Positions 1-64,000 of a stretch of DNA of 64,000 nucleotides are shown piece by piece. A program made the position numbers and the translations under genes. Source of the stretch: Arcanobacterium sp. (lineage in GTDB: Bacteria > Actinomycetota > Actinomycetes > Actinomycetales > Actinomycetaceae); assembly GCA_022783665.1 (NCBI GenBank), contig JALFZJ010000063.1, forward strand, positions 1 to 64,000, written 5' to 3'. The notes beneath the pieces were generated by a model. That model ran no database searches. It was not told the origin of the DNA and saw only the letters and a program-made list of their open reading frames with translations. How positions within the stretch are numbered: the stretch's first letter is position 1; each line of letters begins with the position of its first letter.

Positions 1-148
1 ACCAGCAAGCCGCAGCCAAACATCGAGCCAACCGTAACACCCGCCGCTGGGGCAACGGCCTCGATTGGAACGAGCTCCACACCCACACACCCTACCGCAA
101 CGACTACTAACCCAAAATCAATAACTTTTGTCCGCTAGCCCTAATACG

Positions 149-1486
149 GGCTAATACCCAAAAATTGTTGCTTATGACGGCGTGTCGTTAGCGTCCGGCC
201 CAGCCTTTGCGGATGTGGAGGCTGTCTTCCCAGGGTTGTTGGGTGTTGATAGCTTTATCGATTTCCACGGGCTCGTCAGGGGTGTCTTTGACGGGTTTAA
301 CTGCTGGGGGTGATGATGTTGCTTGCGAAGCTTTCTTGGGGTCTAGGGTCGATTGAGCGGTGGTAGAGCCAGTAGTCGATAGCGGTGAGCATATGCTCTT
401 GTGTCCAGCCCCGGTGAGCATACAGGAAGGCTTTCAGTGGCGAGTTCACGCCTCCTTCAAGCGGGTTAGTTGTTGAGGCGAGCTGGCTTGTTATATCACG
501 ATCCTTTTCAAGGAAGGCGAACAAGACTCCGTCTTTGACATACCGGTCTAGGGAACGTACTTGGGTGCGTGTGGGTTTGTGGGTGTGCCACCATTTCTTG
601 TTCTTGCGCGCGAAGGTGGGGATCTGGTCGGGTCTGACCTGGTCACGGTAGGTTTTCTCCTCAAGCCAGGTGTCGTAGAGTTCGTGGAAAATGGCGAGTT
701 TCTTTTGCCAAGCGATCGCCTCGTCGGTGGTGGTGATCTTGGTCAGGTCTAGCCCGAGGTGGTAGAGGGCTTTATGCTGCTGTGTTTTAGGCCGTATCGT
801 GGTGATGGTTCTAATGTTGCGTTGGATATGAACTAGGCAGCGTTGAATGCGCGTGGTTGGCCAGCATTCTTTAATCGCCGCGAGTGCCCCGGAATTACCA
901 TCAGTAACAACCATGATCGGGGCAGGAATACGTGACAGGAGCGCCCGGTAGGCTTCCTTATTTTCTTTGTGGCACAACTGGTAGGCGATCACCCCGGAGC
1001 TCGTGTAGGCCACCAGAGCACACCAGCCGTAGGGAATATAAGTCCCGTCTATGAAGACTTGATCATACACCTCACCCGTGACCTGCCAGATCGGGCGGGT
1101 CGACCAGCACCAGGCATGGTCACGATCCCACGTGGTTAAGGATTGCCTTTGGAGTCGCAGGGGTAGGGTGTCAGTGACGTAGGCAAGGAAGTGCCGAAAC
1201 TGTTTCTCCTTGGTCTGCCGGTCGTGTTTCGTGGTCGTGCTGTACCGGCAATCGGGGCAATACCAGCGTTGGCTACCAGAAGGATTCTTACCATTTTTCT
1301 TCATTGCTAGAGCGCATAAGGGGCATGTGCGAGCACGTGTACTTCGAGTTTTCACTCGACGTACATATACCGTGCAATGTCAAGGAAGGTAACGCTTTTA
1401 GCCCCCGTGACCTAAAAGACCACGACTTTACCCCGTCACAACAACGAAAAACCCAATCTTAAGCAACGATTTTTGGGCATTAGGCC
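149..1486 (-). mobile_element. IS1249-like insertion sequence (IS256-superfamily type), apparently complete
   Basis: Imperfect terminal inverted repeats: left GGCTAATACCCAAAAATTGTTGCTTA (from 149) versus reverse complement of right end GGCCTAATGCCCAAAAATCGTTGCTTA (ending 1486), flanking one transposase ORF. No obvious target-site duplication. Confidence 0.75.
297..1355 (-). CDS. IS1249-like transposase
   Basis: 352 aa; N-terminal CPLC...CPDC zinc-ribbon, FIDGTYIP and VVTDGNSG catalytic-type motifs, RCLVHIQRN, TNPLEGG C-terminal motif. Confidence 0.8.
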   Translation of the reverse strand: MKTRSTRARTCPLCALAMKKNGKNPSGSQRWYCPDCRYSTTTKHDRQTKEKQFRHFLAYVTDTLPLRLQRQSLTTWDRDHAWCWSTRPIWQVTGEVYDQVFIDGTYIPYGWCALVAYTSSGVIAYQLCHKENKEAYRALLSRIPAPIMVVTDGNSGALAAIKECWPTTRIQRCLVHIQRNIRTITTIRPKTQQHKALYHLGLDLTKITTTDEAIAWQKKLAIFHELYDTWLEEKTYRDQVRPDQIPTFARKNKKWWHTHKPTRTQVRSLDRYVKDGVLFAFLEKDRDITSQLASTTNPLEGGVNSPLKAFLYAHRGWTQEHMLTAIDYWLYHRSIDPRPQESFASNIITPSS

Positions 1487-1661
1487 CAACATCCGGGTAC
1501 TGCCATGGGGCTCTCCAGCTCGGAAAACCCGCGCCGCCGGGCGAGGAGGGGGTGCGGAGTGCGCCCTGGTTGGCGAGTTCAGGTTGAGAGGGCGTGAGTT
1601 GAACTCGTCTTTGTAGGTCGTTCACCTACTCGAGAGTCAAATCCGCAGATTCTCATCCATA

Positions 1662-1697
1662 TTTACATGTAACTATTGGTCGTAATCTACATGTAAA
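1662..1697. promoter_or_regulatory. Paired palindromic operator-like sites upstream of the Phd-like/hsdM genes
   Basis: TTTACATGTAA (1662-1672) and CTACATGTAAA (1687-1697), both built on palindromic TACATGTA with centres 24 bp apart, about 80 bp upstream of the antitoxin start. Confidence 0.45.
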
Positions 1698-1774
1698 GAT
1701 GCCGCGTTTTTCCGTCCATGACCCCAGCTTGTGTGGGAGACTTGAGGTGGTCCGTAAGAACGAAAGGGAGACTC

Positions 1775-1981
1775 ATGGCGACCAAGAAGCGCAAGGTTCC
1801 GATGCGTCACATCAACATCGGTGATCTTTCACGTGGTCAGGCATCGCGCCTGATCAAGGAGGCGTCAGACAAGGACGAGCCTGCTTACGTTCTGCGCTAC
1901 GGAAAACCGATCGCCGTGGTGATCTCGAACGACCGCTACGAGCGACTGATGAATGAAGGAATCGACCCGAGTGAGCACTGA
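1775..1981 (+). CDS. Phd/YefM-like type II antitoxin-fold protein
   Basis: ATG at 1775 preceded by AAGGGAG; product MATKKRKVPMRHINIGDLSRGQASRLIKEASDKDEPAYVLRYGKPIAVVISNDRYERLMNEG resembles Phd/YefM (INxxDL...GKPxAVVIS..RYE). Confidence 0.65.
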   Translation: MATKKRKVPMRHINIGDLSRGQASRLIKEASDKDEPAYVLRYGKPIAVVISNDRYERLMNEGIDPSEH

Positions 1982-2999
1982 CAGACTTACTAGCCACGTT
2001 GCTTTGATTTGGAACATCGCAGAGATTCTCCGTGGCGACTATAAGGAACACGAGTACGGCGACGTCGTGTTGCCTTTCACTGTGCTGACCCGACTCGATT
2101 CCGTTCTCGTGGATACGAAGCAAGCAGTCCTGAATATCAAGGCCACCTCCGTTCCGAGCAAGATCAAGGAGCTGCAGTACGTCAAGGCTACGGGCTACCC
2201 GTTTTGGAATACGTCGAACTTCACGCTCAAGACCTTGTTGGATGACCCGGACAATCTTGAGCAGAACTTGAGTTACTACGTGCAAGCGTTCGCGCCTGCC
2301 GCGCGTGAAGTGATGGAGGCGTACAGCTTCTACAACGTCATCGAACGCCTCGACAAAGCAGGCCTGCTGTATCAGGTGCTCAGCGAGTTCACGTCCTCAA
2401 AGGTTAACCTTCACCCTGACGTAGTCAGTAACGACCAGATGGGCTACATCTTCGAAGAGCTCATCCGCCGATTCTCCGAACTGTCGAATGAAACCGCTGG
2501 TGAACACTTCACCCCGCGCGAAGTCATAAGCTTGATGGTCAATCTTCTCTTCAATCCAGAAGAAGACATCAACCGGCTTTGTGCAGACGGTGCTATGGCG
2601 TCGCTGTATGACCCCGGGGTCGGCACCGGCGGAATGCTCTCGATCGCTGCGCAGCATGTTGAGGATCTGAATGACACTGCCCGCCTCGAGGTCTACGGGC
2701 AAGAGCTCAACCCGCAGACGTATGCGGTGGCTAAGTCGGACATCATGATCAAGGGCGAAAGCCAGGAACGCATCTACTTTGGCAACTCGCTCACCAATGA
2801 CCAGACGGCGGGCCTCCACTTTGACTACATGCTGTGCAAACGTTGGATTGAGACGTTGATACAAAATCGTAGTGTGTGCGATTATGTGCTGGCTGCGTGC
2901 AATAATGCCCTAGCACGCGAAATGCTAGGTCCGTGGCGATGCTGCGCTCACAGTTACACGAGTGGACCTTCCGCCATTTGCTTTGTTGGGAGCGCATGA
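1971..2999 (+). pseudogene. Type I restriction-modification methyltransferase HsdM, 3'-truncated
   Basis: GTG start at 1971 overlapping the antitoxin stop; HsdM_N-like N-terminus, FTPREVISLMV, SAM-binding DPGVGTGGM. Homology stops at FDYMLC just where the NPPY/F motif should follow (~2838); the tail is unrelated. Confidence 0.8.
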
Positions 3000-3082
3000 G
3001 GCAGCTATCGGACGGATTGTGCACCCAGACTTCCTCTTCGAATAACGGGCGTCAAAATGTTTGAGAAAGCGTCGAATTGTAT

Positions 3083-4219
3083 TCAGTGGCTATTGCTCGG
3101 AGGGGTCTGGAACCCATAGCTAATTGGAATGTATGGATCGTCTCGTAGCCTCTTTGTCAGGGTTTTGTCGTTGACGATTATGGCGACCGATGCTCTTGCT
3201 CTTGTGATCCCGACGTAGAAGAGGCAAGCGCTCTTATCGGCCAACGGTGTGCCGTCTGCAATCAGCTTGAGCATGGGATTGGTCGGAACAATGATTACCC
3301 TTTCGTAGGTAAGCCCCTTGACTGTTCCGATGTTTTTGAATTCCAGATCAATGAGGTGTTTGCCAGATGCCTTACTGGCCCGAAGGGGTATCGGATGATA
3401 CTTCTCGAGATAGGTTGCCAGGTGTCGTTCGTGCACCAGAAAGACACCGTCGTGTCCAGTTACCGTCTGATTTTGGGAGTTTGTTGGTGCAAAGCCGAGG
3501 TCACTGGGGAAAATACGGTCTGAGAAGTTAGCGATTTTCTGGTTTGATCGCCAGGTTTGACTTAGGTCTTTTACTGCAAGGCGACTCGCCGATTCGTATG
3601 TGCGGTACCAGTTGATCAGTGCTAGGCGATCTGCATTTCGGTTCTTCGTCGAAATTTGATCGCTATCAAGTAGCGATTGTCTGACATCACCAACCAAGAG
3701 TAGATGGGGTCTCGAACCATTTAAGAGTCTGTCGATGATATCGAGGCTTTTCCGGCTGATGTCTTGAACTTCGTCGATGATGATTTCGTCGTAGATGCGA
3801 GCTAGTCGATTTTCAACTGCGCCTTGCATCGCTTCGGCAATCTTGACCGCAAGCTCGGGCAGCATTTCTTTGTATATCGATCCATTTGAGGAGAAATAGC
3901 GCGGCATGCCACGTAACTTATAGAGGTCTTTTGGGTGCATTGCACGGTCAAAAATGAATCCTGTGGGGCGCGTGGCCGGGAATAGAATAGGCAGATATGG
4001 TCGGACGTAGTGTCGGATCAGGAATGCATACCATCCCATGACATCGGGCATCTGGGACTGGCTGCATGCTGTAGATAGTCGCGAAACGAGTTCCTCTTGC
4101 CCCGATTCAGTGAGTGTGATGACCAGCCGTCGCTTCTGATCATCCGGGTGAGCGCATCTTTGAACGATGAGCTCGGTCTTCCCAGCCCCAGCACAGGCGT
4201 GAACGAAGTTATGGATCAC
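3083..4219 (-). CDS. UvrD/Rep-like superfamily 1 helicase, short (GajB-like)
   Basis: 378 aa with GAGKT (motif I), IIIDEVQD (II), LLVGDVRQSL (III), QTWRSNQKI (IV), GTVKGLTYERVII (V), LFYVGITRA (VI). Confidence 0.75.
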   Translation of the reverse strand: MIHNFVHACAGAGKTELIVQRCAHPDDQKRRLVITLTESGQEELVSRLSTACSQSQMPDVMGWYAFLIRHYVRPYLPILFPATRPTGFIFDRAMHPKDLYKLRGMPRYFSSNGSIYKEMLPELAVKIAEAMQGAVENRLARIYDEIIIDEVQDISRKSLDIIDRLLNGSRPHLLLVGDVRQSLLDSDQISTKNRNADRLALINWYRTYESASRLAVKDLSQTWRSNQKIANFSDRIFPSDLGFAPTNSQNQTVTGHDGVFLVHERHLATYLEKYHPIPLRASKASGKHLIDLEFKNIGTVKGLTYERVIIVPTNPMLKLIADGTPLADKSACLFYVGITRARASVAIIVNDKTLTKRLRDDPYIPISYGFQTPPSNSH

Positions 4220-4221
4220 GA

Positions 4222-5856
4222 TTATCCACGTGCCCCGATCACGACGCTGCGAAGCGCGTTAATTGCGTCTTTGATGTATTCAGGAGGATTGAGCCTTTCT
4301 GGCGAAGTCGCAATTTTGAGCGCCGTAGCCGTCTTGTGGGTCGACATCCAATCCAAAAGGTCTGTCTCGTTGTCTATCCCGAGAACTGTTCGAAGCGTAT
4401 CTTCATGATTCGCCGACTTAATCTGATACTCGAGTGTCCTCCCTAAGTTGGGGTGGCCAACGAAGAGCTCACGTTCGTTGGGTTTTGTGAAGTCCTTTAT
4501 CTTGTCCTGCCAGTGTTCGGGGGTCTTTCCATCGTTGTCACGTAGCGCCACAAGTGGTCGATTCAGCACTGAAGCCAGCTCGAATCCTCGACGGAATGAG
4601 ACCCCACCGATTGATATGACGTCCACACCGTAGTCGAGAGGCTCAGCACCGTACTTATCGGCAAAGAATCTGTTGAAAACGATTTCGTCGGAAGGCCCTT
4701 CAACCAGCACGGCCTTTTTCGCCAGGACAAGTCGTAACGTGTCGAATCCAGAAAGCCTTTTGAAGTACTCTGACGTGGCATCGCTAAGATCTTGAAATGC
4801 ATGGGCGGTGCCCTCGTGTAGGAGAACCAGCTGGTCTAGGCCAAGGCGGTTGAGGACGTATGAGCTGTGGGTGGTGACGAGCACCTGCCGTCCCTCACGT
4901 GCTGCTGAAATATATGAAAGCAGCTCACGCAAGCTTGTATGGCTGAGGTGGTTCTCTGGCTCTTCAACCAGTAGATAGGCGGAAGATTCAGAGGACCGTC
5001 CCATCGCAAGAACCGTTTTCGCTATCGCCTGCGTTCCCTTGCCGGACTGGGAAAATGGGACCTTGTCTATTGCAGGCACCAAAGTGTTTGCCCATGATGA
5101 GGAGCGTGACTGATCGACTTGGATACCAAGCTTCAACCTGTCAAACGCGGAAAGATCCGAGCCCAACGCTCCGTCAAGCACCGTTAACAATCCGTCGCCT
5201 AATGATGCCCTCATTTTACGGTGCTCAACTGAGACGTGGTTGCGTACCTTAGGGTCAAGGCGTTCTTCGACGATCTGCCGGGTGTAGTAGTCCATACCTC
5301 GATCTGAACGAATCGTGCGCGTATCGATGACGGCAACCCCGAGTTCTTTGGGACGTCGATAAAGAACTTGGTCGGCAAAATCTCGCCAATCGAGGCGGTA
5401 GTACTCAACTGGGAGGATATGGGGACAATTTTCTTCTCGAAAGTACTGCTCAATCTCTTCCGAATAATCAGGGTCGGGATATGCGTGAATGCAAAGACCG
5501 ACGCTATCCTCCTTGAGCATGTTGTGAATGCCCCGCATCTTCTGGGATTCCCCGTTTGGAATCTCAAGATGTATATCGATACGAAACTCCGGAATCGCAG
5601 GAAGCGGATCGCCGGCCTTCGTATTAGAGAGTGCATCGAAGAAAGTGTCGACAAGTTCCATATTGAACCAATAGGGGTTGACCGCTTCACTCGCAGACAT
5701 CCCCTCGAACTTGCCAGTGAGTGCCATCGTGATCGCTTCGAGCAGAGTGGACTTACCCGCTTCATTCGCGCCTACGATGATATTCATTTCGCGGTGAGGA
5801 TTGAGAATTAGCTCTTTGAACTTTCGGTAGCCACGAATATGGACCTTCGCGATCAC
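4222..5856 (-). CDS. OLD-family ATPase with C-terminal TOPRIM nuclease (GajA-like)
   Basis: 544 aa; Walker A GANEAGKST, YLLVEEPENHLS, VTTHSSYVLNRL, TOPRIM AVLVEGPSDEIVFNRFF and ALRDNDG. Confidence 0.8.
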   Translation of the reverse strand: MIAKVHIRGYRKFKELILNPHREMNIIVGANEAGKSTLLEAITMALTGKFEGMSASEAVNPYWFNMELVDTFFDALSNTKAGDPLPAIPEFRIDIHLEIPNGESQKMRGIHNMLKEDSVGLCIHAYPDPDYSEEIEQYFREENCPHILPVEYYRLDWRDFADQVLYRRPKELGVAVIDTRTIRSDRGMDYYTRQIVEERLDPKVRNHVSVEHRKMRASLGDGLLTVLDGALGSDLSAFDRLKLGIQVDQSRSSSWANTLVPAIDKVPFSQSGKGTQAIAKTVLAMGRSSESSAYLLVEEPENHLSHTSLRELLSYISAAREGRQVLVTTHSSYVLNRLGLDQLVLLHEGTAHAFQDLSDATSEYFKRLSGFDTLRLVLAKKAVLVEGPSDEIVFNRFFADKYGAEPLDYGVDVISIGGVSFRRGFELASVLNRPLVALRDNDGKTPEHWQDKIKDFTKPNERELFVGHPNLGRTLEYQIKSANHEDTLRTVLGIDNETDLLDWMSTHKTATALKIATSPERLNPPEYIKDAINALRSVVIGARG

Positions 5857-8828
5857 GACGCCACCACCTGTTTGATCATGGCGACGATGTCGTCGTGTTT
5901 GAGCTGCGGGGAGAATTGGACGTTGATGTTTTCGTCGCTGATGGATTCGAAGAACTTCTTGGCGGCTTTGAACCGTAGCTTCTCTGATCCGCGCAGATCA
6001 GTCTGGGCGTTGACATCTTTGGTCTCGATGACGAAGTTCAGTGACGTTCTGCCGTCTGCGCCTTTGAGCACGTACATGAAGTCCGGGCTTGTGGTGCCGC
6101 CGAAATAGACGGGGATCCGGATGGAACGCCTCGGGATCTTGCCATAGACGACGACTTCATCGAGCACGTCAGAGTCTTGGATGTTGTCTTTCTCCTTCGG
6201 GGAATCGTAGACGAACGCGTCGTAGAGGAACTTGTCGGGAACGTTCGTGGTGGCATCACGGTAGATACCGATGTTGCCTTGCACGATGTCACGCAATGGT
6301 TGACCGTTCGGTTCGGTGAGCGCGGTGGCTCCCAGAGAGGCGTCGATGCGAGTGTAGGAGAAACGGTTGATGAACTCGCGCTGCATCCACTCGTGGAACT
6401 CGGTGACGAACTTGCCGAGCGTGGCCTTATTGAAGAACCCCTCCGGTAGCGGGCGCTTCGCGTTGTATCGCACGAGACCAGCATGGATCGCCTTGATCGG
6501 CAGGTAGGTTTGCAGATAAGCGGCCTTCAGCCAGTCTGCGTACGTGAGCGTGTCATCGATAGAGAACACAGCTCTGGTGGATGTTTTCGCGATCAGTTCG
6601 CCCTCATCGTCGCGCTCGATGGTCTCTTGCGTGAACCGTCCCGTCTGAGCGGTGTAGATGCCCGAGTCCAGAATCGTGTCGATACAGGCGTCGATTTCCT
6701 TGTCGATGAGATCTTCGAGGCGCAGGTAGTACTTGGCGTTGACCGCTTCCCACAGCTCTTTGAGCTCGGCGTAACGCCCGGGGCGGATACCGACCTTGGT
6801 TTTGGACTTGTTCGTCACGACCTTGTCAGGCTTGAGCTTGCCCACGTTGAACTGCGGGTAGCGATCCAAGAGCTCTTGCTCCTTGCCCTCAAGCACGTTG
6901 TAGTCACGATCGATGAGGTTGTGTGTGCGCCACAGGTCGAAGAACAAATCGTCTTCGCTCATACCGAGCTGGGCGGCAACCTTGGGCAAGAGGTCCTTCA
7001 CCGACGGTGCCGCAACCGCAACATCAGAGTTAATCTCGCTGATCAGGGAGTTAGCGAACGATTTTTCCGTGTAGTCAATCAGATAGGTCAGGTAGAACTG
7101 TTCGTGTGCGAGCCGGGTACCGCTAACATCCACAGGCAACCTCAGGCCACGCCCCACTTCCTGCAGCTTCGAAATCTCAGAGCCCGATGAGCGCAGCTTG
7201 ACGATCTGAAACACGTTGGGGTTGTCCCACCCTTCTCGCAGCGTCCACTTCGAGAAAATGAACCGCATCGTATTCGGCGTACCATCGGGGTTGGTGAACG
7301 AGAGCAGTGCTTGTTTGTCACGCAGAATCTGATCAACCTCAGCTTGGATCGCCTCATCACTGGAGGAATTATCCGCAGAGAAATAGCCACCGTTCGTGGC
7401 AGCCACATCCGCCAGTGACGCACGCAGATAGGCAAGATAGTCCTGGCCAACCGTCGAGGTGTCACCTGCGTGCTTATCGATGAGTTCTCTCAGTTTGGCA
7501 GTGAGAAGGTCATGGAAGCGCGCACGCAGATGACCTGGCCCGTCCTCGCCACGGTAGGACTCAATCGAGTCGATGAAAAACAGCGTGAGCGTCTTGACTT
7601 TGGTGGAGCGCCGGTAATTCTCCCACTCGGCCTCAAAGTGATTATCGAGAGCCTGCTTCATCATCACGCTCTGATACGTCTCCGAATACACACGCGCAGC
7701 CAGAATGTCGCCAGTGGCGAGGATTTGCCCGTTCGACAACGTGACACCGGATTTAATCAGCGCGTCCTCGGTCTTGCCCACACCGTCGATCGTGATTCCC
7801 GCGAAATCGCCATCTACATCGCCAAGAGACTCACCCACCCGTAGCGTGTTGGACTTGCCGGTATCGAGGTTGTTGAACGTCGCGCTCTTCGGCTTTGAAC
7901 GCGACATTCCGGTGAGTTTCAGCCGCACAGACTCGCTACCGTCGTCTTGGGGGTATTGGATCGCCACACCCTTGACGAGCTGCTCGTTGAACGCTTCAAC
8001 CGAGCCGAGGTTGAACACGAGATTGTTGTAATCCGTCGCCCCGGACTTATCCAGCTTCGGGAAAGTCGCCCCGAAACGGAAAATCGCTTGCGGCTGGATC
8101 TGATCGAGGAGTACCTGGTAGGCCTTATTCTCGCGCCGGAACCGGTGCGGCTCATCAATGATCACCACAGGCCTGGTCATCGCCAACGCCTCATAGGGCT
8201 GGCTCGACATCCCCAGCACCGACTGGTCATACACCGCCGCCATCGTCGCCTTCGACTGCAACATCCCATCAGTCATCAACAACGCACTGATCCGTCCCTT
8301 CGCCAGCCTCGAGGCTTGTACGAAATTCGAAATCGCCGAGGGGAACATCTTCCGGCCCTTGCGTCGCTTCTGCGGATCCAGCACCTCCAGATCCAACTTG
8401 AAACGCCCACCGTAGGTGTCATCAAAATACTGGCGGGCATAGTCCGCCTTCATAAACGACCGGGTACCTTCCTTAATCGGAGTCGACGGCACCAAAATGA
8501 TGAACTTGTGGAACCCGTAGAGCCGGTACAGCTCAAACATCAGCTGCGTATACACCAAGGTCTTACCCGTGCCGGTCTCCATCTTGATATCCACACCCAG
8601 CACACCATCATCAGTGCGGGTACGCCACGAGCGCGGCACCGCCGCCACGCCCTCAACAGCCCCGGCCTGCAACTGCGAAATATTGTGCGCAATCTGCGGA
8701 TCACCCACATCAAACACCGGGTTCGCCTCCGACGGAGAAGCAAGACTCACATCAACATCCGTGAACACGCCCGTCGCTGCGACAAGTGCACGCTGCTGGT
8801 GATCGAGCGTTTGAAGCCTGATCTGCAT
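5853..8828 (-). CDS. Type III restriction endonuclease Res subunit
   Basis: 991 aa; DIKMETGTGKTLVYTQL Walker A, VVIIDEPHRFR, FSKWTLREGWDNPNVFQI helicase motif, C-terminal FVIETKD nuclease-like motif; downstream of mod. Confidence 0.92.
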   Translation of the reverse strand: MQIRLQTLDHQQRALVAATGVFTDVDVSLASPSEANPVFDVGDPQIAHNISQLQAGAVEGVAAVPRSWRTRTDDGVLGVDIKMETGTGKTLVYTQLMFELYRLYGFHKFIILVPSTPIKEGTRSFMKADYARQYFDDTYGGRFKLDLEVLDPQKRRKGRKMFPSAISNFVQASRLAKGRISALLMTDGMLQSKATMAAVYDQSVLGMSSQPYEALAMTRPVVIIDEPHRFRRENKAYQVLLDQIQPQAIFRFGATFPKLDKSGATDYNNLVFNLGSVEAFNEQLVKGVAIQYPQDDGSESVRLKLTGMSRSKPKSATFNNLDTGKSNTLRVGESLGDVDGDFAGITIDGVGKTEDALIKSGVTLSNGQILATGDILAARVYSETYQSVMMKQALDNHFEAEWENYRRSTKVKTLTLFFIDSIESYRGEDGPGHLRARFHDLLTAKLRELIDKHAGDTSTVGQDYLAYLRASLADVAATNGGYFSADNSSSDEAIQAEVDQILRDKQALLSFTNPDGTPNTMRFIFSKWTLREGWDNPNVFQIVKLRSSGSEISKLQEVGRGLRLPVDVSGTRLAHEQFYLTYLIDYTEKSFANSLISEINSDVAVAAPSVKDLLPKVAAQLGMSEDDLFFDLWRTHNLIDRDYNVLEGKEQELLDRYPQFNVGKLKPDKVVTNKSKTKVGIRPGRYAELKELWEAVNAKYYLRLEDLIDKEIDACIDTILDSGIYTAQTGRFTQETIERDDEGELIAKTSTRAVFSIDDTLTYADWLKAAYLQTYLPIKAIHAGLVRYNAKRPLPEGFFNKATLGKFVTEFHEWMQREFINRFSYTRIDASLGATALTEPNGQPLRDIVQGNIGIYRDATTNVPDKFLYDAFVYDSPKEKDNIQDSDVLDEVVVYGKIPRRSIRIPVYFGGTTSPDFMYVLKGADGRTSLNFVIETKDVNAQTDLRGSEKLRFKAAKKFFESISDENINVQFSPQLKHDDIVAMIKQVVAS

Positions 8829-8831
8829 GAA

Positions 8832-10784
8832 CTAGAACCTCTCGATCACATCAACGGTCTTGCCCGACTTCAACACAGCCAGATTCTTCTTCAACTCATG
8901 CATCACCGAAAACTCAACCGAGTACCCAAACACCACCACCCGTGACAGCTCCAACTCGCCACTCTCAAGGAGGCGAACCAGAGCCACAACATCGTCACTC
9001 GTCAAACCCGTATCGATGATGTAGCCAGAATCCCCGCACACATCAAGCTCGTAACCAGCCAGCGTCACCTTCTTAGGTGATGCCGTGAGCCCAAAACCAT
9101 CCTTCACCAGCCACGTCGCCAACACCGTGTCATGCCCGGGCGTGCCATTCAAATCGAATTTCGACACATAATCCCCAGAGAACAGCGCATCTGTATTGTC
9201 TGGGTCAAAACGCTCCAGCTGATCCAGAACCTGACCAGACGGCTCCTCCAAACGATACAACCGGAACCCATAATCAATATCCGCGCCCGTCTCATCCTTA
9301 ATCTTCGCCGCAGCACGCTTAATACGCTCACGACCAATCTCGTCAATAGTGCGATAACCGGCGTGATAAGCACGTTTTCCTGCGTCGATCTTCTCGGGCA
9401 ATTGAACCATGACATATTTGCGCGTGCCGACGTCGGCCGAATTAAGTTGCATCACGGCATCCGCAGTTGTTCCAGAGCCAGAGAAAAAATCGACAATTGT
9501 GTCTCCTGGTCGGCTCCCTATTTCAATGATTCGTTTCAACAATGGCGTTGGTTTCGGGAAACTAGCAGCATCCGCTTCTAGCAGAGTCTTAACTTCCTGA
9601 GTGCCAACCTGCTGATTGAAGCCCTTATCATCCCAGATGCTAAATACTTTGCGTGTTCTTTGATCGCCTGATCCACGGCGTAAATAATCTTTGACAAAAA
9701 TGTCAAATTCGTTACGTTTTGTAATGAGCTTAGCCACCAGTTTGTCACTTTCCAGACGGCTTTTCTGTTCACCCCACATCCATCTCCCGTCACGCCCGTC
9801 GCTTTTTTTGGGAACTACGGATACCCATCCAGGTTTCGGATCTAAGGAGACTTTCAAGGAATCAGGGCATACATAAATCGGAAAGAACATCTCTGGGCGA
9901 TCTTCCCTGAGCGAGGCGACACCTCGTTGCCTCAGACCTAAAAGACGGTACTTTCCATTCTCGTCTGCAAAATTGAATTCTTCTTCCTCATTTTCAGTGA
10001 GCGGCCGCCCAGATAACTCGACCGCTTCACTTGAGCGTGCATAAACCAAGATGTAATCATGTGAGGGAGCAATCGAAGAATTGGACTGCCGACCGCGCGG
10101 ATTATTCTTTACCGATATTTGAGCCAAAAACCCCTGTTCCCCAAAGATTTCATCGCATAGAAGTTTCAGATCAGACTGCTCATTATCGTCGATACTTATA
10201 AAGATAACGCCGTCATCAGCGAGGAGTTCCTTGGCGAGTTGGAGGCGTGGATACATGAAGGTAAGCCACGCGGAGTGCGAGGATTTTCCTTGGAGGTCAA
10301 GGACGCGTTCTGCTTCGTCTTCGCTCAGACCGATCTTGTCGACGAGGTTCGCGGGCGTGAATCCAAAGTCGTCGTTGTAGACAAAGCCGTCCGAGCCGGT
10401 GTTATAGGGCGGGTCGATGTAGATACATTTGACCTTGCCCGCGTAGGAGCCGAGGAGGTGTTTGAGGGCGTCAAGGTTGTCACCGACGATGTAGAGGTTC
10501 TCGGACTCTCGGTTCTCTGGCTCAGCGTTGTGCTTAAGATCGGGCACGACCACGGTTTCGGTCTCCGTTGAAGTCAAATACTTGGCGTACGATTTGCCGA
10601 GGAATCTCAGCTCGTAGCCTTCCTTCGTGAGATTGACGTCGCCGTTCTGGAGGCTTTCTTGGAGTCGGTCGAGCATGAAGTTGCCGTCTTTATCGAAGTA
10701 CTCCGGCAGCGCTGCGCGGAGTCGTTCGATCTCAAAGTCGTTCGGGGTGACGGTTTCGTTGTGTTGGCGTGCATCGCGGATCAT
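8832..10784 (-). CDS. Type III DNA methyltransferase Mod (beta-class order)
   Basis: 650 aa; CIYIDPPYNTGSDGF (DPPY) precedes TIVDFFSGSGTTADAV (FxGxG). Confidence 0.92.
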   Translation of the reverse strand: MIRDARQHNETVTPNDFEIERLRAALPEYFDKDGNFMLDRLQESLQNGDVNLTKEGYELRFLGKSYAKYLTSTETETVVVPDLKHNAEPENRESENLYIVGDNLDALKHLLGSYAGKVKCIYIDPPYNTGSDGFVYNDDFGFTPANLVDKIGLSEDEAERVLDLQGKSSHSAWLTFMYPRLQLAKELLADDGVIFISIDDNEQSDLKLLCDEIFGEQGFLAQISVKNNPRGRQSNSSIAPSHDYILVYARSSEAVELSGRPLTENEEEEFNFADENGKYRLLGLRQRGVASLREDRPEMFFPIYVCPDSLKVSLDPKPGWVSVVPKKSDGRDGRWMWGEQKSRLESDKLVAKLITKRNEFDIFVKDYLRRGSGDQRTRKVFSIWDDKGFNQQVGTQEVKTLLEADAASFPKPTPLLKRIIEIGSRPGDTIVDFFSGSGTTADAVMQLNSADVGTRKYVMVQLPEKIDAGKRAYHAGYRTIDEIGRERIKRAAAKIKDETGADIDYGFRLYRLEEPSGQVLDQLERFDPDNTDALFSGDYVSKFDLNGTPGHDTVLATWLVKDGFGLTASPKKVTLAGYELDVCGDSGYIIDTGLTSDDVVALVRLLESGELELSRVVVFGYSVEFSVMHELKKNLAVLKSGKTVDVIERF

Positions 10785-11023
10785 TGTGCGTTCTCCTGTT
10801 CGTTAGGGACGACTTCGCAGATGTCGGCGATGTCGCAGTTGAGTGCTTGGCAGATTTTCACGAGGACGGTTGTGGTCACGTTTTCGTCGCGGCCGAGCTT
10901 GGCGATTGTTGCTCCTGATAGCCCGGTCATGTGGCGGAGGTCTTGTTTTTGTAGGTCTTTGTCGATGAGGAGTTTCCAGAGTCGTTTGTAGGTCACGCTT
11001 CGGGTGGAGGGGTTGGTCATCAC
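10781..11023 (-). CDS. XRE/Cro-type helix-turn-helix regulator
   Basis: 80 aa; YKRLWKLLIDKDLQKQDLRHMTGLSGATIAKLGRDENVTTTVLVKICQALNCDIADICE, typical HTH_26/XRE pattern; 4-nt overlaps with both neighbours. Confidence 0.85.
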   Translation of the reverse strand: MMTNPSTRSVTYKRLWKLLIDKDLQKQDLRHMTGLSGATIAKLGRDENVTTTVLVKICQALNCDIADICEVVPNEQENAQ

Positions 11024-12855
11024 TGTTCCTCTTCTGCGACGTCGTAGACGTCTAGTAGGTAGCCGTAGCGGCCTTGCGTTTTACTCTTGGAAAACTCGAT
11101 GAGTGTCGTATCGGGCGAGTATTCGAGTCCCACGGTGCGATCGGTGTTTTCTAGGATGATGATTTGCTGGTCTTTGGCTTGTTGGGCGAAGTAGTCGAAG
11201 AGTCCGGCACGCATGGACGCGTCAGGGCTGTGGTGGCCTTCGTCGAAGCCGTGTAGGGGCGTGTCGATCAGGAGGAATCCTGGCGCGTGGGGTGATCTGC
11301 GGTTCATGAAGGCGTGGAATGCGAGTGCGACGATAGTGTTGAAGAAGGCGCAGTAGCCTTTGCCTTGCTCGTCGGCTTTGGCGTACCCGGCGATTTCGAC
11401 GTCGAAGACTTGCCGGTCGAATGCTGCCGCGTGGGCTCCGGGGAAGTTCGCCTCGGCCAAGATGCGTTGTATAGAGCGGGTCATTGAGTAGTAGAAGTCG
11501 CCGTCGAAGTGTTCGCGTGGTTTGAATTTCTCGAGGCCTGTGGTGTCGGTTTCGTCGCCACCGTCGAGTGTGTGTTCGAAACGGCGCACGAGCTTCGTGA
11601 GTTGTTCCTGTTCAGCTTTGATGTTCTGGGCGGCGGCGAGGCTTTTGATCTGTTCCTTGATGCTGCGTGTGGCTGGATTCAGGTCGCGGTTCAACTGTGT
11701 CATCAGCTGGTTGTGGGCAGCCTTGTTGCGCAACTGCTCCTCTGTGAGGGTGGTGATGCGGTTGCCGAGTTGGTCGAGGTCGTTGGCAGCATCGTGGCGG
11801 AGGTGCCGTATGCGCGTGATCTCGTTTTCAAATGCCGCGATTTCACCATCGGTTGGTGGTGCCGCATCGATGCTGCTGTGACAGAACTGGCAGGTATCCG
11901 GGTGTGGATGTTCCCGGTCGTGGAGCATGCCTTGGAGTTGGAGATCGAGGCGTGCAAGGTCTGCATCGTATTGGGTGATGAGGGTGCGTCGCTGTTCGCT
12001 GGCCACCTGAAGGATTTCGAGGCTCTTGGTTTGGTCACTGATGGCCGCGATGAGCGTGGTGTCTTTGGCCAGGATGTCCTGGCGTTGTTGTTGGAGTTGT
12101 TCGAGCTGAGTTTGAAGGTTCTTCAGATATGCCTCGATGGTGGTGCCTTCGGCGGCGGCTTGCGCTTCGGCTTGTTCCAGCTCGGCGAGCCGTGTGTGGA
12201 TGATGTCGAGCTGTTGATAGATGTATCGCTCGATTGCTTTGCGGCGCGCCCGTTTCTCGGAGTCGCTTTCTCGTGAGGTAGCGTCGTCAAAATTCTCGCC
12301 TTGGGCGAGCACGAGGAGCGCTGAGAGGTCTTGGGTTTGTGACTGCGATTTCGACGAGTGCGGCAGCAAGATTGAGGGCTTTGGTCGTCCAATTTCGCTT
12401 TCAGGAACCAGCAGGACGTGTTGGATTGCTTTCCATGAGAAGCGAACTTTCCTGAAGGCTTCATTCGCGATGACCTTGCGGCCGGGCCCGATTCCAAGCA
12501 GCCCGATGAGGAGGTCGTTGAGGGGTTTCTTGCCAGTGTTGCTCAGCGTATAGGTTCCGCTGTCGATAGCTGGGTCAGTGGACTCGACGATCACGCTTGA
12601 GCCTGGCTTGGTTGAGCGGGACAGGGTGACCTCACCGCGGGGTGTGGCGAATGTGACGAACGCGGTGGTGTATCCGGTCTTGTCGGTGAATGGCAGTCCG
12701 TCGCCACCACAGGCGTAGGCGATCGTTTTCACGATCCTCGACTTGCCCGTGTTGGACGGGCCAACAATGCAGTTCAAGCCGGGCGCGAGATCGATGGTCG
12801 AGGTGGTGCCGTCGTCCCTGGTGGCTTTGACCTGTCGGATCCACAACTTACCCAC
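11020..12855 (-). CDS. SMC/Rad50-like AAA ATPase, probable ABC-three-component ATPase
   Basis: 611 aa; Walker A VGPSNTGKSRIVK, coiled coil interrupted by CQFC zinc-hook-like motif, Walker B FLLIDTPLHGFDEG. Confidence 0.8.
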   Translation of the reverse strand: MGKLWIRQVKATRDDGTTSTIDLAPGLNCIVGPSNTGKSRIVKTIAYACGGDGLPFTDKTGYTTAFVTFATPRGEVTLSRSTKPGSSVIVESTDPAIDSGTYTLSNTGKKPLNDLLIGLLGIGPGRKVIANEAFRKVRFSWKAIQHVLLVPESEIGRPKPSILLPHSSKSQSQTQDLSALLVLAQGENFDDATSRESDSEKRARRKAIERYIYQQLDIIHTRLAELEQAEAQAAAEGTTIEAYLKNLQTQLEQLQQQRQDILAKDTTLIAAISDQTKSLEILQVASEQRRTLITQYDADLARLDLQLQGMLHDREHPHPDTCQFCHSSIDAAPPTDGEIAAFENEITRIRHLRHDAANDLDQLGNRITTLTEEQLRNKAAHNQLMTQLNRDLNPATRSIKEQIKSLAAAQNIKAEQEQLTKLVRRFEHTLDGGDETDTTGLEKFKPREHFDGDFYYSMTRSIQRILAEANFPGAHAAAFDRQVFDVEIAGYAKADEQGKGYCAFFNTIVALAFHAFMNRRSPHAPGFLLIDTPLHGFDEGHHSPDASMRAGLFDYFAQQAKDQQIIILENTDRTVGLEYSPDTTLIEFSKSKTQGRYGYLLDVYDVAEEEQ

Positions 12856-13270
12856 GGTTCACCCCCGCGTGCTGGACTCGATCGACGACAGTATTAACGC
12901 CGAGTTCAATGAGCCGGGCAACCGACTCCGTGTACGCCTGGGCGTAGTCACCTCGCAAGGAGCTTGAATACTCCTGGCAGGCGGTGGTTGGCGAGAAGGT
13001 GATGCCGTTGTCAGGGGTCTCGGCGAGGCCAGTGCGCACGAGGCGCGCCAGGCCTTCGTGGACGCGGCGGCGACGGGCATCGTATTCCGCTGCCGCATAT
13101 GGCGTATCACCGTGAAGGCTGCCGCTGCCGAAGCCGAAGGGTTTCATGTAGGTCGCGGCGAGATCGATTGAGGTGATTTCATCCAAGGTTGCCGGGCACG
13201 GCAGGTGAGGTAAGCACATTGCCAGACGCGTCGCGGTCTCTGCCGGGGTGTTGAACAGGCTAGTTGTCAT
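12848..13270 (-). CDS. Probable ABC-three-component middle component
   Basis: 140 aa, sits between and overlaps the ATPase and the ABC-3C CTD gene; assignment mostly by position and size. Confidence 0.55.
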   Translation of the reverse strand: MTTSLFNTPAETATRLAMCLPHLPCPATLDEITSIDLAATYMKPFGFGSGSLHGDTPYAAAEYDARRRRVHEGLARLVRTGLAETPDNGITFSPTTACQEYSSSLRGDYAQAYTESVARLIELGVNTVVDRVQHAGVNRG

Positions 13271-14303
13271 CGCGGATCACCCAGTGCAGCTGGTCGTCGT
13301 TGACGAGCATGTGGCACATGCCCTTTTTGTGAGTTGCTCGCACCATGGAGGGGAACTTCACCAAGACTGATCCTGTCAACGCGAAGTCGGCGGCCGTGGT
13401 GAGTGTCGCGTTCATCCGCAGGTAGCCGTCGTCGTAGTCGGCTTCACAGACCTCGATTACTCCATCACACAGATCGTCTTTCATCGCGGAGAACTCCATG
13501 TCACCGTCGGGTAGCAGGTCGCGCAGGTTACGCCGAACTCCCTCGGCATCCCAGAAATGACCACGCTGACGCGCGTAGGCCTTCTGATATTTCTCCGGCA
13601 GATCGGCCGCATTCACGATTCTCACGCCGAGGTGTTCTTCCAACGCGGCGAGGATCGCTGTCGTATAGCCAGACTCAACCGTTGGGTCTGGTACATCGGG
13701 GACGTCCGGTGGCGGTTTCCACGGCAAGGACGACGAGCCGAGGTGTAGCTTACCGCCGCTGATTCGTCCTTCAGCCAGCGGCAGGTTGGTGAACAAGTCG
13801 AGTTGAGGTTGTGGTGCCAGGCCGTCGGCAAGAAGGTCACGATCGTTGCTGTTGGCCCACAGGATTTCTTTCAGCCACGGGCCGATCGCCGCCGGGACGT
13901 CAGCGGCGGTGTGGACGTTGATGCTCGCCATCACGAGTTGACGTTGGAAGGTCGCCAGAGCATCGATACCAATCTCATCGCAGAGTTCTTCGACCTTGCT
14001 CACATCAAGATGATTGTGGAAATCCCGCGCTTTCCATGCAGGCAATTTCCGCTCCCCGTTGAAATAGCGCACCAGGTCGGTTTGGTTCACGCCTGCCCAA
14101 ACCCCTGCTGTGATCGAGGTCTTACCAGGAGGCCTCGTTTTCTCATGTTTGGAGGTCTCAACGAAGACGGTCTCTTTGTCCATCACCGCATCAAAGAAGT
14201 CCATCATGAAGCCCTTCTTCGTGCGAGAAACACCGGACATAAACGGTTTGACGGTGCGGCAGAACGCGCCAAGCGCGAAGTGAGGATCAGCCTGTTCAGC
14301 CAT
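13260..14303 (-). CDS. ABC-three-component C-terminal-domain protein
   Basis: 347 aa; C-terminal KAYARQRGHFWDAEGVRRNLRDLLPDGDMEFSAMKDDLCDGVIEVCEADYDDGYLRM resembles the ABC-3C CTD pattern (FY.AE.LR...RD.LP...F..L..D..DGV). Confidence 0.65.
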   Translation of the reverse strand: MAEQADPHFALGAFCRTVKPFMSGVSRTKKGFMMDFFDAVMDKETVFVETSKHEKTRPPGKTSITAGVWAGVNQTDLVRYFNGERKLPAWKARDFHNHLDVSKVEELCDEIGIDALATFQRQLVMASINVHTAADVPAAIGPWLKEILWANSNDRDLLADGLAPQPQLDLFTNLPLAEGRISGGKLHLGSSSLPWKPPPDVPDVPDPTVESGYTTAILAALEEHLGVRIVNAADLPEKYQKAYARQRGHFWDAEGVRRNLRDLLPDGDMEFSAMKDDLCDGVIEVCEADYDDGYLRMNATLTTAADFALTGSVLVKFPSMVRATHKKGMCHMLVNDDQLHWVIRDDN

Positions 14304-14801
14304 GCCGTCTCCTCCTCGTCTTTTGCCGTCTTGTCTCGTCTGCGGTGTCGAGAGTCCATTTTTCTACCGTGGAAACAGGTTCAAAACGCGAGCCTGCCTC
14401 TTCAAGGTACGGTAGATCAATTCTACCCCAGGCGCCGCGTTTCTGAACATTTAGTGCAGGAACGTGCCGTGATGGGAGGTGATCACCATGGCGAGGAACG
14501 CGAAACAGACGTCGCGGTCTGTGGCACGCAAGGCGTCGGCAGTGCTGCGTGACGGACGTTCGTCTGCCAGGACGAAGTCGGTCGCGGCGTCGGCACTGGC
14601 GCAGGCGCGTCCGTCGAAGAAGGGCAAGTAGCCCTCTGAGGTTGGTTCGTCTGCGTGTCGACAGCACCGAGCCAACCACTTGTTCATTGCTGGCCGTCTC
14701 GTACCGGTAGCTAGCCGGTCAGCACACCTTCTCTGCGGCTGTAGCTAAGCCAGCAGACCTAGTTGTCAATCAATGTCACTTGGGAGACCCCGTTCAGGCC
14801 T

Positions 14802-14851
14802 GACGGGCACCTCGCCTCGCTGCCATCAGCGCAGCAGGTGGGGTGCCCGTC
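14802..14851. terminator. Hairpin between the divergent defence operon and phage module
   Basis: GACGGGCACC ... GGTGCCCGTC stem; no clear poly-T tract. Confidence 0.4.
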
Positions 14852-14935
14852 GTCATATCAGTCTTGAACGCTCTCCTCTCGTGAATCCCATCCCGGCCTG
14901 AGCACTGGGTCTTCCGCAACACATGCGGAGGAGCC

Positions 14936-15559
14936 ATGAAGCTCACGATCACATCAGAACCCATCAGTAACTACACCGGCGCGAAGGCACGTATCGACCG
15001 TGACCTGGAAGCCACGCCTGAGGAAGTGGCAGCGATGATCGCCACCGACCTCAAACAGCGCCAACAAGCAGCCGCCGACCCGTCAACCGTCCAGCCGCGC
15101 ACAGCCCAGGCCATTGTCACCGAGCTCGGGCGCGATGAGTACAACGCGTGGCACACGTTGTGGCGGCAAGACCGTAACAAGGATGTGTTGTGTTCCTGGG
15201 AGGTGTGGAACGCCCACGGCAACCAGGGCCTTTATGTTACGGCCTCGGCAGAAGACCAATATTTCGCTGCCGAAGAGGAACGCACTCGCGAAGCCCTCAT
15301 GGCGCTGATTGAGCAGCTGATCGGCGGACTGCCAGAGGTGCAGCGCGCGGTGGCGATCGCGATCCTGGTTGAGCGCCGCCCGGCGGTCGAGGTCGCTGCC
15401 GAGCGTGGAGTGAACAAGGCGGCCGTTTCACAGGCATTGAAGCGAGCAAAAGAGACCCTCATCCGCAGGCTTAGGGAGGTGGGTGTTAACTCTTCGTCGG
15501 TTTCTGGCCTTCAGTTGAGCGACACAGAGCGTGGCGCTCAGGAAGGAAAGAACCGATGA
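14936..15559 (+). CDS. Phage-type sigma factor-like HTH protein
   Basis: Preceded by GCGGAGGAGCC; C-terminal sigma-70 region 4-like LPEVQRAVAIAILVERRPAVEVAAERGVNKAAVSQALKRAKETLIRRL. Confidence 0.65.
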   Translation: MKLTITSEPISNYTGAKARIDRDLEATPEEVAAMIATDLKQRQQAAADPSTVQPRTAQAIVTELGRDEYNAWHTLWRQDRNKDVLCSWEVWNAHGNQGLYVTASAEDQYFAAEEERTREALMALIEQLIGGLPEVQRAVAIAILVERRPAVEVAAERGVNKAAVSQALKRAKETLIRRLREVGVNSSSVSGLQLSDTERGAQEGKNR

Positions 15560-15810
15560 GTACCAAGCTCAAGCTCCGGGTCGGCAAGAAGCCTGATCCG
15601 AAGGCGACGATCTCGACCAAGGAAATCCGAGCCAGCAAGCACCTGATCCGTCAGATCTTCGGCACCGCGACACCGCGCCACAAGATGGCCATCATCTTGC
15701 CTGGCGCTGACACCACCGAAGTTGACGTGCGCATCGCCAACGCTGCCGTTGACGATCTCATGGCACTGGCCCGCGCGGTCGGCGCCACCCGTGGTGGTGA
15801 TCAGCAATGA
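15556..15810 (+). CDS. Hypothetical phage-module protein
   Basis: 84 aa ORF, 4-nt overlaps with flanking ORFs. Confidence 0.6.
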   Translation: MSTKLKLRVGKKPDPKATISTKEIRASKHLIRQIFGTATPRHKMAIILPGADTTEVDVRIANAAVDDLMALARAVGATRGGDQQ

Positions 15811-16229
15811 ATATCGCCGAAGCAAACCGTTTCATTACCGCGTTGAACCTGATTGCTGAAGGGGCGACGATGCTCGCCCTGGCGATTGAAGAATCCGCCT
15901 GGGAGAACTTCGAAGACCACGCTGGCATGCCCGGCACACGTCCGATCGCGGCTGCTCGGCTTGCGCAGCCCGCTCTCGAGGAGGCCGCCGAGGAGTACGA
16001 CACCACCCACCAACCAGCGAACCAGGTACCCGATCAAGAGCCAGCGAAGGCTAAGGAGTTGGTGTCGTTGGAGCAGGTACGTGCTGTGCTCGCCAAGCTG
16101 TCGCAGGCAGGCCACACCGCCAAGGTGCGCGAACTGATCCAGGGCGCTGGTGCGGCCAAGCTGTCCGATGTTGATCCGGCCAAGTATGGGTGGTTGCTGT
16201 CACGGGCGGAGGCGATTGCCGATGCCTGA
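15807..16229 (+). CDS. Hypothetical phage-module protein
   Basis: 140 aa, overlaps both neighbours; C-terminal region VRAVLAKLSQAGHTAKVRELIQGAGAAKLSDVDPAKYGWLLSRAEAI as in phage replication-cluster proteins. Confidence 0.6.
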   Translation: MNIAEANRFITALNLIAEGATMLALAIEESAWENFEDHAGMPGTRPIAAARLAQPALEEAAEEYDTTHQPANQVPDQEPAKAKELVSLEQVRAVLAKLSQAGHTAKVRELIQGAGAAKLSDVDPAKYGWLLSRAEAIADA

Positions 16230-17364
16230 CCAACACGCGATGCTCAGTGCTTCTGGTGCACACCGATGGCTGGAATGCCCACCATCCGCACGGTTGGAAG
16301 CCGAACTGCCGGAGTCCTCCTCGCAGGCTGCCGAGCAAGGAACCGCCGCGCACGCTCTGGCGGAGTGGAAGCTACGCCGCGCCCTCCACGACGCTCCCAC
16401 CACCCGGCCGGTCTCGAACTGGCATGACGCGGAGATGGAGACCCTGACCGAAGACTATGTGGCGTTTGTTCAGGAGCGGCTGCGGGACGTGCGTGAATCG
16501 TGCGCGGATCCGACCGTGCTGATCGAGCAGCGCCTGGATTTCTCGCATGTGGTGCCGGGCGGGTTTGGGACGGGTGACTGCGTGATCATCGCCGAACCCA
16601 TGCTCCAGATCATCGACCTCAAGTACGGCCAGGGCGTCCTGGTTGAGGCTGAGCACAACCCGCAGCTCATGCTCTACGCACTCGGTGCGCTGAACGCGTT
16701 CGGGTCGCTGTATGACATCGACGACGTGGCAGTGACGATCTACCAACCCCGGCGAGCCAACATCTCCACCTGGCACGTCACCGTGGCGGAGCTTGAGGCG
16801 TGGGCGGCCGAGGTCGTGAAACCAACCGCCACGCTCGCAGCTAGCGGGGATGGTGAGTTTGCCTCTGGTGAGTGGTGCCGGTTCTGCAAACTCAACCCAA
16901 CCTGCCGAGCCCGCGCCGATGCCAACCTCGCGCTGGCCAGGCATGAGTTCGCGCCCCCTGCTGAGCTCGACGACGACGAGATCGCGGCTGTACTTGCCCA
17001 GTTGCCGGATCTGAAGGCTTGGGCGGCGGACGTCGAAGCCTACGCATTGTCGCTGGCGGTCAATCAGGGCAAGACCTGGTCGGGTTTCAAGCTCGTCGAA
17101 GGCCGCTCGATCCGCAAATACGCCGACGAGGCCGCTGTCGCCCAGGCCGCTGAGGCTGCCGGGGTCAGCGATATCTACGAGCGCAAGCTCAAGACCATCA
17201 CCGCCCTCGAGAAACAGCTCGGCAAGAAGCGGTTCACCGAACTGTTCGGTGACCTCGTGGTCAAACCTGCAGGCAAACCCGCCCTGGTTCCCGAATCCGA
17301 CAAGAGGCCCGCACTGGAGATCCAGTCAGCAACAGACGAATTCACTCCAATTTCAACGAAGTAA
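16222..17364 (+). CDS. DUF2800 family, PD-(D/E)XK-type phage nuclease
   Basis: MPDQHAMLSASGAHRWLECPPSARLEAELPESSSQAAEQGTAAHALAEWKLR; IIDLKYGQGVLVEAEHNPQLMLYALGAL; WCRFCKLNPTCRARA cysteine motif. Confidence 0.85.
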   Translation: MPDQHAMLSASGAHRWLECPPSARLEAELPESSSQAAEQGTAAHALAEWKLRRALHDAPTTRPVSNWHDAEMETLTEDYVAFVQERLRDVRESCADPTVLIEQRLDFSHVVPGGFGTGDCVIIAEPMLQIIDLKYGQGVLVEAEHNPQLMLYALGALNAFGSLYDIDDVAVTIYQPRRANISTWHVTVAELEAWAAEVVKPTATLAASGDGEFASGEWCRFCKLNPTCRARADANLALARHEFAPPAELDDDEIAAVLAQLPDLKAWAADVEAYALSLAVNQGKTWSGFKLVEGRSIRKYADEAAVAQAAEAAGVSDIYERKLKTITALEKQLGKKRFTELFGDLVVKPAGKPALVPESDKRPALEIQSATDEFTPISTK

Positions 17365-17389
17365 CCAATAGAAAGAAGGTAAGACAAGC

Positions 17390-17941
17390 ATGTCTACAAC
17401 TAATCCGACCCGCGTGGTCACCAATGAGGTCCGCCTCTCCTACGCCAACATTTTCGAAGCCAAGAGTATTCAGGGTGGTAAGCCCAAGTACTCCGTGTCG
17501 CTCATCATCCCGAAGTCCGACACCGAGACCTTGGCCAAGATCGAGCGGGCCATCGATGCCGCAATCGATGCTGGTATCGGCAAGTTTGGTGGCAAGCGCC
17601 CGAACAAGGCTGCCCTCAAGCTGCCGCTGCGTGACGGCGACATCGAGCGTGACGACGAAGCGTATGCGGATGCGATGTTCGTCAACGCCAACTCCACCAC
17701 ACCACCCCAGGTCGTCGGCACCGACCTGCAGCCGATCCTTGATGCGAGCGAGGTGTATTCGGGCTGCTACGCCCGCGTCTCCATCTCCTTCTATGCGTTC
17801 AACACGAACGGGAACAAGGGTATCGCGTGCGGGCTGGGCAACATCCAGAAGCTCCGCGACGGCGAACCCCTCGGCGGCAACCGCATCAGCGCTGAGGACG
17901 ACTTCGGGGCCTTCACAGCCAGCGACGACTTCCTCAACTAG
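17390..17941 (+). CDS. DUF2815 family, probable ssDNA-binding protein
   Basis: Characteristic TNEVRLSYANIFEAKSIQGGKPKYSVSLIIPKSDTET and C-terminal SAEDDFGAF. Confidence 0.85.
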   Translation: MSTTNPTRVVTNEVRLSYANIFEAKSIQGGKPKYSVSLIIPKSDTETLAKIERAIDAAIDAGIGKFGGKRPNKAALKLPLRDGDIERDDEAYADAMFVNANSTTPPQVVGTDLQPILDASEVYSGCYARVSISFYAFNTNGNKGIACGLGNIQKLRDGEPLGGNRISAEDDFGAFTASDDFLN

Positions 17942-17957
17942 AAGAAAGGTAACAACC

Positions 17958-18149
17958 GTGTTTTGGACTGTTTTTAACGCCATCACTCTTGCACTGTGGG
18001 TGTATGTGCTGATCCCGTTCTACGTAGTGTGGTTCGTTGAATGGCTGAAGGATAAGCGCGCGATCTGCAAGGACCGCCAGCGCATTGACCAGCTCATGGC
18101 TGATGCCGAGGCTGAGCGCGAGCAGTACCGCACGCCCACCAACCCATAA
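17958..18149 (+). CDS. Small membrane-associated hypothetical protein
   Basis: GTG start; 63 aa with one hydrophobic segment TVFNAITLALWVYVLIPFYVVWFVEWL and a charged tail. Confidence 0.5.
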   Translation: MFWTVFNAITLALWVYVLIPFYVVWFVEWLKDKRAICKDRQRIDQLMADAEAEREQYRTPTNP

Positions 18150-18225
18150 ATCATCACCCCTGGCCGGGAGAGCATCCATCACGGTGGGTGTTCTCCCGGC
18201 CCTTACCTCTTGTGGAGCCGTTACC

Positions 18226-20187
18226 GTGCATGAGCTTTTCGTCGATCTCGAAACATTTTCGCCCGTCAATCTCACCAAATCCGGTGTCTACCCGTATGCC
18301 GAAAACCCTGACTTCGACCTTTTGCTGTTCGGTTATTCGATCGACGGTGCTCCTGTCCAGGTGGTTGATCTGGCCTCGGGCGAGTCGCTGCCGGGCGAGG
18401 TTGTGGAGGCGTTGGTGGATCCGGGCGTGGTGAAGTGGGCGTTCAACGCGGCCTTCGAACGCGTCTGCCTCTCAGCCTGGCTTTCCCGCCACCACCCAGA
18501 ACTGATGGCCGCCCGTCGGTTTCTTGACCCTTCCCAGTGGCGCTGCACCATGGTGTGGTCGGCCTACCTGGGATTGCCAATGAGCCTCGAGCAGGCGGCC
18601 GCCGTCCTGAACCTTCCCGTCCAAAAGGATGCAGCGGGTCGGAAGCTCATCACCCAGTTCTGCACCCCAACCAAACCTTCTGTGCTCAACCACGGTGCCA
18701 TACGCAACCCGCCATCATCTGATCCTGCCGGGTGGGAAGCATTCACCGCCTATAACCGCCGGGACGTGGAAGTCGAACTCGCGATCCATGAACGCCTCGC
18801 CGCTTTCCCGATGCCCGAGGCCGAGTGGGACACCTACGCCCTCGACCAGCAGATCAACGACACGGGAATCTTGCTGGATGCCGTGCTTGTGGATAACGCT
18901 GTGGCCTGCGACCGTCAGCACCGAGCAGCAACACTCGCTAGAGCACAGGAGCTCACGGGGCTGGAGAATCCGAATTCGCCGATCCAGCTCAAAGAATGGC
19001 TCGCCACCCACGGCTGCCACATGACCTCACTGACCAAGACCGAAGTCGCCACCGCACTCGAAACAGCGACGGGAGATGTTCGTGAGGCGTTGGAGTTGCG
19101 TGGCGAACTCGCAAAGTCCTCAGTAAAGAAGTACGAGGCGATGCAACACGTCGCCGGGCGTGATGGGCGCGGGCGGGGTTTCCTCCAGTTCTACGGTGCA
19201 GGACGCACCGGCAGATTCGCAGGCCGCCTCGTCCAAGTCCAAAACCTGCCCCGCAACTACCTCCCAGACCTTGACGAGGCCCGGGCACTCGTGCGGACGG
19301 GAAACTTCGACGCAATTGAGCTGCTGTATCCGTCAGTGCCTGACACACTGTCCCAGCTGATCCGCACCGCCTTCATCCCCGCCCCAGGCCACCGGTTCGT
19401 GGTTGCGGATTTTTCGGCGATTGAAGCCCGCGTGATCGCGTGGCTCGCCGGAGAAACCACCACCCTCAAAGCGTTTGAGGAAGGCAAGGATCTGTATTGC
19501 GAGACCGCCAGCAGAATGTTCGGCGTCCCCGTCGAAAAGCACGGCCTCAACGCCGACCTGCGGCAGAAAGGAAAAGTTGCAGTACTCAGCTGCGGTTATC
19601 AAGGCGGCGTCGGCGCGCTGACAGCTATGGGTGCCCTGCGCATGGGGCTCGCCGAACACGAGTTGCAGCCGTTGGTGGATGCATGGCGGGCAGCCAACCC
19701 CAACATCGTCGACCTCTGGGCGCAGATCAATGCCGCCGCGATCGACACGATCTCTACCCGTCAACCGACCCGTGTCGGGCCGCTGACGTTCACGGTGGAG
19801 TCCGGGATCTTCTTCATCGTGCTGCCATCTGGGCGCAGGCTCGCCTACGTAAAACCGAGGTTGGGTGAGAACCGTTTCGGTGGCATCTCCATCCTCTACG
19901 ACGCCGTCACTACCGGACGTAAATGGGGCACCTTGGAGACCTATGGTGGCAAGCTCACCGAAAACATTGTCCAGGCCATTGCCCGCGACCTGCTCGTCTA
20001 CGGCATGCACCAAGTAAGCCAGGCTGGGCATCGGATCGTCATGCATGTCCACGACGAGATCGTCGTCGAAACCGCCACCGCCAGCGTTGAGGAGATCTGT
20101 GGTCTTATGGCCACTGTGCCCGACTGGGCGGACGGACTGCCGCTCGCAGCTGACGGGTACGAGTGCGACTTTTATCGTAAGGACTAA
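18226..20187 (+). CDS. Phage DNA polymerase A family
   Basis: 3'-5' exonuclease-like start HELFVDLETFSPVNL; polymerase motifs FVVADFSAIEARVIAWLAG, KVAVLSCGYQGGVGAL, HRIVMHVHDEIVVE. Confidence 0.92.
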   Translation: MHELFVDLETFSPVNLTKSGVYPYAENPDFDLLLFGYSIDGAPVQVVDLASGESLPGEVVEALVDPGVVKWAFNAAFERVCLSAWLSRHHPELMAARRFLDPSQWRCTMVWSAYLGLPMSLEQAAAVLNLPVQKDAAGRKLITQFCTPTKPSVLNHGAIRNPPSSDPAGWEAFTAYNRRDVEVELAIHERLAAFPMPEAEWDTYALDQQINDTGILLDAVLVDNAVACDRQHRAATLARAQELTGLENPNSPIQLKEWLATHGCHMTSLTKTEVATALETATGDVREALELRGELAKSSVKKYEAMQHVAGRDGRGRGFLQFYGAGRTGRFAGRLVQVQNLPRNYLPDLDEARALVRTGNFDAIELLYPSVPDTLSQLIRTAFIPAPGHRFVVADFSAIEARVIAWLAGETTTLKAFEEGKDLYCETASRMFGVPVEKHGLNADLRQKGKVAVLSCGYQGGVGALTAMGALRMGLAEHELQPLVDAWRAANPNIVDLWAQINAAAIDTISTRQPTRVGPLTFTVESGIFFIVLPSGRRLAYVKPRLGENRFGGISILYDAVTTGRKWGTLETYGGKLTENIVQAIARDLLVYGMHQVSQAGHRIVMHVHDEIVVETATASVEEICGLMATVPDWADGLPLAADGYECDFYRKD

Positions 20188-20414
20188 TCCGCGTACACGC
20201 TCCCCAGGTATTCTCCTACAAGCGCATAGAGTTTGTCAGCGCAGGGACGGGTGTCGGTGCGTACGCGGTATGACCATTCGAAGATCATCTCGTCGTCCAT
20301 CAAATCCAGCAGCGTCATGACTGTTGACTTATCCATGCCCACATTCTTCGGTTCGATTCCTTCAAGCTTCCACGGGGTATACCCGGCTTTCTGATCTGAG
20401 CTAAACATTTCCAC
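20184..20414 (-). CDS. Small hypothetical ORF, opposite strand in phage module
   Basis: 76 aa, fills the gap between polA and the antirepressor; no family recognised. Confidence 0.3.
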   Translation of the reverse strand: MEMFSSDQKAGYTPWKLEGIEPKNVGMDKSTVMTLLDLMDDEMIFEWSYRVRTDTRPCADKLYALVGEYLGSVYAD

Positions 20415-20499
20415 CGTCGTCGGCAGTGAAGTGAGAGCCGTAAAACTTGTGCGCCAACCGGCGCAATTTGCCTATGTGGCTCTCAGGAAGGAGCCGATC

Positions 20500-21267
20500 A
20501 TGGCTGCCACAATTTTGCAGACGTTCACTAGCGATACCTTCGGAACAATCCGAACTATCGAGCAGGAGGGCGCGGTCTATTTCTGTGGCCGGGACGTCGC
20601 CACCGCCCTCGGATACGTCAACACGAAAGACGCTCTGGCACGTCACTGTAAGGGGGTCGTGAAACACTACCCCCTTAACACCGCTGGCGGTATCCAGCAG
20701 GTCAGGTTCATTACCGAGGGTGACCTGTACCGGCTGATCATGTCCTCCAAGCTCCCGGCCGCGCAGCAGTTCGAGGCTTGGGTGGTTGATGAGGTGTTGC
20801 CGACAATCCGCCGCCACGGCATGTACGCGATCGACGAACTCCTGGCCAACGACGAATTCTTTGAGCGGGCAATCGTGCAGCTGCGGGCCGAGCGAGCCAA
20901 GCGGCTGGCCGCCGAACAAGCCTTGCTTGAGGCTGCCCCGAAGATTTCCTACTACGACATCGTGTTGCAGTCAGACTCGTTGCTGACGACGACCGAAATC
21001 GCCAAAGATTACGGGCTTTCGGCGAAGCGGATGAATCAGATTCTGCATGAGCAGGGGGTGCAGTTTCGCCAGTCCGGCCGCTGGTTCCTCTACGCCAACT
21101 ATGCGGAGCAGGGCTACACCCAGTCCAAAACCCACGAGTACAACGAGGGTAAAACCCGCACCCACATGTACTGGACGCAAAAGGGCCGCCTGTTCATCTA
21201 CGACCTGCTGAAGAACCAGCTCGGTCTGCTGCCCGTCATTGAGCAGGACTGCGGTGATGTTCAATGA
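20500..21267 (+). CDS. Phage antirepressor (BRO-N plus KilAC-like)
   Basis: RBS AAGGAG; VYFCGRDVATALGYVNTKDALARHCKGV, FITEGDLYRLIMSSKLPAAQQFEAWVVDEVLPTIRRHGMYA, then KilAC-like C-terminus. Confidence 0.9.
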   Translation: MAATILQTFTSDTFGTIRTIEQEGAVYFCGRDVATALGYVNTKDALARHCKGVVKHYPLNTAGGIQQVRFITEGDLYRLIMSSKLPAAQQFEAWVVDEVLPTIRRHGMYAIDELLANDEFFERAIVQLRAERAKRLAAEQALLEAAPKISYYDIVLQSDSLLTTTEIAKDYGLSAKRMNQILHEQGVQFRQSGRWFLYANYAEQGYTQSKTHEYNEGKTRTHMYWTQKGRLFIYDLLKNQLGLLPVIEQDCGDVQ

Positions 21268-21710
21268 CTGCCACTGTTTTGTCGAGCCTGGATGTGGGGT
21301 TTTCGCCCCGCAACACAAAGGGCTACCCCGATCCGACAGCGTTCAAAGCACTGAAAAACGTGCAGCGGGCCGAGTATGGCTACCGGCCCTTGGTCTACAT
21401 CTGCTCGCCCTATTCGGGTGACGTGGAAGCGAACGTAGTACTGGCGCGCGCGTTCTGTGCACATGCCGTAGCTAAGTGCAAGATTCCGTTGGCTCCGCAC
21501 CTGCACTATCCCCAGTTCATGAACGATGATGATCCATCTGAGCGGGAGTTGGCGATGTTCTTCAACCGAATTCTTCTAAGCAAGTGTGAGGCGATCTGGG
21601 TCTACACCGCCCGCGTGTCGGCGGGCATGCGCGTGGAGATCGAGTGGGCACGCCACCTCGACCTACCCGTGAAGTACTTTTCGGCCGATTTTGAGGAGGT
21701 CGCCCTATGA
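21264..21710 (+). CDS. DUF7768/DUF4406-like (nucleoside deoxyribosyltransferase-like) phage protein
   Basis: RPLVYICSPYSGDVEANVVLARAFCAHAVAKCKIPLAPHLHYPQFMND...ERELAMFFNRILLSKCEAIWVY. Confidence 0.7.
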   Translation: MTATVLSSLDVGFSPRNTKGYPDPTAFKALKNVQRAEYGYRPLVYICSPYSGDVEANVVLARAFCAHAVAKCKIPLAPHLHYPQFMNDDDPSERELAMFFNRILLSKCEAIWVYTARVSAGMRVEIEWARHLDLPVKYFSADFEEVAL

Positions 21711-23976
21711 CACCGATGACCATGTACACCGCCACCGTCGTAGGACAACAAAACAATGCCGTCTACCCGAACCGGTATGAGGTCACCACCGTAGCTGATC
21801 TCGAAGCGGTGGCGCGCCTGGATCACGTGGTGGCCGACTATCAGGGCGGACGACGCTCAACGGCCAATTTCCTCAGTTCGAACTGTTTGGTAATGGATGT
21901 GGATAACTCCCACAGCGAGGATCCTGACGAGTGGGTCACCCCAGAATCTCTAGCAGGACTGGTGTCGGGGGTGGGGTTCATGACCGCCACGTCACGCAAC
22001 CACATGCGAGCGAAAAGGGCGCAGTCGGCCAGGCCGCGTTTCCACGTCTACTTCCCCATCACCCCGGTAACGGACGCGGAGGCCTATGCGGGGTTGAAGA
22101 AACAGCTCGCCGCCCGATTCGAGTTCTTCGACCCAAACGCCGTCGACGCGAGCCGGTTCATCTACGGCCACCCCGCCCCTGAAGTCACGAATCACGATGA
22201 CGGCAAGCTGCTTGATGAGTGGCTGGTGGAGGCGGTGGACGCGGACATGTTCGCCGCTTTCGATACTGCGACGCAGGCGATCTCACCAGGGGCACGGAAC
22301 GCCACCTTGTCGCGGTTCGCGGGACGAGTGCTCGTGCGCTACGGGGATAGTCCGCAAGCCCGTGAACTGTTCGACCGCAAAGCCGGGCTGTGCGAACCAC
22401 CCCCACCAGCCCTAGAAGTGGAGAGCATTTGGACCTCGGCGTTGCGGTTCGCCACCAAGGTCGCCACCACTCCCGGATATGTGCCACCAGAGGTGTATGC
22501 CGCGCTCACAGGATTGAAACCGGAGGATTTCACTGATGTGGGGCAGCTGACACGCTCGCTGGCGAATACGCCTCTAAAATCCGCTACTCGCTGGCCACCC
22601 GCTGGCTGGTGTTCGAGGGCGGATTCTGGGTCGAAAACGATCTGTCCGCACAAGGCGTTGCTCAAGAACTGACCGCCCGCCAGCTAGATGAGGCCAACGC
22701 CCACGTTGCTCAAGCGTGGGAACGCATGCAGGCCACGGGCGCTCACCTGGTGATCGCCTCGGCCTCGTCGAAAGCACGCGGCGCAGCCAAACTCTCCGGT
22801 ACCCAAATTGACGCGTTTACCGCTCACGAAGAAGCACTCGCGTACCGCAAGTTCGCGCTCAACCGCAGACTCTCGCGCAATATCACCGCCACACTGCGGG
22901 AGGCCGGGCCGATCCTGCAGGTACGCACCCGCGACCTTGACCAGGATCCCTACCTGCTCAACACCCCGACACCTACCTACGATCTACGCCTCGGGCTCAG
23001 TTCGGGTAGACCAAATGATCCGGCGGATCTGATCACGAAACAGACCAGCTGTGACCCAAGCACTGAGGGTGCCGAGATCTGGGCCGAAGCCCTGGATGTG
23101 TTTTTCCAAGGCGACCAAGAGTTGATTGGATATGTGCAGCGGATTGTGGGGTTGGCGGCGATCGGGCAGGTATTCGTTGAAGCGCTCGTCATCGCCTACG
23201 GGGACGGCCGCAACGGCAAATCCACGTTCTGGAACACGATCGCCCGCGTGCTGGGCAACTACTCCGGCTCGATCTCGGCAGACGCGCTTACCGTCGGGGT
23301 GCGGCGCAACGTCAAACCCGAACTAGCCGAAGCACGCGGAAAACGTCTGCTGATCGCGGCCGAGACCGAGGAAGGGATGCGGCTATCGACCTCGAATGTG
23401 AAACAGCTGGCCTCCACGGACGAAATCTCTGCGGAAAAGAAATTCAAAGACCCTTTCGCCTTCACGCCCTCCCACACCCTCATCCTCTACACCAACCACC
23501 TACCCAGGGTGGGGGCGATGGATGCGGGTATTTGGCGGCGGCTGATCGTCATCCCGTTCGAAGCGAAAATCGAAGGATCTAGCAACATCAAGAACTACGC
23601 CGACTACCTCTATCAGCACGCTGGCGGGGCGATTCTGGCGTGGATCATGGACGGCGCACGCCTCATCCACACAGAGGACTACCACCTCAACCCGCCCCGA
23701 CAGGTCGTGGAAGCGTCAGCGGCATACCGGGAAGACAACGACTGGTTCACCCAATTCCTCGAGGACTCCTGTGACGTCGACCCTGGCCTGTCAGAGCGTG
23801 CGGGCGATCTCTACCAGACCTACCGGGCGTGGGCACAAAACACTGCCGGGTGGGCTCGTCCAATGATGGATTTCAACGCCGCCGTCGAACAAGCTGGTTA
23901 TGTGCGCAAGAAAACCAGAAACGGCATGTTCGTCCACGGTTTAGCCATCAAATCCGAATTCGACACTACCCACTAA
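21707..23976 (+). pseudogene. Phage primase/D5-like helicase, split by a frameshift at ~22546
   Basis: ORF 21707-22672 carries the PrimPol-like N-part, ORF 22609-23976 the D5/SF3-like helicase (YGDGRNGKSTFWNTIARVLG). Frames switch at DVGQ|..LAGEYASKIRYSLATRWLVF; one missing base after GGGCAG would restore DVGQADTLAGEYA. Confidence 0.8.
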
Positions 23977-24114
23977 GCCACTGAATGTGACGACCGATGA
24001 CGATCAGTTCTATACCCCGCGTAAGGAAAATACAGAGTGTATTTCTCTATAGAAAAGGTATGGATTGACTCGTCACCGGTCGTCACCTCGCACAAACCTC
24101 GAGGTACTACAACC

Positions 24115-24393
24115 ATGAACGAACACCACATCGAACAAGCCCTGAAACACGGCGTTGAGGCGGCTGGCGGGATCTGCTGGAAACTCGTCAGCCCCGGCAC
24201 CAATGGTGTCCCAGACCGCATCTGCATCATGCATGGACGCGTCGTCTTCGTCGAACTGAAAGCACCCGGACGCCAACCCCGCCCCATCCAAGCGCGCCGC
24301 ATGAAGCAACTGACCGATCACGACATGGCCGTGCTCATCGTCGACAGCCTGGCAGGCGTTGAGGAGGTGCTCGATGCACTATCAGCCGCATAA
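24115..24393 (+). CDS. VRR-NUC domain nuclease
   Basis: MNEHHIEQALKHGVEAAGGICWKLVSPGTNGVPDRICIMHGRVVFVELKAPGRQPRPIQARRMKQL. Confidence 0.88.
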   Translation: MNEHHIEQALKHGVEAAGGICWKLVSPGTNGVPDRICIMHGRVVFVELKAPGRQPRPIQARRMKQLTDHDMAVLIVDSLAGVEEVLDALSAA

Positions 24394-25710
24394 CTACCAA
24401 ACCCAGGCCACCCGGTTCATCGAGACCCACCCGCAAGCCGCGATCCTGCTCGGGATGGGACTCGGCAAGACCGTGATCACCCTGACCGCGATCTGGAACC
24501 TCCTGCTGGACTCGTTCCAGGTGCGGCGGGTGTTGATCATCGCCCCACTACGCGTCGCCCGAGACACCTGGCCAGCAGAGGCCGCGAAGTGGGATCACCT
24601 CGCGGGGCTGACGATCGCTATCGCTGTCGGCACCAAAACCGAGCGGCTGGACGCGCTCGCCAGGAACGCGATGGTGACGGTCATCAACCGGGAGAACGTG
24701 CCCTGGCTGGTCAAACAGCTGGGCTCGGCGTGGCCGTTCGACATGGTCGTCATCGACGAGCTCTCCAGCTTCAAGAATCACCGTGCGCAGCGCTTCAAAG
24801 CTCTCACCACAGTGAGGCCGAACATCACACGGATCGTGGGCTTGACTGGTACGCCTGCGAGCAACGGTTTGATGGATTTGTGGGCCGAGTTCCGGCTCCT
24901 TGACGAAGGCAAGCGCCTCGGCAGGTTCATCTCCCACTACCGCAACCGCTGGTTCACCCCCGACAAACGCAACGGTATGCAGGTATTCACTTATAAGCCC
25001 CGCCCGGGTGCTGAGGACCAGATCTATGCTGCGATCGGCGCTATCACGTTGTCGATGCGCACCACCGACCACCTCCAACTGCCTGAACTCACCGTCACCA
25101 CTCAGTCAGTAACGTTGGATGGCAGGGAGCGGGAGGTGTATGAGCGATTGCGGGACGAGATGGTGCTCGACCTCGACGGGCAGATCGTGGACGCGGCGAA
25201 CTCTTGCAGCTCGCCTCGGGAGCGATCTACGACGAACACGGCGATGTCATCGAGGTGCACGACCGGAAACTCGACGCGCTGGAAGACCTCGTAGAGGCAG
25301 CCAACGGTCAGCCCCTACTGGTGGCGTACTGGTACCGACACGACCTGCAACGAATCACCGAACGATTCCCAGAGGCTCAGGAGCTCAAAACCAGTAGCGA
25401 CATCGAGGCGTGGAATGCGCGCCAGATTCCGCTCGCGCTGATCCACCCAGCCTCCGCTGGGCATGGGCTCAACCTCCAAGCCGGTGGCAACCTGCTCATC
25501 TGGTATTCGCTAACCTGGAGTCTCGAGCTGTACCAGCAAGCGAACGCGCGCTTGTATCGGCAAGGCCAGACCAAGCCGGTTACTATTACGCATATTGCGA
25601 CCAAGGATTCGATTGATCAGCGGATTCTGGCGGCACTCGAATCGAAGAACATGACCCAATCGGCGCTCATCGACGCGGTAGCGCAGACCTTGAAAGGAGC
25701 ACACTCATGA
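24374..25710 (+). pseudogene. SNF2-family DEAD/DEAH helicase, disrupted at ~25200
   Basis: ORF 24374-25294 (LGMGLGKTVITLTAIW, VVIDELSSFKN) loses homology after DGQIVDAAN; the C-terminal helicase half (LLQLASGAIYDEHGDVIEVHDRKLDAL...ARLYRQGQTKPVTITHI) continues in another frame to 25710. Confidence 0.8.
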
Positions 25711-26190
25711 GCGTCACGAACCAAGACACCGACATCACCTGGCGCTACGTCGACTGTCAAGGCGCTGCGATTAAAGCGCTACGTGATTACGCCACGATGG
25801 AAGCCATCATCGCCTCCACACCCGACGACCTGAAAGCAATCAAAGCCGACGTGCCCAGCTTGTCCTCACCGAAGCTGGACGGGAGCCGTGGCTGTTTCAA
25901 CCCCCCCCCACGCGAGCGAGGATCAGATCATGCGCCACATGGAACGCATCGACAACCGCACCCGCAAATACCTGCAAGCAAAGGATTACATGGACTGGTT
26001 CAGCCCCGCATGGCAAGCGCTCACCGATGAAGAGCGCACGATTCTGGAGACGTGCTTTCTCTCTGGCTATGAGTCGCTACTGATGCGATTCTTGAGTTGC
26101 AAGACCGGCTGCATGTAGAGCGCTCCACCGCCTACAACCGCAGACGCGCCGCGCTGGATCACTTCACCAGCTTGCTGTACGGACGCTGAG
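25707..26190 (+). pseudogene. Phage late-type transcriptional regulator/sigma-like (DUF1492-like), disrupted twice
   Basis: Frame switch at a C9 tract (~25901-25909) and again at ~26080; final frame reads DAILELQDRLHVERSTAYNRRRAALDHFTSLLYGR*. Confidence 0.6.
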
Positions 26191-26260
26191 GCGCTTGGAC
26201 AAATCACGGACGACATCGCCTGTTTCAGTCCGGTATAGTGTAACTAGTCGAAAAATAGGT

Positions 26261-26301
26261 AAAGCCCCAAGCCACATCGGTTGGTTTGGGGCTTTCCTGT
26301 A
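26261..26301. terminator. Hairpin terminator-like element
   Basis: AAAGCCCCAA ... TTGGGGCTTT stem immediately upstream of the HNH gene. Confidence 0.5.
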
Positions 26302-26322
26302 CCTGGCTGGAGGCGAAACCCA

Positions 26323-26696
26323 TGCCACACAAACCCGCCACCCCTTGTTCTTATCCCGGCTGCCCGCGCCTGACCCACAACCGGTATTGCGCCGAGCACG
26401 CCAAGATAGCTGAACGCAACTACCGCAAGTACGAGCGTGACCCGCAGATTGATAAACGCTACGGACGCGAGTGGCGCAGGATTCGTGCCCGTTATGTGAC
26501 TGAGCACCCATTGTGTGAACAGCGCCAAAAAGACGGGCGGTTGACTCCGACGCAGGAAGTCCACCACATTCTCCCGCTATCCAAAGGTGGGACGCATGAT
26601 TTCGAGAATTTGATGGCTTTGTGTAAACCCTGCAACTCACGTATCTCCGCGCTTGATGGGGACAGGTGGCGCACGCGGTATATTTACAAAATATAA
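26323..26696 (+). CDS. HNH endonuclease (phage packaging-cluster type)
   Basis: CSYPGCPRLTHNRYCAEH ... QEVHHILPLSKGGTHDFENLMALCKPCNSRIS. Confidence 0.88.
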
Positions 26697-26776
26697 TTGC
26701 TTTCTAAATAAAGAAACGCCTAGAGTCGATATCACTGCCGCGCGGTAGATCTCACCCAACACGACAGGAGATTGAT

Positions 26777-28039
26777 TTGAACATTTTTCCAATAAAACGA
26801 CGCGTCTCGTGCATTGCTTCAGCTACAGCAGCGTCACTCATGATTACTGCTCTAGGAGCCATTCCCGCAACGGCAACTGAGATTAACACAGTTGCCGTCA
26901 GTGAAATGTCTGCTACCGAAGCCGTTCAACACGTTTCCCATATTCTAGATATCGCCGACATTGACGGGGAAGCGCCCGTATCCACATTGGCTATCGATGA
27001 CGTTGATTCATTGATTGGCGAGGACGACCTTACGGGTGAAGCAGAAGTTGATTTATCCGAAATATACGGAGATAACTTCTCTCTCGAGCTGGCGGATAGC
27101 AACGACCAGAAATCCGTGTCTGGCGACTTTGCGGTAATAGAAAGTGACAATAATGGTTTAAAACATCTCGTGCAACAGCTTCCCGAGGGCGCTACTAGGC
27201 TTTTGACACTAGCGGATGATACGTATACCGACAATAGCATCCACGAATACGAATACGATACTTCTTTGCCCGATGGACAGTGGTTGCATCTTTTTGAAGA
27301 TGGGACTGTGGGGATACTGGCAGATGCCAACGCTTTCCCAGCAGAATACCTCAGCCCCGAAGAATCTGCGGATTTACTCTCCAGTATGCTGCCGGATGGC
27401 ACATACCTAGATGAAGAATCACTTGCATCTTTAGAAGAGACCACGGATCTTCCAGATGGAACCGTACTAGTAGGTTTATTTGCTCAACCTTGGGCTATTG
27501 ACGCTAATGGCGCAGCACTGCCAACTACTTTTTCGGTCAAGGATAACCATCTGATCCAGCAAGTAGATACATCCGAAGCTGTATTCCCAGTAGTAGCTGA
27601 CCCACTTCCTCTTGTGCCTATTGCTCTAGTGTCACTCGCACGGATACTTGCACCTCACGTTGTACGCGCATTTGTTGCTCAAACCATTCGAGTAGGGGCC
27701 AAAGCAACAATTAGTGGAGGGTATAGAACATTTCAAGCATTTAAGAACGCGTATGGCGTTAAAAAAGGATACCAATGGCACCATATTGTTGAGCAGGCCA
27801 CTATTAAAAAACGCGGCTTTGACGCGCGATGGATTCACAATAAAAACAATCTAGTACAGATTCCTACTGCGGTTCACCAGAAGTGCATTAACTCATGGAT
27901 GTCAAAGAAAGGCATTAGGAAGTTTGGTGCTGCCACAGGCAAGAATCAGACGTTACGGCAATGGATTCACTCTCAAAAATTCGAGAAGCAACACAGCGTT
28001 GGTGTGGCTTTATTGAAGTATTGTGGCGTGTCGCTTTAA
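26777..28039 (+). CDS. Secreted polymorphic toxin-like protein with C-terminal WHH/HNH-type nuclease-like domain
   Basis: TTG start with GGAG RBS; Sec signal MNIFPIKRRVSCIASATAASLMITALGAIPATATE; linker motif AVFPVVADP; C-terminal GYQWHHIVEQATIKKRGFDARWIHNKNNLVQIPTAVHQKCINSWMSKK. Confidence 0.75.
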   Translation: MNIFPIKRRVSCIASATAASLMITALGAIPATATEINTVAVSEMSATEAVQHVSHILDIADIDGEAPVSTLAIDDVDSLIGEDDLTGEAEVDLSEIYGDNFSLELADSNDQKSVSGDFAVIESDNNGLKHLVQQLPEGATRLLTLADDTYTDNSIHEYEYDTSLPDGQWLHLFEDGTVGILADANAFPAEYLSPEESADLLSSMLPDGTYLDEESLASLEETTDLPDGTVLVGLFAQPWAIDANGAALPTTFSVKDNHLIQQVDTSEAVFPVVADPLPLVPIALVSLARILAPHVVRAFVAQTIRVGAKATISGGYRTFQAFKNAYGVKKGYQWHHIVEQATIKKRGFDARWIHNKNNLVQIPTAVHQKCINSWMSKKGIRKFGAATGKNQTLRQWIHSQKFEKQHSVGVALLKYCGVSL

Positions 28040-28056
28040 CTAGGAGGAGATAACCT

Positions 28057-37425: not shown

Positions 37426-38475
37426 CTACGCAACCTGCCCTACACGTTCGATATCCACGATCTTGGCTCGGCTTTTGGCCGAGCCAGAAGCATTGCGTGC
37501 CCGATGCACTACCAGATACTCCGCGGTTTTCAGCCACGGGTCACGCTTGGGAAGCGTCTCTTGCACGCTAGAGGGCGATAGCTTCTCCATGGTTTTCACG
37601 ATCTGTGCAAGCGTGGGCCGATGTACGCATAGTGCAAGGGCGGCGCTGCGGACTACAACGCCTTCTTTTTCATTCACCGCATCTTCCACGATGCTCTCAA
37701 GTCGGCTCGGAGTAATCTTGTAGTTTCTCTCCGTAAACGCTTCCACCAAACTAATATCGCACCGCGCTTTGCGCGCATAAGGTTTCACAGTGTCGAGGCA
37801 GCGTTTCCACGGCGAGGTAGCAAGATGCTCGATGCCGTACGCCGAGAGTTCTACCGCGAGCGCATCGGCCTGGTGTTTTCCTCGCGCTGTTAATGGCCGG
37901 CGCCGCTCCGCACCCTTTCCGTGTTTCCACTGTTCTCGCTTCACGGCTTTGCCATGGCGGAGCACGATGAGCGGTTCAGTGGCAAGTTGCTCACTATCGT
38001 GCCATGCGGCGATACGTTTCGCGAGCTGCCTATCTGAGCGTGCCGTCAGGAGCACCTGAGCTTTGCCCAGTGCAACCCATTTTCCTGAATCTACCTCTTG
38101 TTTGGGCGCTCGTTTCACTGCCTTTCGAGCGTTTGTGTATGGCATGCTTCTGGAGACTTCACGTGCCGCCCAGTAGTGCACCGCTTTGCGTCTACCATCA
38201 CTGAGCTTATAGGCGACCCACCCGAGAGGCCTGCCTAATACCACCGCAAGCCCGGTTTCTTCTTCGACTTCGCGCAGTGCGCAGCCACGAAGGCTCTCAC
38301 GCGGCTTCATCTTCCCTTTTGGAAACGACCAATCCGGATAACGCGGCCTGTGGATAACAAATACCTCAAGCCCTTTTCGGCCAAGGCGCCATACTACGGC
38401 ACCTGCAGCGTACACATCTGCCTTCGGATCGGCTTTCGTGAGCTCACGGGGGCGCAGACCGTCACCATTAGCCAC
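37426..38475 (-). CDS. NUDIX hydrolase fused to histidine phosphatase (MutT1-like)
   Basis: NUDIX box GxLREVEEETGLAV and LIVLRHGKAVKREQW phosphohistidine domain. Confidence 0.9.
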   Translation of the reverse strand: MANGDGLRPRELTKADPKADVYAAGAVVWRLGRKGLEVFVIHRPRYPDWSFPKGKMKPRESLRGCALREVEEETGLAVVLGRPLGWVAYKLSDGRRKAVHYWAAREVSRSMPYTNARKAVKRAPKQEVDSGKWVALGKAQVLLTARSDRQLAKRIAAWHDSEQLATEPLIVLRHGKAVKREQWKHGKGAERRRPLTARGKHQADALAVELSAYGIEHLATSPWKRCLDTVKPYARKARCDISLVEAFTERNYKITPSRLESIVEDAVNEKEGVVVRSAALALCVHRPTLAQIVKTMEKLSPSSVQETLPKRDPWLKTAEYLVVHRARNASGSAKSRAKIVDIERVGQVA

Positions 38476-38476
38476 T

Positions 38477-40870
38477 TCAGTTGTTCACCACCCGCGAGCG
38501 CGCACGCTTCATCAACAGATCTTGGATATTATCGAGCTTCTTCCCATCGGCACCATGAGTGATATGCTCCCAACCGTTCACGGTGAGCCTCCATGAAGAT
38601 GTGGTATCGGAGCAAGCGATAGCTACAAGATCAATGAGGTGATCTTTCATAGCAGGATCTTCAATAGCGATCAGAGCTTCGATTCTACGATCAAGATTGC
38701 GGTGCATGAGATCAGCCGAACCGATAAACACATCGGGATCGCCGTCATTGCAAAAAGCATAGATGCGTGAATGCTCTAGGAAGCGCCCGAGAATAGATCT
38801 CACCGTGATGTTCTCCGAAAGCCCAGGAATCCCTGCGCGAAGCAAGCAAATGCCTCGAACTTGAAGCTCTACAGGCACACCAGCTTGGGATGCGCGATAG
38901 AGGGCATCGATCGTCTTTTCGTCCACGATCGCATTCGTTTTCAATTTGATCCATGCGTCTTTTCCGGCTTTCTTATTGGCGATTTCGCGTTCGATTCGGG
39001 AAATCAAACCATCGCGTATGCCTAGAGGCGCTACGAGCAGACGGTGGAACTTAGCTTTCGGGGCATAGCCAGAAAGCTGATTGAACAGCCGCGTCAGATC
39101 TTGGCCGACGTCACGCTCACAGGTGAAGATGCCGAGATCCTCATATCCGCGCGCCGTCTTCGGATTATAGTTTCCGGTGCCCACGTGGCAGTAGCGGCGT
39201 AACCCATCTTCTTCCTGGCGCACCACAAGTGAAAGTTTGCAGTGGGTTTTCAATCCCACAATGCCATATACCACGTGTACGCCGGCCTGCTCTAGTTTGC
39301 GTGCCCACTCGATATTGTTTTGCTCGTCGAAGCGAGCCTTGATCTCCACCACGGCAAGTACTTGCTTACCCGCATTTGCTGCGGCAATCAACGCATCCAC
39401 AATCGGCGAATCGCCAGATGTGCGATACAGGGTTTGTTTGATTGCGAGCACATGTGGATCGGCTGCGGCCTGCTGCAAGAAGTGTTGCACCGAGGTAGAA
39501 AACGAATCGTAGGGATGATGCACCAGAATCTCTTTACGCCGGATCGCATCGAATACGTCTGCGGCGCGTGCACTCTCCACCTCCGCAAAACCACGAGCCG
39601 TCACAGGCACATACTTCTTGTATTTCAGCTCCGGGCGGTCAAGATCGTGGATCGCGTTGAGGCCCGTTAAGTCAAGCGGAGCTGGGAGGAGGAAGACGTC
39701 GTCATCACGCACTGAGAGCTCGCGCTTGAGTAGATCGAGCACATGTTTGGAGCAGTTTTCATCTACCTCAAGCCTCACTACTGCACCAAAACGGCGCCTC
39801 TTCAACTCCTTTTCTAACGCGGTAAGAAGGTTCTCGGCGTCGTCCTCCTCCACCTCCAAATCTTCGTTACGCGTAACTCTAAACGTTGAGTACTCCACAA
39901 CCTCCATCCCGGGGAATAGCGTGGCGAGCTGAGCGCCGATCACTTCCTCGAGAGGCACGAAAATCGAGCGACCCTCAGCATCTTGGGGTACCTCTTGCGT
40001 GCGATATGGCCTCCCCTCGGAATCCACAGCAATAAAACGTGGCAGAAGTTGGGGGACTTTTACCCTGGCAAAGAGCTCTTTTCCTGTGTTCGGATTCTTC
40101 ACCACCACGGCAAGATTGAGCGACAACCCTGAAATATAGGGGAAGGGATGAGCAGGATCTACGGCAAGGGGCGTCAATACCGGAAAGATCTGTTTGCGAT
40201 AGAACTTCCGCAGACGCTCACGTTCAGTATCGCCAAGTTCATTCCAATGCAGAATGTCGATGCCTTCCTCAGACAGCTTAGGGCGAATATCGTCTCGTAG
40301 CACCCGAGCGTGGCGTGCCATCAACTCGTGCGAGCGAGTATTGATACCTTCAAGCACCTGCCTGGGAGTGAGACCAGACGACTTCGTAACCGCCATACCT
40401 GCAGCAATCCTGCGTTTGAGCCCAGCAACTCGAACCATATAAAACTCATCGAGATTAGAGGCAAAAATCGCCAGGAACCACGCTCTTTCCAACAGGGGAA
40501 GATCTTGATCCTCGGCCTGCTCCAGTACGCGCTCGTTAAAAGCCAGCCACGAAATCTCACGATCACCGAAACGCCCATCTGGAAGGCGCGTCTCGTCGAG
40601 CGGGAGCTCTTGCGCCACAGCGGCTTCGCGTGCCTGCTCTGCTGCCTGCATGAGCCTCACTGTGGAGACGGGCGAGCCGAACTGCAAGCGTACTCTCGCA
40701 GCGTCGTCATCAATCACCTGATCCTCAGGCACTTCCATACTCGGGAACTTCTCGGTGTTTCCTTTAAGCTCCACGCCGATGCGATCAATCGTATCGGGAG
40801 TGCCAATTGGCTCATTGCTCGTAGTCGCAGAACTCTGGGCGGTTTCGCCGGCAGTATCATTGAGGCTCAT
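38477..40870 (-). CDS. ppk1: Polyphosphate kinase 1
   Basis: [51 protein letters not shown] motifs (start chosen at MSLNDTAG; the ORF extends to 40936). Confidence 0.95.
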
Positions 40871-40936
40871 AGCGTCATCATCTCTAGTGTTAGGGTTGTT
40901 GGCTGATCGTATTACCCGCTGCGCAGGGTTTAGCAC

Positions 40937-41623
40937 TCAGCGCAGCAGATTCTTGCCGAGTAGCTCATGCGCGTCGGAGAACTCTGCGCTCACGCGAGCG
41001 ATAGCATCATCACGGCGGGTCACCAAAGTAGCAAGCGGATGTTCGTCACTTGCAATCCACTCGGGTTGAACCTGCCCAATAAAAGCCGTGAACTGAGCAG
41101 AATCAGCAAGCACTGCAGCAAAATCTCCTGTGAAATCGCCACGGAACACGGTTTCCCATGCCTCTTCAATGGTGCGCGCCTGCGGAACTGCTGCCCCACG
41201 TGAGGAATCTTCACCGGCAGAGCTATCCGGCTCTTGCCCACTACCAACGCTTTGAGGCGTACCGGACGGCGCTTCAGCATTATCATCTCCGGCTACTTCG
41301 GCAGCACGCACCCTCACAGCAACTTCTTGAGGGAATCGGTGTATCCATTCAGCCAGGAGGTACCCGCGCCACAATATGCCTGGAAGCGAATCATTGGGCG
41401 CTTCAGCCCATGTTTCGGCCAAAGAATCGATACCATCACTCTCGATGACTTTGAGGATGCGTTCACTGGCGTCGTGATCGATCTCCGCACCGGCAATCGG
41501 CACCACTGCATTTGCGGTGGCATGCGCTATCTCGAGATCGAAAGGAATATCGGTTTTCGCCTCGATAAGATCGAGCTGCTCGGGCTTCATTTGCGCAGGC
41601 CTGCGTGGCTTATTCGTTGCCAT
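40937..41623 (-). CDS. Conserved actinobacterial hypothetical protein
   Basis: MATNKPRRPAQMKPEQLDLIEAKTDIPFDLEIAHATANAVVPIAGAEI...; long ORF upstream of ppk1. Confidence 0.75.
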   Translation of the reverse strand: MATNKPRRPAQMKPEQLDLIEAKTDIPFDLEIAHATANAVVPIAGAEIDHDASERILKVIESDGIDSLAETWAEAPNDSLPGILWRGYLLAEWIHRFPQEVAVRVRAAEVAGDDNAEAPSGTPQSVGSGQEPDSSAGEDSSRGAAVPQARTIEEAWETVFRGDFTGDFAAVLADSAQFTAFIGQVQPEWIASDEHPLATLVTRRDDAIARVSAEFSDAHELLGKNLLR

Positions 41624-41866
41624 GATCTTCCTCCTCGCACTGTGCAATGCAGATCTTTACTGCACGCTTCGTTATATATCTATTGTCTCTCACATCACAA
41701 GATGACGCACGGATTCTCTACATTCGGTTCGAGCAATAGATCCATGTACCGCCAATAGGCCAAAACGGTAATGCTCCGAATTGTCCTTTGCGAGTAAACC
41801 ACGCTAGTATTGTGACGTCCTTAAGGAACGCCGATGTATCACATCTTGCGTTTCATGGATTGGTGA

Positions 41867-41939
41867 GGGCCTCTAGCTCAGTTGGTAGAGCACTGGACTT
41901 TTAATCCATTGGTCGCGGGTTCGAGCCCCGCGGGGCCTA
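41867..41939 (+). tRNA. tRNA-Lys (TTT)
   Basis: Cloverleaf readable by eye; anticodon loop ctTTTaa; GCGGGTTCGAGCCCCGC T-arm. Confidence 0.95.
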
Positions 41940-41995
41940 CAGTTGGTCAGTGATTCCGAGTCGCCGCGCGTTTGCATCTATATGGTCGCGCGCAT

Positions 41996-43384
41996 CTATA
42001 TTTCCACGTCCACAGCCAAGGCGGCGTGGTCTGAGTATTCGAAATGATGCACCTGTGCCGGTGGCACGCGGCATTCTCCTTTCGTCTGCTCGTTCCTCTG
42101 CACACCCGCTACATGCGATCTATCCGTGGAGCCTTGCTTAGTGACGCCGCTTATCCCAGCCGCTCTGAAACAACCGGCCTTCACCCCATCTCTTTCTTCC
42201 ACGGCACGTACCGAACGGCCAAGCACATGATCTATCTGCACGGCAGGCTTCCAATTCGGGTAGGTCCGCCCATGGGCAAGCACCGAGAAACCCTCACGCA
42301 TTTCTGCCAGCACCTCAGCAACTCCATCGGGGTACATGTTAAAGTCCCCCATCAACATTGATGGCGTACCCGTCGGGGCAAGATAGCTAAACCCACCCAA
42401 TGCTGCACGCAATTGCCGAGCCGCCCATATCCTATTGGCCGTCAGGTGAGTACTCGCAATCACCACATCGCGGCGCTTCTCACCCTGAGCCACGGGCTGC
42501 CAGGGAAAATGAACCACACGGCTTTTCGGCTCCGCTCGCTGGAGATTACCCACTTCTCGATCATGCAACGCAGCTGGCACCGATAGCCGAGCATATAAGC
42601 ACACACGTGGCTCAGGCACTTTGAGTTTCATGCCCGCCCCCAAGCCGCCCAACTCAATCACATCTGGCAGCCTGAGCACGCGCGCTGATCGAATCGGGAA
42701 TCGGCTAAGGATTGCCACGCCGTAGCCATTGTGTGCAACATAGTTCGCAAGCAAGGTACGTGCTTGTTTCACGTTCACATGCTTTGCTATTTCTTTCAGA
42801 TGATGTGCTGCCTTCCAGAGCCTTCTAGTATCTACACATTCAGCTTCATCGTTAAGCCCTGCTCCGGAAGCTCGCGCGGATGCTAAGGCAGTCGATGATT
42901 CACTCTCAAGCGCCGTCTCCTCACCCCTTATAGCCTTTCTTGCCCACACAATCCGAGGAAAAGCACCCCGAGAGATACGCTGGAGCAGGTTTCCGCGAGC
43001 CGGCGCAAATACATAATACCAGCCAAGATGATCAGCGATCCTCTGCGCTTGCTTCGCATAGCCCGAGCGCCGTTTTTCCGCGTCTACTTCTTGTAAACAG
43101 ACGACGTCTGCTCCGATCCGTTGGATCTGTCGCGCGATACTAATCAAAGGGGCGTCAAATGCGTCGCCTACAGGCGTTTCGCCCGCGCGGCTCGCATTAT
43201 AGGCATCATTGCCACGAGTGGCATTAGTGGCATTAGTGGCACACGGGGTGGATGCAGTACGAGATTCACCCTGCGGATCAAAACCCACATGAGTATTCGC
43301 ACGCAATTCGCTCAGTGCGGCTCGATGCCCCTCCGGTACCGGAGCGCCATGCTGCATATTGAAGGTGACGATCCTCAGTTTCAT
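41996..43384 (-). CDS. Endonuclease/exonuclease/phosphatase family protein
   Basis: MKLRIVTFNMQHG, DVVCLQEVD, LMGDFNMYP, YSDHAALAVDV. Confidence 0.88.
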   Translation of the reverse strand: MKLRIVTFNMQHGAPVPEGHRAALSELRANTHVGFDPQGESRTASTPCATNATNATRGNDAYNASRAGETPVGDAFDAPLISIARQIQRIGADVVCLQEVDAEKRRSGYAKQAQRIADHLGWYYVFAPARGNLLQRISRGAFPRIVWARKAIRGEETALESESSTALASARASGAGLNDEAECVDTRRLWKAAHHLKEIAKHVNVKQARTLLANYVAHNGYGVAILSRFPIRSARVLRLPDVIELGGLGAGMKLKVPEPRVCLYARLSVPAALHDREVGNLQRAEPKSRVVHFPWQPVAQGEKRRDVVIASTHLTANRIWAARQLRAALGGFSYLAPTGTPSMLMGDFNMYPDGVAEVLAEMREGFSVLAHGRTYPNWKPAVQIDHVLGRSVRAVEERDGVKAGCFRAAGISGVTKQGSTDRSHVAGVQRNEQTKGECRVPPAQVHHFEYSDHAALAVDVEI

Positions 43385-43929
43385 TCGCTACGTGATTCGT
43401 TTGAACTACCTGGTTCATCTGGTGCTGCTAAGCTGCCTGGGCCTTTCTTGTCCGGGCCGTGTGATTCCCCGTAATCCGATTCTGGAGCTTCCCATGCATT
43501 CGCCTCATTACCTTCTGGTGTGAAGCTGAGGGATGCCGAGTTCATGCAGTAGCGCAAACCGGTAGGCGTCTGAGGAGCATCGGGAAACACGTGGCCGAGA
43601 TGCGAACCGCAATTGGCACAGCGCACCTCGGTGCGTTCCATGCCAAGCGAAAGATCTTTAATATACACAACCGCATCCTTTTCGTTTGGATCGAAAAAGG
43701 ATGGCCATCCACAAAACGACTCAAATTTCGTTTCGGATCGAAACAGCTCCGCCCCACAGGCACGGCAATAATACATTCCTGCACGGTTTTCAGAGAGCAA
43801 AGCGCCCGTGCCAGGGCGTTCAGTGCCCGCCTCACGCAATACGTGATACTCCAGCGGCGTCAACAGTTCTCGCCACTCAGCATCCGTCTTGGTGACCTTA
43901 GGGGTAATATCTGCAGCTTTTTCACTCAT
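43381..43929 (-). CDS. msrB: Peptide-methionine (R)-S-oxide reductase
   Basis: YYCRACGAELFRSETKFESFCGWPSF, VRCANCGSHLGHVFPDAP, GLRYCMNSASLSF. Confidence 0.95.
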   Translation of the reverse strand: MSEKAADITPKVTKTDAEWRELLTPLEYHVLREAGTERPGTGALLSENRAGMYYCRACGAELFRSETKFESFCGWPSFFDPNEKDAVVYIKDLSLGMERTEVRCANCGSHLGHVFPDAPQTPTGLRYCMNSASLSFTPEGNEANAWEAPESDYGESHGPDKKGPGSLAAPDEPGSSNESRSE

Positions 43930-43954
43930 GACTACATTGTGCGAGGATTTCCCT

Positions 43955-45703
43955 CTACTTTCCAGAGTTGGGCTCTGAATCCCGAGTTCGGCCGTGTATT
44001 CTATCTTCTTCATCGGCATTGCTGCGGGCTTCTTCTGCTTTGCGCAGGCGCTCTTCACGTTCGAGATATACTTCTTCGCCTGGCCCTTCCATGCTCTTAC
44101 GCCGCGCGTCTGCCGCTGGGGAACCGCTAAACAACGCCGACTCATGGCCAGAGGTTGTACGGTTTTCGTCTGATTCATCGTTGAAAGGTACGTCATCATC
44201 GCTCCCAGGAGATCGATCGGCGTCAAACACTACCTGCGGGAGTGCTGCTGTACTCGAACCAAAAGCGATACCTGCCGAGACTCGGCGCACCTTCGCCGTC
44301 TGCTCTTCTTCTGATCCTGAACGTGAGACGGCGGATGAAATCGCTTCGTGGATGTAGCCGTCGCGAGTATCGCCTGTGTGTGGTTCTTTACCCGGCACAA
44401 TAATACGTTGAATTTCGGTAGGTGAAATGATCTGGGTGCTACCGGTGGAGGGCACACTGGGTTCAGCAGACGCTGGCTCGTATACTACCGGCTTTTCGGC
44501 TTCGACGCGTGCGATCACGGCTTCTTCCGACGCCTGCGCTTCTCGCTCGAAGTCGAGCGAATCGGGCTGGAATGTGCGCAGGTGTGGCATCGCCTGAGGA
44601 GCCTCACGCTGAATCCATTGCACCATGCGCTCTCGAATATAGTTTTGGAGATCCACGAGGGAGCCGTAATCCTTCGCGCTCAGCTGAGCTTTCAACGTGA
44701 GGCGCGAATTCACCGCACCTCCAATCTGGAGCACACCCACTTCACCGTTCCACAAATCGGTGGTGCTGAGCAGATAGTTGAACTGCTTGCGGGCAGCGTC
44801 TATCGGAAGCGCCCAGTCTACTTCCCATTCCACAGTTCCCATCATTTCTGGTGCGCGGCGGGTCCAGTTTTCGAAGGATTGCGTCGTCATGAGTGACGAC
44901 GGTACGATCACGCGTCTGCCGTCCCAGATCGATAGCACCACGTAGGTGAGCGTAATTTCTTCAACGGTTGCAGTCTGGCCGTCGTATTGCACAAGATCGC
45001 CCACACGTATCGAATCGGAGAAGGCAAGCTGAAGGCCAGCGAAGATGTTGCCGAGCACGGATTGTGCAGCCAAGCCAGCAACCACAGAGACGAGACCCGC
45101 TGATGCAAGGAGCGAGACGCCAGCGGCTCTAGCGCCGGGAAACGTGAGTACTACGCCTGCTATACCGAGAATCCACACTGTAAGCAGAATGACGCGGTGC
45201 AGAATCTGCATTTGAGTCTGCACCCTGAGCGCGCGGCGTGCCGATGACTCTGCGATCTGATGATGCAGAATATCTTTAATTCCTGTGACGATTCTCGACA
45301 CAAGCCATGTGCCGCCGAGGATCACCGCCACGAGGAATGCGTGGTGCGTCGCCATCACCCAATCGGGTTCAGCAGATTCTATGGGCCAGGTGCGCGTAAC
45401 GATGAAGGCAAAGCCGAACCAGGCTCCCACAATGATCAAAAGTAATTCGAAGGGAGAAAACACTTTTTGAGTGAAAGGTTTAAGCCCAGGGCGCCGGGCA
45501 AGGATCGTACGCACAATCGCAAAAGCAATCAGCCCCAGTGCGAAGGCAATCGCACCACCCAAGGCCACCGCAAGAATGAATTGCAGCACGTCTACAGTCA
45601 CCTCGACCGCATCGCCCGCAACTTGGAGGGCTTGCTCAGTGGTAGTGGGATCGCTCGGTGCGGGATCTTGTTCCGCTTCGGCTAGTGTGCTCACGATACT
45701 CAT
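43955..45703 (-). CDS. Small-conductance mechanosensitive channel, MscS family
   Basis: MscS core GVSLLASAGLVSVVAGLAAQSVLGNIFAGLQLAFSDSIRVGDLVQYDGQTATVEEITLTYVVLSIWDGRRVIVPSS. Confidence 0.92.
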   Translation of the reverse strand: MSIVSTLAEAEQDPAPSDPTTTEQALQVAGDAVEVTVDVLQFILAVALGGAIAFALGLIAFAIVRTILARRPGLKPFTQKVFSPFELLLIIVGAWFGFAFIVTRTWPIESAEPDWVMATHHAFLVAVILGGTWLVSRIVTGIKDILHHQIAESSARRALRVQTQMQILHRVILLTVWILGIAGVVLTFPGARAAGVSLLASAGLVSVVAGLAAQSVLGNIFAGLQLAFSDSIRVGDLVQYDGQTATVEEITLTYVVLSIWDGRRVIVPSSLMTTQSFENWTRRAPEMMGTVEWEVDWALPIDAARKQFNYLLSTTDLWNGEVGVLQIGGAVNSRLTLKAQLSAKDYGSLVDLQNYIRERMVQWIQREAPQAMPHLRTFQPDSLDFEREAQASEEAVIARVEAEKPVVYEPASAEPSVPSTGSTQIISPTEIQRIIVPGKEPHTGDTRDGYIHEAISSAVSRSGSEEEQTAKVRRVSAGIAFGSSTAALPQVVFDADRSPGSDDDVPFNDESDENRTTSGHESALFSGSPAADARRKSMEGPGEEVYLEREERLRKAEEARSNADEEDRIHGRTRDSEPNSGK

Positions 45704-45847
45704 ACGTCAAGGCTATGCGAATGAGGTACTAAACGCTAGCGCGCGCTGTGGCGTACAGCATACCTCTACCAGTTTTGCATTATATGGGTGAATTAGTTTA
45801 AGCTAATACCCGTTCCAGAAATGGAATATGAGGAGATTTTCCTCGGC

Positions 45848-45920
45848 GCCCCTATCGTCTAGCGGCCTAGGACGCTGGCCTTTCACGCCGGTAACACGGG
45901 TTCAAATCCCGTTGGGGGTA
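45848..45920 (+). tRNA. tRNA-Glu (TTC)
   Basis: GCCCCTATCGTCTAGCGGCCTAGGACGCTGGCCTTTCACGCCGGTAACACGGGTTCAAATCCCGTTGGGGGTA. Confidence 0.95.
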
Positions 45921-45977
45921 CGGGTTCAAAATCCATTTTGGAAGTTTGAGCCGGCTAAGGTACGATGAGTACGCAAT

Positions 45978-46051
45978 GGCCCTGTAGCGCAGTTGGTTAG
46001 CGCGCCGCCCTGTCACGGCGGAGGTCGCGGGTTCAAGTCCCGTCAGGGTCG
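45978..46051 (+). tRNA. tRNA-Asp (GTC)
   Basis: GGCCCTGTAGCGCAGTTGGTTAGCGCGCCGCCCTGTCACGGCGGAGGTCGCGGGTTCAAGTCCCGTCAGGGTCG. Confidence 0.95.
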
Positions 46052-46088
46052 CGATATGCGCCCGGTTGATCCGGGTGTTTTATTATCT

Positions 46089-46161
46089 GGCTCTGTAGCT
46101 CAGTTGGTAGAGCGTTCGACTGAAAATCGAAAGGTCACCGGATCGACGCCGGTCGGAGCCA
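46089..46161 (+). tRNA. tRNA-Phe (GAA)
   Basis: GGCTCTGTAGCTCAGTTGGTAGAGCGTTCGACTGAAAATCGAAAGGTCACCGGATCGACGCCGGTCGGAGCCA. Confidence 0.95.
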
Positions 46162-46168
46162 CACTCTA

Positions 46169-46200
46169 AGCCTCCGCAGTGAACGCGGAGGCTTTCGGTT
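46169..46200 (+). terminator. Rho-independent-type terminator after tRNA-Phe
   Basis: GCCTCCGC AGTGAAC GCGGAGGC followed by TTTCGGTTTT. Confidence 0.75.
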
Positions 46201-46329
46201 TTCCGGCCTCCCGAGAGCGCCCAACGTTTCGTGAGAGGCGCTCTCGCGCACGCCATACACAACACAACCCCGCAAAGTAGGTAGCTGCCCCCTCAAGCCG
46301 TACAATTAGGCCATACGATGTGAAGGGCG

Positions 46330-47673
46330 GTGCAGATGGCGCAATTGAAGGCAACTGATCGGCTCGCAATACTTGCCGGCCGAGCAGCTACATGGGCATC
46401 ACAAACCACCGGCAAAGGCTCAGGTGGCATGATCGGTGGAACTATCGCATTGAAGGTAGCCCCTCATATCGCCCGTAATATCGCGCAAACCATGAAGGTA
46501 GCTCTCGTTACGGGCACGAACGGGAAATCCACCACCACTAAAATGCTCAACGCAGCTCTGCGCGCACACCCACAAGCGAGCGCGTCACGCAGCGTCGCCT
46601 GGAACTCCCGGGGCGACAACATGTTCGAAGGCATTACCTCGGCACTGATCACTTCCCCGCACGCCACATTCGCCACCCTCGAAGTGGACGAAATGCATAT
46701 CCAACGCGTTGCAACTCACGTGCAGCCATCGGCTTTCATTTTGCTGAATCTATCGCGAGATCAGCTCGACCGCGTAGGTGAAATCGCGAAAGTTGAACGC
46801 CGGATTCGCGATACCGTCGAAAGCTACCCTGGCGCCGTCGTCATCGCGAATTGTGACGATCCACTGATTGCGAGCGCTGCCTGGGATTGCCCTCACGTGG
46901 TGTGGGTAGGCGCGGGCGTGAGCTGGCACGCAGACGCCGCATCCTTCCCTCGCACAGGTACGCGTGTGCATTTTGATTCTTCAGGCCATTGGTACGTGCC
47001 AGATTCGCCGTATTCACGCCCTACCCCAACCTGGCGGATAGACGCCGATGCGCCGGCTTCTCCACCAACGCTCGTCACGCCTTATGGCAATTATCCCCTG
47101 CACCTTGCTCTACCGGGAAGCGCCAACCTAGGTAATGCTGCACAGGCAATTGCATGTGCAGTGGCTTTGGGGGTTGAGCCATCAACTGCGGTTGAGGCAG
47201 TCTCACATGTGGGCGAGGTGGCCGGGCGATACGCGCACTATGCCATCGACGGCAAAGAAGTACGAATGCTTCTTGCGAAGAATCCAGCCGGATGGCAAGA
47301 AGCACTTACAATGATTGATCCTCATGCTGGCACGGTGGTGTTTGCGGTGAATGGGCAGGTAGCAGATTCAGTGGATCTTTCGTGGATCTGGGACGTTGAT
47401 TTCGAAAATGCCCTCCATCTGCCGCCTCACTGCGAAGTGATTGTGGCCGGCGAACGCGCCGAGGATCTCCTCGTACGGCTACGTTACGCCGGTATTACGG
47501 CTCGTCTGGAACGTTCGCCGTGGAAGGCTATTCACAGTGCGGCGCCCAGCGAAGCACGGCGAATCGAGTTGTTGGCCAATTACACCGCATTCCGCGATCT
47601 CACCGCCTATCTGAAGAAAGCTGGCTATACGCCACCCCAGAATACACGCCATGATCCCACCGGAGGTAAGTGA
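46330..47673 (+). CDS. murT: Lipid II isoglutaminyl synthase, MurT subunit
   Basis: Mur-ligase-like VTGTNGKSTTTKML; DUF1727 C-terminus; overlaps gatD. Confidence 0.92.
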   Translation: MQMAQLKATDRLAILAGRAATWASQTTGKGSGGMIGGTIALKVAPHIARNIAQTMKVALVTGTNGKSTTTKMLNAALRAHPQASASRSVAWNSRGDNMFEGITSALITSPHATFATLEVDEMHIQRVATHVQPSAFILLNLSRDQLDRVGEIAKVERRIRDTVESYPGAVVIANCDDPLIASAAWDCPHVVWVGAGVSWHADAASFPRTGTRVHFDSSGHWYVPDSPYSRPTPTWRIDADAPASPPTLVTPYGNYPLHLALPGSANLGNAAQAIACAVALGVEPSTAVEAVSHVGEVAGRYAHYAIDGKEVRMLLAKNPAGWQEALTMIDPHAGTVVFAVNGQVADSVDLSWIWDVDFENALHLPPHCEVIVAGERAEDLLVRLRYAGITARLERSPWKAIHSAAPSEARRIELLANYTAFRDLTAYLKKAGYTPPQNTRHDPTGGK

Positions 47674-48452
47674 TGGCACAGAGCACTCTACGCATCGGCT
47701 TGCTGTATCCGGAAGTTCTCGGCACCTATGGAGACGGCGGAAACACCCTCGTGCTCGCTCAAAGGGCACGATGGCGAGGGATAGACGCCGAAATCGTTCG
47801 TATCGGCCTCGACGAGCCGATCCCTTTGGAGCTTGATATCTATCATCTTGGCGGCGGGGAGGATGCCGCACAGACGCATGCCGGTGAGCAGCTTCGGCGC
47901 AATCCACAGTTTTTGCAACTCGTGGGCAGTGGGCGGCCTTTGCTCGCCATTTGTGCAGGCTTGCAGGTGCTTGGCCAGTGGTATGTAGACGCCGAACATA
48001 ACAAGGTGGAGGGCGTAGGGCTCCTGGATTGCTACACCATGCCACAAGGGGTACGAACAATCGGCGAGATTGTGAGTGAGCCCCTTCTTACGGGTCTCAC
48101 GGGGCGCCTTACCGGCTTTGAAAACCATGGTGGAGCTACTCGGCTCGGCTCACAGGCTCAGCCTTTTGCCCGTGTGGCGTATGGGCACGGCAACGGAGTG
48201 GCCGATGGTGAGCTGAACGATACCGCTTCGGCAGAGGCCGCACTTGCGAGTGCACAATTGTATGACGGCGTTGTGCAAAATGGCATCGTTGCCACGTATA
48301 TGCACGGGCCGGTGTTGGCACGCAATCCTGAGTTTGCCGATTGGCTTCTTGCGCGAGCCTTAGGCGTTGAACCCGAGGCTCTTGATCCTTTAGGTGCCGA
48401 GCCGGATATCGACGCATTGCGTGCGCAGCGTTTCCGGGCTGTAGGCCTATAA
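47670..48452 (+). CDS. gatD: Lipid II isoglutaminyl synthase, GatD glutaminase subunit
   Basis: CobB/CobQ-like LYPEVLGTYGDGGNTLVL, LAICAGLQVLGQWY catalytic Cys, TGFENHGG. Confidence 0.93.
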   Translation: MMAQSTLRIGLLYPEVLGTYGDGGNTLVLAQRARWRGIDAEIVRIGLDEPIPLELDIYHLGGGEDAAQTHAGEQLRRNPQFLQLVGSGRPLLAICAGLQVLGQWYVDAEHNKVEGVGLLDCYTMPQGVRTIGEIVSEPLLTGLTGRLTGFENHGGATRLGSQAQPFARVAYGHGNGVADGELNDTASAEAALASAQLYDGVVQNGIVATYMHGPVLARNPEFADWLLARALGVEPEALDPLGAEPDIDALRAQRFRAVGL

Positions 48453-48473
48453 GTAGCTGTAGGTCTATAAGTA
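48438..48473 (+). repeat. 18-nt tandem duplication spanning the gatD stop codon
   Basis: GCTGTAGGCCTATAAGTA then GCTGTAGGTCTATAAGTA. Confidence 0.85.
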
Positions 48474-48532
48474 TTCGTCTAGGGTTGCGATGTTGCGCTA
48501 CAGTTCTAGAGCGCACGCCGATACGATCTAGA

Positions 48533-48604
48533 ACTCGTGCAATTGCTGGGACTCGTTCCGATACTGCAACTCGTGCGGATGCTGCACCCCGTGCCAATGT
48601 GCAA
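48533..48604 (+). repeat. Degenerate 18-nt-period tandem repeat, 4 units
   Basis: ACTCGTGCAATTGCTGGG/ACTCGTTCCGATACTGCA/ACTCGTGCGGATGCTGCA/CCCCGTGCCAATGTGCAA. Confidence 0.7.
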
Positions 48605-48830
48605 GATATACGTTGTGTGCTAGGATACAAACCTAACAGCGTGTATTGAACGCTGGCGTTCGATGAGTACCGGCAAGTTCAGCACATGCACGCTGTAACC
48701 GTAGCGGAAGCCGTACTTACTAAGCGGACGCTATACTTACCAATAGACGAACAATAGACGACGGTGTGCCGGGAAGTCTGGTCGGCATCAGTTTTGTGAT
48801 GCCTACGTTTACGCAATGCCAAGGAGCACG

Positions 48831-50237
48831 ATGACTACTTCCCCAGAGAATCTCAACCCAGTACCTCAAGCATCCCCTCTTGCGGAGCACAGATCGACTG
48901 AACATCAGATACACGCTCGCGAAATTCTCACGCCTGGCTCCTATAGTGAACACCTACGTATCGGCGATATTTTACGCAAAGAGACGACGGGTGGTATCGC
49001 GCTCATCGTAGCGGCAGTGATTGCCATCATCCTCGCAAATTCACCGCTTGCGGACAAGTATTTCGCAGTTCGTGACTTTGTGATCGGCATACCGATTCCT
49101 GGCCTCCATCTCGAACTTTCAGTGGGTTCGTGGGCTGCTGATGGTCTGCTCGCTGTGTTCTTCTTCCTCGTAGGCCTGGAGTTAAAGAAAGAGTTCGTAG
49201 CGGGAGACCTGCGCGATCCTCAACGCGCTCTTGTGCCCGTGGTTGCAGCATTTGGCGGCGTAGCAGTGCCCGCAATCATTTTCGCGGCAATCAATGCCGG
49301 ATCATCCGAAACGCTTGGCGGCTGGGCGATTCCCACAGCTACCGACATCGCTTTTGCCGTAGCCGTCCTTGCGCTCATAGGTTCGCATCTTCCTTCTCCG
49401 CTCAGGCTGTTTCTTCTCACGCTCGCAGTGGTGGATGATCTCATTGCCATCTGCATTATTGCGATTTTCTACACTGACGAAATCCACCTCACTGCACTGG
49501 CTCTTTTCTTCATCCCCACGATGATCTATGCGATTCTCGTGCAGAAATTCCCCGGCTTTTTCGCCACACACCGTTGGGCGCCCTGGCTTATTCTGCTACC
49601 ACTTGGCATCATCGCGTGGGCTTTCCTCCACGAGGCAGGCATTCACGCCACGATAGCTGGCGTGGTGCTCGGCTTCACAGTGCCCGTGCGTAAGAAAACT
49701 TCTGCACCTACCCCCGAGGGCGTGGCAGACGATGCTGGCCTAGCTACCGTGTTTGAGCACAGTTATCGCCCACTTTCCTCCGGCGTGGCTGTACCGATTT
49801 TTGCATTCTTCTCTGCAGGGGTCGCGCTGGGCGGCTGGAGCGGTTTTACAAGTTCACTCGTCTCCCCCGTAGCGCTCGGAGTGATCCTCGGTCTTGTATT
49901 CGGTAAACCGATCGGCATCTCACTATCAACGTTCTTGCTCACGAAATTCACCCGTGCTTCGCTTGATGACGCCGTGAAATGGATTGATCTGATCGGCGTC
50001 GGCTTCCTTGCCGGGATCGGGTTCACCGTCTCACTCCTCGTGGGCGAACTCAGCTTCGGCCTAGGCAGTGAATTCAATGACGAGGCGAAGGTGGGAATCA
50101 TCGCAGCGTCGGTTGTAGCGGCGGCAGCGTCGTCACTCATCATTCTTCCACGTAACAAAATGTACAAGACGATATCTGAAGCCGAAACCCAGGACTCAGA
50201 CTCTGACGGAATCCCAGACGCTTTCGATCGTGACTAA
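48831..50237 (+). CDS. nhaA: Na+/H+ antiporter NhaA
   Basis: LAVFFFLVGLELKKEFVAGDLRDPQRALVPV, ATDIAFAVAVLALIG, LAVVDDLIAICIIAIFY; RBS AAGGAG before 48831. Confidence 0.95.
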   Translation: MTTSPENLNPVPQASPLAEHRSTEHQIHAREILTPGSYSEHLRIGDILRKETTGGIALIVAAVIAIILANSPLADKYFAVRDFVIGIPIPGLHLELSVGSWAADGLLAVFFFLVGLELKKEFVAGDLRDPQRALVPVVAAFGGVAVPAIIFAAINAGSSETLGGWAIPTATDIAFAVAVLALIGSHLPSPLRLFLLTLAVVDDLIAICIIAIFYTDEIHLTALALFFIPTMIYAILVQKFPGFFATHRWAPWLILLPLGIIAWAFLHEAGIHATIAGVVLGFTVPVRKKTSAPTPEGVADDAGLATVFEHSYRPLSSGVAVPIFAFFSAGVALGGWSGFTSSLVSPVALGVILGLVFGKPIGISLSTFLLTKFTRASLDDAVKWIDLIGVGFLAGIGFTVSLLVGELSFGLGSEFNDEAKVGIIAASVVAAAASSLIILPRNKMYKTISEAETQDSDSDGIPDAFDRD

Positions 50238-50399
50238 CGCGGCCGCGCGAGCTCAGCCTCGTGCGGTTATCGCCTGGAAGATTTGCACCACGCCCGATTG
50301 CTGCTTCGCAGTATTCCTGCTACGCCCGCTCGCTGGCAAGGATAATAGGCAGTTTCACACAATGGCGTAACCGCTGCGTGTGCTATTCCCCGGTAGTAT

Positions 50400-52352
50400 A
50401 TGAGCATGCGCGCTTCACGTCACTACTCTCCGCAGCACGGGCGAGGAAAACCTCCTCTCGTGCCATTAGTGCACAGGCGTGAAGCACGAATAGCCCCCGA
50501 TGCCGCGCAGAGTGATGCTGTGGCACCAGTAGATGCTACAGCGCCCCCGCCGAGCCTCCAACAACCATACGGGCAAGGCGCAGCGGATACTGCACCTGAG
50601 AGTCTTTCAGCTCAACACACTGCGAACGCATCCGTGGGCGCACAGGACGCAGATGGCTCAAAGGGTGCAGAAGGCGCAAAGGTGGCCCGTGCGTCATTCA
50701 TCATGTTCTTGGGTACGCTCACCTCACGCATTCTTGGCGTTGTGCGCTCACCGATTCTTCTCGGTGCAGCCCTTGGCATCACTACACCGAGTGCTAACGC
50801 CTTCGAGCTGGCGAACCGGTTGCCGAGCTATCTGTATGTGATCATCGCTGGTGGACTCATCGATGCCGTGCTCGTACCTGCGATCGTCAAAGCTTCAAAA
50901 CAACACGATTCCGGCGAAGCCTTCATCAATAAGCTCATCACACTTGCAATCGTCGTAATCGGTGGCATCACCGCCCTACTCACTCTCGCCTCACCGATCA
51001 TCGTTCGTCTATTCGCGGCAGCAATTAGCCCCGATTGGTTCAACATCACGGTGATCTTTGCGTATTGGTGTATTCCCCAAGTGTTCTTCTATGGAATGTA
51101 TGCCGTACTCGGCCAAATCCTTAATGCGCGCGAGAACTTCGGGCCATACATGTGGGCACCCGCACTCAATAACGTCGTGGCTATCATCGGGCTTCTTCTT
51201 CTCATCGCAACCTATGGGCGCAATGATCCCACCACGTTGCTCCAGCCTGGCGACTGGACTCCCGCCCGCACAGCGATGCTCGCAGGAATCGCAACAGCAG
51301 GGATTGCGAGCCAAGCGCTTGTGCTTCTTATCCCGATGCGCAGAATCGGAATCCGCTACCGCCCAGACTTTGCCTGGCGCAATTCAGGGCTTGGCAGCGC
51401 TGGGCGTGCGTCCTTCTGGGTGCTAGCCAATATGGCTGCATCGATGCTTGTGAAAATGACTGAGAGCAACGTAGCTGCCATTGCGGGTGATGCTGGAAGG
51501 CTTTCCGGCATGGATCTGGAAACGATTGCGGGTAACGCTGCCGTAGGTGCAGGGCAATCAATTTACAATATTCCAACGGCGCTTATCACCGTGTCGATCA
51601 CCACGGCGATGTTTACGCGCCTTTCGCGGGCAGCCGCTGATGGCAATACTGAGCAGTTGAAGTCTGACGCCTCCCTCACGGTTCGGATTATATCGATCAT
51701 CAACTTCCCACTCATGGGTTTGCTCGTTTTCTTTTCACTTCCAATTTCGAGAATTCTTTCCCCAGCGATCACGCCTACGGAAACCTATACGCTCGCATAC
51801 GTTGTATCGGCTATGAGCCTCGGGCTTATCGGCGCATCATTGATGGCCACATTCAACCGCGTGCTCTTTGCCCTCGAAGATACGCGCGGCGTATTCTTCG
51901 CCACTGCACCCAGCTATGTCCTATCGATCATGGCCGGGTTCGCTATCACGTTGGTTTTCCCTGAACAGCTGATGGTGATTGCCCTTGAAGTGATGTTTTC
52001 CCTCATGAATGGGCTTATCGCACTGTGTTTGTATATGTATATTCGCTACAAGCTCAAGGGTGTGTTTCTTAAAGGGATCTTCGGCTTCTTCGTTAAACTG
52101 TTCATCGCATCATTCGCTTCATGCTTAGCCGCGTACTTCCTCGTGTACTCGGCGTTGAGCTCGCCTCAAGCCGTGAGCGAATCGGTATGGCAATCGATCT
52201 GGGTTCTTGTGATAGCCGGTATCGTTGCCATCGCATTGTATATTGTGCTACTCAAAATACTGGGCGTGCGCGAAATGAACGCGGTGGGCCGGATGCTCGG
52301 CGGACGAATAGCGCCCATCGTGGGAAGGGTTCTTTCGCTGTTCAAGCGCTGA
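50400..52352 (+). CDS. murJ: Lipid II flippase MurJ
   Basis: FIMFLGTLTSRILGVVRSPILLGAALG, repeated TM segments of the MATE-like MviN fold. Confidence 0.92.
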   Translation: MSMRASRHYSPQHGRGKPPLVPLVHRREARIAPDAAQSDAVAPVDATAPPPSLQQPYGQGAADTAPESLSAQHTANASVGAQDADGSKGAEGAKVARASFIMFLGTLTSRILGVVRSPILLGAALGITTPSANAFELANRLPSYLYVIIAGGLIDAVLVPAIVKASKQHDSGEAFINKLITLAIVVIGGITALLTLASPIIVRLFAAAISPDWFNITVIFAYWCIPQVFFYGMYAVLGQILNARENFGPYMWAPALNNVVAIIGLLLLIATYGRNDPTTLLQPGDWTPARTAMLAGIATAGIASQALVLLIPMRRIGIRYRPDFAWRNSGLGSAGRASFWVLANMAASMLVKMTESNVAAIAGDAGRLSGMDLETIAGNAAVGAGQSIYNIPTALITVSITTAMFTRLSRAAADGNTEQLKSDASLTVRIISIINFPLMGLLVFFSLPISRILSPAITPTETYTLAYVVSAMSLGLIGASLMATFNRVLFALEDTRGVFFATAPSYVLSIMAGFAITLVFPEQLMVIALEVMFSLMNGLIALCLYMYIRYKLKGVFLKGIFGFFVKLFIASFASCLAAYFLVYSALSSPQAVSESVWQSIWVLVIAGIVAIALYIVLLKILGVREMNAVGRMLGGRIAPIVGRVLSLFKR

Positions 52353-52625
52353 TCTCTACGTTGCTGGCAGGGCGGAGGCGGGCACGCACACTCTCAGGAA
52401 CCTGCGTGGGGGCTCAAAGAACTGCGTTAATGCTCGAGAACCAGCATTGATCCTCAACGGGTGGTGACGCTCGGCAACGCAGACGACTTGACGCGTAACT
52501 TTTCTCCCTATTCTCCGCCATTACTAACGATATTCAGCGAAACATGCGAGAATAAGAGAGTTACTAAATGCAAGCCGCTCGCACCGATGTGCCGTGGTGG
52601 CGATAGGCCCGCGAAGGAGATACGG

Positions 52626-53051
52626 ATGGATTTCACGTCAGATCCTAAGAGACCTGAAACTACGTTCCAGCCAACGTCGTCGATTGGCGAACTCGTTGCG
52701 AAGATTACTGCACAGTTCTCCGCGCTCGTGCGTGACGAAATGAAATACGCTCAATTGCAAGCAAAAGCCAAGGTAACCAAGCTTGGCGTGGGCGGTGTGC
52801 TTTTGGCTATTGCCGCAGTGTTCGCGCTCTATATGCTTGGCACTTTGCTCCTGGCATTCGGTTTTGGCCTCGCTACCGTGCTTCCTACGTGGGCGGCATT
52901 CCTGATCGTATCCGGGGTACTTCTCGTTATTATTATTGTTCTAGCTCTGATTGGCTTGGCGAAGCTCAAGGCCTCCAAGGAGCATACGATTGATCCGAAA
53001 ACTGGCCTTCTCAAGGACGTAGATGCAGTGAAGAAAGGGTTAGGCAAATGA
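52626..53051 (+). CDS. Phage holin family/DUF1469 (Actinobacterial putative holin-X) protein
   Basis: SIGELVAKITAQFSALVRDEMKYAQLQAKAKVTKLGVGGVLLAIAAVFALYMLGTLL. Confidence 0.88.
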   Translation: MDFTSDPKRPETTFQPTSSIGELVAKITAQFSALVRDEMKYAQLQAKAKVTKLGVGGVLLAIAAVFALYMLGTLLLAFGFGLATVLPTWAAFLIVSGVLLVIIIVLALIGLAKLKASKEHTIDPKTGLLKDVDAVKKGLGK

Positions 53052-53407
53052 ACGAGGAAGCACGCGTAACAGCATCCATGAAGAAAGCGGTTGATTACGA
53101 AGCACCGAAAGACGCCGTCGACGATCGTAGCGCTGCTGAAGTGGAACGAGATCTCGCTCGGGTGCGTGAAGAGCTCACTGCCACAGTAGATGAGCTGGCT
53201 GCACGTTTCGCACCAGAGCACCTTAAAAACGAAGTTCTTACCTCGGCGAAGGCGAAAGCAGAGGATACGAAAGTTAAGGCGCAAGCTTTTGTAGACGACG
53301 TCAAAGCGGGCGATGCTGATGCTCGCAAAAAGCTGGTCATTGGCGTTGCTGCGACACTGGGTCTTATCGGCTTACGTATCGCTGTAAAAGCTGCGAATAA
53401 GAAATAG
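53048..53407 (+). CDS. DUF3618 protein
   Basis: RSAAEVERDLARVREELTATVDELAARFAPEHL. Confidence 0.88.
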   Translation: MNEEARVTASMKKAVDYEAPKDAVDDRSAAEVERDLARVREELTATVDELAARFAPEHLKNEVLTSAKAKAEDTKVKAQAFVDDVKAGDADARKKLVIGVAATLGLIGLRIAVKAANKK

Positions 53408-53517
53408 ACGGCGTGGAGATAATTCTTATTTCGCGGTATTGTATCTAAGGAAGAGTTTTGAAGCCCGGTGCCGTTGCACGGCAAGGCACCATTCGATGTT
53501 AAGGGAGGTCGAACCCT

Positions 53518-53787
53518 ATGGGGCGCGGCCGTCAAAAAGCCAAACAAAGAAAAGTAGCACGTAACCTGAAGTACTTCAGCCCCGAGACTGACTACGCTGC
53601 ACTTGAGCGGGAACTCACAGCCCATGGTGGCGAGGCAAAGGGCGAAGGATCACATAGTTCCGACGATTACGATGCATACGCTGAATATGCAGCCAAGTAT
53701 GCAATACCGGATGACGAAGATGATCCGTACGCAGAGTATGCCGAGGAGTATTCGGCTACGAGCGCAGACGACGATGCTGAAAGGTAA
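53518..53787 (+). CDS. DUF3073 protein
   Basis: MGRGRQKAKQRKVARNLKYFSPETDYAALERELT. Confidence 0.95.
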   Translation: MGRGRQKAKQRKVARNLKYFSPETDYAALERELTAHGGEAKGEGSHSSDDYDAYAEYAAKYAIPDDEDDPYAEYAEEYSATSADDDAER

Positions 53788-53823
53788 TACCTACTAGCTC
53801 GTTACGTCGGATTGAGAATATCG

Positions 53824-53862
53824 TGTGTTGGGGAATGCCACAGAGAAGGCATTCCCCAACAC
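53824..53862 (+). terminator. Strong hairpin downstream of DUF3073
   Basis: GTGTTGGGGAATGCC ... GGCATTCCCCAACAC, 15-bp perfect stem. Confidence 0.7.
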
Positions 53863-53949
53863 TGTATATTTACTACGCATTTGCACCCCGCACATCGCAA
53901 GGATATACCCAGATACCACTCACGTGGACTGGTCAGAAGGAAGCCACAG

Positions 53950-54309
53950 ATGAAACGACGTATTGACCCTGAGACGGGCTTCGCAGAAGTGAAGGCATTT
54001 GCACAGGCAGCTTCTTCTGATGCCGCTCCTTACGATCAAAATGGGCTGAACACCGCCGTGCGCTTCGCCTTAGAAGAATTTGCTGAGCGCCATCAGGGTA
54101 GAAGTGTAGAAATACGCGTGCCTTGGATAGGTGCCGTACAAGCAATCAAAGGCACAAACCACCGCCGAGGTACCCCACCCAACGTTGTAGAGATGGATGG
54201 GGAAACCTGGCTTCGTTTGTGCCTCGGATTGAGTGTAGATGAATCAGCTATTAGCTATTCGGGAGTGCACGCAGACTTAACTCCGTATTTCCCGTTGTTC
54301 CGCCTCTAG
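53950..54309 (+). CDS. Sterol carrier family protein (SCP_3-like)
   Basis: RRIDPETGFAEV...VEIRVPWIGAVQAIKGTNHRRGTPPNVVEMDGETWLRLCLG. Confidence 0.88.
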   Translation: MKRRIDPETGFAEVKAFAQAASSDAAPYDQNGLNTAVRFALEEFAERHQGRSVEIRVPWIGAVQAIKGTNHRRGTPPNVVEMDGETWLRLCLGLSVDESAISYSGVHADLTPYFPLFRL

Positions 54310-54327
54310 CAGTTCACCACCGGCGAC

Positions 54328-55698
<1,371 letters not shown>

Positions 55699-55768
55699 CT
55701 AAGAATAAAAGAATCTGAAAAACCATGCCGAAGCATGCAAAAAAATGAGAAAGGCACACAGGCATAAA

Positions 55769-55806
55769 AACTGCCGCTGCGAAAATTCTCTTTCGCAGCG
55801 GCAGTT
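55769..55806 (-). terminator. Hairpin terminator downstream of pckG
   Basis: AACTGCCGCTGCGAAA ATTC TCTTTCGCAGCGGCAGTT. Confidence 0.75.
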
Positions 55807-55863
55807 CTGTGTAGGCTCACCTATGCGGAATGTGCACCCCGCATGGCCTTCACTGAGCTAGGC

Positions 55864-57714
55864 TCACTTAGCTTCAGCAATACGCGCCTTGAGCTTATCA
55901 AGCTGTGCAGCAACACGCTCTGGGAGCTTGTCACCGAACTGCTTGAAGTACTCTTCAGTATCAGCAGCTTCAGCTTCCCATGCTTCTGGATCGAGGGTGT
56001 ACATGTAATCCCATGTTTCCTTCGTTACTTCGCCCTCAAGACCCTCAAGGTTGAAGTCCTCAAACTTCGGATACAGACCAGTCAAGCCTTCTTCAGCCTC
56101 AACCTGGCCGCTCACGCGGCGAATGATCCAGTCGAGCACACGGGAGTTCTCACCGTAGCCTGGCCATACGAAGTTGCCATCAGCATCCTTGCGGAACCAG
56201 TTCACCTGGTATACGCGCGGGAATTGATCGCCGAGCTTGTCGCCCATTTCGAGCCAGTGACCCCAGTAGTCAGCCATGTTGTAGCCGCAGAATGGAAGCA
56301 TTGCGAACGGGTCGTGACGCAGAGCACCAACCTTGCCCTCAGCAGCAGCGGTCTGCTCGGAAGCAACAGATGCGCCGATGAATACGCCATGATCGCGATC
56401 GAACTGTTCTGCAACGAGCGGAACATTCGATGCACGGCGTCCACCGAAGAGAACGGCATCAATCTTCACACCTTCTGGAGCTTCCCAATCTGGGCAGATG
56501 ATCGGGCACTGACCAGCAGGAGCGGTGAAGCGGCTGTTCGGATGTGCTGCCTTTTCGCCTGATTCTGGCGTCCAGTCATTACCGTGCCAGTCGATGAGGT
56601 GCTCCGGCACATCGCCATCAATACCTTCCCACCACACGTCGCCATCATCGGTGAGAGCAACATTGGTGAAGATTGTGTTTTCCTTCATCGACTCCATGGC
56701 CATCGGGTTCGTCTTGTAGGAGGTACCCGGTGCTACACCGAAGAAGCCGGCCTCTGGGTTGATGGCGCGAAGATCGCCATCTGGGCCTGGGCGGAGCCAT
56801 GCGATATCGTCGCCTACAGTTTCAACCTTGTAGCCTTCGATGGTTGGCTGAAGCATAGCGAGGTTCGTCTTGCCCGTTGCGCTTGGGAATGCGCCGGTCA
56901 CGTGATACTGCTTGCCCGTCTTTTCGTCCGTCAGACGCAGGATGAGCATGTGCTCAGCCATCCAGCCTTCACGGCGCGCCATCGTGGAAGCAATACGAAG
57001 CGCGTAGCACTTCTTACCAAGGAGAGCGTTGCCGCCGTAACCGGAGCCGTAGGACCAAATCTCATTCGTCTCTGGGAAGTGCGTGATGTACTTTTCATCA
57101 TTGCATGGCCAGGTAGTATCCTCTTGGCCTGGCTCAAGCGGGGCGCCCACGGAGTGAACTGCTGGTACCCATTCCTCACCCTTACCGATAAGCTCAAGAG
57201 CCTTGATGCCCATGCGCGTCATGATACGCATGTTCACAACAACATAAGGGGAGTCCGTGATCTCGATACCAAGCTTGGAGATCGGGCCGCCGAGCGGACC
57301 CATCGAGAACGGCACAACGTACATTGTGCGCCCCTTCATTGCGCCACGGAACACACCGTTTTCGCCAATGAGCGTTTCCTTCATTTCTTTAGGATCTGCC
57401 CAGTGGTTCGTGGGGCCAGCATCCTCTTCCTTCTCCGAACAAATGAAGGTACGCGATTCTACACGTGCTACGTCAGAGGGGAGCGAACGAGCCAAGAAAG
57501 AATTCGGGCGCTTTTCTGGGTTGAGGCGGGTAAACATGCCGCTCTCAACCATTCCATCAGTCAGACGCTTCCATTCTTCATCGGAGCCATCCGACCACTC
57601 AATCTTTTCTGGAAGAGTAATGTTCGCAATCTCGGTTACCCAAGCAACGAGATCATCAGGCGCAACTTCCGGCGCACCTGCACGAACGTCCTCTACCGTG
57701 AACTTTTCTGCCAT
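55864..57714 (-). CDS. pckG: Phosphoenolpyruvate carboxykinase (GTP)
   Basis: [38 protein letters not shown]. Confidence 0.97.
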
Positions 57715-58051
57715 CGCATTTCCTCCTAGAGACGAGCGACGTCTAACTATTTAACAACGTAACTTCATTATGGGGCTGTATATGCTTGATTTCTTGGGAC
57801 TATTGGCGCTCAGCTCTGCGCGCCAGATCGGCGGAAGGCACAGCACATTCCCCCACTATCTATTGTGAAACATGGATGGGAGAATGTCTTGCCCGTCGTC
57901 ATATTTTCTGTGGCGCGCAGGCTCACTGAACGCTTTCTCACATCGTGCGCTTGCATCTATCACAACGCAGGTAGTGATCCATATTGAGCGAACCTGCCCC
58001 TACTTTAAGATTAATGACGGCGTGCTTCCTCTAGCGTCGCAAAGCTCGCTA

Positions 58052-59368
<1,317 letters not shown>

Positions 59369-59554
59369 TTACCAGTGGCTGCACATGCCACCTACCAGGC
59401 GGCGTCTCACGGGAAAGGCGCTCTTTCCAGATCAATCTTACATGTTTGGCCGGTCAGCAGTTGGCCCCACGGGCCTAAACCTTGCGGACGATTCACATGT
59501 GGCAGCACGCATGGCGCAGGTGTAGAAAATGTTCACATGCCACCATGGTGGCTA

Positions 59555-60475
59555 TCAGCGCGAGCGCTGTTTGCTGCGCACATAAAAGTAGAACGCTAGG
59601 CTTGCGGCAAACATCGCCAGCCAGATCACAATCCACCAGGGGAATCGGGGCAACTCGGATGCCTCCCCGAGAGAGTCAAGCGCGTCTTGCGGTGTGGGCA
59701 GTACACGTTCACCGGTGACGACGATCCGCTGGGTATTCACTCCCAGCGGCGTACATGTGATAAGAGTAGCGAGATCCTTTCCCTCTATTGCGCGCACAGC
59801 CTCCGTATCGTCAGGATCTACAACTCTCACGTCGAATACACGATAGACCAACGCCTCTCCGAATATCTCCAGCGTAAACTCAGCGCCGTTTTCAACGCGA
59901 TCGAGATGGGTGAACATTGTGGCCGTAGCAAGCCCGCGATGAGCTGTGATCACGGTGCGGGTGCCGGAGCCCCCTACGGGTAGCGCGGTGCCTTGGAGGT
60001 GACCTGCCCCTCGCAGGAGTGTGGCATCGGACGTACCGTGATAGATAGGCAGATCGATATCGGCCACCGGCATCGTAATGCGCCCCATCAGGCCCGTGGT
60101 ATCGGCTTGTAATTGCTCGGTATAGGGTTTCACTCCGGCGTCTTCAGGCAGGATAGCAGCCTCACGAACGGTGGGCACATGCCCTGCTATATCTACAATC
60201 GATCCCGTTTCGAGGAGACTATTGTAGCGGCGGGCTTGTGTGATCTGCTCAGACGCAGGAGGATCGGTGTGCTGCAGTACGTGTGCGTAAGCATCGACGA
60301 TCTTCGCCTGGCGTACCTGGTTGAACCACTGAGCTGCCTGAGGATACAGAAACACAGTAGTGCCGAGCATCGCTAGGATCACAGTGAGCAAGGGCAGGGC
60401 GCGCCCTGGGCGATTACTCGCCTGGGATGCGCCCTGCCCTCTTGGGGCACTGATATGCGAATTAACCTCACTCAT
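59555..60475 (-). CDS. Class C sortase (pilus-type)
   Basis: IPVADIDLPIYHGTSDATLLRGAGHLQGTALPVGG, VITAHRGL, ATLITCTPLGVNTQRIVVTGER, C-terminal TM. Confidence 0.95.
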   Translation of the reverse strand: MSEVNSHISAPRGQGASQASNRPGRALPLLTVILAMLGTTVFLYPQAAQWFNQVRQAKIVDAYAHVLQHTDPPASEQITQARRYNSLLETGSIVDIAGHVPTVREAAILPEDAGVKPYTEQLQADTTGLMGRITMPVADIDLPIYHGTSDATLLRGAGHLQGTALPVGGSGTRTVITAHRGLATATMFTHLDRVENGAEFTLEIFGEALVYRVFDVRVVDPDDTEAVRAIEGKDLATLITCTPLGVNTQRIVVTGERVLPTPQDALDSLGEASELPRFPWWIVIWLAMFAASLAFYFYVRSKQRSR

Positions 60476-60563
60476 GTATATGCTCAGTCACTGTGCTGAT
60501 AAGCATGGTCACGTGTACCGGCTCCTCCACCGGAATGATCACACTGCACAGCAAACCTTTACA

Positions 60564-62003
60564 TTAGTTCTGAATCTTGCTCCTGCGCACAGATACGAAA
60601 CCTGTGCCTATCGCGATGGCGACAATCGCAATGCCGAGGATCGTTAGCAAGATCAGCCCTTGCGCACCTGTGAGTGGAAGATCTGGAAGCCGACTCGTAT
60701 CTGTCTTGACGTTCGTTACCGTTTGAGTTGTAGCATCCGCACTCACCGTCACGAGTTTGCCATTTTTCCATTCAGGAGCAATCTCAAAACCTGTCGGCGC
60801 TTTCGTTTCCGTAACCCAATAGTTGCCTACCGCAAGCGTCTGCGTCAGGGTTCCACCGTTGGCGGTCGTCAGCGTCTTGGCAGGGTAGGCGGGATCAGGG
60901 CCATCGCCATTGGCATTTGCCGGTTGAATGGTGAAGGTTGCGCCGTCCAATGCTTTGTCTTCGCCGTCAACCTTATTGATGGTAAGGGAAGAAAACACTG
61001 TGACCGTCGGCGTCGGTTCCACATCTTGAGCAGGAGCCGATTTAAACTCTACTCCGTTGATATTGGTGATCGACTGGTTAGACAACGAGCCGGCAAAACC
61101 CTCCGACACAACCGCTGAGATTTTCACCGTCACCGTGTATCCACTCTTCAGCACAGCAAGATCATCATAAGTGACCGCCACAACGTTATCATCGCTCACT
61201 GAAACACTTGGCTGAGCAGTCACTGGTTGCCCTGCGGCATCGGCAAGCGTTACCGTGACGTCACTCGTATTTACCGTGTTCACGCCAGTTGGAAGCTGAT
61301 CCGTAATCGTAAAGGCCGTCAAGGTTTCGTCAGCAGCAAGCTGTGGAATCTTCTGAGTGATCGTCCAGGAGATCGTTTCTCCTGGAAAGTGTACGGCACC
61401 TGGATTATCTACAACTTTCAAAGGAGTCTCATCCGAGGTAAGTACTGTATTCTTCGGATATACATGCACATCGTAGAGCCAGCCTTGCTGCGTATCTGGG
61501 TATGGGATCGTCACCAAGAATGGTGCGCTCTTCGTCGTTACGGTCGCGGGTGCACTCACTTCCTGCACTAGATAGACGCCGATGGGTAGGCCACTCACAG
61601 TAGCCTCACCTTGGGCATTGGTTGCGTCCATGTTCACTGCTGGATCAGTGGCGTGCTCAGTGCCGCCAGTACCCGCCACTTTACCATCAGCATCTACGGT
61701 GAGCGACTGAACTGCCGTCCATCCTTCATTCGTAGCAAGATTAACGTCTGTCACCTTCGCATAAGAAAAGACGACGCCCGCAATCGGATCCGTACTAGGC
61801 GAAGTGCCCGTACCATCGGGATCCATCGTGCCCGTAGCTGGGTTGGCATACTTGTGAACGGTAAGAGATCCGGTGCGATTTGCATCGATATTGCCATCAG
61901 CTGCAAAAGCAACAGGTGCAACCGCTCCTGCGCCAAAGAGCGCAAGTGCTGCAACAATGAGCGCAACAAGAATCTTGTGCGATTGTATTCGTAGTGTCGT
62001 CAT
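60564..62003 (-). CDS. SpaH/EbpB-family LPXTG-type major pilin
   Basis: Signal peptide; pilin motif DVHVYPKN; E-box YWVTETKAPTGFEI; LPLTGAQG sorting signal, TM and basic tail. Confidence 0.93.
   Translation of the reverse strand: MTTLRIQSHKILVALIVAALALFGAGAVAPVAFAADGNIDANRTGSLTVHKYANPATGTMDPDGTGTSPSTDPIAGVVFSYAKVTDVNLATNEGWTAVQSLTVDADGKVAGTGGTEHATDPAVNMDATNAQGEATVSGLPIGVYLVQEVSAPATVTTKSAPFLVTIPYPDTQQGWLYDVHVYPKNTVLTSDETPLKVVDNPGAVHFPGETISWTITQKIPQLAADETLTAFTITDQLPTGVNTVNTSDVTVTLADAAGQPVTAQPSVSVSDDNVVAVTYDDLAVLKSGYTVTVKISAVVSEGFAGSLSNQSITNINGVEFKSAPAQDVEPTPTVTVFSSLTINKVDGEDKALDGATFTIQPANANGDGPDPAYPAKTLTTANGGTLTQTLAVGNYWVTETKAPTGFEIAPEWKNGKLVTVSADATTQTVTNVKTDTSRLPDLPLTGAQGLILLTILGIAIVAIAIGTGFVSVRRSKIQN

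Positions 62004-64000: not shown

Follow-up and report, generated by a model that had tools for sequence, protein, structure and literature searches.

Eight consecutive genes on the minus strand of an Arcanobacterium sp. contig (positions 3083–14303 of the 64,000-nucleotide stretch analysed, hereafter the window) appear to form a composite defence locus in which a type III restriction–modification (R-M) core is preceded by a Lamassu-type ABC-three-component (ABC-3C) cassette and followed by a Gabija-like gene pair. The parts are all known. Their combination recurs and is modular, and no description of the eight-gene layout was found in the literature searched, which was mostly open-access and did not include the original ABC-3C paper.

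A first-pass annotation had claimed eight minus-strand ORFs with tight junctions encoding ABC-3C, XRE, type III mod–res and Gabija-like OLD-TOPRIM/UvrD components. The ORF coordinates coincide with its list, and the module identities were borne out by profile searches (Pfam, PADLOC and NCBIfam), which gave a strong family match for all eight genes. The order is lmuA–lmuC–lmuB, an XRE regulator gene (xre), mod–res and a short gajA–gajB, all on one strand, and the successive junctions from lmuA to gajB measure −11, −8, −4 (or −1), −4, +3, −4 and +2 nt, the third of these (lmuB/xre) being −1 if XRE begins at the ATG at 11020, where the ribosome binding site is better. The sequence motifs of LmuB, Mod, Res, GajA and GajB are intact, and the GC content is 58–60% in the lmu genes vs 49–57% in the remaining operon.

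The core of the locus consists of xre (10781–11020, minus strand as for all genes given here), which encodes a regulator of 79 aa when read from the ATG at 11020 (Pfam HTH_26, 1.7e-19), mod (8832–10784, 650 aa) and res (5853–8828, 991 aa). Mod is a type III DNA methyltransferase (PADLOC MTase_III, 9e-174) with Pfam domains N6_N4_Mtase and T3RM_EcoP15I_C and the catalytic motifs DPPY and FSGSG (FxGxG); phase-variable repeats were sought in mod and none was found. Res is a type III restriction enzyme (NCBIfam NF012027, 1110 bits, E=0) in which a ResIII helicase and an RE_endonuc nuclease of the PD-(D/E)XK type, both recognised by Pfam, carry the motifs TGTGKT, DEPH and VIETK.

Upstream of this core, lmuA (13260–14303, 347 aa) encodes a protein with a CTD6 C-terminal domain (Pfam CTD6, 1.2e-37; PADLOC LmuA, 5e-51), lmuC (12848–13270, 140 aa) the ABC-3C middle component MC2 (Pfam MC2, 4.6e-21; PADLOC LmuC, 4e-20) and lmuB (11020–12855, 611 aa) a Rad50/SMC-like ATPase with a CxxC hook (PADLOC LmuB, 4.7e-143), the CTD6 and MC2 matches both exceeding the Pfam cut-offs. 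LmuB possesses a Walker A motif and the zinc-hook cysteines C322xxC325; in its Walker B (LLIDT at residue 528) the expected catalytic Glu is replaced by Thr, and in the described Lamassu LmuB the Walker B Glu is substituted by Gln (PMC10586767). The N-terminal part of LmuA (residues ~10–152) has no Pfam domain and, in an alignment of 17 relatives, no conserved catalytic residues; it is predicted to be all-helical by structure models (mean pLDDT 84 and 83) that find no significant match among the solved structures of the PDB, while solved Lamassu LmuA chains occur, below significance, among the fold matches of the whole protein. A known nuclease in LmuA was sought with Pfam, by alignment, with a sequence profile against the PDB and by comparison of folds, and none was found. 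LmuA of this class is devoid of a recognisable effector domain, an unrecognised effector fold being conceivable.

At the other end of the locus, gajA (4222–5856, 544 aa) encodes an OLD-type ABC ATPase with a TOPRIM domain (PADLOC GajA, 7e-162; Pfam AAA_15/AAA_21 and OLD-like_TOPRIM) displaying the motifs VEGPSDE and DND, and gajB (3083–4219, 378 aa), separated from it by the +2 nt junction, encodes a short UvrD-like SF1 helicase (PADLOC GajB, 7e-91; Pfam UvrD-helicase above cut-off) whose SF1 motifs are intact. GajA is only distantly related to the solved GajA of Bacillus cereus (27 bits).

As to the surroundings of the eight genes, an ORF upstream of lmuA (14679–14296, minus strand) was considered as a ninth gene and rejected, having no Pfam, PADLOC or NCBIfam match; it is probably spurious. 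Counted on both strands, promoter-like sites show no excess over shuffled sequences (5 against an expected 5.5), and there is a slight excess of terminator-like ones (17 vs 11.5, sd 3.5); the sole minus-strand promoter-like site lies at 14447–14420, with site counts not clearly above those of the shuffles. In the right flank, DNA comparison found no close phage relative.

The order of the genes is not due to chance, because it is repeated with similar overlaps in a second genus. Indeed, a search of 215 genomes of the window's family with GajA as query yielded four other genomes, one of which (G459, from another genus) contains the same eight genes in identical order, a finding that rules out a unique, one-off arrangement. 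Conserved co-occurrence in the same order, the key check suggested by the first-pass annotation, was therefore found, and each half of the arrangement recurs as well. The full layout is known in the window and G459 only, the search for it effectively covering the window's family; when the sampling was extended to the phylum (399 genomes each), GajA and LmuB each gained a single additional genome.

The comparison with G459 also reveals where the locus has been reassembled. The two loci share 79–83% DNA identity over positions 2838–9362 and 10134–10991, that is from the stretch downstream of gajB into xre, the continuity being broken at the central (specificity) region of Mod (9362–10134), which is exchanged with respect to G459. 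The stretch 3′ of gajB common to the two genomes (2838–3082, no strand assigned) was recognised by blastn, with 82.7% identity from 2838 on; an hsdM reading frame ends abruptly where it starts. On the other side of xre, the protein identity between the window and G459 amounts to 26% for LmuA, 26% for LmuC and 29% for LmuB, and in the LmuB tree the two cassettes fall in well-separated clades. The lmu cassette of G459 is 90.8% identical over 4.5 kb to that of a contig from a viral collection (L172), where it is followed by a 339-aa gene that is taken to be the counterpart of the 340-aa N6/N4 DNA methyltransferase found in the same place in L164. The switch between the two parents occurs at about nucleotide 145 of the 234-nt xre gene of G459, where a single crossover fits 81 of the 85 informative sites, a fit equalled by none of 10,000 shuffles. 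This is the one crossover resolved, and the similarity of a further genome (G611) to G459 likewise starts within the 3′ end of xre. These alignments show that the front cassette of G459 was exchanged by recombination inside xre, and that xre–mod–res–gajAB and lmuABC have had different histories.

The remaining relatives show how separable the modules are. A same-strand R-M system, of type III or type I, adjoins GajA in all five family genomes: in G522 mod–res is followed by a broken gajA–gajB, in G583 gajAB comes directly after the type I genes hsdR–hsdM–hsdS, with a DUF3800–HTH_26 fusion leading, and in G579 it stands directly before hsdM–hsdS, also type I. Overlapping junctions are preserved in G459 and G583. 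In some relatives this R-M core bears a single accessory module or neither of them: the closely related Res of G611 and G529 has no gajAB or lmu alongside, and beside that of G454 a Schlafen-type gene replaces gajAB. Since the modules are found apart in relatives, a single fused eight-gene system would be too strong a reading. Of the composite system proposed in the first-pass annotation, the ordered, recurrent composite is thus retained, as far as genomic comparison can tell, and its indivisibility is not, lmuABC having a separate history and the modules being separable. The mechanism suggested there, with Mod as the self mark and the ABC ATPase and OLD/UvrD as extra effectors, is conjectural; no known effector domain is seen in this LmuA.

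The coupling of each accessory module with R-M recurs. LmuABC loci of this class were drawn from the family, from plasmid records, from one more genome of the phylum and from 25 contigs of the viral collection, near-copies being collapsed. R-M genes lie directly 3′ and co-oriented in 15 of the 32 assessable loci, a count that includes L133, L142, L144 and L146, where Lmu or R-M genes are damaged or only partly present; they are of types I, II and III and comprise type III, type I and Eco57I-type systems, N6/N4 methyltransferases and a type III set led by helicase–DUF4391. Behind lmuB, an XRE gene can be recognised in 11 of the 15 R-M-linked loci vs 3 of the 17 others (Fisher p=0.004). As for short gajAB, R-M is found within ~10 kb in 14 loci, and in 11 of the 14 it lies on the same strand at a distance of ≤410 nt; under uniform placement R-M adjacency would be expected at ~4.6% per gajAB locus, a rough null that is lenient as defence genes cluster. 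With R-M labels assigned by us from similarity searches, at least six label changes are required on the LmuB tree and at least nine on that of GajA, which excludes a single R-M-linked lineage of either protein and implies that the coupling was gained or lost repeatedly.

These data are probably best explained if the locus is an R-M core (xre–mod–res) to which two separately inherited accessory modules, lmuACB in front and gajAB behind, have been added as layered backups against phage. The basis of this explanation is formed by the gene content, the order kept in two genera, the reappearance of either half beside R-M systems of different types, the exchange of the front cassette within xre and the exchange of the Mod specificity region, all of which are observed. 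Mechanistically, the eight genes would be co-expressed, with xre timing or limiting R-M expression; Mod would methylate self sites and Res would cut incoming unmodified DNA, whereas the Rad50-like LmuB and GajAB would respond to phage DNA, cut or injected, through its ends or through intermediates of its repair, acting as layered backups once a phage evades or survives restriction. Because restriction creates ends, the accessory modules could react to phage DNA that has been restricted or that resists restriction. For Rad50-like LmuB, sensing of ends or hairpins has been suggested (PMC10586767). Gabija acts on the ends of linear DNA, where end-binding proteins of the phage license it, and is inactive on generic injected ends without these proteins (PMC12407980), so that cleavage by the restriction enzyme may not suffice to trigger it.

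The layered arrangement has to be weighed against simple packing within a defence island, whereby three independent, self-sufficient systems would be stacked only because being transcribed or transferred together is favoured, none of them interacting functionally with the others. It fits with packing that every module works alone in published systems, that R-M is out of reach (beyond ~10 kb) at most short gajAB loci and not adjacent at roughly half of the LmuABC ones, and that one or both modules are missing beside close relatives of Res. However, the adjacency is immediate and co-oriented rather than loose, as the ≤410 nt distances at gajAB loci attest, overlapping junctions persist in two relatives, the label changes on the trees indicate that the coupling arose repeatedly and independently, and XRE is preferentially placed at LmuABC/R-M joints; we therefore regard packing as a possible but rather unlikely account. 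More speculative, and in our opinion improbable, is the generalisation that effector-less members of the ABC-3C/Lamassu class are plug-in sensors for R-M of any type, with XRE as the joint at which cassettes are swapped and the restriction and Gabija nucleases as effectors. That in this very locus an effector-less LmuABC is the sensor of an integrated machine, acting through the downstream R-M and here also Gabija nucleases, is very doubtful, for although the all-helical LmuA N-terminus without domain, catalytic residues or PDB match would agree with it, as would the want of adjacent R-M at L173, L175 and L177, whose CTD6 LmuAs weakly match an Mrr-like nuclease, these matches do not reach Pfam's cut-off, an effector fold may have gone unrecognised, the contrast is not significant and, with three cases, proves nothing (0/3, Fisher p=0.23) and many loci with a helical LmuA also have no adjacent R-M.

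If the preferred reading of an R-M core with accessory backups is adopted, clusters that PADLOC-like tools would score as three systems can be one ordered unit with exchangeable parts. Should the modules cooperate, cleavage by R-M would set off defence of the Lamassu and Gabija types, and the locus would offer a testable answer both to the activation of Lamassu and Gabija and to the clustering of defence genes. Through the XRE joint, R-M operons would have a concrete way to acquire and swap accessory defence modules, analogous to the auxiliary effectors of BREX. Action of an effector-less LmuABC via R-M, if true, would be new.

Each part of the locus has a known counterpart from which it departs in some respects. 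The front cassette resembles Lamassu/ABC-3C systems of the CTD6 + MC2 type in having an LmuA with CTD6, an MC2-type LmuC and a Rad50-like LmuB with a CxxC hook, with full-length PADLOC matches, but differs from them in lacking a recognisable effector domain at the N-terminus of LmuA and in heading an R-M operon via an XRE gene. The core is that of a type III R-M system, with Mod and Res of full length and with intact motifs; unlike such a system, it is flanked by two other defence modules and preceded by an XRE gene that overlaps both its neighbours. The gajAB pair is like Gabija (a class 2 OLD nuclease) in that a GajA with ATPase and TOPRIM adjoins a UvrD-like GajB, GajA and GajB being the best PADLOC matches, yet it belongs to a short-GajB subgroup (378 aa), its GajA is distant from the Bacillus cereus protein and its gajA overlaps the preceding res by 4 nt. 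Finally, BREX operons bear auxiliary and backup effectors, OLD/TOPRIM nucleases included (PMC12839542), and the likeness to them is one of concept, a modification-based core and backup nucleases with OLD/TOPRIM among them being placed in the same operon; unlike BREX, the present core is type III R-M and its accessory modules are located at both ends, one of them being an ABC-3C cassette exchanged via the XRE gene.

On its left side the defence operon is flanked, downstream of gajB, by two + strand genes (window 1718-2999): one for a Phd/YefM-like antitoxin and, behind it, a truncated hsdM of type I. The hsdM frame departs from its family match near window 2838, the same point at which the similarity to the defence operon of G459, the genome of a second genus of the family carrying the same eight genes in the same order, begins; the unit thus gives the impression of an insertion into a type I R-M locus that was there before it. 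About 1.7 kb beyond gajB, on its downstream side, is a transposase gene that scores above the NCBIfam IS1249 cut-off (window 297-1355, - strand). G459 likewise has a transposase-like stretch, spotted by eye only, downstream of its gajB (L081, about 5566-6562).

On the right side, and divergent from the operon, are prophage-like replication genes (window 14936-25294, + strand), namely sigma/KorA-like, DUF2800, DNA polymerase A, BRO/ANT antirepressor, primase-helicase and shortened helicase genes. This region is probably a prophage remnant; comparison of the right flank with phage records yielded no close match. The closest LmuA and LmuB (80% and 74% identity, respectively) are encoded at the extreme end of a viral-collection contig (L154, IMGVR_UViG_2558860221_000002, 8553-11839), where the contig end cuts off whatever lies beyond the cassette, and because of this terminal location the window-type LmuABC cassette probably travels at prophage edges.

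The slot taken by gajAB in the window has another occupant in G454 (L130, 6960-17599): there, the end of a related res is overlapped by a gene of the Schlafen AlbA_2 kind, and a SIR2 gene is located upstream. In G583 (L084, 6424-15620), a DUF3800-HTH_26 fusion precedes hsdR-hsdM-hsdS-gajA-gajB with overlapping junctions; this arrangement lacks lmu but otherwise parallels the composite, with type I R-M genes as its core. Another composite is the layout of L132 (G530, 3784-17187), L162 and L165, in which LmuABC-XRE is followed by an SNF2-type helicase matching the PADLOC candidate C3a139, DUF4391, a Schlafen-like gene, Mod and Res. Finally, since LmuABC-HTH precedes type I R-M genes, interrupted by an IS30-like element, on Enterococcus durans pEDNV (L146, 6707-15156), the LmuABC-XRE-R-M layout is present in Bacillota too.
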